64,000 bases of DNA, taken from NCBI GenBank assembly GCA_963930775.1, contig OZ005690.1, positions 14,348,411-14,412,410 of the forward strand. Reading direction: 5' to 3'. The stretch is from Cliona cf. orientalis (lineage: Eukaryota > Porifera > Demospongiae > Clionaida > Clionaidae). The position numbers and the translations under genes are program-made. The notes beneath the pieces are model-generated. The model was not told the origin of the DNA. It made no database searches and saw only the letters and a list, made by a program, of their open reading frames with translations. Of the stretch, positions 1 to 64,000 are shown piece after piece; within the stretch, counting starts at the first letter, position 1; each line of letters begins with the position of its first letter.

Positions 1-214
1 TCGGTTGGAGTGGCCAATGAATCTTCCATATAAGATAGAGATACTTGTATCAAAGCCACATAGAACGACTGCACAAGGAAGACGATCATTCACTACTCCC
101 AGACAAGTCTGTACAGTTCAACTATCCAACTTAGTACGTGTGACCAGCATAATATTATGTAAAGAAATAATAGATATCAACTTACCGGAAAGAGAACTAC
201 TGAACTATATATGA
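1..214 (+). pseudogene. 3' end of an A-type TRAF-like gene, cut by the window edge
   Basis: The reading frame from the left edge to the stop at 212-214 matches the last 70 residues of the A-type TRAF-like copies at 2868-4118 and 13303-14477, including 'WPMNLPYK', 'PHRTTAQGRR' and 'ADINLPE'-like blocks. It is the end of the MATH-like C-terminal domain. The rest lies outside the window, so I cannot say whether this copy is intact. It is the first visible member of the tandem array. Confidence 0.75.
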
Positions 215-599
215 AATGGTAGTACAACTGATACCTGTAAAAGTGTCACCTCAAGCAGCTACTGCAGCTATACCACTCATTCGTGAGTGTCCTATTTGTT
301 GTTGTATTATAGATATTCCAGGTGAATTTTGCTATAATTGTGGGAGTGAACTCTAGATTTTTTATGAACATGAATGTTAAAAATAAGGCATCAACATTAA
401 AACTGGTGCACTTGTCTTTACTAATGTGTAATTATTACTGGGCATTGTGTAGTTTACTTACAACCCATCTGAAATGATATTATTGCACAATCAAATACAA
501 ATGTCAAGCTTGTGTCTGATAATGATTACGTGGTCAATATAGATTCATATTCGTGAGCAATAGGACTACAGTAGTATCATGTAGTATAAATCAAACAAG

Positions 600-835
600 A
601 TATGAAACACTATATACTCCTGAGTATAGTTATCAACCCTTTTGAGTTGCAAACTTTTCCACTGAGAACACTGTAGCCCCATCCATCCCATCCCCTGCAG
701 ACATTTCATACGACGGTGAACCTCCAACTTCCTTCACACCATTTTGTCTCTCTTATTCTCATCTCCGAAGTTCATCTGCTCCTGCTATTCTCCCTCCTAA
801 ACCATTAGTGGTAGCTGCAATACTCTTCATTTTGA
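600..835 (-). pseudogene. Antisense remnant of the TRAF/MATH gene 3' end
   Basis: On the minus strand this spacer still resembles the 3' coding end of the complete gene at 21247-22674 (blocks such as 'TVFSMEKFATHE' and 'SYEMSAGDG'), with breaks. It lies just upstream of the promoter of the next TRAF-like gene. The same remnant recurs between most array copies, so it was carried along in the duplicated unit. Confidence 0.65.
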
Positions 836-837
836 GT

Positions 838-891
838 ACGCGCATGCGCAGATTAAACACAGTCACCAATTCACATATTTGCGCATGCGCG
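838..891. promoter_or_regulatory. Paired GCGCATGCGC palindromes upstream of TRAF-like gene B1
   Basis: Two copies of the palindrome GCGCATGCGC sit about 145 and 100 bases before the start codon at 983. The motif matches the known binding consensus of NRF-1, TGCGCATGCGCA. Equivalent palindromes precede every other array copy whose upstream region is present. Binding by NRF-1 in this organism is inference. Confidence 0.5.
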
Positions 892-982
892 AACCCAGCA
901 CCGTGTCTGCGAATTTCCTGTACATTTTGGCACACCTGTAGCTACCGTACCGGCCCTTGATCATGTGATATCTCGAAACAAA

Positions 983-2194
983 ATGGCGGAGTACAAGTTC
1001 GTGAAGGATCTCCCTGATGATTACCAGTGTATGATCTGCGCCAAGGTGCTGAACGAACCTCATCTCACGGACTGCTGCGGTCAGCATTTTTGCCAAGCTT
1101 GCCTCGAGCAATGGTTCAAGAAACAGGCCAAGAAGATTTGCCCCCACTGCCGTTCTGAAACCTTCACGCACATAAGCTATATCCCCCTCAAACGAAAGAT
1201 TGATGTTCTAGAAGTTTACTGTCCTAATCAAAAAGAAGGTTGCAAGGAGATAATGAAACTAGGAGCACTGGATGCTCACAGAAATAAATGTGGTTTTGCT
1301 AAAGTCGACTGTACTCAGGGTTGTGGGAAATTGATCCTTCGTAAGGACTTGATGCAGCACTGTAACTACAAATGCCCAAAACGAAAGATAAAGTGCAAAT
1401 TCTGTGGGAAGGTGGGTCCCTATGAGGTGATAAGTGGCGAACATACCACCACCTGTGAGGAATACCCAGTGAAGTGCCCCAGGGGATGCACTCAGTCGGT
1501 GGGTGAAATCAAACAAAAAGATCTCAAGAAGCACGCTGAAATTTGCCCCTTAGAAGAAGTACAATGCCCATTCAGTGAAGCAGGGTGTGACGCCAGCATT
1601 CTACGGAAGGATCTTAGCACTCATATTGAGGTAAATAGTCAACAGCACCTTATGAAAATGATGACAGCATACAATAAGCTTAAAGAAGATTTCAAGCAAA
1701 TGTCATCACGTGTTGCAAACCTTACCCCTATTGAACCAGTGAAATTGACTGATGATAACAATAGGTTTTCATTCATCATCACATCAACTAAGGGCTGGAT
1801 CAGTCCACCATTTTGTGTGCCGGGTGGTTATAAATTTTGCATCAAACACAAAGAAGGAAAAATAGCTCGCTTGATGCTATTCAAAGAAAAACATGGAGAA
1901 TTATCAATGGATACTCGATATACATACAGACTGGAAATATTTTACACAAAAGCCTCAATACCACCAATGAGAAAACCTCCGGATCTTGAACAAATTTTAA
2001 TATTAAATTTTGACCTCGCTTCTTTAGAGCAAATTGCAGTTGTCAATGATGGCTATGAGAAGAAAGTAGCCTGCATTACCATTCCAGAAGGAGATTTGTT
2101 GAGTGCTAGTATTATAGTTACACTAGCGCATACTAGTATGAGTATTCTAGAATTAATGGCATACTGGAAACGAACATCAGAAGACTCAGCGTGA
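983..2194 (+). CDS. TRAF-like RING/zinc-finger/MATH protein, B type, copy 1 (intact)
   Basis: Single exon of 403 residues. I start at the ATG at 983 because AAAATGGCGGAG is shared by most array copies and homology begins there; six in-frame residues lie upstream. A RING finger spans about residues 16-56 (C16, C19, C31/C32, H35, C37, C40, C53, C56). The usual C-G-H is C-G-Q-H, with histidine one residue later, in all copies. About four TRAF-type zinc fingers follow (80-230), then a short helical stretch and a diverged MATH/TRAF-C domain (about 255-395, 'GWISPPFCVPGGYKF'). Family knowledge: TRAFs are cytoplasmic adaptors and RING E3 ligases linking receptors to NF-kB/MAPK signalling. The long coiled coil of vertebrate TRAF2/6 is missing, so trimer formation is uncertain. 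Confidence 0.9.
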   Translation: MAEYKFVKDLPDDYQCMICAKVLNEPHLTDCCGQHFCQACLEQWFKKQAKKICPHCRSETFTHISYIPLKRKIDVLEVYCPNQKEGCKEIMKLGALDAHRNKCGFAKVDCTQGCGKLILRKDLMQHCNYKCPKRKIKCKFCGKVGPYEVISGEHTTTCEEYPVKCPRGCTQSVGEIKQKDLKKHAEICPLEEVQCPFSEAGCDASILRKDLSTHIEVNSQQHLMKMMTAYNKLKEDFKQMSSRVANLTPIEPVKLTDDNNRFSFIITSTKGWISPPFCVPGGYKFCIKHKEGKIARLMLFKEKHGELSMDTRYTYRLEIFYTKASIPPMRKPPDLEQILILNFDLASLEQIAVVNDGYEKKVACITIPEGDLLSASIIVTLAHTSMSILELMAYWKRTSEDSA

Positions 2195-2379
2195 AGGCCA
2201 AAAGCCAAGGCTACTTGAAAGCCCTTGGTCAAAACGATTCATGATGCTGGAGTGGCCATTGTTTGGATCGATTGCGTGATCTGTTTTGTCGACAATAATT
2301 ATTATTACAATGACAATGTACATAGTACTTTTTGTATGTAATTTTTATGAGACAAATTCTCAATCTCTAGTGATATGAA

Positions 2380-2560
2380 ACACCAGTGAATTGTACTTTT
2401 GAGTATACTTATCAATCTGTTCGTGAGTTGAAAACACTGTAAGCTTAGCCCCATCCACCCCATCCCCTGCAGATATTTCATATGATGGTGAACCCCTACC
2501 CTCCCTCCTACTCTCTTGTCTCACTTAATAGTATTCTCTCATCTTAGTAGCAGATTTCTC
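2380..2560 (-). pseudogene. Antisense remnant of the TRAF/MATH gene 3' end
   Basis: This minus-strand spacer repeats the decayed 3' end of the 21247-22674 gene, including the 'SYEMSAGDG' region, and has deletions. It separates TRAF-like copies B1 and A2. Confidence 0.6.
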
Positions 2561-2729
2561 ACTATTTCTGTCTCTACTTCTTGATCATTAATTTTGTCAA
2601 TGATGAATTTTCGCCAAATTCATGCCTACTGGTAACTTTAGACCCTTTCTTGGATAGCGCCACATCATCATTAATTTTTTATCAGCTCCTGCTATTAATT
2701 TTTCCCTCCAGTAACAGTACCCTTCATTA

Positions 2730-2741
2730 TGCGCATGCGCA
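2730..2741. promoter_or_regulatory. TGCGCATGCGCA palindrome upstream of TRAF-like copy A2
   Basis: A perfect 12-base palindrome identical to the NRF-1 consensus, 127 bases before the ATG at 2868. It is followed by the GGCGGGGCTA and GCGTGGCTC blocks shared with the A-type upstream regions at 7012 and 18556. Confidence 0.5.
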
Positions 2742-2867
2742 GATTAGATGGTGCTGACTCGTAATGATAGTAGGCGGGGCTAAAAAAAGTAAAGATGAGC
2801 GTGGCTCTTCCACATGACAGTCGAATTGTGGTCCTTGATCATGTGATATCTCGAAGCTGTCTTCAAA

Positions 2868-4118
2868 ATGGCTGAGTATAAATTCGTGAAGGATCTCCCT
2901 GATGACTACCAGTGTATGATCTGCGTCAAGGTATTGAACGAGCCTCATCTCACGGATTGCTGCGGTCAGCATTTCTGCCAAGCTTGCCTCGAGCAATGGT
3001 TCAAAAAACAAGCCAAGAAGGTCTGTCCCCACTGCCGCTCTGAAACCTTCGCTCACATGCGTTCTCTTCCCCTCAAACGAAAGATTGATGATCTAGCAGT
3101 CTACTGTCCTAATAAAGAAGAAGGCTGCAAGGGGGTAATGAAACTAGGACAAGTGGATGCTCACAAAAATGGATGTGGTTTTGCCAAGGTCACCTGTACG
3201 CAGGGATGTGGAAAGTTTATCCTTCGTAAGGACTTGACACAGCACTCTAACAATGAATGCCCGAAATGAAAGACAAAGTGCATATATTGTCGCTTGGTTG
3301 ATCACCATGAGGTGATAAGTGGCAGACATATGACTGTCTGTGCGGAATACCCAGTGAAGTGCCCCAGGGGGTGTGCTTTGCTAAATGGAATCAAACGAAA
3401 GGACCTTGCTAAGCATGCTGAAATCTGTCCTCTGGAAATGGTGCAGTGCCCCTTTATTGAAGCTGGATGTGACACTAGAGCTCTACGAAAAGATCTCAAT
3501 GCTCATATGGAGTCAAATACCCAGCAACATTTGATGAAAATGATGACTGCTTATAGCAAGCTGAAGATTGAACATAGCAAGCTGACAATTGAACATAGGA
3601 ATCTGAAGATCGAACATACAAAACTTCACGAAGAACACGATAAGCTGTCATCTCAAGTAGCACATCTTACCCTCATTGAACCTGTGAAACTGACAGATGA
3701 CAATAGTAGCTTCACGTTCCATATCACTTCAAGCCGAGGGTGGACCAGTCCACCATTCTCTGTACTGGATGGATACACATTTAGTATCATGCACAAAGAA
3801 GGTAAAAAAGCTAGCTTGATGCTGCTGAGCGGGAAATATGATGATCAATTGAAGTGGCCAATGAATCTTCAGTACAAGCTTCAGATATGTATACAGGAAC
3901 CACACAGAACGACTGCACAAGGAAGACGAGCTAGGCAACTCTGTACAGTTAAATTGTCAGGCAATTTGGCACGTTTGACTAGAGTAGTATGTAAAGAAAT
4001 AGCAGATATTGACTTACTGGAGGGAGAACTACTGAACTATGAAGTAAGACTGGTACCTGATAAAAGGTTTCCTTTTGTACCACCTCATAATAATATTATG
4101 AGTGTGCCACGGCATTAA
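2868..4118 (+). pseudogene. TRAF-like RING/zinc-finger/MATH gene, A type, with one in-frame stop
   Basis: One continuous frame of about 416 codons is interrupted only by a TGA at 3267-3269. Intact paralogues have CGA (arginine of 'CPKRKIKCK') there, so a single C-to-T change explains it. RING (residues 16-56), TRAF zinc fingers, a longer heptad-like segment than in B copies ('KLKIEHSKLTIEHRNLKIEH', near codons 230-250) and the A-type MATH-like end ('GWTSPPFSVLDGYTF', 'KWPMNL') are otherwise preserved. The stop removes the last fingers and the MATH domain. It may be a recent pseudogene, an allele, or a truncated RING-finger protein of 133 residues. Confidence 0.8.
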
Positions 4119-4332
4119 ATTTTTATTACACTAGAACTTAGTTTGCTGTTATCAGGTTTATACTGTAACAGCCTTTTTTTATTATTAATGGTGATTAAAC
4201 ATGTATAATGTTGAAAATCTAAATGTGGCTATATTATAAATTTTATGTTTTTGTTTCTCTGAAACTTATATGCAATCTATGCTAATTAATTTTATTTCTG
4301 TAGAACTCAGAGGGTAATAATAATAATAAAAT

Positions 4333-4560
4333 TTAATGGTAGTATAAGACTATGGTATCGGACTGAGAAAAAAATGAATTCGATAAAACTAAGCACAGAA
4401 TGATATGGAACACTAGTGAATTGTGCTCCTGCATGAGACTCTGATACTCAGTATCAATCTGTTCATGAGTTGCAAACTTTTCCATTGAGAACACTGTAGC
4501 CCCATCCACCCCATCCCCTGCAGACATTTCATATGATGGTGTACCCCCACCCTCCTTCAT
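4333..4560 (-). pseudogene. Antisense remnant of the TRAF/MATH gene 3' end (best preserved)
   Basis: A minus-strand open stretch reads 'TPSYEMSAGDGVDGATVF' followed by 'SMEKFATHEQID', nearly identical to the C-terminus of the complete gene at 21247-22674. Only this end survives. It sits between TRAF-like copies A2 and B3. Confidence 0.75.
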
Positions 4561-4782
4561 ACTCTTCTTGTTTCTGTTGTGTTCTCTCGTCTTGGTATAA
4601 TAGCAGATTTCTCAATTTTTACTATCTCTACTTCTTACAATTGATAACTTGTCAGTGATGAATTTTTCACCGATTCATGCCTACTAGTATCTTTAGATAC
4701 TTTCTTGGATAAAGCCACATTGTCCCTTTTCCTATCTCCCTAGCCTCCTTCTCCACTCGAGCTGCAATATAACTCTTCACTT

Positions 4783-4793
4783 TGCGCATGCGC
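4783..4793. promoter_or_regulatory. TGCGCATGCGC palindrome upstream of broken copy at 5148
   Basis: The same NRF-1-like palindrome, here about 360 bases before the start codon because a small inverted-repeat element (4901-5010) lies between. Confidence 0.45.
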
Positions 4794-4900
4794 AGATTAG
4801 ACAGTAGAAGTACGAAAACGGTGGACGTGGCTTCACACTGTACTGTGCGATCATATAGATTACTGCAGGAGTACATTACTAGGAGTATGCAACCCACATA

Positions 4901-5010
4901 GTAGTAGTACAATCATCTCTTTCCAGATTTGACATCACAGAATATCATTAATATGCAACCACTAAAACCAAGTGATGTCACATCTGGAGAGAGATGTTTG
5001 TACTACTACT
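4901..5010. mobile_element. Small inverted-repeat element (MITE-like)
   Basis: Arms beginning GTAGTAGTACAA at 4901 and ending in its near reverse complement at about 5010 enclose a short centre. The arms share a block of about 35 bases (CATCTCTxTCCAGAT...). It lies between the palindromic promoter motif and the start of the 5148 copy. Confidence 0.5.
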
Positions 5011-5147
5011 GGTTGTCACAGTGTTGCACACTCCTACTCCCGATTACTGATATGCAGCCTTATCACATGACAGTTGGACCATGGTAGCTACATGGTACAT
5101 GGTCCCTGGTTCTTGATCATGTGAAATCTCGAAGCTGCCTTTAACTT

Positions 5148-6363
5148 ATGGCGGAGTATAAGTTCGTGAAGAATCTCCCTGATGACTACCAGTGTATGAT
5201 CTGCGCCAAGGTGCTGATCGAACCTCACCTCACAGATTGTTGCGGTCAGCATTTCTGCCAAGCTTGCCTCGAGCAATGGTTCAAGAAACAAGCCAAGAAG
5301 ATTTGCCCCCACTGCCGCTCTGAAACCTTTGCTCACATAAGCTACATCCCCCTCAAACGAAAGATTGATGATCTAGAAGTCTACTGTCCTAACCAAAGAT
5401 AAGGTTGTAGCTAAAGAGATAATGAAATTAGGAGCACTGGATGCTCACAAAAATGAATGTGGTTTTGCTAAAGTCGACTGTACTCTGGGTTGTGGGAAGT
5501 TTATCCTTCGTAAGGACTTGATGCAGCACTGTAACTACAAATGCCCAAAACGAAAGATAAAATGCAAATTCTGTGGGATGGTCGGTCGCTATGAAGTGAT
5601 AAGTGGCAAACATACCATCACCTGTGAGGAATACCCAGTGAAGTGCCCCAGGGGGTGTACTCAGTCAGTGGGCGAAATCAAACGAAAGGATATCAAGAAG
5701 CACGCCGAAGTTTGCCCCTTAGAAGAAGTACAATGCCCATTCAGCGAAGCAGGGTGTGATGCTAGTATTTTACGAAAGGATCTCGATGCTCATATTGAGA
5801 CGAGTGGTCAACAGCACCTTATGAAAATGATGACAGCATATAATAAGCTTAAAGAAGATTTCAAGCAAATGTCATTACGTTTTGCGAACCTTACCCCTAT
5901 TGAACCAGTGAAATTGAACGATGATAACAATAGGTTTTCTTTCATCATCACGTCAACTAAGGGCTGGATTAGTCCACCATTTTGTGTGCCAGGTGGTTAT
6001 AAATTTTGCATCAAACACAAAGAAGGGAAAATGGCTAGCTTGATGCTATTCAAAGAAAAACATGGTGAATTATCAATGGGTACTCGATATACATACAGAC
6101 TGGAGATATTTTACACAAAAGCCTCAATCCCATCAATGAGAAAACCTCCTGATCTTGAACAAAATTTAATATTAAATTTTGAGCTCGCTTCTTTAGAGCA
6201 AATTGCAGTTGTCAATGATGGCTATGAGAAGGAAGTAGCCTGCATTACCATGCCAGAAGGAGATTTGTTGAGTGCTAGTATTATAGTTACACTAATGCAT
6301 ACCAGTATGAGTATTCTAGAATTAATGGCATACTGGAAACGAACGTCAGAAGACTCAGCGTGA
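5148..6363 (+). pseudogene. TRAF-like gene, B type, broken by a stop and a 4-bp frameshift
   Basis: Two halves in different frames (5148-5402 and 5422-6363) together cover a complete B-type TRAF-like protein: RING, TRAF fingers, MATH-like end with 'GWISPPFCVPGGYKF', and the same 'YWKRTSEDSA' C-terminus as copy B1. Against intact copies, the GAA codon at 5400 has become TAA and four extra bases AGCT (5409-5412) lie between a TGT cysteine codon and the next codon. Downstream sequence is very close to copy B1, so decay is recent. The start lacks the AAAATGGCGG context (CTTATGGCGG). Confidence 0.85.
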
Positions 6364-6679
6364 AGGCCAAATTAAAGCCAAGGCTACTTGAAAGCTCTTG
6401 GTCAAAATGATTCATGATCCTGGAGTGTTCATTGTTTCGATCGATTGCGTGATCTGTTTTGTCAACAATAATACATGACAATGTACAATGTAATTATTGA
6501 TAGCTACAAGCTAGATCTTTGTTACACCAATCTGGCATTATTTCTCTCAAATGAAAAATAATAATTCATCATAATGCATTATGACTACCCAATCAAGAAG
6601 TTCTCTGAAATGTACATAGTACTTTTTATGGCATTGTAATTTTTAAGAGACAAATTCTCTATCTCTAGTGATATGAAAC

Positions 6680-6990
6680 ACCAGTAAATTGTACTTTTGA
6701 GTATGCTTATCAATCTGTTCGTGAGTTGAAAACACTGTAAGCTTAGCCCCATCCACTCTATCCCCTACAGACATTTCATACGATGGTGAACCCCCACTGT
6801 CCTTCACACTCTTCTTGTCTCTCTTGTATTCTCTCGTCCTAGTAGCAGATTTCTCAACTTTTTTCTGTCTCTACTTCTTGATCACTTGTCAATCTATGAT
6901 ACATTTTCGCCGATTCATACCTATTGGCATCTTTAGAAACTTTATTGGATAATGCCACATCATCATCAGCTCCTGTTATAAATTTTTCCC
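6680..6990 (-). pseudogene. Antisense remnant of the TRAF/MATH gene 3' end
   Basis: The spacer shows the same decayed minus-strand block as the other inter-copy spacers, followed by an A-type promoter region. Confidence 0.6.
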
Positions 6991-7011
6991 TCCGCCATTA
7001 GCTCTTCATTA

Positions 7012-7192
7012 TGCGCATGCGCACATTAGACAGGTGCGGACTGTAGTAGTAGGCGGGGCTATATAAGAGTTTGCAAAAAAAGGAGGGCGTGGCTCGTCAA
7101 CGCACACTGCACTATAGCTCCATACAGCGATCCCCTCTAGCTACATTGGACCAACCCTTGACCATGTGTTATATCTCGAAGCTGTCTTAAAA
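7012..7192 (+). promoter_or_regulatory. A-type TRAF promoter and 5' leader, separated from its gene
   Basis: It contains the TGCGCATGCGC palindrome (7012), GGCGGGGCTATATAAG (a TATA-like element) and the leader block ending in TCTCGAAGCTGTCTTAAAA. In other copies this block runs directly into the ATG. Here it is followed by the transposon at 7193, and the rest of the gene resumes at 13297 with the duplicated CTTAAAA. Confidence 0.7.
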
Positions 7193-7651
7193 TAGCGATT
7201 TCGGACCTAGCGATTTTTATAGCATTTTCGAAAACGTGAAATGACAACTATTATTTTTAGATTATTCAGGAAAAACGCTATCCTATTATTATCTCCATTC
7301 TTTAGGCTTTCAGGTGAACTTTGTTCGAGAAAATTTGGTCAAGTAGTTTTGGAGATAGCACACGTCAAATTTTCCCTCGCGAAAATCCCCATACAAAACA
7401 TATGGGAGTAGGCGCGTACGGAAAAATACATTGCGAACGTGGCACCGCGTACAGCTCGGTTGCTTACTGGTTCCTGCGATGATAAATGACCAGATAAAGA
7501 CAAATAGATGCTTTCTAGGCAATTCTGAGGCGCTGAGCTCGAATCTGAAGTCCTTTTAGCTCGAAAAAGCACCGAGAATCGTCGTTTTGGGGGTGTACTG
7601 AAAATCACTTGGCGATCTGGCAGCCAAACTACGCCAAGTACGGGCGTATTA

Positions 7652-10600
7652 TGCACCTATCAAAGTCATGCCCCACCTACCACACCCCGGGCAAACGAGG
7701 GGCATTTACTCGCGATTAGCACAAAATTGTTGCCCCGGGGGTGAGTCTTTTGCGCATGCGTGCAGCATTACCACGCTGTAACTCTGAGGCCCTCGTGTTG
7801 GTTTTTCTCGCTTCTTTGAGGACGAGGTAAGTGGCTTTCCCATCGTAAAACGATGGCTAACACTCTCCTTTTTGGGTTCAAATGCATATTATGTCACTTT
7901 TTCTCTCTCTGACAAATTTTAAGGTGTCGGTTGTAGCTATATATTAAAATAAAACTATATAAAACTGGCATGGAAAACAAACGTGTTCTGGTCGAGGTGG
8001 GGTCTAATAGGCGACCTGTAGTGTTCAAACCAGAAAGCGGTAGGGAATTGGTGGAATTGAAACAATCTGTTGTGGAATCATTCCAAGATGTATTGAGCAC
8101 GAGTGACATAAATGACCTGTTGGTGCAACTCAAGTCGGAGGAGTGGCCAGGCCAATTTGTTGATATACGACACTGCGATTCCATCCCTGACAAGAGTATC
8201 ATCAAAGTGACAGTCACCACACCAAAGGTAAGCCTAGAATGAATGCTCATGAGTGTGTGTATACTGCACTTGTTCTCCTAAACAGAGGTCGTCGAGTGAC
8301 CAGCCCCCAACATCCACTATCAAAGCTTCTGCAGCAGTCACTAGTGCATCTGCTGGGCCCAGCGGACTGACACAGATGCGCTTGACTTTCTCTCAAGAGC
8401 AACAAGTGGGGCTACGAAAACCATCAGACAATGTACACAAGAGCAATTTAGAACTTACCTTTTGTTGATCCTTATCATTTGTTGCATCATTCTCATTTCA
8501 CAAAGATTATTTTTATATAGGAGCAGATATATGAAAAATTAAATCGAACAAGTCATGACAACAATGATGAATTGATAAAAAAATCTTCACTGATCTTTAA
8601 AGAGGGACATCCATTAACAGAATATCAGAAGCGAATTAATGATGCCAGCTATAGCCTTTGCCAGGGGAATCCATCACTTCTACTTGGAAAAAAGGGTGAT
8701 ATTTTGGATTTAGCTCGAGCAAAAGTCCACCAAGATGGTTACGTCTATAAAAAGGGCCACAGCCGATCAAAAAAGTACCAAACTGAGGCAGAAGGTGGTG
8801 AGCCAGCTGTTAAGCGTGTTAAAGTTAACGCAGAAGAGAGACAACGTCGAATTGCCGAATTAATGGATGAAATATCCGAATTAAGTAGGAGAATTACTTT
8901 TAAAGAGAGGAGAATTGAAGAAGCTACATTGAGTCGCAATTACCGAGTGTGTGATGACCTTGCTGCAGAGGTATCAGAGCTGAAAGCTCAGCGTAAAGAG
9001 CTCAACAGTGAATTGGCAAAATTCCAAAAGAAAGCGAAGAAAGCAAAATACTACAAGGAACGAAAGCAACTCCCTAGCACTTCCGCAGAACCCACAGAAG
9101 CTGGAGATAAAAGTGATGAAGAGGATCCGGAGGTGCAAGTGGTTGGTGAGGGTCAGAGTGAATCTTTTTAAGCAGGCCTCTCTGCACTCCAAATGCAGAG
9201 AGGCCCATACAAGAACTTATTTGTTTGTACAGGGAACTATGTAATAATAGACTATCTGACTGTATCAAGGTATCAGAATCTATATATGTTAGTAAATGTG
9301 ATAGTTTAACACTAAGCGAGTATGTTGAAGCGAGAAAGGAATTTTGTAAAGACGTACACAAATATGGAACATGTGATTGCACTTCTATGTTACATGTTGC
9401 CACTACTATTCTGAATGAAGGATTTTTGTCTCTCAAGCAAGCATACACACAACATTTTCCTTCTGTGAAGTACAAATCGGATCATGCCCGTAGGCGACTC
9501 TTACAGATGCCACTCGCTTGTGTAAGGATAGATTTCAGACCAGGAGTATCAGAATGTTATATCCTCGAACACAGACCACAAACAAACTATGAAAGTATTG
9601 TTAGCTTATTAAAAAATGTGGTTCATAAGGACAGTGACAAGAGATCATCCCTCAGCAAGCATGAAGTCAAGTCCCTTCTTGCCATATGTCAGTCAGATCG
9701 AGAACGCGAGTGTATTCGATATGCTATATACAGATCGTCCGGTGTGACAGCAACCCAAGCCCGTAAGCAATTTGGTTTTGAACATATGAATCAGCGATCG
9801 AAAAGGGTGGAAGAGGCACTAAAACATGCTCAATACATCAGACAAGCAATCGACAAATTGGCAAGAACGAAGGAAATTGCAGTTTTGCGTGCTCTAGGCA
9901 TTGACTTGACTGAAAGTGATTGTGATACTAGTTCTGATGAGTCTACTGATGAAGACGAGGATGAGCAACTTGAACCTTGTAATTTATCACTCACTGATCA
10001 GACTGACTCTAATTTTCGCCTACGAAATGATTTATCGGGTGTGACAGATCTGATCAAAGCAAGCCACTTCAACTTTTTCGAAATCATTGCACATCTGCAG
10101 CATAACTATGGAGAAAATTATATATCTCCAAAAAATGTGTGTGAAGAGCTGATTGAATTGCTTGAGCTGGATGAACTGAAACTGGATAAGAAAGAAACTG
10201 AGCAACTTAGAATCTCATGTGAAGCATATAGTGTCGATGAAGAGATTAACTCTACCTTCAAGAAGAGAGCTGCTGATGTGCTAAATGGTGATGTTGTGAC
10301 AGATAGTGAAAGTGATGCTGATCCAGATGTTGTTTCTAAAGCAAGCACACCTTTTGATGATACTGTAAAGGCATTGATCAAGAAAAAACGTGCATCAATT
10401 AAACTTCAAGCCACTAGGACTAAGGCGAAACATGTTGCGAAGAAAAACTTTCTTGGTCGCCGAATATCCCGAAAAGTGAAAGGAATAGTAAGCCAGTACC
10501 CTGATATTGGACAGAAAATAGAGGAATTTGTGAAATCAAACAACGTCGGGGCAGACCAATGGCGTCGGACTGGTGTGCTAACATTCGATGGTAATGTCAG

Positions 10601-12650
10601 AAATGCTAAGAAAGTCACATATAAGCGTATTCAGCAGCACCTGATGAGTACATACTGCAGATCATTCTCATATGGAACAGTGGTCCAACTATGCATAGCA
10701 AGAAATCAAAGGCGTCAATCTGCTGCTCGATATCGTGGTCTCGCACAAGTTACTACTAGGAGAGCTAGAAAAGGCTTTCAGTTGAGGTACAATCCAGACT
10801 TTCATTGGAGTAATGCTCTATACAGAGGGCTGGACTACATCCAGATGAGTGATGGTTCAAGTATTGTCAATATCAATAGGGATGATGCCAGTGGATTTCG
10901 TTTGGACACATTGGCAACACACAAGCAATTTGCAGCACCTACTGTGCGTGGGTTTGATATGCTAACAACACATACTGATTATGTGAATAGGTATCCCAGT
11001 GTTCTACAAACAACTTCTTACAACTTTACTGGTACACCCACAACTGCTGAACTATGCGCTGGTGTTGTGAAAGCTACTCCTCTACATTACAAAAACCCAG
11101 CTCAACATGCAGCTGATTTTGAAATGTTAAAAACACAAGAATTATTATCAGGTGCTTTTCATGCTCCTGGTGGTAATGAGAAGAACATCATTTGTGTACG
11201 AGTAGATGGTGCGTCTGATGAAGGGCCGGCTCATGACGAGGTGCAGTTCTGGTGGGCTCGAGAGCACCTTATCAGTGAAAGATTTATAACCCTCGTAACA
11301 GCTCGAAGCAGCGGGTCAAGCTTTTTAAACCGTGTAGAACTTCAGAATGGTTGTTTAAGTAGAGGACATGCCAACCTTTTTATCCCATCTACTCTGGCTG
11401 GAAGCTGTATGGAATCTAATACTGTCAATACAGACATTCTCAAGAGGAACCTGGAGCTGGCTATACAAACTTATGTCAAGTATGTTGATAATAGTCCCTG
11501 TGGAGGAGGATCGATACATTTGTACAAAGGAGTGGATTCTGAAACTTTCCAGAAGTACCGAGAACATTTGCGTGTATTCTTAAAAGGGTCCAAGAAATCA
11601 AAATTTAACCTGGAGCAGTCTCATCCTGAGGTGTACCAGCATTTGAGTGACGTATGGAGTGTGAGACAAAGGCACCTTGTCAATGGTTTTCCCTCTCAAT
11701 ATGTTTATTTCCTTAGGTGTTGTTTAGATTCTACATGCATCCATCCACTCTGTAAAAGGTTGGCTGGTACTGACTTGAGTCAGTACAAGTGGTTCCCTGG
11801 AGGCCCTTCTGTGACTACCCTTCCAATGCCAATAGGTGATCCAATCCGTCCATGGAATGGAACTTGCTCAGACTGTAAGCAGTTTTGTGCAGGACATTAC
11901 TTAAAGCCTCAGGAAGCGGTACAGGCAGCTGCAGGTGGTACCATCGTCTTTAGTCCTCCTCCATCTGCTGTGATACTGGAGGCATCAAAGGCAGGAATTC
12001 TGAATGAGTCTGATATTGAGACTCTTGCCAGTAATGTTCTTTTGCCAGTAGAAGATGTTAAAATTTGGCTAAGACATCTCATGACTGTTTCAGAAAATAG
12101 GAAAAGGGGAGCGCAGAAAGCTGCAGAGACAAGACGCTTAAAAAAGGCTTCCCTATGTACCCAACCCTCTCCAGAGCTCTATTACTGTGGTGTATGTGAA
12201 GAGTTGTATCTAGAGGAAGCCGATGAAGAGCAAGATTGGATTGCTTGTGACTCATGTAATACATGGTACCATTGGCAGTGTGTACATGTTATTGAGGAGC
12301 CAGAATCTTTTATATGTGCAAAGTGTACACTCACATAAATCATCTATTGCTTGTATTATCTTTGTACATTGTAATATAAATACACTATTCTTTATGGTAT
12401 CTGGGAAGCTACATAGTATGTTCTTGTATAAACTTCCTCCTTGAACCTGTATGAATATCAAATCAAACTCACCACTGAGCACTTGTCAAATCCCCACTCT
12501 ATCCCCACTGACAACGGTGGGGGTGGGGAGGGATTAGGCACTGAGCACTGCCCTACATCGCGGGCTTTAGCATTTAGAAATGTCTAATCCCCACCCCATC
12601 CCCACCCTTCCCCGGGGTGTGGTAGGTGGGGCATGACTTTGATAGGTGCA
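7652..12650 (+). mobile_element. Inner autonomous DNA transposon, 4,999 bp, 40-bp perfect terminal repeats
   Basis: The left terminus TGCACCTATCAAAGTCATGC (first 20 bases) and the right terminus are perfect reverse complements over 40 bases (7652-7691 and 12611-12650). The trinucleotide TTA flanks both sides (7649-7651, 12651-12653) as target duplication. It is inserted inside the outer element and encodes a spliced transposase. Perfect termini and an open reading frame suggest recent activity. A 3-bp TTA duplication is known for PIF/Harbinger and a few other superfamilies, but protein size and PHD finger do not fit a standard Harbinger; the superfamily is unassigned. Confidence 0.88.
7970..12338 (+). 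CDS. Spliced transposase with putative DDE core and C-terminal PHD finger
   Basis: Four exons can be joined: 7970-8227, 8286-8432 (or ending at 8405), 8521-9145 and 9199-12338. All have GT-AG borders and matching phases, and the last intron is only 53 bp. The product is about 1,389 residues. A charged coiled coil lies near residues 250-325. The core contains 'QMSDGSS' (D about 895), 'VRVDGASDEG' (D about 1013) and 'NRVELQNG' (E about 1057); the spacing fits a DDE nuclease, but the triad is my inference. The last 52 residues form a C4-H-C3 PHD finger ('YYCGVC', 'ACDSC', 'WYHWQC', 'ICAKC'), a histone-tail reader in known families. It would cut and reinsert the surrounding element in the nucleus. 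Confidence 0.82.
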
Positions 12651-13302
12651 TTACGGATTGGAATGGATACTAGAATTGAAAAGTTGCATTTTGAATCCTA
12701 TAACTGTTAAAAAGATCCAGCGGATCGGCGCGGATGGTTTAATATCATGGTATGTGCGCCTGATTTAGGTTCTTTGCGGATGCTATACGCACTCTACTAT
12801 TGGATAACCGCACCCACGTCCACTAATGGGGTCGAGTGGCATGTGTAAAATCGATACAGGCCATGGTTTATACTGTCATGCACTTTAAATAGAAGGATTT
12901 CATGGTAACCTAGCTTTAGTCTCATTTCTTCAGACAGTTGAAAATCCAATTAATTATACTCAATACTACGGTAGGTTTGGTCAATAATTGTTTTATATCC
13001 ATTTTTGCATCCAATTATCACTTGTCCAAACAGATAAGCCTTGTATATGAACTTAAAAATACGATTTGCAGGTATTTATTATTGATGTCTATAATTCACT
13101 ACAGTGCCATTTATACTATGGCAATTCTCCGTACTATAAAATCAGGACCTCGATGGCTTTAATCTTAAATATCTCCACGTAGGAAAGAGATATTGAACTG
13201 ATTCTTGCACGGCTGTAATCCTGATGCATTAAGGAATATTTTTAATATAAAAACAAGACATAATACTGAAAAATAATTTTTGGTCCGAAATCTCTACTTA
13301 AA

Positions 13303-14477
13303 ATGGCGGAGTATAAATTCGTGAAGGATCTTCCTAATGACTACCAGTGTATGATCTGCGCCAAGGTGCTGAACGAACCTCATCTCACGGATTGCTGCGG
13401 TCAGCATTTTTGCCAAGCCTGCCTCGAGCAATGGTTCGAGAAACAAGCCAAGAAGGAATGTCCCCACTGCCGCTCTGAAACCTTCACGCACATGCGTTCT
13501 CTTTCCCTCAAACGAAAGATTGATGATCTAGAAGTCTACTGTCCTAGCCAAAAGGAAGGTTGCAAGGAGATAACGAAACTAGGAGCGCTGGATGCTCACA
13601 GACGTGTATGTGGTTTTTCCAAGGTCATCTGTAGCTACTCAAGAATGTGGGGAGTTTATCCTTCGTAAAGACTTGACACAGCACTGTATCGATGAATGCA
13701 TGTTCAAAACGAAAGATAAAGTGCAAATATTGTGGGAAGGTAGATCACTATGAAGTGATAAGTGGCGAACATACCACCACCTGTGAGGAATACCCAGTAA
13801 AGTGCCCCCAGGGGTGTGCTTTGACAAGTGGAATCAAACGGAAGGATCTTTCTAAGCACGCTGATATCTGTCCACTGGAAACGGTTCATTGTCCTTTTCT
13901 CGAAGCTGAATGTGGCACTAGAATTCTACGAAAAGACATCGATGCTCATATGGAGTCAAATATCCAGAAGCATTTGATGAAAATGATGATGGCTTATAGC
14001 AAGCTGAAGATTGAACATGATAACCTGTCATCTCAAGTAGCAGATCTTACCCTCATTGAACCAGTGAACCTGACAGATAACAATAGTAGCTTCTCATTCC
14101 ATATCACTTCAAGCCGAGGCTGGACCAGTCCACCATTCTCTGTATTAGATGGTTACACATTTAGTATCAAGCACAAGGAAGGTAAAAAAGCTAGCCTGAT
14201 GCTGCTGAAAGGAAAATATGACGATCAGTTAAAGTGGCCGATGAATCTTCCATATGAGCTAGAAATTCTTATAATTTTATCAAAGCCAAATAGAATGACG
14301 ACCCTATACTATGGAATACAAACAGAGATTACTCCCAGGAAAATCCATACAGTACAATTATCAAACAACTTAGTCCGTGTAACTAGCATGTGTAGTAGAG
14401 AAATAGCAGATATCAATTTACCAGAGAGCAAACTTCTGAATAATGAAATGATAGTAAGACTAGTATATACAGCGTGA
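13303..14477 (+). pseudogene. TRAF-like gene, A type, promoter-less and with two 4-bp frameshifts
   Basis: The coding body (RING, TRAF fingers, MATH-like 'GWTSPPFSVLDGYTF', 'KWPMNLPYE') is recognisable end to end but shifts frame twice. AGCT is inserted at 13633-13636 after a TGT codon, and a second extra four bases, readable as CATG, lie at 13699-13702. The nested transposons at 7193-13296 separate it from its leader, and the first A of its ATG is part of the target duplication. Without its own promoter and frame it is almost certainly dead, although both defects are simple. Confidence 0.85.
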
Positions 14478-14756
14478 GTGTCCTTATTGTTTGGTGACTC
14501 TACCAATTTCAGTTATTTAGTGGGAGTATACAATCTTTGTTTAGCTACTTCGTAAAGTTGATTAGCTACTATCCTGAAATTAAAATGCAATCTATACTGT
14601 ACGATTAAATTTATTAAGTAAGACTCAAGATCACCAACAATGAATAGCTAATTATTATTAACAACCGTGAATAAGACTACAGTATTGGACAGCTGATATG
14701 TGAGTTATATTAATTAATTATACTAAGCACCGAATCACTTAGTCTAGTGAATTGTA

Positions 14757-14822
14757 CTCGGAGTATACTTATCAATCTGTTCATGAGTTGCAAACATTTC
14801 CATTGAGAACACTGTAGCCCCG
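14757..14822 (-). pseudogene. Short antisense remnant of the TRAF/MATH gene
   Basis: Contains the minus-strand 'TVFSMEMFATHEQ'-like block and then joins abruptly, at about 14823, to the middle of a B-type TRAF fragment on the other strand. Confidence 0.6.
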
Positions 14823-14823
14823 G

Positions 14824-15348
14824 CCCATCAGCACCTTATGAAAATGACGACAGCATACAATAAACTTAAAGAAGATTTAAAGCAAACGGCTGCTGCAATT
14901 ATTGAACCAGTAAAATTGGCTAGTGGTAACAATAGGTTTTCGTTTATCATCACATCATTCAAGGGCTGGATCAGTCCACCATTTTGTGTCCCAGGTGGTT
15001 ATAATTTTGCATCAAACACAAAGAAGGGAAAATGGCTAGTTTGGTGCTATTCAAAGGGAAACATGGTGAAATACTAATGTATTCTTATCATCACTACAAG
15101 CTGGAGATATCTTACACAAAAGGGATGTCAGTAATAGTTCCATCAATGAGCATGAGACCACAAAATTTTGGTATACTACCAGTATTAATTTTAATTTTAA
15201 CCTTGATAATGATGTGTTAGAACGTACTGCAGTTGATGGCCATGATAAGGTATTCAAAGTGGACTGCATTACCATGCCAGAAGAAGACTTGTTGAGCTCC
15301 AGTATTATAGTTAGCTACACTAGAGCTTCTACCAAAAAGATTCACTGA
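14824..15348 (+). pseudogene. Truncated B-type TRAF fragment (MATH half only)
   Basis: Starts at the 'QHLMKM(M/T)TAYNKLKED' segment and continues through the MATH-like domain ('GWISPPFCVPGGY') with a frame break near 15010. The RING and zinc-finger half is absent. It joins directly to the antisense remnant, which marks a recombination junction within the array. Confidence 0.75.
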
Positions 15349-15660
15349 CAGATGACAACATCAACGTGAGGACTAACCTATACTAATTATTGTTAATTTG
15401 TGGGAAAGCACTACGTAACCTTGTTATGAGGGATTTATTATTATTTTTTTGGTGTGCCTTGGCCTTACTGTTGTGCATTTGTACAATTTACTTACTATTT
15501 TTATTTCCCTGTAATAATTGCTCAGTACGGAATTTTATTAAGCAGCATTGAACTCAGTATCAATTACATGACATTGTAATAATAATAAGACTGCGGTGTT
15601 GGATAGATAAAGTATTAAATTAATAATACATTATAATAAATAATAATTAAAATTAATGAA

Positions 15661-15866
15661 GGGCTCAGAAGCAAAGTGGGCTAACCCCGAACTAAATTAA
15701 TGTGGGGAATTGTCTAAAAAGCTCAAAAATGGACTAAAAACCAAAATTTTCAAAAAATTGAATTTTCTACAGCTCATGAAACACATTTTAAACATATTAT
15801 CAAGATTCGGGGGGGGGGGGGCTAAGTTAGCATTTGTGGGTTAGTCCACTTTGCTTCTGAGCCCCA
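15661..15866. mobile_element. MITE with GGGCTCAGAAGCAAAGTGG ends
   Basis: Terminal inverted repeats of about 28 bases (GGGCTCAGAAGCAAAGTGG at 15661 and its reverse complement ending at about 15865) enclose about 150 bp that include a G11 run. No coding capacity. Confidence 0.6.
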
Positions 15867-15898
15867 TTATACTAAGCATAATGTACTAATAATATTAA

Positions 15899-16005
15899 GC
15901 CCATCCCTTTCATACAATGGTGAACCCCCACCCTCCTTCCCATGCACTCTTCTTGTCTCGCTTGTATTTTCTCCTCATCAGCTCCTGCTATTCTCCCTCC
16001 TTCAC
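15899..16005 (-). pseudogene. Antisense remnant of the TRAF/MATH gene
   Basis: The spacer repeats the 'ATTTCATACGATGGTGAACC'-like block of other remnants, here more degraded. Confidence 0.5.
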
Positions 16006-16096
16006 CATTAGTAATATAATATTATTATTATAGTAGTAGTCTAGCTGCAGTACTCAAGTTTCAAGTTGAAACTTGAAACTTGAAACATTCACATTT

Positions 16097-16108
16097 TGCG
16101 CATGCGCG
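16097..16108. promoter_or_regulatory. TGCGCATGCGCG palindrome upstream of B-type copy 16223
   Basis: NRF-1-like palindrome about 120 bases before the ATG, followed by the GAACCCAGC and CGAATTTCCTGTACATT blocks shared with the B1 upstream region. A direct/inverted pair of TTTCAAGTT repeats lies just before it (16055-16085). Confidence 0.5.
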
Positions 16109-16222
16109 AACCCAGCGCCGTGTCTGTTTGCAAACATTGATTCCCCGAATTTCCTGTACATTAATTGTAGTATTGCTGTGGCTACTGTACTGGCCCTTGA
16201 TCATGTGATTTCTCGAAGCAAA

Positions 16223-17443
16223 ATGGCGGAGTATAACTTCGTGAAGGATCTCCCTGATGACTACCAGTGTATGATCTGTGCCAAGGTGCTGAACGAACCT
16301 CACCTCACGGACTGCTGCGGTCAGCATTTTTGCCAAGCTTGCCTCGAGCAATGGTTCAAGAAACAGGCCAAGAAGATTTGTCCCCACTGTCGCTCTGAAA
16401 CCTTCGCTCACATAAGCTACATTCCCCTCAAACGAAAGATTGATGTTCTAGAAGTCTACTGTCCTAATCAGCAAGGAGGCTGTAAGGAGATAATGAAACT
16501 AGGAGCGCTGGATGCCCACAAAAATGTATGTGGTTTTGCCAAAGTCACCTGCACTCAGAGATGTGGAAAGTTTATCCTTCGTAAGGACTTGACACAGCAC
16601 TGTGAAGATGAATGTTCAAAACGGAAAATAAAATGCAAATATTGTGGCAAGTTAGATCACTATGAAGTGATTAGTGGCAAACATACCACCACCTGTGAGG
16701 AATACCCAGTGAAGTGCCCCAGGGGGTGTACTCAGTCAGGCGAAATCAAACAAAAAGATATCAAGAAGCACGCTGAAGTTTGCCCCTTAGAAGAAGTACA
16801 ATGTCCATTCAGTGACGCCGGATGTGACGCTAGTATTCTACGAAAGGATCTCAGCACTCATATTGAGGCAAATGGTCAACAGCACCTTATGAAAATGATG
16901 ACAGCATATAATAAGCTTAAAGAAGATTTCAAGCGAATGTTGTCACTTGTTGCAATTGAGCCAGTGAAATTGACTGCTGAGAACAATAGCTTTTCATTTA
17001 TCATCACATCATCCAAGGGCTGGATCAGTCCACCATTTTGTGTGCCAGGTGGCTATAAATTGTGCATCAAACACAAAGAAGGGAAATTGGCTAGTTTGGT
17101 GCTATTCAAAGAGAAGTATGATGAATTACCAGTGGATATTCGATATACATACAGCCTAAAGATATCTCATGCAAAACCCTCAATCCCATCAATGAGACAA
17201 TTTCCGGGTCCTGAACAAATTTTAATATTAAATTTTGAGCTCGCTTCTTTAGAGCAAGTTCCAGTTGATAAGGAAGTGGACTGCATTACCATGCCAGAAG
17301 GAGATTTATTGAGCACTAGTATTATAGTTACACTAGCGCATACTATAAATATTGAATTCCTGAAATTCATTAAACGTCAGAGGACTCAGCATAAAGGCCA
17401 AAACCCAAGCCTTAGGGTACTTGCAAGCCCTAGGTCAAAATGA
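16223..17443 (+). CDS. TRAF-like RING/zinc-finger/MATH protein, B type (intact)
   Basis: 406 residues from the ATG at 16223 (AAAATGGCGGAG). The open frame extends 50 codons upstream to 16073, but that part covers the promoter palindrome and the conserved leader of the other copies, so I exclude it. RING at residues 16-56, TRAF fingers about 80-230, MATH-like domain about 250-380 ('GWISPPFCVPGGYKL'). The C-terminus differs from copy B1: it reads through into a basic tail ('SLRVLASPRSK') also seen in the 19727 copy ('TSPWSK'), so these two share a recent origin. Expected role: cytoplasmic adaptor/ubiquitin ligase. Confidence 0.88.
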   Translation: MAEYNFVKDLPDDYQCMICAKVLNEPHLTDCCGQHFCQACLEQWFKKQAKKICPHCRSETFAHISYIPLKRKIDVLEVYCPNQQGGCKEIMKLGALDAHKNVCGFAKVTCTQRCGKFILRKDLTQHCEDECSKRKIKCKYCGKLDHYEVISGKHTTTCEEYPVKCPRGCTQSGEIKQKDIKKHAEVCPLEEVQCPFSDAGCDASILRKDLSTHIEANGQQHLMKMMTAYNKLKEDFKRMLSLVAIEPVKLTAENNSFSFIITSSKGWISPPFCVPGGYKLCIKHKEGKLASLVLFKEKYDELPVDIRYTYSLKISHAKPSIPSMRQFPGPEQILILNFELASLEQVPVDKEVDCITMPEGDLLSTSIIVTLAHTINIEFLKFIKRQRTQHKGQNPSLRVLASPRSK

Positions 17444-17641
17444 TTTATGGTGCTGTACGTGGCCATTGTTTTAATAGGAGCTTAACTGTTTTAATATTAA
17501 TATAGCTACATGACATTGTATACATAGCATAATATTATTATAATAGGGTGTATCAATATCTAGTTATATAATATTATATTATAGTTGTTTCAAGATTAAT
17601 TTTAATTTTGTCAACCATTATTCTTAATTTTAGTATAACCA

Positions 17642-17740
17642 GGAGCATATTATGAGCCGCCCGAAGGGCGGCGAACAGAGCAGGAGCATATTATGAGGCG
17701 CCCTTTGGGCGGCTCATAATAATATTATTATGCTCCTGTT
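17642..17740. repeat. Nested inverted repeat AGGAGCATATTATGAG / GCCGCCC
   Basis: AGGAGCATATTATGAG occurs twice, and once inverted at the right end (TATTATGCTCCTG). The GC-rich halves GCCGCCCGAAGGGCGGC and GGCGCCCTTTGGGCGGC each form a stem. A compact foldback element or insertion scar. Confidence 0.55.
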
Positions 17741-17798
17741 ATTACATAATATTATTGAAGCATGCATGTGCACCTGCAGCTGCAGATCTATAGCTAGC

Positions 17799-18020
17799 TA
17801 CAGTGTTCTCAATGGAAAAGTTTGCAACTCATAAACAGATTGATAAGAGTATACTCAGTTACAAGTTGTCAATGATGGCTATGATAAGGAAGTAGCCTGC
17901 ATTACCATGCCAGAAGGAGACTTGTTGAGTGCTAGTATTACAGTTACACTAGCGCATACTAGTATGAGTATTCTAGAATTAATGGCATACTGGAAACGAA
18001 CGTCAGAAGACTCAGCGTGA
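17799..18020 (+). pseudogene. Rearranged junction: inverted antisense remnant fused to a B-type TRAF C-terminus
   Basis: Bases 17799-17866 carry the 'TVFSMEKFATH' block in the + orientation, opposite to all other remnants. It runs straight into the last 50 codons of a B-type TRAF gene ('ACITMPEGDLLSAS', ending 'YWKRTSEDSA' at 18020). Neither part can be functional. It is a footprint of an inversion plus deletion in the array. Confidence 0.75.
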
Positions 18021-18189
18021 AGGCCAAATTAAAGCCAAGGCTATTTGAAAGCCCTTGGTCAAATGATTCATGATGCTGGAGTGGCCATTGTTTCGATCGA
18101 TTGCATGATCTGTTTTGTTGACAATATTACATATCAATGTACATAGTACTTTTTGTATGACATTATAATTTTTATGAGACAAATTCTCA

Positions 18190-18540
18190 ATCTCTAGTGA
18201 TATGAAACACCAGTGAATAATTGTACTTTTGAGTATGCTTATCAATCCGTTCGTGAGTTGAAAACACTGTAAGCTTAGCCCCATCCACTCGATCTATTCC
18301 CTACAGACATTTCATACAACGACGAACCCCCACCCTCCTTCACACTCTTCTTGTATCTCTTGTATTCTTTCGTCTTAGTAGCAGATTTCTCAGTTTTTTT
18401 CTGTCTCTATTTCTTGATCACTTGTCAAACTATGATGCATTTTCGCGGATTCATACCTACTGGCATCTTTAGACACTTTCTTGGATAATGCCACATAATC
18501 ATCAGCTCCTGTTGTTAATTTTTCCCTCCGCCATTAGTAA
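18190..18540 (-). pseudogene. Antisense remnant of the TRAF/MATH gene 3' end
   Basis: Long, decayed minus-strand copy of the 3' coding region of the 21247-22674 gene, following the same 3'-flank layout as at 2200-2560 and 6380-6990. Confidence 0.6.
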
Positions 18541-18555
18541 CAGTGCTCTTCATTA

Positions 18556-18675
18556 CGCGCATGCGCAGATTAGACAGATGCGGACTGTAGTAGTAGGCGG
18601 GGCTATATAAGAAAAGGAGGGCGTGGCTCGTCAACACGCACTGCACTACCGGTATAGCTCCATACAGCGATCCCC
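18556..18675 (+). promoter_or_regulatory. Orphan A-type TRAF promoter
   Basis: The palindrome GCGCATGCGC, GGCGGGGCTATATAAG and the GGGCGTGGCTCGTCAAC block match the A-type promoter at 7012 closely. Similarity stops at about 18676. No A-type gene follows; instead come two hairpins and a minus-strand zinc-finger fragment. The gene it once served has been deleted or replaced. Confidence 0.65.
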
Positions 18676-18689
18676 TCTACTGGAGCTAT

Positions 18690-18792
18690 AGTCGTAGTCA
18701 TAAACTATTAAAGACTGCTGAAGCTCCTTTAGTTTATGACTACGACTATTTCCGCAGCGCCGGATGTGTTGCATCCAGCGCTGCGGAAATAG
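18690..18792. repeat. Two adjacent perfect-stem hairpins
   Basis: ATAGTCGTAGTCATAAACTA pairs with its reverse complement about 22 bases later (18690-18749). TTTCCGCAGCGCCGGATG then pairs with CATCCAGCGCTGCGGAAA (about 18750-18792) with one mismatch. They sit precisely where homology to the A-type promoter ends. Confidence 0.65.
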
Positions 18793-18914
18793 GAGGGGTC
18801 TGGATTCGAGACTAACGCCATCGTAGGTCTTCGCTATTATTATTATTATTATTATTATATATTGTGAAATACACCACTTAAGGTGCAAACAGCAGAACAT
18901 AATAAGAATTACAG

Positions 18915-19551
18915 TTATTGACTAGAGCTCAAAAGATAGTCAGCAACAGTTCGACCATCACCAGTACAATAGACACCAAGGCGCTTATACTGCAGGATAT
19001 GTTCCCATTTGAAATCACATTCAGACTTTTCCTTGTCAGTACACTTAGGGCAAATCCATTCCGCTCTTTCACCCCAGGAGTGAGCGTAAGTACATCGACT
19101 TCGTCTGCAACTTGCAGACGAAGTCGATGCAAGTACCGTCGAGGTGAAAACGACAAAATTCACACTTATCGACACCAGAAGCAATTGCTCCATTATGAAG
19201 AACAGGGATTAAGACATCCTTGTATCTAGAATTCCAGTTGATAGTTTCACCATTTCTACCTTCATAACGAATAAAAGAACCCGGTCTATCAGACAGTTTA
19301 GTAATGGATCCAAGGTCAATCTTATCAGGAAGGTTACCACCACTAACTGATTGTGCCTGGCTTTCCAGGCTCTCAGTGGTAGGGTTCAAGCTGCAATCTC
19401 CTGCAACCTGAGTAGTCAACTCCAGGTCCACAGTAGGCAACTTTGAAGTCTGAGGCTGAACATCCTGACCATCAGAGCAGCTGGACATGGCACGAATTCC
19501 TGCTACCTGAGAAGACATCTCCGAGTCCACAATAGGAACAGCTGGGGGCAA
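18915..19551 (-). pseudogene. CCCH-type zinc-finger gene fragment with an internal palindrome
   Basis: On the minus strand, 19551 to about 19130 reads 'RYEGRNGETINWNSRYKDV' and 'CEFCRFHLDGTC'. A different frame then continues 'RCTYAHSWGERAEWICPKC' to a stop at 18915. Both look like parts of one protein with CCCH-like fingers ('C-x4-C-T-Y-A-H-S' is typical). The frame change falls inside a perfect palindrome (19096-19135), which probably disrupted the gene. Upstream exons are not visible, and its 5' end abuts the 19727 TRAF promoter. Function unknown; RNA binding is the usual role of such fingers. Confidence 0.5.
19096..19135. repeat. Near-perfect 40-bp palindrome
   Basis: CATCGACTTCGTCTGCAA is followed, after one base, by its exact reverse complement. 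It lies inside the zinc-finger fragment and coincides with the frame change. Confidence 0.8.
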
Positions 19552-19613
19552 CTTTGAAATCTGAGGTCTGTATCAGCAGCAGTATAGCTCGGCACCGCGC
19601 GAGTTTCATATTA

Positions 19614-19626
19614 TTGCGCATGCGCG
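19614..19626. promoter_or_regulatory. TGCGCATGCGCG palindrome upstream of copy 19727
   Basis: NRF-1-like palindrome about 105 bases before the ATG, followed by the GAACCCAGC block shared with other B-type promoters. Confidence 0.5.
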
Positions 19627-19726
19627 AACCCAGCAGCTCGCTGCCGGTTTGCAAGATCCCCCGACTTTCCTAGGCATAGCTGTAGCTACTGTACAGGCCC
19701 TTGATCATGTGATATTTCGAAGCAAA

Positions 19727-20953
19727 ATGGCGGAGTATAACTTCGTGAAGGATCTCCCTGATGATTACCAGTGTATGATCTGCGCCAAGGTATTGAACGA
19801 ACCTCATCTCACGGATTGCTGCGGTCAGCATTTTTGCCAAGCTTGCCTCGAGCAATGGTTCAAGAAACAGGCCAAGAAGATTTGTCCCCACTGCCGCTCT
19901 GAAAGCTTCGCTCACATAAGCTACATCCCCCTCAAACGAAAGATTGATGACTTGGAAGTCTACTGTCCTAATAAAAAGGAAGGTTGTAAGGAGGTAGCGA
20001 AATTAAGAGCGCTGGATGCTCACAAACATACATGTGGTTTTGCTAAAGTCATCTGTACTCGGGGATGTGGAAAATTGATCCTTCGTAAGAACTTGATATG
20101 GCACTTTATCAGCGAATGTTCAAAACGAAAGATAAAGTGCAAATATTGTGGGAAGATGGATCACTATGAAGTGATAAGTGGCAAGCATATGACTGTCTGT
20201 GAGGAATACCCAGTGAAGTGCCCCAGGGGATGCACTCAGTCAAGTGAAATCAAACAAAAAGATCTCAAGAAGCACGCTGAAATTTGCCCCTTAGAAGAAG
20301 TACAATGTCCATTCAGTGAAGCTGGATGTGACGCTAGCATTCTGCGAAAGGATCTCAGCACCCATATTGAGGCAAATGGTCAACAGCACCTTATGAAAAT
20401 GATGACAGCGTATAATAAGCTTAAAGAAGATTTCAAGCAAATGTCATCACGTGTTGCAAATTTAACCCCTATTGAACCGGTGAAATTGACTGATGAGAAC
20501 AATAGGTTTTCGTTTATCATCACATCATCCAAGGGCTGGATCAGTCCACCATTTTGTGTCCCAGGTGGTTATAAATTTTGCATAAAACATAAAGAAGGGA
20601 AAATAGCTAGTTTGATGCTATTCAAAGAGAAATATTATGGTGAATTACCAATGGATACTCAATATAAATACAGGCTGGAAATATCATACACAAAAGCCTC
20701 ATTCCCCGGATCAATGAGACTACTTCCTACACAAAATTTTGATCTTGTATCTTTAGAACAAATTCAATTTGCAGTTGATGGCTATGAGAAGGAAGTGGCC
20801 AGCATTACCATGCCAGAAGGAGACTTGTTGAGCACTAATATTATAGTTGCACTAGCGCATATTATAGGTAGTCTAGAATATTTCTTTAAACATCAGCAGT
20901 CTCAGCACGAAGTCCAAAAGCCAAGGTTACGTACAAGCCCTTGGTCAAAATGA
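19727..20953 (+). CDS. TRAF-like RING/zinc-finger/MATH protein, B type (intact)
   Basis: 408 residues from ATG 19727 in the conserved AAAATGGCGGAG context; a 26-codon upstream extension is leader sequence shared with other copies. RING at 16-56 with the same CCGQHFC spacing, TRAF fingers about 80-230, MATH-like domain about 255-385 ('GWISPPFCVPGGYKF'). The fourth finger region differs ('LIWHFISECSKRK'). It is the last + strand member of the array and converges on the complete minus-strand TRAF/MATH gene at 21247, 290 bp away. Role as for the other copies: signalling adaptor with probable E3 activity. Confidence 0.88.
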   Translation: MAEYNFVKDLPDDYQCMICAKVLNEPHLTDCCGQHFCQACLEQWFKKQAKKICPHCRSESFAHISYIPLKRKIDDLEVYCPNKKEGCKEVAKLRALDAHKHTCGFAKVICTRGCGKLILRKNLIWHFISECSKRKIKCKYCGKMDHYEVISGKHMTVCEEYPVKCPRGCTQSSEIKQKDLKKHAEICPLEEVQCPFSEAGCDASILRKDLSTHIEANGQQHLMKMMTAYNKLKEDFKQMSSRVANLTPIEPVKLTDENNRFSFIITSSKGWISPPFCVPGGYKFCIKHKEGKIASLMLFKEKYYGELPMDTQYKYRLEISYTKASFPGSMRLLPTQNFDLVSLEQIQFAVDGYEKEVASITMPEGDLLSTNIIVALAHIIGSLEYFFKHQQSQHEVQKPRLRTSPWSK

Positions 20954-21246
20954 TTTATGGTGCTGTAGTGGCCATTGTTTTAAGAGGAGCTTAACTATAA
21001 TATGATCTATTCGGGTTATTATAGCTACATGATATTGTACAAATAGCATAATAATGATAATATTATTATTAGGGTATATCAATATCTAGCTTCTTTCAAG
21101 CTAATTTTGTAAACCATTAATATTATTTTTAATCCTAGTAGAGAAAGCCATTATTATTTATAGCATAATACTGAAGCATGCAGAATATTATTGATAGCTG
21201 GTTATAATAATTATGTATGCATAATCATTTAATTTCAATGTAAGAA

Positions 21247-22674
21247 TCAAACTAAGCACAGAGTGATATGAAATACTAGTGAATTATACTCCTGAGTATA
21301 CTTATCAACCTGTTCGTGAGTTGCAAACTTTTCCATTGAGAACACTGTAGCCCCATCCACCCCATCCCCTGCAGACATTTCATACGATGGTGAACCCCCA
21401 CTCTTCTTGTCTCTCTTGTATTCTTTTGTCTTAGTAGCAGATTTCTCAGTTTTTTCCGTCTCTACTTCTTGATCACTTGATGAATTTTTCACCGATTCAT
21501 GCCTACTGGTATCTTTAGATACTTTCTTGGATAATGCCACGTCGTCATTTTTCCTAGCTTTATCAGCTCCAGCCATTCTCCCACCTTCGCCATTACCAGT
21601 AGTAGTGGCTGCTGTACTCTTCACTTCTGCGATTGGTGACTGTGTTACAGGTGCCTGCTGACACCAAGGTGGTAAAATTCGCGATAATCGTTTCCGATTA
21701 TCCTCGGACGTGACCCCCGAAACTCTCGAAGACTTCTCGTTAAAGGAAGCCCTCCTCACCAGTGATGTGGCAGGAACCTTACGATTGAAGGAGTACCGTT
21801 TGTCTGCTAATAGGTTCGATCGAGGAGAGGGGGATTTGGGGGAATTAGGGCTCGAGCTGTTACTTCTTCTATCCGATCGATCACGAGGCTTCCACGTGAA
21901 TTCGAGAGGATGATGGCTGGTGGTGTTGGACACGGGTGCACGTGTAGCCGTTATCGGATCTTCGTCAAATGCCGAATCTTCGTCAAATAAGCCCTCGGAC
22001 TCGATTAAGAGTTCTACCCTGATCCCTAGATGAGATGGTAGGGATATGGGCCAATCTAGTTGATCATCGAACAGTAAAACGAGCTTGAGCGAGAGATGCG
22101 TTCCTTCCCCGGCTCCCACTCCATTGGGGTAGACCACCAGACGCATCTTGTGACCCCCACGTACAAAGAAATTCGGACTCAGCCACTTTTGACCGGGAAC
22201 GGGTGTCTCACGATATTGGCTGATGTTCACCAAACGAAACGTACAAGAATCACCAAGTGTTGCTATGCCAACTTCAGGCATTTTGAGTTGAGTCTTGATA
22301 CACTCCAACGCAGGCAGCTGCCCTATGCCATACCCACTTAGAACATCAGTGAGAAAATCTACCTCCGATTCAACAGCTTTTAGCTTTTCAGTGGGAGAAA
22401 TGATTGTGCTAGCTTCAGTCTGAGTGTCAGATTCCGATTCTAGGGGACTAGTGGGGATTGATCTAGAGTCTGTTCTGCTACTGTCTGCTGCGATTGTATC
22501 CTGGTGAAATTCTGTGACCATTTGAAGGTGTTTCTCGACGTATTTTGAGAGATGGGTTTGATACTCTGAACTGGAGTAGAGAAGGACGGAGCAGCCAACC
22601 TCGGCAAATGGACACTCCTGGGGCCAGGTCTGATTCCCATTCTGACTGCCATTCATTGACACAAGACGAGCCAT
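21247..22674 (-). CDS. TRAF-finger/MATH protein with long basic serine-rich tail
   Basis: 475 residues, single exon as read, ATG at 22674. One TRAF-type finger lies at about residues 20-45 ('ECPFAEVGC' then 'YQTHLSKYVEKH'). A canonical MATH domain spans about 140-235 ('FRLVNISQY', 'KWLSPNFFVRGGHKM', 'YPNGVGAGEGTHLSL', 'DDQLDWPI'). A disordered tail of about 240 residues rich in S/K/R/E follows. There is no RING. A splice acceptor-like CTACAG precedes the ATG, so upstream coding exons carrying more zinc fingers are possible. Decayed copies of its 3' end lie in nearly every TRAF spacer, so it is the source partner of the duplicated unit. Its MATH domain is much closer to classical TRAFs than those of the + strand copies. 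Confidence 0.82.
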   Translation of the reverse strand: MARLVSMNGSQNGNQTWPQECPFAEVGCSVLLYSSSEYQTHLSKYVEKHLQMVTEFHQDTIAADSSRTDSRSIPTSPLESESDTQTEASTIISPTEKLKAVESEVDFLTDVLSGYGIGQLPALECIKTQLKMPEVGIATLGDSCTFRLVNISQYRETPVPGQKWLSPNFFVRGGHKMRLVVYPNGVGAGEGTHLSLKLVLLFDDQLDWPISLPSHLGIRVELLIESEGLFDEDSAFDEDPITATRAPVSNTTSHHPLEFTWKPRDRSDRRSNSSSPNSPKSPSPRSNLLADKRYSFNRKVPATSLVRRASFNEKSSRVSGVTSEDNRKRLSRILPPWCQQAPVTQSPIAEVKSTAATTTGNGEGGRMAGADKARKNDDVALSKKVSKDTSRHESVKNSSSDQEVETEKTEKSATKTKEYKRDKKSGGSPSYEMSAGDGVDGATVFSMEKFATHEQVDKYTQEYNSLVFHITLCLV

Positions 22675-23640
22675 AGATATACAACTTTTGTGTAGCCTGT
22701 AGATGATCAGTTTTCAGGAATTTCTGAGAAAGAGATCCAGAGAGAGAAAGAGAGAGGAGGGTGAGAGAGAAGAATGAGACAAAATAGATACTCATTGACA
22801 ATCTGAATCTGATTCACTATGAAAGAGATCAAACCTTCTTACCTTGAACTCAATAGCTAGCTATGAAACTCAGATATAGTCACTGATGTAGCTGAACAGC
22901 TGGTAGCTATGTATACATGTAGAGCCAGTACTCCTAACTGTGCACTCAGTACTATAATACTGTGCATTTAATACTATAGACCAGTATCAAATAGCAATAA
23001 GCATACATTAATGCTGAGGTCTTGTACTATCGTGTGATGATAGTTTGTTCCAGTATGAAATTCCTGTGGCAGCGGACGATGTTTATCATTGCTGTGCGAT
23101 ACTCTGAACACACACGCAACAATAACGTGCGGGGGAGGATCTGTACACTTCCTACACTCAATAGAATGCATACCATCTACATACATTATGTATAGTGGTA
23201 TAGTATAGTATCATACTAGCACAATATCCAGTAATGAATTGATTTGTGTATCATAAGTGATAGATATTAATTGTACAATGTCATATTTTTATGTGGGAAA
23301 TTTATCCTATAGGCTAGCTATAATAATACTATAGAGCTGTATAGTATGTTATTTTAGTTCATAAATCGATACATCAGAGAGATGCAATGATAGCTATAGA
23401 GTTGCATAAAGGAAAAAGGGAATTAAACAGAAAGCTTAATAATATAAACACCAGCTGTTTCTAATAGAACAGCAGATCTAGAGCTGAGCCTAAAATTAGC
23501 CAGCTAGCTATATATAGGTATAAGTACACATATAACATTATCAGGGAAAGAGCCATAATAACATTATAGTAATTTTAATAAAGTATTTTATGACACATCT
23601 ACAGATCTAGACATAATACAGGTATCCATACACTATGATG
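22675..23640. other. Spacer without recognisable gene
   Basis: AT-rich sequence with a GA-rich run at 22735-22770 and scattered TAGCTA motifs. I see no coding exon. It may hold the 5' region of the minus-strand gene. Confidence 0.5.
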
Positions 23641-23642
23641 TA

Positions 23643-24176
23643 GGTACCGTAAAGTCTGGTTAATAAGCGCATGCGCTTATCACTCTCGGTGGTAAGGAAA
23701 TATGCGCCTATTAGACGATGTGCGCTTAATAGAGAGTGAAGTTTTGGCCCCGCCCACTGCCAGCACGTTCGAGCGCTCAATGACAAAGCTAGCAAGTTAT
23801 GAACACAGCATTTCTTGGACTAAGCTCTGTAATAGTTCATGGGAGTATGATCGGAAGCCATCGCTGGAAGAAAACCGTGGAAAAATAGCCGATTTCCTTG
23901 GCGCTCGCTTCGGTCAAGAGTCCGAACCCGTCTCAGTGGAACATCGAAGTGTTGAGTATAGCCGATCTCATGCAGCTGGCTATCCGAAAATAGGTTGGTA
24001 AATTAGTTCTAGCCATGTAGAGCATGGAACACTCTTGATCGAACGATGACTATTACTGTCGTCTTAATTGGGCGCATGCGCTTATTAGACAATACTTAGT
24101 AACAGGAAGGAAGCATGCGCTTATTAAAAAATATACGCTTAATAAGCATGTGCGCTTATTAACCAGACTTTACGGT
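23643..24176. mobile_element. MITE with TACCGTAAAGTCTGGTTAAT ends
   Basis: TACCGTAAAGTCTGGTTAAT at the left and its reverse complement at the right (ending 24175) flank about 530 bp. AAGCGCATGCGCTTAT palindromes occur inside each end and again near 24073. A 99-codon open frame at 23702-24001 has no recognisable features. I could not define a target duplication. Confidence 0.7.
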
Positions 24177-24437
24177 ATGATATGATGGTCACATATAGTT
24201 GGTTCTGGTTGTCGATGATGAATTGGGTGTTCCCCACGCCTCATTTGTTTTCCTATAGCATCCAACTGACAGCAACTGTACCGACTTGTTTGTCCTACAC
24301 CACACCTGAGAATGTATAAACCTCACAGAGATTTGTAATCGAGCGGTGCGGTGCGGCTGGTTTGATGCAACTTGATCTGTCTGGCTGCTATGGTTTAATT
24401 GGAGACAGGTGCGACAGATTACACTATGAGTACATCG

Positions 24438-24439
<2 letters not shown>

Positions 24440-24473
<34 letters not shown>
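24440..24473. repeat. (CA)n microsatellite
   Basis: About 17 CA units in a row. The following 24474-25135 holds a CATGCG-containing stretch but no gene I can support. Confidence 0.9.
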
Positions 24474-24476
<3 letters not shown>

Positions 24477-25135
24477 AGAAGCTGAACTTGCATAGCTAGC
24501 TAAAATTTAATATTTTGGCGGGAAGGTCATTGCGCATGCGTGCTACATGTGACCTCGTTAACTACTGATTTATGCCCTTTGTACTCATTATACAATTCCA
24601 TAGTAATCGAGCAGCCGGTCTACGATCACGTCCTCGCCACCGTCGAGCATCTATATACCTGCCAGCGAACTACCATCGAATCATAGGAGGTATTAAAAGT
24701 TGGATTTCAGCTCATAATTTGTACTTCTTTTGTTATAGGGCCACACCATAAATTATATAATTTATTATAATTATATGGTTGATTATGAGCTGCAAACCAC
24801 TGTAATTTTAATGGGTGTGCTTGGTGGGGTGGTCTCTGAAAATTATGTCTCTCCAGGTATCAATATCAGTCTATCTGGCAGGTCATCGAGTCATAGATAT
24901 TAATTTTAACAAGTGGCATAAACGGCCCCCCAAATTTTCGCGTGCTATATATTGTGACAGGTCACCAGTATCTTCTATGGTTGAAAATTTTCGTGGGGCT
25001 GTTCTTGATCCAATTTAATGACCACTGATTCTTTTGTGACTGAGTTATATTATATTATACTAGGTGTGCTGATTGAGCCATTTCAGAGTACTAGTCTCTC
25101 TATCTCGAGGTATCAGTCTCTCTGGCAGGTTGGTC

Positions 25136-28100
25136 ATGTGGGAAGAGAGTTGTGAATCAATCAGCGTGAGGCATCGTCGAGCAAGCGAGGTTCACACTCG
25201 TGAAGATGGCGCCTCTGCTTCTGACAGCGAGGAAGAGTTTGTATTAATACCAGAGGCAGGTCAGTACCTATTAATACATTTTTATCCACTTTATGATCAC
25301 CATACAGCTATTAAATTTTAATTCAGTGGGACCCCACTATATATTCTAGACACCCTTGGAACAGCTTTTTAAGTATCCTGATTAACGGAGGTGTCCTGCT
25401 TTCAGGGGTGTCCTTATAGAGGGGTTCCACTAGCTGTATATCCACTTTAGGATCGCTGTACAGTAGTTTATCGTCACATATTATGGTAATGATAATTTTC
25501 TTCACACACAGCGTCAGAGAAGCTCCCTCTATTGCCTCAGGGGCAACTTCCATCATCAACAGTGGGGGATGCCCCTAAGATAATTGGTTCCCCCTTGTCA
25601 ACTCGTGGAGGTGGTAGACCAGCAGATGGGGCGGAGTCTCGAGCCACCAGACCAGAGTCCGTTATTCATGATCGACCACTGGTTCCATTGAGATTGGTAA
25701 GACCACATCAACCTAATAATTGTTCTATTTCGAGCCCAACTGAGCTTTACCGTACTTAATCTAATACAATGCATGGGAAAGAAAAATTTCAATTTTGAAA
25801 AAGGAGCGTTTTCTGGTAAAGGTCATCAATCGCTCCATATATAAAATTTAATATTATAAGTATTCGTAAAATGCTAATTTCTTGCGTTAAATTGGATCAT
25901 GCATTGTATTAGATTGACTACGGTATTTTGTTTAATTCAAAGCCTCATTCACCTCCAATAATGTTATTATTCATGAAACGCTCTTGTTTGCAACTCTGCA
26001 GGTTCAAGTCGGTGGGTGACTACGGCAGCCTGGTGAGAGACCTGAGGGAGGGGAGGCTGAGGGACGTCAAGGTCAAAGGTCAAACCTACCGAGCCGTTTC
26101 TCTCGAACGTAAGTAAAATAATTGAAATGTGTAATGTTGGTAAAGTTGGTAAAATTAGCAATTCTGGCGCCATAGGCGATGGCAGGGACAATGGTAGTGT
26201 TGGTAAAGTTGGTAAAATTAGCAATTCTGGCGCCATATGCGATGGCAGTGACAATGGTGATTTTAGTAAAGTTGGTAAAGTTGGTAAAATTAGCAATTCT
26301 GGCGCCATAGGTGATGTCAGTGACAATGGTGATATTGGTAAAGTTGATAAAGTTGGTAAAATTAGCAATTTTGGCGCCATCGGCGATGTCAGTGACCATG
26401 GTGATATTGGTAAAGTTGATAAAGTTGGTAAAATTAGCAATTTTGGCGCCATAGGCAATGACAGTGACAATGATGATGTTGGTAAAGTTGGTAAAATTGG
26501 TAAAATTAGCAATTCTGGAGCCATAGGCGATGGCAGTGACAATGGTGATGTAAAGTTGGTAAAATTAGCAATTCTGGCGCCATAGGCGATGGCAGTGACA
26601 ATGGTAGTGTTGGTAAAGTTGATAAAATTAGCAATTCTGGCGCCATATGCGATGGCAGTGACAATGGTGATTTTAGTAAAGTTGGTAAAATTGGTAAAAT
26701 TAGCAATTCTGGCGCCATAGACGATGGCAGGGACAATGGTAGTATTGGTAAAGTTGGTAAAATTGGTAAAATTAGCAATTCTGGCGCCATAGGCGATGGC
26801 AGGGACAATGGCGACGTTGGTAAATTGGTAAAATTGGTACAGTTAGCAATTCTGGCGCCATAGGCGATGGCAGGGACAATGGTAGTGTTGGTAAAGTTGA
26901 TAAAGTTGGTAAAATTAGCAATTCTGGTGCCATAGGCGATGGCAGTAACAATGGTGATGTAAAGTTGGTAAAATTAGCAATTCTGGCGCCATAGGCGATG
27001 GCAAGGACAATGGTAGTGTTGGTAAAGTTGGTAAAATTAGCAATTCTGGCGCCATATGCGATGGCAGTGACAATGGTGATTTTAGTAAAGTTGGTAAAGT
27101 TGGTAAAATTGGTAAAATTAGCAATTCTGGCGCCATAGGCGATGGCAGGGACAATGGTAGTGTTGGTAAAGTTGGTAAAATTGGTAAAATTAGCAATTCT
27201 GGTACCATAGGCGATGGCAGGGACAATGGTAGTGTTGGTAAAATTGGTAAAATTGGTAAAATTAGCAATTCTGGCGCCATAGGCGATGGCAGTGACAATG
27301 GTAGCGTTGATAAAGTTAGTAATGTTGGTGCTGTACCTTTGTTTGCAGGTATTAAAATTAATTTAGCGAGATTAGCGGTTTGACTAATTTCCACTAAAAA
27401 TTGTACCTGTGAATATTAACATTTTCGAATAAATAAAATATTATTTTGAAAAAAATTGCCAAAATGAGTACCCGCTAAATGCACTATTTCCGAAATCCAC
27501 TAAAATTTGTACCCACTAATAGTTGTAGCCCTAAGGTACATTACTAACTTGTATATAATGATATTGAGAATTAACTTTTATCATGTGCACAAACTCCATA
27601 CGATACATGATATTAATTTTATGTGGATAATTGTCACAGCTACGAAATAATCGTACCTGTTCACTCATAAAAATTATCATTCTACTGCAGCTGTCCGTGT
27701 GATTGATTCCACCCTCAAGTGTTTCCTTCACATGACATTCCCCGTTTCGATCAACGACGAAATCAAATCCTCCCTCCAACCGCTTCTCAACCCCGTTGCT
27801 GTCTCTAAACGATTCATCTTTGTACCTTCAATTGAGCATCATCTACAGCTCTCTGCCATCGAAGAAACAGACTCCGCCCAAGATCAGTCGACTCCGCCCA
27901 TTTTAATAACCTTAATAACTAGTCAGCCCGAGACTTCTACTGCAAGACAAGTTGCAGAAGTTTTGAAAAATTCGCAAAATTGGTTGCAGTATGTTTTGCA
28001 GTGTGAATCAAATCCTTTCAAAAATCAGGAACTCTATCGTCATCAAAAGCATGGATCCGTTTTGCCGCTCTTTTCAATGAACTCGGGGCGTGCAGGATGG

Positions 28101-28514
28101 GGAATGGAGAATGGAATACGAGTGACGCTACTTTGCCAGGAAACTCATTTCGAGCGCATGGTGGAATTCTACAGCCTCCTCCTGCAATGCAGCAATCCGT
28201 CAAAAACTGAAGATCACGCGATATTTTCGCTCATGGACACCCCTACTAGCATCCTGGAGCTAGCACTGCACAAATGCTCGGCAGAAGATGTATCCGAGCG
28301 TTTACTGGAAACAATCAAATTGCATTTTATCATCGAGAAATTGACATCACTTGTGATTAAGTTGTGTCGAAAATTTCCCGATTGTGAGCTGACTGAAGCT
28401 GCAGGCAGTAGCAGTTGCTATGGAGACTGGATGGTGAAGGACCCGCTTGGTAATGAGCTTGTTCTTCATGATAAGGAGAAAATGGACGCTTGCAAGCAAT
28501 ATGTCGAGTACTAA
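25136..28514 (+). CDS. FAM124-like protein, four exons
   Basis: Exons 25136-25259, 25512-25696, 26009-26108 and 27691-28514 splice in phase to 410 residues; exon 3 needs the internal AAG acceptor at 26007-26008. The N-terminal third is acidic, serine-rich and probably disordered. The large last exon (about residues 137-410) resembles the FAM124 domain: 'RVIDSTLKCFLHMTFP', 'GIRVTLLCQETHFERMVEFY', 'SILELALHKC' and 'DWMVKDPLGNELVLHDK' follow the order of human FAM124A/B blocks, including the VOC-like 'D-P-x-G-N' ending. The biochemical role of FAM124 proteins is unknown. The N-terminus contains 'SEEEFVLI', which fits an LC3-interacting (LIR) pattern. Intron 3 contains a minisatellite. The start was chosen as the first ATG in the frame after a possible acceptor GGCAG at 25128. 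Confidence 0.6.
26127..27330. repeat. Minisatellite, about 17 units of 60-75 bp, inside an intron
   Basis: Units contain GGTAAAATTAGCAATTCTGG, then CGCCATAGGCGATGGCAGTG, ACAATGGT and one to four GGTAAAGTT/GGTAAAATT modules. Units are open in several frames on both strands, because the repeat lacks stops, and not because they are coding. The tract lies between exons 3 and 4 of the FAM124-like gene. Confidence 0.95.
27330..27538. mobile_element. MITE with GTACCCGCTAA / ACCTTAGGG ends
   Basis: AT-rich block with the motifs AGCGGTTTGACTAATTTCCA, GTACCCGCTAAATGCA and a CCCTAAGGTA end. A second, inverse-oriented copy of the family lies at 51951-52168. Confidence 0.6.
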
Positions 28515-28864
28515 TGATTAATAATAATGCTGAAAAATTGATGCATTAAGGCCACCTGCATTTGCATCAAATTTTTTGTATAATTATGCTGATCTGTTTT
28601 CTGTCAAAATTGCTGAAGTTTATGTTCTACAGGCTGAATTGATGAAAACTATATAGCTAGCTACACGTACGTCAATGAATGTAATCACGTGACTCAGCGG
28701 GCGATATTTGACCTTTGACCCATTGGGGAAGGAGAAAGTCCACACAGTCCACCACCCATTTAACTCTTGCTCACAGTCCTCGAGAGCGATCGCCTACAGA
28801 AACTCGACTGATCGCCGGCGCAATACCTAAGATCCTTCCTTCGCTGGATAAAATTCGCGAAAAT

Positions 28865-30468
28865 ATGGGAGAGAAGTTGCAGTGGGCCGTAAAGAACGGA
28901 GACCTGGACGCAGTCAAGGCGCTTGTTGAGCAGGTATGTTCATTAATACTATAAATTTAAGCCACTGTACCCGTCGACTACTTGCTGTATAGCGAATAGC
29001 TTTTATTAACGGAACGCGCAGATGTGTACGTATTCGCGGTAGGGTACAGAACGGTACAGCAGCTGCTGCTAGGGTCTTCGCGAAGTTTTTATAGTGTGTG
29101 TGTGTGTGTGTGTGTGTGTTGAGCCAGTACAAGCCAACTGTTGTTGAAAGCCTTCAGTTTGCATTAACGTGATTCAGCTGTCGTGGTCTCACTATACTAC
29201 CAGTCAAAGTGTGGTGTAGGAGACTCCAATAGCAGTGATGTCCAATCTCCTATATAAAAAAAAAACGGACAAGACCCTGGAGACTATTAACCCCTGAAAA
29301 ACCGTCGTACCTACCTACATGTAAACCCAACCCCTGACCCCTGTCGTACATGGTCTTGTCCGTTCTTTATAGGAGGTCCGTGATGCTATATCTTGTGCTA
29401 TAAATAAATAAATATATATATATATAGTATAATATGCACATGGTTTCATAGCTTCAGTTACAGCGAGGTGGTGTGGCAGGCAGGGAGGGATTCAACTTTT
29501 CATAAGGGGGGGAGGGGAGGGGAGGGGGATTGTTTATAGTTGGGGGGGGGGGGGGGTCTGTGGCCTTGCTCCCCAGTAAAATTAATATTGTTTAGCAACA
29601 ATGTCATGTGATGAGACGATGGTATGCGGGAATGAAAAGTTACTGACTATAGCTAATGGGTGTTTATTGGTACAATACCTTTGATGCTTCTTTCGGCTGT
29701 GGGTTGGGGGTTGGGGGGGTCCCAGGATGCCCCCTCCCATTTTTAATCTCTGCTTGGCATTTTACGATAGAGCTGTTTTTGCATACCCCCTGTGATAGCT
29801 ACCTCAGCTACTCTAGCAATTAAAGGCATCTACATATACCTATGTTATATATATATACAATGTGGTGACGTAGATATTGAAGTCGTTAGTTTTACGTTGA
29901 AAATTTTTTCATAGGAACAATCAATGTACTGTACCGTGTTAACATCAATGGCACACATGCATAGATTGTTATAAATTTTCGGAGCTGCCATCCACTTTGG
30001 AGTATTTATTATTTACAACAAAAATATCCTATTTGCTGTCAAATGAGCCACATAATAGTTTGACCTGAAGTACAATTTTCACACTCCATTTAGTACTCCC
30101 CCCCCCCCCCCCCCCTGCTATGCAGCCCATGAGCTGACCTGGGCAGTCTACCTTAACAACAAGAGATGAATTTTGCAGAATGCTTGATTGCTTACTAAAC
30201 TGGTTACCAGTTGAGTAAACTTTGGCGTTGCGTTGAGTTTACTATTTAGCTAATTGGATGAGTAGCCACTGGGCATTTCAGCATCAGCGAGACGGTTTTT
30301 TAACAACGTAATTAACATCAAACGGTCGATCGTGCTTGCATACTCCAAACGAATAATTGGTAAATGCTCGTGACTATCTCGATTGGCTTAATACGTGTGC
30401 GTATAGAATTCCTTTGTATCCTTACTTGAGTGTGTCGTATCTCTCTCTCATCCCCTCCCTCCCTCCCT

Positions 30469-30509
<41 letters not shown>

Positions 30510-32161
30510 CCTCTCTCTCTCTCCCTCCCTCTGTCTGAGATAGACACATACATATACACACATGCATCATATTCTTAATATGGTCAATAACGAGATATGC
30601 TTTATAAATTAAGTTAGGTACACAAACAAGTGCATAACATTGTATTGATATCTACAAGTTCATGATGTTTGTATATGTAGCCAGCAGCAGATGATCGACA
30701 GTGGAGCTGTTTCCATTTATTGCCAAAAATGTATCTGTGCATATGCTTTATAGATTAAGAGAGGTACTATATACAAACGACTACATGTATGTACAAGTTA
30801 GCTAGCGATAGCAGCCGCAGATGATCGACGGTGAGGCTGTTTCCATTTACTGCCAAAATTGTGGCTGTGTACAAGTGCTTAATTAGGTTAGTACGAGGAA
30901 TGTTCTTGTTGTGCTCTATATGTATACATGTGTACATGTATGTGTTGGTGTGTGTGTGCGTAGGGTTTATTTCTCAAGAGGCCTTATATAGGGGGTATAT
31001 ATATAGCAGCAAATCTTGGGGGGGAGGGTGGCAGTACGAATCTAAAAGGGGAGGGGCAACCCTATATTAAACAATAGGGAAAGCCAATTTCCAAGGGGGG
31101 GGGGGGACAAAGCACCTCCTGACCCCCAGAAATAAAATCTTATGTGTGTGTGTGCAAGAAAGACAGTGAGAGAGAGAAAGAGAGGGATCGAGGGAGAGAG
31201 GGAGAGAGTACATGTATATGTATGTGTGAATGTTACAATGTGGAGTTTTGCCACTCGGAGTTTGAACCAAGGTGGCTGTAACAAGGAGATATGGCTGTCA
31301 TATTATTATACATATGTCCACAGTGACCACTAAACAAAGGTTCAATAGTATGGTATGTATAGAAAATAAAAAAAGTTTGACGGTTAGGCGGCCAATTATC
31401 GCTGCCTGTTGCTAATGGAAGAACACAGGGCTGTGGTCTGTAGGGAACGAACTGCAACAAGGACTTTGAATCAGTAGCTTGCCAAAGATTTTCTCTATGG
31501 CATTGTACAACTTGCTTCGAGATAGGGTTGGGGGGGGGGGGGGTTAGTGTCTTTGACAAATTCTAGTCAAGGTTTCAGAGGGGGAGGGGGAAGGGAGGGG
31601 GGAGTATACAATTTCCTACTCAAGGGGGCAACAATATAAATTGTGGGGTCTCCCCCCCCCCCCCCCCCCCAATAAGTCATGTTCTATAATGGATGTTACT
31701 ATGGTATTTCATTACCATAATATCATAATAATATTATAATATGTACATTATTATGTACACGTATTAATGTCTATGTGATGCTCCACGTTCATATAAGGCT
31801 AAACTTACTTAAAGATCGTAGCGTTTCGTTTAATTTGTTGACGCGGCATAATCCCGAGCCCCTGGCACTGGGCCATCCCTCCATCATCATCCAGACTCCT
31901 TTGGGTCGACAATTACCATACATAGAAAACTCCTCAACTTAATTTTATCATGTACTGTTATGATATGAACACGCCAGCTGTGTCCTCAAATTTTTGCCAA
32001 TTTCACCACCTGCTCTCATTGGTGAATTTTTAAATCATGACCAAAATTGGTAAAGGGTCGTCAACTGGTCTGTACATGTACATATGCTGTGATGCAAATG
32101 CCTAGCCTCCAAATTTTATCATGATCAAAATTGATAAAGGGTCGTCAATTGATGTATACAT

Positions 32162-32197
<36 letters not shown>

Positions 32198-33891
32198 TGA
32201 TACTTTAGCCTGGCTTCCAAATCGACTCAGAACTGCTGAATGGGCGAAATGCACTCCACTACGCAGCCGACTATGGCCAGGCAGAAGTGATCAAGTATCT
32301 CGTTAAGAAAGGAGCTAAGCTAGATGTGAGTTGGAGAGAGAGAGGGAGAGAGAGAGAGATGAAGTATCTGGTTCAGAACAGGGGCTAAACTAGACATGAG
32401 TGTGTATTTATGAGTGCTTCGCTAGCTTATAAGAGACAGGAGGGGGAGAGAAGAAGAGAGAGAGAGAGGGAGGGGGATTGAGAGAGATGCATGGAGAGAG
32501 AGGGAGAGAGAGAGAAAAAGAGTGGGAGAGACAGAGAGAGAGAGATCTTCGTGACAATTCCTTGTCTCATTTTCTCATGGATACAGCTACCAGACAAGCA
32601 TGGTATCACAGCGTTGCTGGCTGCTGTATACGAAGACCACGAGGAGTGTGTCAGAGTTCTAGTCTCCAGTGTAAGTCTTGTTGACTGCAATGTACGTACC
32701 TCAATAATATTATCATCATTATTACCATATTAATTTTACTCAAGTAGTAGCGTAAGCAGGCGTGAACTCAATCAATTAAGCACTTGATGATACTCTACCG
32801 ATTCAGATTTCGTGTATTCAGTTTTTTTTCCCTTTTTTGATATGCTCTGTACCCTCTAAGCCTTAAGCTACACGAGACATCATTCCTGCTACGCAGTAAT
32901 GTGACGACCATTACCAATCATTGATCGTTGGAATGGTAAAGGGTCGTCTTCCAAAGAAGTATGGATCATTCAGTCGCTCTTCTCCGGTATACCGTAGGTC
33001 GGGTTTTCTATTAAATGCAAATTGCGAGTTTTTCTACATTTCGCAATTAATAGATTCACAAACATGAACGTGCACATATACTACAGTACGGTACAGGGTC
33101 ATCCATCGCAATTATTGGATTCGCAATTTGGCCTGACTTGACTAGAACGCAATTATTAACCCTCGCCGCAAAGCGTAGGCGGAGGGTTACTGCAATCGTT
33201 TGGCGATTTTTGTCCGTCCGTCCGTCTGTCCGTCCGTATGGTAAGGGTCGTCTGAGAGAAAGTAGGATTACCAGGCATCAAGGAAGAGTGGTCACGTTAA
33301 GTCCTGCCCAGTGGTATAATAGTGTGCAGCTGTGGTTGCCATTCTGTGCCTTGCTGGTCAGTTGTCAATACAGTGACAGTGTAAACAGGCAGTGGCTCTC
33401 AAGTGCATAATTGAGTTTAAGTAGTCACAGAGGCTTTCAGTTATTATAGTGACATAGGCAGGTGCCTTCCCCCTAGCCTATATCATGCACTGACTCTGAA
33501 GAAAACTGGAGTACCTCAGGTGCAGGCCGGATATGTACAAGAGTATCGAACTAGATACATACTACCATAATAATATTATTATGGTAGTATGTATCTAGTT
33601 CAATACTCCTTATATTGAGCATGCAGGCAGACACACTGAGATATGCTAGCTACTATAGATGTACATGTGCATGAGTCATGCATGCGTGTAGCGGTGAGGG
33701 TTTTGCACTCCTATGCATTCATTAAACTACGCAATTAAAACCTGTCCTACGATACTCTCTTTGTCTCTCTCTCTCCCTCTCTCTCTCCCTCCCTCTCTCT
33801 CCAGGGTGCTAGTAAGAACGGTAAGGCCCCCGATGGCTCCTCCTACCTAGACTGTGCCGAGGGTGATGAAGTAAAAGCCCTACTAAAGTGA
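28865..33891 (+). CDS. MTPN: Myotrophin (V-1), ankyrin-repeat protein
   Basis: Four exons (28865-28933, 32209-32325, 32587-32670, 33805-33891), all phase 0, give 118 residues, exactly the vertebrate myotrophin length. The exons encode 'LQWAVKNGDLDAVKALVEQ', then 'NALHYAADYGQAEVIKYL', then 'LPDKHGITALLAAVYEDHEE' and the final 'KAPDGSSYLDCAEGDEVKAL', following the human order. Known role: binds actin capping protein CP through its ankyrin repeats and blocks barbed-end capping in the cytoplasm. Introns 1 (3.3 kb) and 3 (1.1 kb) hold CT/CA repeats, poly-G runs and small transposons; splice sites are canonical. The last exon and downstream sequence are duplicated at 60090. Confidence 0.93.
28934..32208. 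other. Myotrophin intron 1, simple repeats and transposon debris
   Basis: No coding exon seen. It contains (TG)n at 29093-29120, a small inverted-repeat element at 29246-29376, poly-G runs near 29541 and 31531, poly-C near 30098 and 31650, (CT)n with CCCT at 30445-30530, GA-rich sequence near 31170 and (CA)n at 32163-32195. A repeated block ATTGGTAAAGGGTCGTCAA / ATTGATAAAGGGTCGTCAA occurs near 32045 and 32130. Confidence 0.75.
29246..29376. mobile_element. Small inverted-repeat element
   Basis: CTCCTATATAAAAAA and CGGACAAGACC at the left are mirrored by GGTCTTGTCCG and TTTATAGGAGG at the right, about 130 bp overall, within intron 1 of myotrophin. Confidence 0.6.
33541..33608. repeat. 68-bp palindrome with no loop
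   Basis: Two 34-base arms (starting GAGTATCGAACTAGATACAT) meet at AATAATATTATT with a single mismatch. It lies in myotrophin intron 3, inside the part of copy 1 that copy 2 lacks. It may be the end pair of an excised or very short transposon. Confidence 0.85.
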
Positions 33892-34522
33892 CCTTTAATT
33901 GACCCCACCCACCCCCTCACCCATCAACCAACGCGGCCAGCAAAAATCCACATGTATGCAAAACATTAGGAACACACTTTTCCCCCGTGTTATTAAGTGT
34001 TATTAACTATGCACCCTGTGTTTTGATATTAATTATCATGATGTTATTGTGTCTATGGTAGAATGTAAAGTTGATTTTTTGATATTATTCTAGTTATTAT
34101 GTTTGTTTATTATTGTGATGCCACACTTGATGGTGATGCTAAATTTTAATTGAAGGGCTGAGAATCATATTATTGGTAAACTAAAAACCTATCATGCACT
34201 ATACATGTACTCTACCAAATTGCCAAAAATTATGTAAATTTTTTTACAGCCCACAAAATAATATTAATGTGCATTCATAAATTTGCAATTGGGGCGTCAA
34301 TATTAAATTTTGTAGTTTAGACCACCACATATAATAGGCTAGGGTTCTGAACCCTTCAATTAATAGTTAGTGCCATGGCCACTTGTGCAATTTTGTGGAG
34401 AAAATCTTTGCAGATGGCCCTTAAGTTGAAATTCATGAAAGTTTCCTACTATAATTATGATAAATTTAATAATATAACGGAATTCATCATCATAATAATA
34501 ATAATAATATTATTACAGTATA

Positions 34523-34987
34523 CAGTGGAACCTGCCTTAGCGGTCACCTGGACAAGGCGGTCACCTCCTTAATACAGCCACATCCTGTAGGTCCCAAACA
34601 GCCACAATGCATTTACTATGGAATGCAATCTGGATAGGACGGCCACCTGCCTATTGCGTATACCGGCCAGTTAGCCAGGTCCCATGGCGTTTACACTAGT
34701 ACAAATTAGCCTGCCTATAGTGGCCACTGTAGGACAGCCCCCAGGGAAACCCCCACTTGGCTGCCAGGTACAATTTGTGGGTTTGTTAGACCACCAGCTA
34801 TCTCGCACTTGCAGGCATTCCCAGCACTTTACAGCGCCCTACACTGCTCTATTGCAACCCACAGTTGCGTTTGCAACCTCACTTCTCCTACAAGCCACAC
34901 CCCCTATGTTTTGCATATTGCAGCCACCTCTCTAATGCAGCCACAGATATTTGGCCCAATGATGACCGCTTTAGACAGGTTCCACTG
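34523..34987. mobile_element. Pogo/Tc1-type MITE with TA target duplication and an empty site
   Basis: Ends CAGTGGAACCTGCC and AGGTTCCACTG are inverted, with TA on both sides (34521-34522, 34988-34989). The duplicated locus near 60800 has the uninterrupted site AGTATACAGTG, so the insertion is later than the duplication. No coding capacity in 465 bp. CAGTGGAACC ends with TA duplication are typical of pogo-like elements. Confidence 0.8.
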
Positions 34988-35167
34988 TACAGTGTTCTAC
35001 GCAGCACAATGATTAGCTATATATATAGCTATGTATAGATGATTGAGTGAACAAAAAATTAATGACGTAAAATTATGATAGCACTGGTACTAGCTATAGC
35101 TCTAAGTAATAACACAATGTCATGATCATTATGACAAACTATCCTCATGTAATAAGCTTGTATCATT

Positions 35168-38100
35168 CTACAAATTTATTTCTTCAGCTAGATGACTCAA
35201 TCCAACTGAAGGAGACCTGAGGGCCTCAGCTAATGCACTCCAAGTTGGTCGTTGGTGTTCTCTCAGCCACTTGGTGAGCATGGCTCTGAAACAGCGTTCA
35301 GGGTTCCCTGCATTAGCTAGTTCAATGGAGTCCAGAGAGTCTGAAGTGATGTCAAGGCCTAGTCCAAGATTGTACCATTGTGTACGGGCTTCCCATAGAC
35401 TGTCTTGGACTCTCCGTAAATCACTTGGGCCAAGGCAACCTAAGGTACAGAAATCTATGATCAAATATAAAATCACTCTATATAGTGAGCACTAGCTACC
35501 GTATAGCGGGAAATTTTCGTTGGTGCTAATTTTCATATGATTGACCAAAGCATCCTTAGAATAAATTTTCGTATTTTTTAATTTCGTATGCTTGCTGCGG
35601 GAGATTGCGCGCATGCGCAGCTAGTAGTAGCTATGTGCGGTATGCAGTAACGCTGGTATCACTGGCTTCCTTGATCGTAGCGGGGCTAATCAATATACTG
35701 ATAGCGGTCCACTGGGATCAGAAAGCTCACTCTATTTCGACGCCTAGGCAAAGAACTTGCGTTTAGCACCTGCTGCTAGCGACCGCCTGTGGCACGTATA
35801 GAGGTCAAAGGTCACATGCGAAAGGAAAAAAGTTTACACGTTCAAATTTTCGCAGTTTTTATTTTCGTATAAAGGATGGAGCATACGAAATATACGAAAA
35901 TTAGCACCATGCGAAAATTTCCCGCTATACGGTATCACGCAGTATTTGGCTATGGGATGAATGTATAGCTATAGCCTAATGATGAAATGGGATCATCAAG
36001 TTACTGTAACAGCAAGTATGGCTTTGCATATGATGTTGCTACTTACTACCAATATTGGGCTTTAATTTTTCCTTCTTATCAGCAGAATAGGTTGGGTGAT
36101 GCTGTGTTCTGGAGCTAGCTGCACTGTCTGTTGCTTGTCTATCACTGTTAGTAGGTCCCTGGCTACTTTTCTGCTTGTGCATGATAAAAATTAATTATGA
36201 TACTTATAATATTATGCTACCATTAAGTTTCTCATGAACTTACCATGTCCTCTATGATATTTGTAATAGCAAATTGGAATCCAACTGACACATTGAAACG
36301 TTCTAGCCGTCTTTCATTCAGGCTCAGAAATATATGGCCATTAATTCTGGCATCTAAACAACAATAATAAAATAAGTATTACCACAGTGTAAGGCAATGT
36401 AGCTACCTCTTAGTTTGCTGATATCCTCTTCATAGTCTCCCCCACTCAAGCTGGGGTGGTTTCCCAACCACACTGCTAGTTGCTTGTAACTCATATCCTT
36501 GCAATTGGAGAATGTTAATGATTGTGAATACAAATCCACTTGTGCTAGCGCTGGCGTCCGAGCTGTAGCTGGGGACTGTGGCTGTTGATGCACACTAACA
36601 CCAGTTTTAGTTGGTTGCTGGCTCATTTTCTGTGCACATGCATGCAATGGTATTATACCTGAATGACAATGATTGCCGGTATACTACAATGAAGTTTCTC
36701 ATGCACTTACCATGTCTTTTATGATATTCATAATGGCAAATTTAAATCCAAATGATATCCCAAATTGTGATAGAGTACTTTCATTCAGGTTCAGAAATAC
36801 ATATCCATTAATTCTGGCATCTAAGTAAAATAATATCATGATTGTGATATTGATATAATACTACAAGCACCTGTACAATAATTATAGCAATTTCTGTGTG
36901 CGTACCTTTCAATTTGCTGATATCTTGTTGATAATCTGCTCCCATAAACTGTGGATGGTTGGTTAACCAAACTGCTAGTTGTTCATAACTCATATCCTTC
37001 GAGAATATTAATGGCTGTGGAGGCACATCCACCTGTGAAGCTGGTGCCCGTAGCCACTGCACATGATCACTGGTGGGATCTAAAAATTAATATTAGCTAC
37101 AGTCTAAATCCTAGTATACACCACAGTAGTCTAAGAGTAGATTAAGTATGGACAAAGGAGAATTTCATCATTTGGAGATCAAACTATTTTACTACGTGAT
37201 TAAATTTACATCACATTAGATTGATTGTATGTACCTCTGGTCATTCTTGAAGGCATGTAAGATAGAATGACTTTATGTTGTGGTGGCTTAATCCCATTGA
37301 GGATGACCTGGTGTAAAAGTTCAGGGAAGTCTTCGCAAAGAGGGCGTGCCTTCAGTACACAGTTGGGTATCCCTCTACCCGGTTTAAAGTCATCAAGCGC
37401 TGCTTTGGTCACCTATACAAAGTGAACAATAAAATTTAACTTCTGTTAATTACAGTTTTTGATTGCACAGACCATCGGTTGAGCTGGATGAATTTCCCAC
37501 TGACCATCCATCACTTTGGTCCACTTTGCTGTGTCAAGCGCTACTTCAATAACTTTCCCTTCTATCTCAATGACCCTGTGACAGCCAGCAAGGAAACTAT
37601 CCTCAGGATAGTGCTGGCTTATATACTGCAAGTGCATAATAATCACTGATAGTAAATATGACTACACATAGAATGACTGCATTACATTTAAATGTAATTC
37701 GGTGTTCCAAATGAAGATTATGTGAATCTCGTGTCTCCGCTGATGGCTAAGACAACTACGGTAGAATAGCTGATTGTAGTACATTCTCTCTGAGTCTGGG
37801 TTCTCTTCAACAACACAAACTCCAGAGAAACCTTTCATATCTATGGCTCCGTAAAACGTGTCTGCATTAAAGCTAGCTCCTTTTAGTTGCTTGAACTTGT
37901 AGGGGAGGGACTTCTGATTACAAAATGCTCGCACTATTTTAAGCTTAGAAAGATCCTGCTTAGTACTGCAATGCTGGATCTCAACAGTGATAGGCTTGAT
38001 GAAGGTACACTGTGGCTCACAGCGCAGCCAAAAGAAGGCACTAACTAGACTAGTATTCTCAGGGATCTCATACTCCCCAGCAAGAGAAGCTTTGATGAAA

Positions 38101-41100
38101 ATAGTACATTGCTGCAAGCCTTCTGGTAAGCTGCCTGCGTGGATATGAAGCTTTAAGCCATTCCACTCAACAAGCTGACCTTGAGAAGATTGTACAACTA
38201 CGCTTGTTTCATCACACTCTTCTACACCAGGTAACTTCCATACATCTGTGAAAGAAGGATATATTATACAATGTCATGCATTTTGGCATCATAATCTAAG
38301 TTGGAACAAAGTACAATGCAGTGAGAAGACTGTAATGAGAGAGAATAATATGCCATGCCTAACTTACCAGGCAGCTGACTTATTTCTTCTGGCTGTTGTA
38401 CAAGACATTTGGATGAAGTTTTTCTTGCTTCTAAAAACTCCTCAATTAATTCTTTATCTTCCAGGCTATACTCTTTTCTCAGTCGCTCCACTTCACGACC
38501 ATGAGCACTCTCAATGTTTCTCCTATAATAATAAATAGAATAATGTGATAAATATTAGCTGCGATAGACTAGCAAACTCTTCTCACCTGTAATCAAAACT
38601 AATAGCAGGAAGTACTTTCCATGTCTCCTTACACACTGGGCAAGAGTCATCATTATTTTTCCACATGTGAGCCAAGCACAGTTGACAGAAGGTGTGTCCA
38701 CAGGAGAGGGTGCACGGATCAACATGAATATTTAGACACACTGCACACTTCGTACAATCAGCAACAACTAAAAGCAAAATTGCAACAATCGGTATTGAGG
38801 CTTTGGTTAAACATTCATCACAGTATACAGAATACAGGGATAAAGGCATGCATAATTATACTATCAGTGTTACAAAAATGATCTCAATACCTAATAATGA
38901 TAGCAAAGCATTCTTCTCTATGGATGTCAAATTTAGATCCAGTGACCAAGATTCATATGAGCTCAAATTGAACTCCTTAGCAGTAATTCCATTTTCTATA
39001 AGATTAAAAATATCACAATATAATGTAACGTAACATTGTGTATTTCTATTGTACCTCTCAACTTTTTACAGATATCATAATAGATGCCTTTGGTATTGAG
39101 GTAGAGCAGAAACTGTCTGTCGCTCATTTCAGTACTAAATTCTTCAGGAGGTTCTGTATAATAAAAAGTCATTAAAAGTGCCTGGAACACTATAATCATT
39201 ACATTTATGACTAGTTTACCTGGTATATCTAGTTCCACTTCAGCTGACATTGATACTATAGGTCGACTCGATGTTGAAATAACACACTGGTAGGTTCCAG
39301 CATACTTGCTCTCAAAACCATCAATCACCATTACTTTTGAGTTACTGTTTTTGAAATATTCATTATCCTCTATTTTCTCCTCTTCATCATTAATAATTCT
39401 TGACCACTGATACTGGAGCTGATCACTGCTCGAGGTGGTCATGAACAAGTGGTCCGTAGATAGTTCAATGAAACTGCCCAAGTCCTTTATCTGATGATCA
39501 TATGGTTCCTATAAAGATATTAACAAAAAGTGAAATTTAACAATCTGACAAAAAGCATACATTCATATTAGTTCTTCTCTTGCCACTTACCTTGAACCAT
39601 ACTATTATGGATTGTTCAGAAGTGTCCACAGTAAGTGGGTGTGGTCTGTTTTTGTCTAATAAACAATTGGCCTTAATTTCATTCTTCTTGTCATGTGGTT
39701 TGCTTTCAAATTCCATCGCATGTTCCAATTCTTCGCTTCCATGCAAGGTGCATTGACAAGCAACTGTGTACTCTTTCAGAGGTGCATTTAATGAGTTGGA
39801 AATGACTGCTCCAATATCATTCCAAACTTTTCTGCAAATGTTGCGACCATCGGTTCCGAGCTGGAATGGTTCTTTTGAGTGAGTATGAACAATGTGAATT
39901 TCATAGTATATTTTGGTTGACACTAGGGTCACAAAATATTTCTTCTGATATGCTTGAACGATAAAAGTGGCTTTATTTCTCCAATAAACTTTATTTTCAG
40001 TCATCATCTCTTCCTTTTTAAGCGGAAGTTTCCATTTTTGGTCGGATATCAATCTCGTGAAGAGGTAGCAGAATCCACCCATTGGGGAAAATCCACACTT
40101 AAAGTACATTCTGAGAGGCATGATTGAGCAGGCCTCTCCATTTCGTAGCAGCAGTTGGAGCTCCTCTTGTCGAGCGTCATTAACAGAACAGCAAGAATTA
40201 TGAACTCGGGATCAATACTTTGCGATGAATGTTCCTCATCCTTAGGCTTAGCTAAAGAATCGTCTGACTCACTGAACTGAACTGGAGCAATGATTCCAAG
40301 ATGCTGAAGTATAATTATTAATTGGTCAATCAGAAGCTGACATCCTTTATTTATCGATTTCGATTTGCAGTGTTGCTTTAATTCCCGATACATGAATATT
40401 CCCCATTTTTTCAACTGCAAGGATCGCACTGTACTGCTTTTAGTAAACGAATTGAAAATGAGTTCTGATATACCTCTGTACACGATCGAGGGATCACAGA
40501 TGACTATGCCCTCAAGTTCACGTATTTCTGGGAAGTACATTATTATTCCAAGGATCTTGTGGAGACGAGATAGCAAGCTCTGGAGCTGCGTTTCTTTGAT
40601 ATATAATTTGTTAGCGATCTGCTGACAATGGCTATATCGAAGCACTGAATGACCAGCAATTTTCATCCTGCGCAATACAATTGAGAACATATACCATGAT
40701 GGTGGTAGCTTTTCAGATTCTGGACAAGAGAGCTTATTTTCGGCAATGTCTAAAATTACATTTCGATAATCCTCTGGCCGATTACTACACCTCTCTGTTT
40801 CTTCAACACTCACTTCCAGCACCATCTTACCTTTTCCTTCATCTGCGAACACGAGGCCACTTTTAAGAAATGGTTCCACTTTCTTACAAACGATACTATT
40901 AACATCTTCCACGTGTTGAGGTTTAACTTTATCAACATGTGTACCAACGAGTAGGGCCACGTTATCTTTCGATATGGAGGAAGTGCTCGATACACAGATT
41001 AATGATTGCATTACTATGTCCATCTGTTTATACAATGTGCCAGTATGTACTTCCACAGAGGCACCTTGCTGTTGAACTGTCTCGAGAAGTTTACTCTCAA

Positions 41101-44100
41101 AGTGCTCGTATGAGAAGAAAAGAAGGTGGAGTGCTTTGCCCACCGTCACTGTAGGAAGCAATTCTAAGAATGCCCTTTGACCTCCAGTGTCAATCAAGTG
41201 ACAAATTTTCTTAATAAGTGGGATATTGGTGGGCACTTTTTCGCCTTTTCGTAGGAAACTGGTTAATTCGTTGAAATATTCTTCAATTTCTTTAGAAATT
41301 TCTTCTTTTTGGGCTGCCAGTAACTCTTCATCAATAATTTCACGATATGCAAACTTTACTGGTACTCTTTGTTCATTTTCACTCGTCCAAATCTGGCTGG
41401 CAGTGATGGCTTCAAATTGCTGATTGGTATCAAGATCAGTGGTGTATGTCTCATGTTGATCTGAATCATAATATTCTTCAGAAGGTGAATGAAGGTTTGT
41501 TGCTTGTGGTTGACCATTTTCCTCGCTGACTAATTTTGAAGGTACACTCGATTCTTCTTCCTCATGGGAAGTAGTTGAGGATTCTGAGGGCACCACACTC
41601 TCACTTTGATTTGAATCGGTCTGTGTGGGAGCTGCTTCTAAAATACGCTTGTATATGGTCAGTGCTTCTGTTGTGAGATCTTTAGTATCCGTTTCGCTGT
41701 ACAAGTGCAAATCAAGAAGCATTTCTGTGCTCATGTGGGCTGAGAGAAAATGTGACTCCGCTACTCCAGTGCTTGTTGATGTCTCGCTGGGCACAAAGTC
41801 CTTGATTGCTAATCGCTTCCAGAAGGTGGTCTTTCCCGATCGTGGTACTCCACTTAATATCATCTTGAATACTTGAAGTCGGACTTCAGCATTCTCTCTT
41901 TTTAATGCACTTTCGTAGACATTTTTATACACGTGATCCTGAAGCTCTTTGATGCCTATCAGTACAGATACATATACCTCTAGCTAGCCTTATACAATGC
42001 ATGCATATGCATGAATGGTGTGTATCAGGCTCTCTCTCTCTCTTCTCGATGGATATGAGGCTAGTAGTTAGTATAGATAACATAAGCTTCACCATCACGA
42101 TATATATCAGTAAATGTGTTTGCCACTAATGCAGTTCTCAATGCCTTAATTATTATGTATGCACAGCACAGCAAGGCCAGACAGAAATATACATTCAGTA
42201 TCATAGCCAGTATAACTGATTGATCCAAACATACTACTACTGCAGACGCTGATTGTTGCGCTATTCACTGTACATTAAGTGCACACATTTCATTAAGCGC
42301 AGGATCGTATGTGGGCTACACTGCAGCTGCTTTAAACTGTGACTGCCATATACGGTCAACAATCGATCATGATGCAGAGACTGGAGATTACAAATTAATA
42401 TTATAGTTGCTAGAGTAAAAGACTTCATACGTTCTGGTAGAGCATCTGTGCATGCTTATTCTTAGTCAATTTTTATAAAGTCAGCTAGCTACATGCAAAG
42501 ATCTCATGCAAGATAGTAGCAATATTTTTAAGCACTACTGTATGGAAGCCGAGAAGGGCAATTTCGTTTGATTCCGCAACCTGCAACCCGCATCCCGCAC
42601 CTTGCAGGATGCGGGATGCGGGATGCGGAGCTCCGCATCCCGCATCCCGCAAAGTTAACTTTTATATAATACTCTGTGATACTGTGCACAATCCTGCATG
42701 CATGAAGCCAAATTGTCAAGAAACTCTATGATGTCTCATTTTGGGCTTATAAATGTATGTATGTATGTGGCAGGTATTAGCTAGATTATAGTATAGCGTG
42801 GTAACAGGACACACACATACCTTGGCTTTTAATCAAAATTCTAGCTAACTCTCGCTGACCAATCTGTTGCAAGCACTCCACCACCCTTTTCTTAGTGACC
42901 ACTGGCTGGTCGGTGGCTGGTTGGTCAGCAATGGCTGTCTCAAAATATAAACCAACTTTGTTTAGCTTATCGATATACTCCACTAGCACAAGATTGAGTA
43001 TTCTCAGCTCATCTGCTGTCAGTGGTCTACCTAAATGGTTTGAAAATATCTTCAATTAGGACTAACTGCTTAAAGTGAAGCCTTACTTTCATTTTTGGGT
43101 TGAACTCTAAGGTCATCAAAGCAGCGATCACAGACTCTTCTAGGCTTGGATGATGGGTCATAAATGGGGAGCTTGTGCTTGGAGCAGCTATCACACACCG
43201 GAGCCAAGCATTTATTGCAGTTATGCTAAAAAAAAATCATTATAATCAATGCCATGCATGCATTGCGGATTATACTATAAGCATCATAATACATAAACAT
43301 ACCTGTCTTCTATAAGGAGTAAATTTCCTGCCACACTGTGCACATTGATCACTTGTAGCTACATGTATTGCATGAATGTGTAAATATGTGCATGTGTGTT
43401 AGTGTTGCATATCAGATCAGTTCATGTGATAATACATTGCTATAGTGGGCAGTTATCAGGGGTGCTATTTTTCATGGAATGTCAAGAAGAGGGTCCACTA
43501 TGGAATATCAATATCCTGCTAATGTCTAAACTATAATAATAGTTAGGAGGTTTCTACATGATTTAGAAGACCAAAGGGCTCTGTGTAGAATCCCGAGCAA
43601 AGCGAGGGTTCTACTGAGCCCTAAGGTCTTCTAAATCACGTAGAAACCAACTAAACAGTGTCTAACAACTTCAGATCCTAGCAACAATGCCCAAAGCTAG
43701 ACACATAAACTGCTGCCTAGCAACAACCCTAACCATAAGCAAGAATTTTACATGATTTTCTACAGAGCTTTACATGATTTTCTACAAAGCTTACATGATT
43801 TTCTATGAAGGATAGATACTTCAGTTTAACCAATCAGATCACAGTATTTGTTACAAGTAGGATCTAAACTCAGATATGTGCCAATAAAACTATATTATGT
43901 TACAGTACATAGCTGACCCAGAACAAACAATGTCATGCACAATCACTTTCTACTACTCAATGTAAGCGGGCATGGCTACGATTGCAAGCCATGCATGATC
44001 ACTTCTTTGTGCTGAAATGCAGCATACGATTTTGCGTTTACTAACTGTGCCAGTACTTTGAATATATCGGCCCATCCTCCACAATGTAATATGCACCACC

Positions 44101-44412
44101 AATGGGCTCTCTTTCACAAAGGTAATAAAAGGAATCTCTCCCAAGAGCATTATAAATACTTTCTCGACTCTATAAGGCACATTGGATCAGTCACATATTA
44201 TACTCATTGCTCAGTGATAATGATGCCCATAAAGAAACAAGTTTGCCATAGTACATTAGCCCAAATTTTGCATTCCTAGAGGGAGGGTATGAGTAATAGC
44301 TCTTTATCCACTTTATCTGAACCCACTCACCTGCCCGCTGAGCTCTCTTCAGTAGACGAAATTCAGAGCGGTTATTGCTTAATTTCATTATGAGACCTAG
44401 GCCTCTACCAGC
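35168..44412 (-). CDS. Giant FYVE - GTPase/COR - Ig - RING - ZU5 - SAM2 - Death protein
   Basis: 19 exons chain in phase: 44331-44412, 43303-43358, 43087-43225, 42821-43030, 39591-41955, 39220-39508, 39055-39153, 38891-38995, 38587-38767, 38368-38522, 37686-38245, 37473-37625, 37235-37412, 36906-37079, 36711-36820, 36407-36629, 36244-36353, 36047-36170, 35168-35439, about 1,860 residues. Domains in order: FYVE-like finger ('CAQCGRKF', 'RQHNCNKC', 'RVCDRC'); helical segment; GTPase with P-loop 'GVPRSGKTTF', 'DTGGQ' and 'GTHVDK'; COR-like region; Ig ('YAGTYQC'); small helical domain; RING ('CAVC', 'CGHTFCQLC', 'CPVC'); ZU5; UPA-like linker; two SAM domains; Death ('CFRAMLTKWL'). One base is missing near 40178-40195 in the COR region, so the frame breaks there. 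Expected role: membrane-recruited signalling scaffold and ubiquitin ligase in cell-death or immune pathways (inference). Exon 44331-44412 opens in phase 0 behind an acceptor, so coding probably continues upstream into the ankyrin exons at 48068-52838; otherwise ATG 44388 could start it. Confidence 0.8.
35497..35934. mobile_element. MITE with TACCGTATAGCGGGAAATTT ends
   Basis: The terminal repeat TACCGTATAGCGGGAAATTT continues TTCG and extends about 40 bases, with its inverse ending at 35934. It sits in the last intron of the Death-domain gene and is absent from the duplicated intron near 61300. Relatives occur at 56641-56851 and, truncated, at 49010 and 50040. Confidence 0.75.
39591..41955 (-). 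other. GTPase/COR exon with one-base frameshift
   Basis: This 2.4-kb exon holds the P-loop (about 41828-41851), an acidic insert, DTGGQ (about 41180), GTHVDK (about 40940) and a COR-like region ('LPPSWYMFSIVLRR', 'LHKILGIIMYF'). The frame reads to 'EFIILAVLL', but the homologous continuation 'ARQEELQLLLRNG' and 'LRMYFKCGFSPMGGFCYLF' is in another frame. The break lies at about 40178-40195. No GT-AG intron fits. Confidence 0.75.
42610..42651. repeat. 42-bp perfect palindrome of GCGGGAT units
   Basis: TGCGGGATGCGGGATGCGGAG is followed immediately by its reverse complement, centred on GAGCTC. CCGCATCC-type repeats extend to the left (42573-42600). It lies in an intron of the giant gene (42820-41956). 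Confidence 0.85.
43549..43652. mobile_element. Inverted-repeat element GGTTTCTACATGATTTAGAA
   Basis: GGTTTCTACATGATTTAGAA plus GACC at the left is mirrored by GGTCTTCTAAATCACGTAGA at the right, with inner AGGGCTC/GAGCCCT stems, about 104 bp. The intron 43359-44330 that contains it also has repeats of TTACATGATTTTCTA. Confidence 0.65.
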
Positions 44413-44450
44413 CTATAGCAGACACACAGATTAACTAAGCATACAAAAAG

Positions 44451-45002
44451 GTTAGGTTATACGAGAGTGCCTACCCTGCCATCGGAATATTGCACCTCGC
44501 AGCCTAGGCTATACGCGTTAATTAGGTTGCAGAAATCCAGCAATCTAGCAATCCAGGATGCAACTGCATGCTAGCAGTTTAATACACTGTGTCTACCATA
44601 CCGGCCACTAATACTGAGCGCTAGACGGCTAGTGAGGCTAGTAGCCGGGGGGGGGGGGGGGGGGGGTTGGTTGGGTTTCGGTAATCGGTTAGTGACGAGG
44701 GGTTTGGGTTTAGGCTATGGTTGTTGACCAAGGGTTAGTATGATAGTGACACGGTGTATAAAGGTGGCAAAAAACGCCATCCAGCCACGGCGAGCTGGGT
44801 TGGCAGAGCATGCAGGCTAGGGCTGGGGCTGGTGGAGCGGTGGTCATGGGTTCGAATCCAGCTTGATCTTCAGATAGACACAGTGTAATTGCTAGCATGC
44901 AGTTGTATCCTGGATTGCTGACCTAATTAACGCGTACAGCCTAGGCTGCGAGGTGCAAAATTCCGATGGCAGGTAGGCACTCTCGTATATTAAACCTAAC
45001 CT
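44451..45002. mobile_element. Foldback element with tRNA-like internal promoter boxes
   Basis: Arms of about 130-150 bases (GGTTAGGTTATACGAGAGTG at the left, its inverse ending at about 45002) flank a centre with a G20 run. Inside, TGGCAGAGCATG (44801-44812) fits the pol III A box and GGTTCGAATCC (44849-44859) is an exact B box, 37 bases apart. Flanking stems do not fold as a tRNA, so I read it as a tRNA-derived SINE or pseudo-tRNA captured in a foldback element. It lies in the intron between the FYVE and ankyrin exons. Confidence 0.6.
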
Positions 45003-45679
45003 ACAAAAATAGTATACAGAATGTTTACACAAACAAATTGACTTAATAATTGATCTATAGATACTCAGTTTGGTGTAATTACAAACCACCCTGGATCCAT
45101 CCTCATCCTTGGGCCTTTCTTCCCGAGTTCTCGATCTGCTTTGACTCATTTGAGCATGCGCAAATAATTGGCAAAGAGGCGTGGCACAATAGAGAGCACA
45201 TTATTTTCGTGTGCATGTTCAGTCAGCCAAACAGGACACATGGACACATGGACAGACGGACAGACGAACTTCCAGTGAATGATCAAATGTGGGGCTCGCT
45301 TACGCTCACCCCTAATTACTAGTGTCATGCAGGGCCTGTTTGGGGCGAGCCTGAGCTGAGCCTCTGAAGGTCTCTGTCCGAAGTAGCTGAGACTCGAAAA
45401 CTTGAACAAAACCATAGCACAATAGATCATGCAGACCACCGACACATATCCAAGCATACAATGAGAGACAGTCTCATAGTGCTATATATGTAGGCCTATA
45501 TACATCTGCACGATAGCTAGTTCCCTCGACATAGTGTCTGCCAACAGTCAAGAGAAAAGATAATTTTAAGGTACCATTAAATTGCGTGGGCGTGAGGTGG
45601 GGGATATGACACCTAAACCACATCAAAGTCATTAGTGAGGTGCATGTTGTGTAACCACGCCCTTTTAATTGCACAGGTC

Positions 45680-46300
45680 TCAGGGGTGTGGCTGCTAGAG
45701 CCGGAAGTGTTCATTTAATATCCTCCATGGACCGGAAGCCGAGCCGGAAGGGAGGGGCCAGGCCACGCCCAAAACAGCACCACCCTGCGCCTCAAGGACC
45801 ATCATTCTCAATCACGTGCCTACTAACCACCGGATGTCCACCGGAAGCCCACAATCAATCCCAATTAAAACACACAGCTTCCTCAAGGCCAAAACACACA
45901 CAAACACTCGGAGGCCGTTCTGCCACACCGCCCACGCAAGAGCTCACCTCATTTCCTGTGTGGGCGGGGTAACAACACGTCATCGCAACCACATCCGCTT
46001 CAAACCATCGTCAGCTTCCGTCCAGCCGTACGGTCCCCTCGATCGCACCGGCGTACTGTGCCTCATTAACTGACATGGCCTCACCTTTGACCTCCTGCCA
46101 CGCCCCCGAAGCCTCCTGGCCGGGTGCAAAGGTCACCACCGCATCCGGGACACGCCCACCTATCGCCGCGGCCAAGTCCCAGGCCCCGATATCCAAGCAC
46201 TGGCCCGTGAAGCCACGCCCAATCGGAAGCAATAAAACCTGCATTAACGCACACGCACACACTCCACACAGTGCCAGGAACACGCCCACATGCTTAATTA
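45680..46300 (-). other. GC-rich stretch with weak coding signal
   Basis: A minus-strand frame at 46011-46289 preceded by GTTAATGCAG reads 'LPIGRGFTGQCLDIGAWDLA' and continues without stops. I recognise no family, and CACGCCC repeats on the + strand could create the open frame. It may be a degraded exon inside the large intron 44413-48067. Confidence 0.25.
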
Positions 46301-46348
46301 GGCCTAATTAGGCTTTTTTTTTTTTTTTTTTTTTTTTCAAGGAGACCT

Positions 46349-47240
46349 GAACACTAAGCAGAAAAAAAAATTGTCCAGAAAACCACATAATACACCTAGG
46401 ATGCACAGTAGAGCCAATGCAAGCCGCAGGCAGCCTAAACTTCAATTTTGTCAAAAAGTTGGTAAAAGTCGTCAGAAATCCACATAATACACCTAGGATG
46501 CACAGTAGAGCCTTACAAAGCAAGCAAACAACCTATACTCCAATTTTGAGAATTTTTCTAAATAACGCACACCACGGGAATTTCCCGTTTTTCACGTAGC
46601 GCGTGGGCGGAAAACATTGCAAACGTATGGCTTCCCTATACAAACATATGGGAAACTTTAAAGGACCGTAACTTTAATTCTAAGGTGTGAATCAAAATTC
46701 CGCTTCCAAGAAATTTCCAGGTACGATCCATTCTGCGTGCTCATATGAATAGTTTGTCATGAATAGCTTCCCAGAGTCTCAAACATTATTTACATTAAAT
46801 CTTTTTTTTTTTTCTACTTAGTGTTTAACAAGGCGACCAGAACACTAAGCAGAAAAAAAATTGTTCGAAAACCGCCACATAGTTGAGCTGGATGCATAGT
46901 AGAGCCATACAATGCAAGCAGGCAGCCTATACATCAATTTTGATCAAAGTGGGTAATGGTCGTCACGTTAATGTGCGCGCGTGGCCCCGCCCCTCACGTA
47001 GCGCGTGGGCGGAAAACATTGCAAATGCATGGCTTCCTATACAAACATATGGGGTAACTTCAAAGGGCTGTAACTTTAATTCTAAGGCGTGAATCAAAAT
47101 TCCCCAGGATCAAATCTCTAGTTTCGACCCATTCTGCGTGCCCATGTAAAAATTATCCCCCCAAGTGCTCCCAAACCCCCCATGAATTAGATTATTTATT
47201 TAATTATTTAAATTTGCTTTTTTTTTCTACTTAGTGTTTA
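46349..47240. mobile_element. Two tandem copies of a 400-480-bp inverted-repeat element
   Basis: Each copy begins AACACTAAGCAGAAAAAAAA and ends TTTTTTTCTACTTAGTGTTT (46349-46829 and 46845-47240). Shared inner blocks include CACGTAGCGCGTGGGCGGAA, ACAAACATATGGG and TAACTTTAATTCTAAGG. The first copy has an internal repeat of CACATAATACACCTAGGATG. A T19 run (46319-46337) precedes it. Confidence 0.75.
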
Positions 47241-47599
47241 ATTAATAATTTTAAGTCGTTGCGGTTAATAGTTAAGAAAGAATGCTTTGATCTTGCTTTG
47301 AAGTGGGCAATTACCGGCCTTTTCTTCAGGGGCCACTTCCGGTCGCTAATTACACGCGCATAATCATCCCTGGCCGATTCTGGACACGCCCACCTTCGAC
47401 CAAAAGCACTCGTATGGCCTCTTCGGCCACGCCCCTTCACGATTCGCTAATTGAATTAGCCATTCCTGACGCTCACGCCCACGCAATTAAATGGTACCTT
47501 AATTTAGCCTGCCTCCGTATATTGTCAGAGTCAGTTAGCAGCACGTCTATCACCGTTTTATCGCGTTCTTAACTGGTCCTTGCGCTGTTGAGCTGACGA

Positions 47600-48060
47600 C
47601 GAGCTCTGTCTCGCTCTCTCCTCCTAGATCCTTTGGAGTCCGGCACGGTATAGCTTGATACCAACGATAGCTCCTAGATCCTATAGGCCTAGCTTACTTG
47701 ATCAATACATGCAGGCACGAGTGTAAATTTGCAATTCACTAAATTAGAACGGCGTATATACGGCGCGTAGCCCAGGCATGAGAATGCGCAATAGAATATT
47801 TCGCGCTTATGTCCATAGAGCCATGCTGGGCATATACTTCGCGTGACCGAATAATAATAATAATAATAATATATACAATTCGCGCACAGCTGTACCGTTT
47901 ATGTGGGGCTCGCTCAGGCTCGCCCCAATTATGAAGGCATTAGCACATTCGATCAAATGCTCAAGAAAGTAGATTGTCTGTATTTCTTGATCTAGTGAGG
48001 TGATTCGGCATCACATTATTTTAATATTCATATTGGCTTGACGCTTCATTGCATTACAGT
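47600..48060. other. Intron sequence, nothing recognised
   Basis: No exon, RNA gene or clear repeat apart from an (ATA)n run near 47850 and a GGGGCTCGCTCAGGCTCGCC block also seen near 45290. Confidence 0.5.
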
Positions 48061-48067
48061 GCTGTAC

Positions 48068-51000
48068 CTTATTGACCAGGGCTCCACTCTGCAACAAAAG
48101 TCTAATGACTTCAGGATGACTTTCTATGGTGGCCTCGAACAACGCTGTTCTACCAAACTATAATAGAGACACATATAGGGTAAGGCAAATTCATTAACCC
48201 CTCCCACTGCATGTACAAATGCACACTGAATTCGAAGTAAGTCAGTCATGTTGGTATAAATCTCTCCCTGGCAGATAGCCTGCAGCACTCTCCATGCATC
48301 AGTGACCCACACACTGTGATGAACATGCACACAGCTAGCTACACAAAATGCCCCGCCCACCCACCCAGCCGCCAGCCACCTTCATCATTCTAAACTGAGC
48401 ACATAATTCTGTGCCTGAGCACTGTGTGATGGCTGGCAATATTAGTGGTTGGGCTACAAAATTATTTAATTTTTGTTGCCTCATGTGGCAATGAAAATAT
48501 CAATAGCAAAATTTAAATTTTGATTTACATAATAAGGAGTGAATGGTACTAGTGAGGTGGTTCAGTACTCACATTGTTTTTATCATTCACGTCGGCATGA
48601 GACTGCACCAGTAGCTTGACCACTTCAAGGTGGCCATTCAAGGATGCCGTGTGAAGAGCTGTGCTGCCATACTGTGGGGAAAACAGTATAAAAGCAATAG
48701 TGACACTTATCACATATCAGTATCGTCATGTTGGTATAAATTTCTCCCTGGCAGATAGCCTGCAGCACTCTCCATGCATCAGTGACCCACACGCTGTGAT
48801 GACCATGCACATAGCTAGCTACACAAAATTCCCCACCCACCCAACTGGCCGCCAGCCACCTTAATTGATCTAAACTGCCTGGCACCCCATGTATGTGGTA
48901 TACTACATAGTCAGAAATTATTACTGTCAAAAATGTGGATGGTATAATGTTAATGTTGTGAATTTAATTTGGTTTGCCTGCATACATGTCATATACCATA
49001 ATTATTATTGCGGGAAACTTTCGAGGGAGAGAACTTTCGTGGATCGATACGAAGGGAGCATTTACTTTACAGAGTAAACTTTTGCGGATGGCTATAAAAT
49101 CGCAAAATTCGTGAATTTCAAAGTCTTCTCCCCCTGCTATACGGTATAGTATAGGTTACACACCGAGGTGTAGGTGTAAATTAGCATTTACGAATTCTCA
49201 TAACGTTTATATACAAGCAATATTATTGACGACCTTAACCAGAAAACCGCGCATTTGAAATTATTTTTTTCCATGCATTGTTACAGTATTAGATTAAGTA
49301 TGGTATTAGGGATTTTTTTAGCATCTGAGAATAGCAAACAAATAGCATAATTTACCTACCCCTACACCCAACCCACCGCCCACCTTAATTGCTCTAAACT
49401 GAGCACATAGTTCTGTGCCTGGTGCACCATGTGGTAGCCAGTAATATTAGAATTATTAGTGGTTGGGCTACAATCAAAACCAATTTTAAATTTTTGTTGC
49501 CTCATGTGGCAATGAAAATATCAAGAGCAAAATTAATAATATTTAAACTTTCGTAATAAGGAGTGAATGATACTAGTGAGGTGATTCAGTACTCACCTTA
49601 CTTTTAACATTCACGTCGGCGTGAGACTGCAGCAGTAGCTTGACCACTTCAGGGTGGCCATTCAAGGATGCATCGTGAAGAGCTGTGCTGCCATACTGTG
49701 GGGAAAACAGTATAAAAGCAATAGTGACACTTATCACATATCAGTATTGTCATGTTGATCTAATTTCTCCCTGGCAGATAGCCTGCAGCACTCTCCATGC
49801 ATCAGTGACCCACACACTGTGATGACCATGTACACAAAATGCCCCACCCACCCAACCGGCTGCCAGCCACCTTAACTGATCTAAACTGCCTGGCACACCA
49901 TGTACGTAAATTATCCCTACTGTAACATCATTCGTATACTAACCAGCCGATAATCGGTGTTGGCCGATAATTGGCGGCCTACGCTACATAGCTGGAAATT
50001 ATTATTGTTCGCCTGCATACAGGAATGTCATATTGTACCATATTGCAGGAAACTTTCGAGGGAGAAAACTTTCGTGGATCGATAGAAAGGGAGCATTTTA
50101 CAGAGAAAACTTTTGTAGGTGGCTATAAAATCACAAAATTCATGAATTTCAAAGTCTTCACCCCCTGCTATACGGTATAGTATAGGTTACACACCGAGGT
50201 GTAGGTGTAAATTAGCATTTACGAATTCTCATAACGTTTATATACGAGCAATATTATTGACAACCTTAACCAGAAAACCACGCATTTTTTCAAAATTTTT
50301 TTCCATGCGTTGTATTAGATTAAGTATGGTATTAGGGATTTTTTTAGCATCTGAGAATAGCAAAAAATAGCATAATTTACCTACCCCAACACCCAACCCA
50401 CCGCCCACCTTAATTGCTCTAAACTGAGCACATAGTTCTGTGCCTGGTGCACCATGTGGTAGCCAGTAATATTAGAATTATTAGTGGTTGGGCTACAATC
50501 AAAACCAATTTTAAATTTTTGTTGCCTCATGTGACAATGAAAATATCAAGAGCAAAATTAATAATATTTAAACTTTCATAATAAGGAGTGAATGGTACTA
50601 GTGAGGTGATTCAGTACTCACCTTATTTTTAACATTCACGTCGGCATGAGACTGCACCAGTAGCTTGACCACTTCAAGGTGGCCATTCAAGGATGCCGTG
50701 TGAAGAGCTGTGCTGCCATACTGTGGGGAAAACAGTATAAAAGCAATAGTGACACTTATCACATATCAGTATCGTCATGTTGGTATAAATTTCTCCCTGG
50801 CAGATAGCCTGCAGCACTCTTCATGCATCAGTGACCCACAAACTGTGATGACCATGCACATGCATAGCTAGCTACACAAAATGCCCACCCAACCAGCTGA
50901 CCATCTTAATTGATCTAAACTGCCTGGCACACCATGTATGTGGTATACTACATATATAGACAATATTATTGTCAAAAATGCATGTGGTTGGGAAAAAATT

Positions 51001-52838
51001 ATAATGTTAATGTTGTTTTAATAATAATTTATTATTTGGTTCGCCTGCATACAGCAAACGTGTTTTAAGCCAAGTGTGTAGTTCTATGGCAATAATGGTA
51101 TGGTATTTTTTAATATGATTGCCATAAACAGGACTCAAATTAATTCTAGGATTATAATTTTAATTTTTTTGGCCCTTAAATTTAATGCTATCAACAGGTC
51201 CTATAATTATTATTATTATTACTAATTTTTTGCGGGTACTAATAATTGCGGATTGGCCAAAGAATGCAAACTTTTGTACCTGCTAACATCAGCAAGAGTA
51301 TTCTACTCTTGACATTAGCCATAATATGCACCATGGAACATTACAATAATATGTCGACCCTGTATATATCATTTCCTCATACAGCAAACGTGTTTTAAGC
51401 CAAAAATGTACCTGCTAATAATAATTATGACCTGCTCTGAGAAAAGGGACCACTCGTGATTTCATTTTCCAATAATAGTTAAAATGTGGGGAAAATGAAT
51501 TTTTTCATTTTATTCTACTACCAGAAAATGTAGAATTTTGGCTTCATATTGATGATATGCTATGTTTATGTAGATGCAATATGTAAATGATCGTTATGGG
51601 TGCAAATAATTGCTCGGACACATACAATTAAATATGCACATTTTCTGAAAGTCGAATATATCTACCTGCGTGTATAAAATTGGTCATAACTCAGCTTGTG
51701 ATCAATATTTTTCATGAAATTTGCATCATTTGATTCAGCACACACAAACTCAATTTTTATGAAATATCCCAAGTGGTCCCTTTCCTCAGAGCAGGTCACA
51801 ATTGTCACCATATGATCAAGAAATGTACCTATCATTCTCAAAGGAAGAAATGTACCTATCATTCTCATGTGTTTGGGATAAAAGGTAGAATTATTAACAT
51901 TGATGCATACCTGGTCCAATTATTCTCAAAGTTATTCCAGCGTACATACCTTAGGGCTACAATTATTTGCGGGTACAAATTTTAGCGGATTTCGGAAATA
52001 GCGCATTCAGCGGGTACTCATTTTAGCGATTTTTTTCAAAATTAACATTCTATTTATTCGAAAAATTATGTTGAAAAAATTGATATTCGCGGGTACAACT
52101 TTTAACGAAAATTAGGCAAATCGCTAATTTCGTTAAATTTAGTACTCGCAAACAAGTGTCCTTAAGGTAATTTCCCTCCCCTAGGCCTAGCAGTGACACA
52201 TGTACAAATCCTCTGCTGTAGCTCTATGGTAGATTGATTGCCACAAACAGGACGGAATTAAGACAATATCATGCAGTAACACTGACTTTGACTTGGTGCC
52301 AACACCGTATACACAATACTTGCATTCATTACTAGCCACGAGATTATAATTATTAATTAATTATTAAAGAAGGTAGGTCTCAGTCTGTGGAGCCATGTAC
52401 CACCAAGCCCACTCATGTCTCAACTGCTCTACTATGTAGCTGCTTTATAATTAGAGCCTTACTTTCGTAGCCAAGTCCACCTCAGCACCGCGTTGGAGGA
52501 AAAGGTCAGCAAGATCCGTCCTTCCATAGTAGCTGACCAGACAAAGTGGATGGCCGCCCTCCTACAGTGAAATAGCATTGGATAAATAGCCATAGCTACT
52601 TAGAGCAGACCACAATAGTTGTTGAGTGGTGTACCTTATCATGGATATTCAGCCTAGCTCCTCGATCTAGTAGGGCATCAAACTGACTGATAGGAGTACT
52701 CTTGCATGACGTCTCGTCACGACATAGCTGAAGTAGCTCCTCCTCGTCCTACAGAATTAATTTATTTGTAAACATGTGATAACTATGACAGTTATTTAAT
52801 ACAGTAGCTATTATTACCTTAGTTAATTTTTTTGCCAT
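48068..52838 (-). CDS. Ankyrin-repeat exons, probable 5' part of the giant gene
   Basis: Seven phase-0 exons: 52818-52838 (ATG, 'MAKKLTK'), 52635-52748, 52463-52561, 50622-50720, 49597-49695, 48573-48671, 48068-48157. They give 207 residues with about six ankyrin repeats, including three near-identical 33-residue repeats ('YGSTALHTASLNGHLEVV'), one repeat per exon. The last exon ends 'QSGALVNK' before GTACAG with no stop. The next minus-strand exon that fits in phase is the FYVE exon starting at 44412 ('AGRGLGLIMKLSNN'). I therefore infer one ANK-FYVE-GTPase-Death protein of about 2,070 residues. Alternatively it is a separate short ankyrin gene whose end I miss in the 3.7-kb gap. Ankyrin repeats bind partner proteins; N-terminal repeats before FYVE are known, for example, in ANKFY1. 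Confidence 0.72.
48540..51000. repeat. Tandem genomic units of about 1,025 bp, each with one ankyrin exon
   Basis: The exon plus flanking intron sequence repeats at 48573, 49597 and 50622 (steps of 1,024 and 1,025 bp), including GAAAACAGTATAAAAGCAAT, TCTCCCTGGCAGATAGCCTG and GTTCTGTGCCTGGTGCACCA blocks. A partial unit extends to 48240-48400, beside the 48068 exon. Two units share a truncated MITE (49010-49146, 50040-50175), so it was present before duplication. Confidence 0.9.
51001..52460. other. Intron between ankyrin exons, repeats only
   Basis: Contains the doubled block CAGCAAACGTGTTTTAAGCC (51053 and 51383). GACCTGCTCTGAGAAAAGGGACC (51430-51452) recurs inverted as GGTCCCTTTCCTCAGAGCAGGTC (51775-51797), and a related GACCTGTTCTGAGAAAAGGG lies at 55680. 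No exon recognised. Confidence 0.55.
51951..52168. mobile_element. MITE with ACCTTAGGGCTACAATTATT end
   Basis: Begins ACCTTAGGGCTACAATTATT and ends CCTTAAGGT, with GCGGGTACAAATTTTAGCGG and related blocks inside. An inverse family member lies at 27330-27538. Confidence 0.65.
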
Positions 52839-52985
52839 TATAGATGATTATCAATCACGCCATGATCAGGGATATTGATATTAAAAAGACTTCATGCCAA
52901 AATTAATGCACTAAGCTTGCATGCTAGCTAGTAAAATATATTCAACTCAAGATGCTATTAAGATGAGAAAAGAATGAAGCACTTC

Positions 52986-54134
52986 TATGGCATTCCAACA
53001 CTGACAAAATTGGCAAGCTCAAATATATGATCAAACTTGAGTCAGATATATGGTCAAACTCAAATATGTGATCAAAATTGTTGCTTATATATGGTCAAAG
53101 CCAAATATATGGTCAAATTTTATATGATCAAACTCAAATACGTGGTCAAACGAAAGTTATGGTCATTTTGCCCATATATGGTCAAACATGCAGCAAATAT
53201 ATGGTCAAAATTCAAGAAGATCCCCTTACATAATCGTCACGGATATGACGTATCTATTAGTTAATTGGACCGACGTGACGTTAACAGAATCACCGCCAGA
53301 ATCCGCGCGTTCGCGAATAAAATTCACGATCGCGCGCACAAACGTACACTCACGATCCTTACCTTATGTAGTCTCGTTCACGAACCCGCCCTTTAGGGCG
53401 GAGTCTGGGGACTCGCTCCGCTCCTACGTGGAGTCATAGATATTAGAGCCCTGCGCTCTAATATCTATGGTGGAGTGTATTGTATGATATTAAAGCAGTA
53501 TGGTAAGCATGAATGAAACTACTAGCTATTCATGTACTATAATATATCCTACTGCACCTGGCGTGTCTTACCTGGACTAGCCTTGTCAGGCCCTCTCTCG
53601 ATCTCCCAGCATTTGCGATGAACGAAACATAGAGAGAGGGCCTGGGGACACGGTTAGCTCAGCTAATTTCATTCATACTTACCTTACAATGTCCGATTGT
53701 ACCTATAGTCTCGCACGCCAGCCCTACGAAGGAGGGATTGTAGCGGAGCGAGATGGCCAAGTCCCCAGAGGGGGGCGGGTCCATGAACGAGACTACATAG
53801 CGGGTAAAGGATCGTTTATACGCGCGATCGCGAATTTTATTTGCGAACGCGGATTCTGGCTGTGATTCTGTTGACGTCACGTCGGTCCAATTAACTAATA
53901 GATACGTCATATCCGTGACTATTATGTAAGGGGATCTTCTTGAATTTTGACCATATATTTTCTGTGTTTGACCATATATGGGCAAAATGACCATAACTTT
54001 TGTTTGATCATATATTTAGCTTTGATCATATATAGGCAACAATTTTGACCACATATTTGAGTTTGACCATATATCTGACTCAAGTTTGATCATATATTTG
54101 AGCTTGCCAATTTTGTCAGTGTTGGAATGCCATA
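52986..54134. mobile_element. Foldback transposon with long terminal repeats, 6-bp target duplication
   Basis: TATGGCATTCCAACACTGAC at the left is mirrored at the right end (54115-54134), and the similarity of the arms continues for several hundred bases. CACTTC flanks both sides (52980-52985, 54135-54140). The arms repeat ATATATGGTCAAA-type 12-15mers. The centre holds the perfect stem CATAGATATTAGAGC and its inverse (about 53437-53472). It lies only about 150 bp upstream of the putative ATG of the ankyrin exons. Confidence 0.8.
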
Positions 54135-54583
54135 CACTTCACTGTCCTAGCCACTTATTTATAGCCAACTACTGTGTAGCTAGCCACTATCTGCATGCAA
54201 ATGCCAAAATACATTATGACATCATATCTGGTACATATTAATCACGGTAATTGTTCTATATTCTACATGCTATGAATATCATTATCAACCCAGTTACATG
54301 ACATGTACAAACATGTTAATAATACTCTCTTAATTAGACAATTATTTATTATAATAGCAATAATTATAATATTATTATACAACAGTTGCTATGAAAAGAA
54401 AAGGAACAGAAAATATCTTCTTTTTTGGCTAAAACTGTTCTGAGAGAATGTCACATATCTTTCTTGACACAGCCTCATTCGATGTTCTCACTGTGATACG
54501 GTACATCTGAAACAGGAACAAGATAAATAATGACAAAATGTAATCATTACGCAAATTAAGGGGCACCCCCAAACTCCTCATCA

Positions 54584-54723
<140 letters not shown>

Positions 54724-55854
54724 CCCCCCTTCCCTCACTCCATCTCTCTCTCTCTCTTCCTCATGTCAATAATGACATGGGTACCTTTGTCTCTTTGTTT
54801 GGTTCTAGTCGCAAGAGGCATCCAATGAGAGTGGTTCGAGTGTTGATTATCCCGGCAGACACAAAGTTGTCTTCATTTGGGTCCACCCCAGCTAGCACGG
54901 ATATACCATAGCCTTTCAACTGCATGCCACAGAAATGAACGAAAAAGAGCATCATACAATTCAGTCAGCGAGGGATGTAATTAAAAGTAGTTAATTAAGG
55001 GGTCACAATTGCCCCCCCCCGCATGATAAATGCTCCCCCCCTACACATACACCTTGCATACACTAATAGAGCTCTGTTGTGCATATCTCATATACTTACC
55101 CCCTTGACCCCTGCTCCCCCAAAGACCAAGATTCTGAAATACAGAGTATTGTCAGTAGCTAACCTTTGATGCAGCAAACTCCTTCTCCATAGAGTGCTTA
55201 GCAGTAAATATCTTCTGAGCCTCTTGACTACCAGGGAAAAAGCAATAATGAAAATTGGCACAATTACAATAATATTGTGTGTATGTAATTTTGAGTGCAT
55301 AATGTGTGTGAGAGAGAGAGAGAGAGCGGCAGAGACAGACAGAGAGGGTGTGTGTTTGCGGAAGGGCTCATACTTAGCTAGTTGTTTCCATCGTGAGAAA
55401 AAGTCAGCGGATCCCATGACCGTCTCTTCAATGAACTTGTTGATGAAGACAGGCAGCTTGAGCACCAACTGGTGGGGACTGCCTCCAACACTGCAACAGA
55501 CAACAGCCAAATTTAATAATGATAGCTACACCTGTGCTATTAAGTCTAGGAAAATTAATGTTCTAGTGAGTGAAACTTGTTAACTTGTAGTGACAGTGTG
55601 TAGGATTATTATTGTTTGCAGGAGCTACCAACCCCAGCTGCAGCTGCACAGGTGGTATGACCATCTGGGCACAAAATATGACCTGTTCTGAGAAAAGGGA
55701 CCTTCCAGAATTTTTATGAATAACATTATTATTGTATCTATCAGAGGAGCTAATTGTACATAATTGTGTCTATAGATAGCTACCTGATACAATGTATAAA
55801 TACAATACATCAAAATAAATCCAAAACCTTCTAACTAAATTGACATTAACTGTT

Positions 55855-55917
55855 AGAAATGAATATTTATACACATGCACATAATGCACGTGCATGTATG
55901 TGAAGAGAGATAGAGAA

Positions 55918-55952
<35 letters not shown>

Positions 55953-55990
55953 CAGAGGAGGGCATTCCCCTGCCCCCTCTAGACTACTCC
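55855..55990. repeat. GA-rich intronic tract
   Basis: AGAG runs with flanking TATGTGAAGAGAGATAG. Similar GA tracts occur at 55310-55345 and 56268-56330, the latter followed by a G run of about 23 bases. They are intronic in the alpha-adaptin copy. Confidence 0.8.
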
Positions 55991-56286
55991 CCTCTTACGT
56001 ACCTGAACTGAACATTCAGTAGAGGTGCTTCAAAGAATGGTGCCTTGCATTCGACGTTAACAACCTGTTGTACTTGGGCCCCGTTCTCTATCGTGAAGTC
56101 AATTGGCTTGGCCTGAATGTTGAGACACTCTTCCAGCGAACCAGCCAGAGTAACACTCGAAGAAAAGTTTTTTAGACTGGTTGAGGATTTATTGCCGAAA
56201 AACACCCCAATACGACCTGCGTAATAATATTGTGTGTGTGAACACGTATTCATATGCATGCACGTGTGAAAGAGGGAGAGGGAGAG

Positions 56287-56326
<40 letters not shown>

Positions 56327-56640
56327 GGGGGGGGGGGGGGGGGGGGGGGAATTAACCTAGATTTTTCTTATATTCTGACTTGACTCCGATTTGAAGCATT
56401 TCATTCTCAAACAGAACTCCATTATTCTTCAGTAGGAACCTCATGTATCCTTCCTCTGCTCCAGGGGAAAGTCCCGTCGCTGTTGGGGGTGTGGTCACCT
56501 CAGCGGCTGCTGCAGGGGGCGGGGCTGGGGGACCTCCAAATACATCAATTAGTAGGCCTTGATCAGAGGGGCCAGGGGCTGCTGACTCGGGAGCTGGGGG
56601 GGGGGGGGGAGAGAGAAACAGAGTGAGGAGAAAGAGAAAG

Positions 56641-56851
56641 TACCGTATAGTGGGAAATTTTCGAGGGAGAAAACTTTCGCGGATCGGTAGGAAAGGAGCA
56701 TTTCGCGGAGAAAACTTTCGCAGAATGTTAAAATTGGTCGCATAATGGGTGTGGCATGCCTAGAATTTCGTAGAGAAAACTTTGGCGGATGGTGGGAAAA
56801 TCGCGAAATTCGTGAAAGTTTTCTCCCTCGAAAGTTTCCCGCTATACGGTA
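56641..56851. mobile_element. MITE with TACCGTATAGTGGGAAATTT ends
   Basis: TACCGTATAGTGGGAAATTT at 56641 and its near-perfect inverse ending at 56851 give a 211-bp element; inner AGGGAGAAAACTTTCG is also mirrored. It is in the alpha-adaptin hinge intron and belongs to the same family as 35497-35934. Confidence 0.8.
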
Positions 56852-57039
56852 TGTAAGGGTAGAGAAGAACAGAGGGAGAGAGAGATCATAATGAAATAGA
56901 AACAAATTATCCCTAAAAGGAGGATACCCCTATAATTAAACACAAGTTCACCTACACGTATATCCTAGTAGCTACCTACATGGGTCACAATGCAACTACA
57001 ATAGCATCCCTGAAATACAGGCTCAGCAACAAATAAATA

Positions 57040-57780
57040 TTTATCGCTGCGCAGGTGTCTCTGGCTAACAGAGGAAAGGGTATTTCACAACCGCGCAGAT
57101 GTGCACAGTGTCGCCGGTACCTTGTACTCGACTGCAATTCGATTGGTCAATGCAAGTTAATTAACTTAGCTCGTTTATTTATTTGTTTATTTGCTAATAG
57201 TAGCTAGCGAATAATACCGGTACCTAATGCTGTGAGGGGATATTTCATAACCGCACAGATGTTCAAAGTGCCGCCGGTACCTTGTATTCTGCTGTAATTC
57301 GATTGGTCAATGCAAGTTAAATTGTTTATTTAATTATTTGTTAGTAGTAGCGAACAATACCGGTACCTAATGCTATGAGGGACCTTGCAGATGTTCAGTG
57401 TCACCGGTACCTTATAATCTGCTGCAATTTGATTGGTCGCCACAAGTTAATTAACAGGTCTCCTTCATTTATTTATTTGTTAGCGTAGATTGTAGCGAAT
57501 AATACCGGTACCTAATGCTGTGAGGGCATATTTCACAACCCTACAGATGGTCACAGTGTCGCCGGTGCCTTGTATTCTGCTGCAATTTGACAAGTTAATT
57601 AACTGATCTCCTTTATTATTTATTTATTTGTTAGTAGCGTAGATTGTAGCGGTACCTAACAATCGTGCAGATGATCACAGTGTCGCCGGTACCTTGTACT
57701 CTGCTGCAATTTGATTGGTCGATCCAAGTCAATTAACCTATCTTGTTTATTTATTCGGTTATTTGTGTAGAGTGTAGTAA
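57040..57780. repeat. Tandem repeat, about five units of 110-160 bp
   Basis: Units share GTCGCCGGTACCTTGTA, CTGCAATTTGATTGGTC, CAAGTTAATTAAC, a TTTATTTATTTGTTA segment and AATACCGGTACCTAATGCTG. It fills most of the large alpha-adaptin hinge intron. An unrelated hairpin, GAATGTTCAAAATGTC and its inverse, lies at 58271-58309. Confidence 0.88.
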
Positions 57781-59199
57781 CAGTTTGTTGCTTACCGGTA
57801 CTATGCTGCACTAACCCTTTAGCATAGAACAAAAAATGTTTGCCAATGAGAGCTGATGATGAAATTAGCAAAAATATTTCTCCTGGGGAAAAAAAATCTG
57901 GCTATAATACTTACGCGATGTGCTGACCAGAGTATCACCAACTGGCTGACCGATATCATTAATGACAGGGGCAGGGGGTTCCTCCTCCCTCGTGGCCCCG
58001 CCCACTGACTCCTCCCCCAACGTCTTGTGTAGTTTAGCGGTCCACGGCGCTGACTGGTAGAGCTTAGAGAGAAGAGTTGACTCACGCTCTGGAAAAGTAG
58101 GCATCTCTTCGAGAACAGTAGCCTATGGAGAGGGGGAAGAGTGTTTGTGTGTACATGTGTTAGCTGTGTAGTTGTGCATTTTCTTTCCAAAAAAGGTCAC
58201 AGCTGGATTGATGTTTCAATGAATTTTTTTTATACATGTATTTGAGCCAAACTGTACTAGCATATCACATGAATGTTCAAAATGTCGATTATGGACATTT
58301 TGAACATTCATCATTCATGTGGAAAATCTTAAAACTGTAAGTTTTACCATCAGAATACACATAATTTTCTGTGACTTTCTTAGAAACGTTTCTTTGAAAA
58401 AATTGCTAAATCTTAAATCGATTTTTCAATGAAATTTTTTACTTACCAGTACATCTGGGGTGGCTATGGTAGTCAGCTGAAGATACTCAATGGCCCTTTG
58501 CTGAAGCTCTTGACTACCGTTTCGAGACTGACTATCGGAGGATAGGATCTGTTGGATCTGCGGCTTAATCTCAGGGAACAGGTTGATAAACTTGAGAGAA
58601 TCAGCGCTCGCGTTGGAATGGAACACAGGTGGAACTTGGAATGGAGTAATTGGAATTGGACTAAAGGACTGGAATGGGAATGGAAACAAAATATACATAA
58701 TAAAGATATTTGAACTGTTTGCATGTGCAATGGTAAAAAAATACACTCCAGAAAATAATGGCGTACCTTGACCTTGGATCTCCGGCTATGAGGTTCCCAA
58801 ACTCTCCTAAGATGTAGCCACCGACCTTGATCATGTTCTCATGACACGCTGGAGCCTGAAGCGCCTGATCACACAAAACAAAATAATCAAATACAGGGTT
58901 TATATAATAATAATATTATAACAGACATCAGATACTGCCATCCTAGCTATGTATCTCATGGAAGTCAATTAAAAGGGATTAAATTTGAGGGTATATCAGA
59001 ATGCGAAGCTGTGTCATACACATGTACATGTATAGCACACATGTACATGTATACAAGGGTTCAGATATTGCCATCCTCATGGGAGTCAGTTGAATTTGAA
59101 GGATAAAAATTACCAAATGAGAGCAGGGGCGAAATCGACAAAAATTTCCAGCAATACTGTATCAATGCACACACATACTCACACTCACACAATTTTTCA

Positions 59200-59290
59200 A
59201 TACCATTTCTCACTTCATCTCGAAGCAGGTTTATGTGGCAAATCCCTGAGATAATATTTATTGTACTGATGCATACATACATACACAGTC
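59200..59290 (-). pseudogene. Decayed duplicate of the end of an alpha-adaptin exon
   Basis: CTTCATCTCGAAGCAGGTTT and ATGTGGCAAATCCCTGAG resemble the splice-donor end of the exon at 59561 (CACCTTGAAGCAAGTTTTTG, CGGCATATCCCTGC), with the same CATTTCTC flank. It is a local partial duplication, too decayed to code. Confidence 0.6.
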
Positions 59291-60089
59291 GAGAAAAAAT
59301 CAGACTAATAATAGGTAATCAGCCAAAAGAATAACAATCCCCAAGCATCTAGTAGACAGTGAATCGAGTCCTAACAAATGAACCAATGGGAACTGATTGA
59401 ACTATCACATGATCAACACAGCACTTGGCAATGTATTCCATTCAGATGAGTATATATATTAAACAGTCGGAGACAGCAGACAAGACGTCACTCCTAACCC
59501 CACTCCCCCCCCGCTTCTTTCTAACACATACACGCTTTTTGACACCATTTCTCTTCTCACCTTGAAGCAAGTTTTTGCGGCATATCCCTGCACCTCCTGA
59601 TCGAGTGTTGATGACCACCTGGACAATCCTATACAAGACCTCCTCACTGACATAGTCTCCAGCCAGACGAATCAGGTTCAGAATCGTGTCCACGTCAGGT
59701 GTAGTCGTGAGCGTACTTCTCAGATAGAATAGCTATCTTCAAAACCTGGAGTTAGGCTGGACGAATTGATGACCCTTTACCAATCACACTATGTATCCAG
59801 AAGGAAAGGGTAACTATCACAAAAAAATCTGCCAAAATCTACACAATAATAACAATAATACCGTAGTTAATCGAATACAACGCATGATCCAATTTAACGC
59901 ACCCTATTAGTATAAGCCTTAAGCTACATGAGACATAGTTCCTGCTGGGCACTTGTGTGACGACCATTACCAATCACTGGTCGTTTTAGTGGTAAAGGGT
60001 CGTCTTTCAAAGAAGTATGGATCATTCAGTTGCTCTTCTCCTACTCTCTCTGTCTCTCCCTCCCTCCCTCCCTCCCTCTCCCTCTCCAG

Positions 60090-60179
60090 GGTGCTAGTAA
60101 GAACGGGAAGGCCCCTGATGGCTCAGCCTCCTACCTAGACTGTGCCGAGGGTGATGAGGTAATAGCCCTGCTAAAGTGA
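60090..60179 (+). pseudogene. Orphan last exon of myotrophin
   Basis: A canonical acceptor (CTCTCCAG) precedes an intact 30-codon exon ending 'EVIALLK' and TGA. It matches the true last exon at 33805-33891 with one extra codon and a K-to-I change. The other three exons are not nearby: upstream sequence leads into the alpha-adaptin fragment on the other strand. It was left behind by the segmental duplication. Confidence 0.9.
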
Positions 60180-60985
60180 CCTTTAATTGACCCCACCCAC
60201 CCACCCCCCTCACCCACCAACCAACGCGGCCAGCAAAAATCCACATGTATACAAAACATTAGGAACACACTTTCCCCTGTGTTATTAACTATGCACCCTG
60301 TGTTTTGATATTAATTATCATGATGTTATTGTGTTTATGGTACTAAGAATGTAAAGTTGATTTTTTGATATTATTCTAGTGTTTATTATTGTGATGCCAC
60401 ACTTGATGGTGATGCTAAATTTTAATTGAAGGGCTGAGAATCATATTATTGGTAAACTAAAAACCTATCATGCACTGTACATGTACTCTACCAAATTGCC
60501 AAAAATTATATAAATTTTTTTACAGCCCACAAAATAATATTAATGTGTATTCATAAATTTGCAATTGGGGCATCAATATTAAATTTTGTAGTTTAGACCA
60601 CCACATATATAATAGGCTAGGGTTCTGAACCCTTCAATAATATATATTAATAGTTAGTGCCATGGCCACTTGTGCAATTTTGTGGAGAAAATTAATCTTT
60701 GCAGATGGCCCTTAAGTTGAAATTCATGAAAGTTTCCTACTATAATTATGATAAATTTAATAATATAACGGAATTCATCATAATAATAATAATATTACAG
60801 TATACAGTGTTCTATGCAGCACAATGATTAGCTATGTTATAGCTAGCTATGTATAGATGATTGAGTGAACAAAAAATTAATGACGTAAAATTATGATAGC
60901 ACTGGTACTAGCTATAGCTCTAAGTAATAACACAATGTCATGATCATTATGACAAACTATCCTCATGTACGTAATAAGCTTGTAT
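60180..60985. other. Duplicated 3' flank of myotrophin, no gene
   Basis: Matches 33892-35160 closely apart from the MITE missing here (empty site near 60802). No open frame of interest. Both copies keep the block GACCACCACATATA before a conserved GGCTAGGGTTCTGAACCCTT. Confidence 0.8.
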
Positions 60986-60989
60986 CATT

Positions 60990-63900
60990 CTACAAATTTA
61001 TTTCTTCAGCTAGATGACTCAATCCAACTGAAGGAGACCTGAGGGCCTCAGCTAATGCACTCCAAGTTGGTCGTTTGTGCTCTCTCAGCCACTTGGTGAG
61101 CATGGCTCTGAAACAGCGTTCGGGGTTCCCTGCATTAGCTAATTCAATGGAGTCCAGAGAGTCTGGGCTGATGTCAAGGTCTAATCCAATGTTGTACCAC
61201 TGGGTACGGGCATCCCATAGAGTGTTTTGGACTCTCCTTAAATCACTTAGTCCAAGACAACCTAAGGTACAATAATAAGCACTTAATAGGGGAAAAATAA
61301 TCTGTAATCAACATATTCTACTATTAATACTATCATTATGATTTTTCATGATCATGCCGTGCATGCTGTCTAGCTGTATAACTTTGTAATTGCCTGTAGC
61401 AACCAAAATTAATTTCAGCTATGGGATGAATGTAATCTAATGATGAAAAGGGGTTATCAAATTCAGATAATACGAGTACTCGAATGTGTGCATGATGATG
61501 TTGCAATATATATACCATGTTTGGGCTTTTCCTTCTCATTAGTAGAATAGGTTGGGTGATACTGTGTTCTGGAGCCAGCTGTACTGTCTGTTGGTTGTCT
61601 ATCACTTTTAGTAGGTCCCTGGCTACTTTTCTGTACACAATGAAATATCTGAATGATGTTATCATGCTACCATGCCTTAGGTTCTCATGAACATAGCTAC
61701 CATGTCCTCTATGATATTCATGATGGCAAATGTGAATCCAACTGATACATGGAAACGTTCTAGCCGGCTTTCATTAAGGCTTAGAAATACATGGCCATTA
61801 ATTCTGGCATCTAAATAAAGTAATATTAAATTTTGTTACAATTATAATAATTACCACAGTTACTGTATCGGGCAATTAATGTACCCCTTAATTTGCTGAT
61901 ATCGTCTTCATAGTCTCCCCCACTCAAACTGGGATGATTTCCCAACCACACTGCTACTTGCTTGTAACTCATGTCCTTGGGGGATTGTGAATGCACATCT
62001 GCTCGTGTCCGAAATGTAGGTTGGGATTGTGGCTGCTGCACACTAGCGCCACTGGGATAATCTGTGGGCATCAAAATTGTAATAATTATCATGATAATAA
62101 TAATCATAGAAGCTGGTTCCCGCAGCTGTCTTAGTACTAGCATAATAAACATCCACTTAGCTATGAACTATCACGATATTATTTGTTATATACCCCTCAT
62201 TTTGCTGATAGCTTGTTGATAATTTGCTCCCACAAATGGAGACTCTGCAGCTGGCCAGCTCCCCTCCTGTATACAAATGATACCAAGTTAATAGACCACA
62301 CTATTTCAAATTGACATAGCCACTTATTTGTATATCGCATACCAAGTTTTCAATGACATTCATCAGAGTACACTGGAATCCTAATGACACTCCAGATCGT
62401 TCCAGCCTGCTTTCAGTGAGGCTCAAAAGTGCACGACCAGTAATTTTGGCATCTATAGTATCAGAGTGAGTATGTATACAATGACTTAGTGGCATTGGTG
62501 TTGTCTATAATGTTAGTTACCCTTCAATTTGCTGATATCTTGTTGATAATCTGCTCCCACAAACTGTGGATGGTTGGTTAACCACACTGCTAGTTGCTCA
62601 TAACTCATATCCTTTGAGAATTCCAACGGCTGTGGAGGCACATCCACCTGTGCCCCTGGCTGTTCTACATGATCACCGGTAGGAACTGAAAAAATTTGTT
62701 ATAATTATATCAAATTAAATTTCATGTGCACACCGCAGTAGGTACTACAATGACAATTCATTACTTTAATATGTACAGTAAAAGTTACTCAGAATCAATC
62801 CTTTCCTATAAATTAGTACTTGTATCAGTATTGATTTCGTCAATATGTGATAGACTAGTAGATTAAAAGCATAATAATTATACTTCTTGGAGATCAAGCT
62901 TGTCTATATAGTTAATTCAGCATGATATATAATAAGCAACTTACCTCTCCTTGGGGGCATACTATCATAGAGTCTAAGTGTCACTTCATGGTATGGTGAT
63001 TTAACTCCAATCAAGGTAATCTCATGTAAAAGTTGATGGATGTCTTCACGGAGCGGGCGTGCCTCAAGTACACAGTTGGGTATCGCTCTACCCGGTTTAA
63101 AGTCATCAAGCTCGGCTTTAGTCAACTAAAATACAAAAGTACATACTATTATGACAGTAACCTATTTTGTACCATAATTATAATGAATGTTAATGACTGA
63201 CCATTGGTTTTATTGGATACAATTCCCACTGACCATCCATTACTTCAGTCCACTTTCTTTTATCAAGGTCAACTTGGATCACTGGTCCTTCTAACTCAAC
63301 AACCTGATAACAGCCGGCACTGTAACCTTGCTCCTCAGGGTACTTTGCACTTACATACTATAATAATAATCATGATTATACAATAAGCAAATTGACTATA
63401 AGAAACAGTAATTATTGAGTGAATAATGACTTACATTTATATGTGCATCAGTATTCCAAGTATAGATAATGTGAATATCATGTCTCTGCTGACTGGGATT
63501 ACTATAATAGATAAGCTGGTTGTAGTACATCCTCTCTGAATCTGGGTTCTCTTCACTAACTCCAAATCCAGAGAATCCTTTCACTTCTATGGCTCCATAA
63601 GACGTGTCCGCATCAAATCTACCTCCTTCTAGGGGCTTGAACTTGTAGGGGAGGGACTTCTGATTACAAAATGCTCGCACTATTTTAAGCTTAGAGAGAT
63701 CCCGTTTAGTACTGCAATGCTGGATCTCAACTGTGATCGGCTTAATGAAGGTACACAGTGGCTCACAGCGCAGCCAATAGAAGGCACTGACTAGACTAGT
63801 GTTCTCAGGGATCTCATAGTCCCCAGCAAGAGAAGCTTTGATGAAAATAGTACATTGCTGCAAGCCTTCTGGTAAGCTGCCTGCGTGGATATGAAGCTTC

Positions 63901-63991
63901 AAGCCATTCCACTCAACAAGCTGACCTTGAGAAGATTGTACAACTACGCTTCTTTCATCACACTCCTCTACACCAGGTAGCTTCCAGACAC
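60990..63991 (-). CDS. Second ZU5 - SAM3 - Death gene, 5' part outside the window
   Basis: Exons 63435-63991, 63202-63357, 62945-63125, 62521-62685, 62343-62452, 62194-62266, 61885-62061, 61701-61810, 61516-61630 and 60990-61261 join in phase. Domains: ZU5 ('KLHIHAGSLPEGLQQCTIF'), a UPA-like linker ('LDDFKPGRAIPNC'), a SAM domain ('DMSYEQLAVWLTNHPQF' plus the 'LSLTESRLERSGVSLGF' half), an incomplete SAM first half ('VGANYQQAISKMRG'), a further SAM and a Death domain with the same 'CFRAMLTKWLREHKRPTW' core. No frame breaks. The first exon has an acceptor and no start, so coding continues beyond 64000, probably into RING and GTPase exons as in the paralogue. ZU5-Death combinations are known from PIDD and UNC5, where Death domains assemble signalling complexes. 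Confidence 0.85.
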
Positions 63992-64000
63992 CTGTGAAAG

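Follow-up and report, generated by a model that had tools for sequence, protein, structure and literature searches.

Animal NLRs join a cytosolic NTPase to a death-fold and to repeats, and show lineage-specific expansion into diverse architectures. DAPK1 bears ankyrin repeats before its Roc domain; PIDD, UNC5 and UNC5CL are proteins of the ZU5-UPA-Death type, with HFS serving as the self-cleavage motif of the PIDD type; and MALT1 carries a Death domain plus an intracellular Ig. Teng et al. 2024 (PMC11378527) describe brown-algal LRR-ROCO genes as LRR-ROC-COR only, built from 72-nt phase-2 repeat exons of changing number, with evidence for alternative splicing and for positive selection at ligand-face sites, and propose them as immune receptors. 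In PMC6337361, DAPK1 forms a third Roco group, having Roc-COR and a C-terminal Death domain but no LRR, whilst PMC8195603 reports lineage-specific expansions, of diverse architecture, of TRADD-N.

Here we analyse a window of 64,000 nucleotides from the sponge Cliona cf. orientalis (GCA_963930775.1, contig OZ005690.1), in which a sequence-only reading had chained about 26 exons into one protein combining many of these parts. Predicted from sequence, the gene in the window (P0) is one member of a multicopy family of giant Roco GTPase genes, with about 29 copies in the genome; we compare it throughout with an intact tandem paralogue (P1) and a second paralogue (P2). Among the papers listed by literature searches on this architecture or on sponge Roco and receptor genes, none describes such a protein in its title or abstract opening.

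Exon structure and frame of P0

All features lie on the minus strand and are given in window coordinates. The 26 exons proposed earlier are borne out, with GT-AG borders at 25 of 25 introns. Working from the N-terminus, the chain begins with a short start exon, MAKKLTK (52818–52838), that is conserved in P1 (as MAKELTE) and in P2. This is followed by two exons of an N-terminal ankyrin cap (52635–52748 and 52463–52561), with cap matches upstream of other Roco loci; three single-repeat ankyrin exons, each of 99 nt and phase 0 (50622–50720, matched by Pfam Ank, 49597–49695 and 48573–48671); a 90-nt ankyrin exon (48068–48157); and a last ankyrin exon (44331–44412, phase 0 in and 1 out) that is degenerate in sequence with its phase kept. 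In its position, its phase and the splice sequence on its flanks, this last exon corresponds to P1 exon 68859–68787, a recognisable final ankyrin repeat that joins FYVE directly, and so the join across 48068–44412, drawn previously from phase alone, is now backed by a paralogue. A further exon candidate between ankyrin and FYVE (44169–44046, SRESIYNAL...) was rejected; its phase does not fit and it has no match in P1 or its surroundings.

The phases, reported as compatible, do agree from exon to exon but not inside the large Roc-COR exon (39591–41955), which bears a 2-nt insertion. The exons sum to 6,206 nt, leaving a remainder of 2, and the first in-frame stop falls after 1,004 residues; one continuous 2,070-residue product is not confirmed. 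Compared with P1 and P2, P0 contains an additional two bases around 40,185 (break site 40175–40192). A hidden intron is ruled out as the cause, since the paralogues read straight through in one frame; indeed, a single frame passes the site at every one of the 28 other Roco loci. Given the frame break, production of the full protein by P0 is not supported as assembled.

On balance, we lean towards P0 being a dying or dead copy, in which the insertion is real and the product at most a truncated ankyrin-FYVE-Roc-COR fragment, with other copies functional. The break is confined to P0, the last ankyrin exon is degenerate, and two other loci (L042 and L046) have in-frame stops within the same Roc-COR exon, showing that loss happens within the family. 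Over the small domain, RING and next exon, dN/dS is 0.52 and 0.59 for the P0 pairs against 0.37 for P1–P2, and over Ig it reaches 0.92 for P0–P1. A database protein (P0109, on a contig of 644,983 bases) also stops at the same break, although that contig may derive from the same reads. Set against this, constraint is not clearly lost after the break (COR-B dN/dS: P0–P1 0.24, P0–P2 0.37, P1–P2 0.23; ZU5 P0–P2, 0.15), every GT-AG border is kept, and the insertion may possibly be a sequencing or assembly error.

Domain composition

FYVE, encoded by two exons (43303–43358 and 43087–43225), exceeds the Pfam cut-off in the whole P0 model (2.7e-11) and in the whole P1 protein (2.8e-11), with all eight cysteines present in both by inspection. 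PI3P-binding FYVE domains carry the motifs R(R/K)HHCR and WxxD; in the three copies inspected the basic, HH-containing motif is altered (P0 RRQHNCN, P1 RKQYYCH, P2 RNCH). Thus the zinc finger stands by score, but the lipid or endosome targeting formerly attached to it is weakened. Between FYVE and Roc is a conserved helical exon (42821–43030), found upstream of at least 26 of the 29 Roco loci among the matches listed. By eye it resembles a death-effector domain, but Pfam, a PDB profile and an AlphaFold model of the exon alone (pLDDT 58, not interpretable) yielded nothing usable, and we leave it unassigned.

The next exon holds Roc and COR in tandem, the arrangement that defines the Roco family, with P-loop GVPRSGKTT, DTGGQ and GTHVDK. 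Both domains fall below the Pfam cut-off in the whole P0 model, as do Roc and COR-A in the P1 scan, but paralogues back the assignment: at E <= 0.01, COR-A is matched in 25 and Roc in 23 of the 26 rows of our Roco alignment (L033, L042 and L046 being omitted from the 28 other loci). Over these 26 rows G40, K41, D255, G258, Q259, T338 and H339 are invariant and D341 nearly so. With the key residues of G1, G3 and G4 kept and a modelled fold that matches RocCOR, the proposed GTPase switch is upheld as a prediction; the span from P-loop to G3 is unusual, at ~220 residues, and partly disordered in the structure model. Used as a sequence profile against the PDB, the alignment matches RocCOR only weakly (0.039); the fold comparison is clear. 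Pfam scans of P0 and P1 contain no kinase, including before Roc, and no NACHT or NB-ARC, the NTPase switch being Roc.

The Ig-like exon (39220–39508) lies below cut-off in P0 (Ig_3, 0.011) but is backed by paralogues (I-set 3e-7 at best, with 21 of 26 matching Ig_3 at E <= 1) and by a profile search of the PDB, which matches a portion of contactin-4 (3.8e-13). A small two-exon domain follows (39055–39153, SAM-like by eye, and 38891–38995), for which no Pfam family rises above noise across 39153–38891. The RING exon (C3HC4, 38587–38767) is over the Pfam cut-off in the whole P0 model (zf-C3HC4, 7.2e-7), is also matched in P1, and finds the RING of TRIM21 as its best PDB match; as all three copies inspected retain the C3HC4 zinc ligands, ubiquitin ligation is plausible. 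Immediately after RING there is a charged exon, a coiled coil by eye (38368–38522).

The P1 whole-protein scan lists no match at E <= 0.05 for Death, ZU5, SAM or Ig. In P0, the ZU5-like exon (37686–38245) falls short of the Pfam cut-off, at 18.9 bits against 21, and the two exons termed UPA-like (37473–37625 and 37235–37412) are so called by position only, with no match to UPA by Pfam or PDB profile. Across 121 ZU5 rows (the best 120 of 255 matches, plus P0) a Phe-Ser pair is kept, Phe in 120 and Ser in 118, but His precedes it in only 8, so that the HFS self-cleavage motif appears mostly absent. The two SAM domains are weak: the first (36906–37079 and 36711–36820) lies just under cut-off (SAM_2, 8.6e-4), whilst the second (36407–36629 and 36244–36353) has no Pfam match yet is 67% identical to the first. 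A linker exon (36047–36170) leads to the Death domain and stop codon (35168–35439), below cut-off in the whole P0 model (20.3 bits) but over it in a scan restricted to this exon (4.1e-6, 27.3 bits). P0 thus has the C-terminal Death domain that characterises the DAPK1 group; the Death exon of P1 is 89% identical.

A multicopy family with a shared domain order

Our set of 29 loci, drawn from 78 match rows, comprises 27 at >=47% identity and two on C11, and leaves aside more distant relatives, matches in neighbouring exons and, for one locus, its second fragment. The feature lists behind the counts come from searches scoring a capped number of candidates and were copied by hand with weak rows omitted, so each count refers to the matches listed. 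Read in this way, Roco, Ig and RING are collinear on one strand at at least 26 of the 29 loci; ankyrin cap matches lie upstream of at least 10 (three being 45–83 kb off, hence doubtful) and a Death exon of the same type near at least 4. Accordingly, P0 and P1 are the only copies in which the full order has been followed base by base.

The ankyrin-FYVE intron of P1 measures 213 bp, its introns between FYVE and Death range over 57–300 bp, and phases agree across 2,238 open codons. Together with the collinear Roco-Ig-RING core, this intact copy makes a single gene of this domain order well supported at the level of sequence. It is very improbable that ordinary neighbours (ankyrin, Roco, RING and ZU5-Death genes) were chained by chance: the last ankyrin intron of P0, at 3.7 kb, and the ZU5 and Death relatives that by coordinates also occur away from the listed Roco loci would suit such a reading, but neither the recurrent collinearity nor the short introns and continuous frame of P1 do. 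The 3′ part of P1, from ZU5 to Death, lies inside the window (60990–64000, minus strand), an observation absent from the earlier reading; beyond the window the gene runs on as far as extended coordinate 79611.

In the protein database, the Roco alignment as query found at least 166 relatives, with candidates capped at 7,999, and residues 230–2068 of the P0 model as query found none among 7,022 candidate proteins. In 18 of the 120 rows listed, the protein is 90–98% identical to a copy here yet not the same, as would be other haplotypes or individuals. A second species apparently has a separate expansion. In other species, the linkage of Roco and ZU5 is read solely from contigs of equal length: 8 of 14 lengths for the second-species rows, 8 of 18 for rows like this genome, and 4 of 17 and 1 of 14 for two other groups.

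Variation in the ankyrin array

The ankyrin repeats, detected by Pfam over cut-off in the whole P0 model (Ank_2, 4.9e-51), are encoded one per symmetrical exon in P0 and P1, and their number varies between copies. Exon-only trees cluster them by gene. Over 21 ankyrin exons of P0, P1 and P2 (setting aside the cap, the last exon and those of 90, 96 and 105 nt), change is concentrated at ligand-face positions, with pN/pS of 2.13 against 0.55. In controls, as high a value arose in 3.7% of 20,000 randomly drawn position sets and in 1 of 32 rotations, making the predicted ligand-face signal moderate. Elsewhere in the family, one copy carries a different Death-like exon, mosaic copies are present, and the core is under purifying selection (dN/dS, pairs among P0, P1 and P2).

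Proposed function

We suggest that the array of interchangeable one-repeat exons would bind a ligand, whether microbial, self or danger-related; binding would then shift the Roc-COR GTPase between states and change oligomerisation, upon which RING would ubiquitinate neighbouring proteins and the ZU5/SAM/Death end would assemble a death-fold signalling complex. Recognition, switch coupling, ligase activity and an immune role are each inferred. A reading of P0 as one family member, frame-broken in this assembly, with the order ankyrin array-FYVE-helical exon-Roc-COR-Ig-small domain-RING-ZU5(-UPA)-SAM-SAM-Death and the mechanism above, is slightly favoured. Counting against it are the frame break and degenerate last ankyrin exon of P0, the few loci with a cap or a Death exon of the same type, the domains missing or below cut-off in the P1 scan, the moderate ligand-face signal, the clustering of repeats by gene in exon-only trees, the altered PI3P motif of FYVE and the absence of a UPA match.

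The notion of an immune or cell-death sensor, already raised from P0 in isolation, is strengthened by the tandem multicopy expansion, changing repeat number, ligand-face change and the different Death-like exon of one copy; the family has the look of an immune sensor of a kind not yet described, the cell-death part belonging to at least some copies. A non-immune scaffold, such as an apoptosis or autophagy regulator resembling DAPK1 or an adaptor in trafficking and the cytoskeleton, tandemly expanded for reasons other than recognition, is in our view unlikely, albeit a serious competitor. Ankyrin, Roc-COR and Death are the DAPK1 set minus the kinase, and a core under purifying selection would fit. 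What weighs against it is that 29 loci, unequal ankyrin number, ligand-face change, mosaic copies, a changed Death-like exon and the apparently separate second-species expansion are typical of recognition families. The Roco groups are set out in PMC6337361. If recognition is indeed the role, its object could be self/non-self, as in grafts, rather than pathogens; the multicopy, polymorphic-looking family, with its near-identical database rows, would agree with this, but the domain set is predicted to be cytosolic, and we hold it improbable.

Tentatively, and as a broader claim that we judge somewhat short of even, an immune-sensor family of this kind would represent an animal class of immune receptor, cytosolic and switched by a Roco GTPase in place of NACHT/NB-ARC, whose exon-shuffled ankyrin sensor has a diversified binding face and whose RING and exchangeable Death outputs are part of the same chain; an independent counterpart of brown-algal LRR-ROCO, separately expanded in at least two lineages. 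Were this true, single-chain sensors uniting GTPase switch, ubiquitin ligase and death-domain output would have arisen as a large family in some animals, on a plan known from brown algae, where one-repeat exons are shuffled in front of a Roco GTPase switch. It would offer a natural model for how repeat-mediated binding is coupled to GTP state and output in Roco proteins such as LRRK2 and DAPK1, and a test case of repertoire diversification without antibody-like systems.

Comparison with known systems

Like MALT1, the family has Death and Ig in one chain, but with a single Ig, an otherwise unrelated order and no paracaspase in the Pfam scans. As in PIDD, UNC5 and UNC5CL, a ZU5-like region precedes Death, here after inserted SAMs; in contrast to them, ZU5 is sub-threshold, UPA is not detected and HFS is mostly absent. 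A cytosolic NTPase or adaptor with death-fold and repeats, lineage-specific expansion and diverse architectures are shared with animal NLRs and with the TRADD-N expansions (PMC8195603), whereas the switch, unlike that of NLRs, is a Roco GTPase, Pfam listing no NACHT/NB-ARC for either P0 or P1, and RING is built in. With DAPK1 it shares ankyrin before Roc, Roc-COR, a C-terminal Death domain and the lack of LRR; it differs in having no kinase by Pfam in P0 and P1, in its extra FYVE, Ig, RING, ZU5 and SAM, and in its 29 loci. Finally, like brown-algal LRR-ROCO (PMC11378527), it couples a Roc-COR GTPase to a sensor whose repeats are each encoded by a single symmetrical exon and vary in number, and a role as immune receptor is proposed for both; here, however, the repeats are ankyrin rather than LRR, the exons are 99 nt and phase 0, and FYVE, Ig, RING, ZU5, SAM and Death are added.

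Exon chain and frame break of the window copy

The gene family represented in the window is real, multicopy and conserved, and we could not find a prior description of its domain order (ankyrin, FYVE, Roc, COR, Ig, RING, ZU5, SAM, SAM, Death); the member lying in the window, P0, is frame-broken. Manual rebuilding of P0 within the assembly (G000; 216.8 Mb in 149 contigs, the window being C2:14348411-14412410) recovers the minus-strand chain put forward in the sequence-only reading: 26 exons running from 52838 to 35168, with GT-AG borders at 25/25 introns. The single continuous product of ~2,070 residues that had been read from this chain is not supported for P0 as assembled; the exons sum to 6,206 nt, leaving a remainder of 2 on division by three, and translation of the assembled copy stops after 1,004 residues, within COR.

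The fault lies in exon 41955-39591, whose first frame stays open past 40,184 and whose next frame is open from there to the end of the exon; alignment with the two nearest paralogues, P1 and P2, places two additional bases in P0 near 40,185. In a translated search this place is read across in one piece at 28/28 other Roco loci (L047, being a further stretch of locus L033, is excluded) and is split in P0 only, the Roco exon being free of in-frame stops in 26 of the 28, with one stop in L042 and two in L046. On a contig of 644,983 bases, a database protein (P0109) terminates at the same break; it may share source reads with P0. Most blocks of P0 3' of the break remain constrained when set against P1 and P2, with somewhat weaker constraint on the RING block for pairs that include P0 (dN/dS 0.52 and 0.59 versus 0.37). 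Either the break arose recently, or it is carried by a minor allele, or it is erroneous. Separately, the P-loop-to-G3 stretch (Roco exon residues ~62–207; window 41953-40184) is long, variable, of low model confidence and, by eye, acidic; such a stretch is unusual for Roc.

An intact tandem paralogue and the ankyrin–FYVE join

Upstream of P0 and in its orientation, P1 spans 79611 to 60990 in coordinates that continue the window numbering past 64000, only 60990-64000 falling in the window itself. Its 32 exons have GT-AG borders at 31/31 introns and form a stop-free frame of 2,238 residues, whose domains follow the order of P0 with one additional SAM-like exon. The terminal ankyrin exon of P1, AGQTPIQIANNGNYSKIVSLLKTA, encodes a plain final repeat and is joined to the FYVE exon across a 213-bp, phase 1 intron; its counterpart in P0 (44412-44331) has equal phase and similar flanks, with a degenerate repeat, and the start exon and both N-terminal ankyrin cap exons of P0 are kept in P1 and P2. 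The ankyrin–FYVE join, formerly drawn from phase alone, is for these reasons sound for the family. Within the corresponding P0 intron there is also an exon-like open stretch, SRESIYNALGRDSFYYLCEREPIGGAYYIVEDGPIYSKYWH (44046-44169, minus strand), for which P1 gave no match.

Exons resembling AP-2 alpha adaptin, recognised by eye, lie on the minus strand between P0 and P1 (window 54430-56500) and recur between P1 and P2 (extended coordinates ~80000-84800), so that a second gene appears to belong to the tandem unit. A TRAF-like gene run adjoins the cluster at window 857-22713, where Pfam identifies plus-strand zf-TRAF ORFs, partly with RING (857-2191, 2847-3266, 3270-4115, 5377-6360, 13677-14474, 16070-17440 and 19565-20950), and a minus-strand MATH ORF (21250-22713); TRAF adaptors are usual partners in death-domain signalling. 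Further plus-strand Pfam matches are a FAM124-domain ORF (27651-28511) and a 1,058-residue ORF with a PHD finger at its end (9162-12335).

Variation in the ankyrin array and probable exchange between copies

The middle ankyrin repeats are encoded as one repeat per 99-nt, phase-0 exon; P0 has three such exons (plus one of 90 nt), P1 seven (plus one of 96 nt and one of 105 nt) and P2 at least 11. Across 21 repeats, 12 different residues are seen at DARPin position 10, with change also concentrated at positions 13, 5, 2 and 3. Seven positions are randomised in designed ankyrin proteins, position 10 not being among them; these seven, adopted as the test set when the repeats had already been viewed, give a pN/pS of 2.13 (bootstrap 1.34–5.15), and the remaining ankyrin positions 0.55 (0.46–0.65). 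As 3.7% of random seven-position sets and 1/32 rotations are as high as this, the excess of change at the design positions is suggestive, not strong.

When intron flanks are included in the repeat tree, P1 and P2 repeats interleave (7 label changes over the three genes; 27/200 shuffles as low) and those of P0 form one recent local expansion; with exons only, the repeats group by gene (4 label changes; 0/200 shuffles as low). Mean identity within a gene (0.834, 79 pairs) is barely above that between genes (0.826, 131 pairs). Over the core blocks of P0, P1 and P2, dN/dS is 0.15–0.59 for 24/25 values, the remaining one being Ig between P0 and P1 (0.92). Blocks of one pair vary strongly in dS (UPA 0.11 for P0–P2 and 0.82 for P0–P1; Death 0.20 for P0–P1), which points to exchange between copies.

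The family across the genome and beyond

Tabulating 29 Roco loci against separate searches for the other domains, on the expected side and the same strand, gives counts that are lower bounds, absence meaning absence among the matches listed. The helical exon, a conserved exon of unassigned fold between FYVE and Roc (P0 43030-42821), is found at at least 26/29 loci; Ig and RING likewise, at an identical set of at least 26; ZU5 at at least 23, FYVE 14, SAM 13, the ankyrin cap 10 (three of them, at 45–83 kb, doubtful) and a same-type Death domain 4. P2 lacks the same-type Death exon, its position being occupied by another, 26% identical to the P0 Death domain over 78 residues (BLASTP E 4e-5); this exon returned no Pfam match and no noteworthy PDB match, and we read it as a putative different Death domain. 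Large further families of ZU5-like exons (~38–55% identity) occur in the same assembly at C11 8.9–9.4 Mb and at C7 1.1 and 2.9–3.2 Mb, with no Roco locus nearby among the matches listed, and at least dozens of Death-domain matches at C8 5.7–9.6 Mb, several within open frames of ~800 residues.

A profile search of public proteins returned at least 166 relatives. Among the best 120 of 166, at least 14 are at least 98% identical to some copy in this genome and at least 18 are 90–98% identical; relatives at 90% and above are taken as probably this species or its other haplotypes. At least 19 of the same 120, 68–74% identical to P0, fall into two clades next to the one holding this genome's copies, a pattern to be expected if the family had expanded separately in a second species. 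Since 8/14 lengths of the contigs bearing these 19 proteins recur among the best 120 of 255 ZU5 matches, Roco and ZU5 appear to be linked in the second species too, the full domain order having been read in this genome.

Comparison with known systems

By membership tests the family product is a Roco protein. With no kinase in the Pfam scans of P0 and P1 it falls outside the DAPK1 group, and with no NACHT in those scans it is not an NLR; it probably works like one, a proposed receptor-like mechanism being the best reading of its predicted parts. In the literature searched, mostly outside subscription papers, we found no description of this architecture or of sponge Roco or receptor genes of such order. 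Amphimedon carries an extensive expansion of TRADD-N proteins fused to death-like domains (PMC8195603). The Roco classes set out in PMC6337361 are LRR-only, LRR with kinase, and DAPK1 with Death; the ankyrin–Roco–RING–Death order lies outside all three. The brown-algal LRR-ROCO genes, as described in PMC11378527, likewise encode one repeat per symmetrical exon, with positively selected sites at the ligand face.
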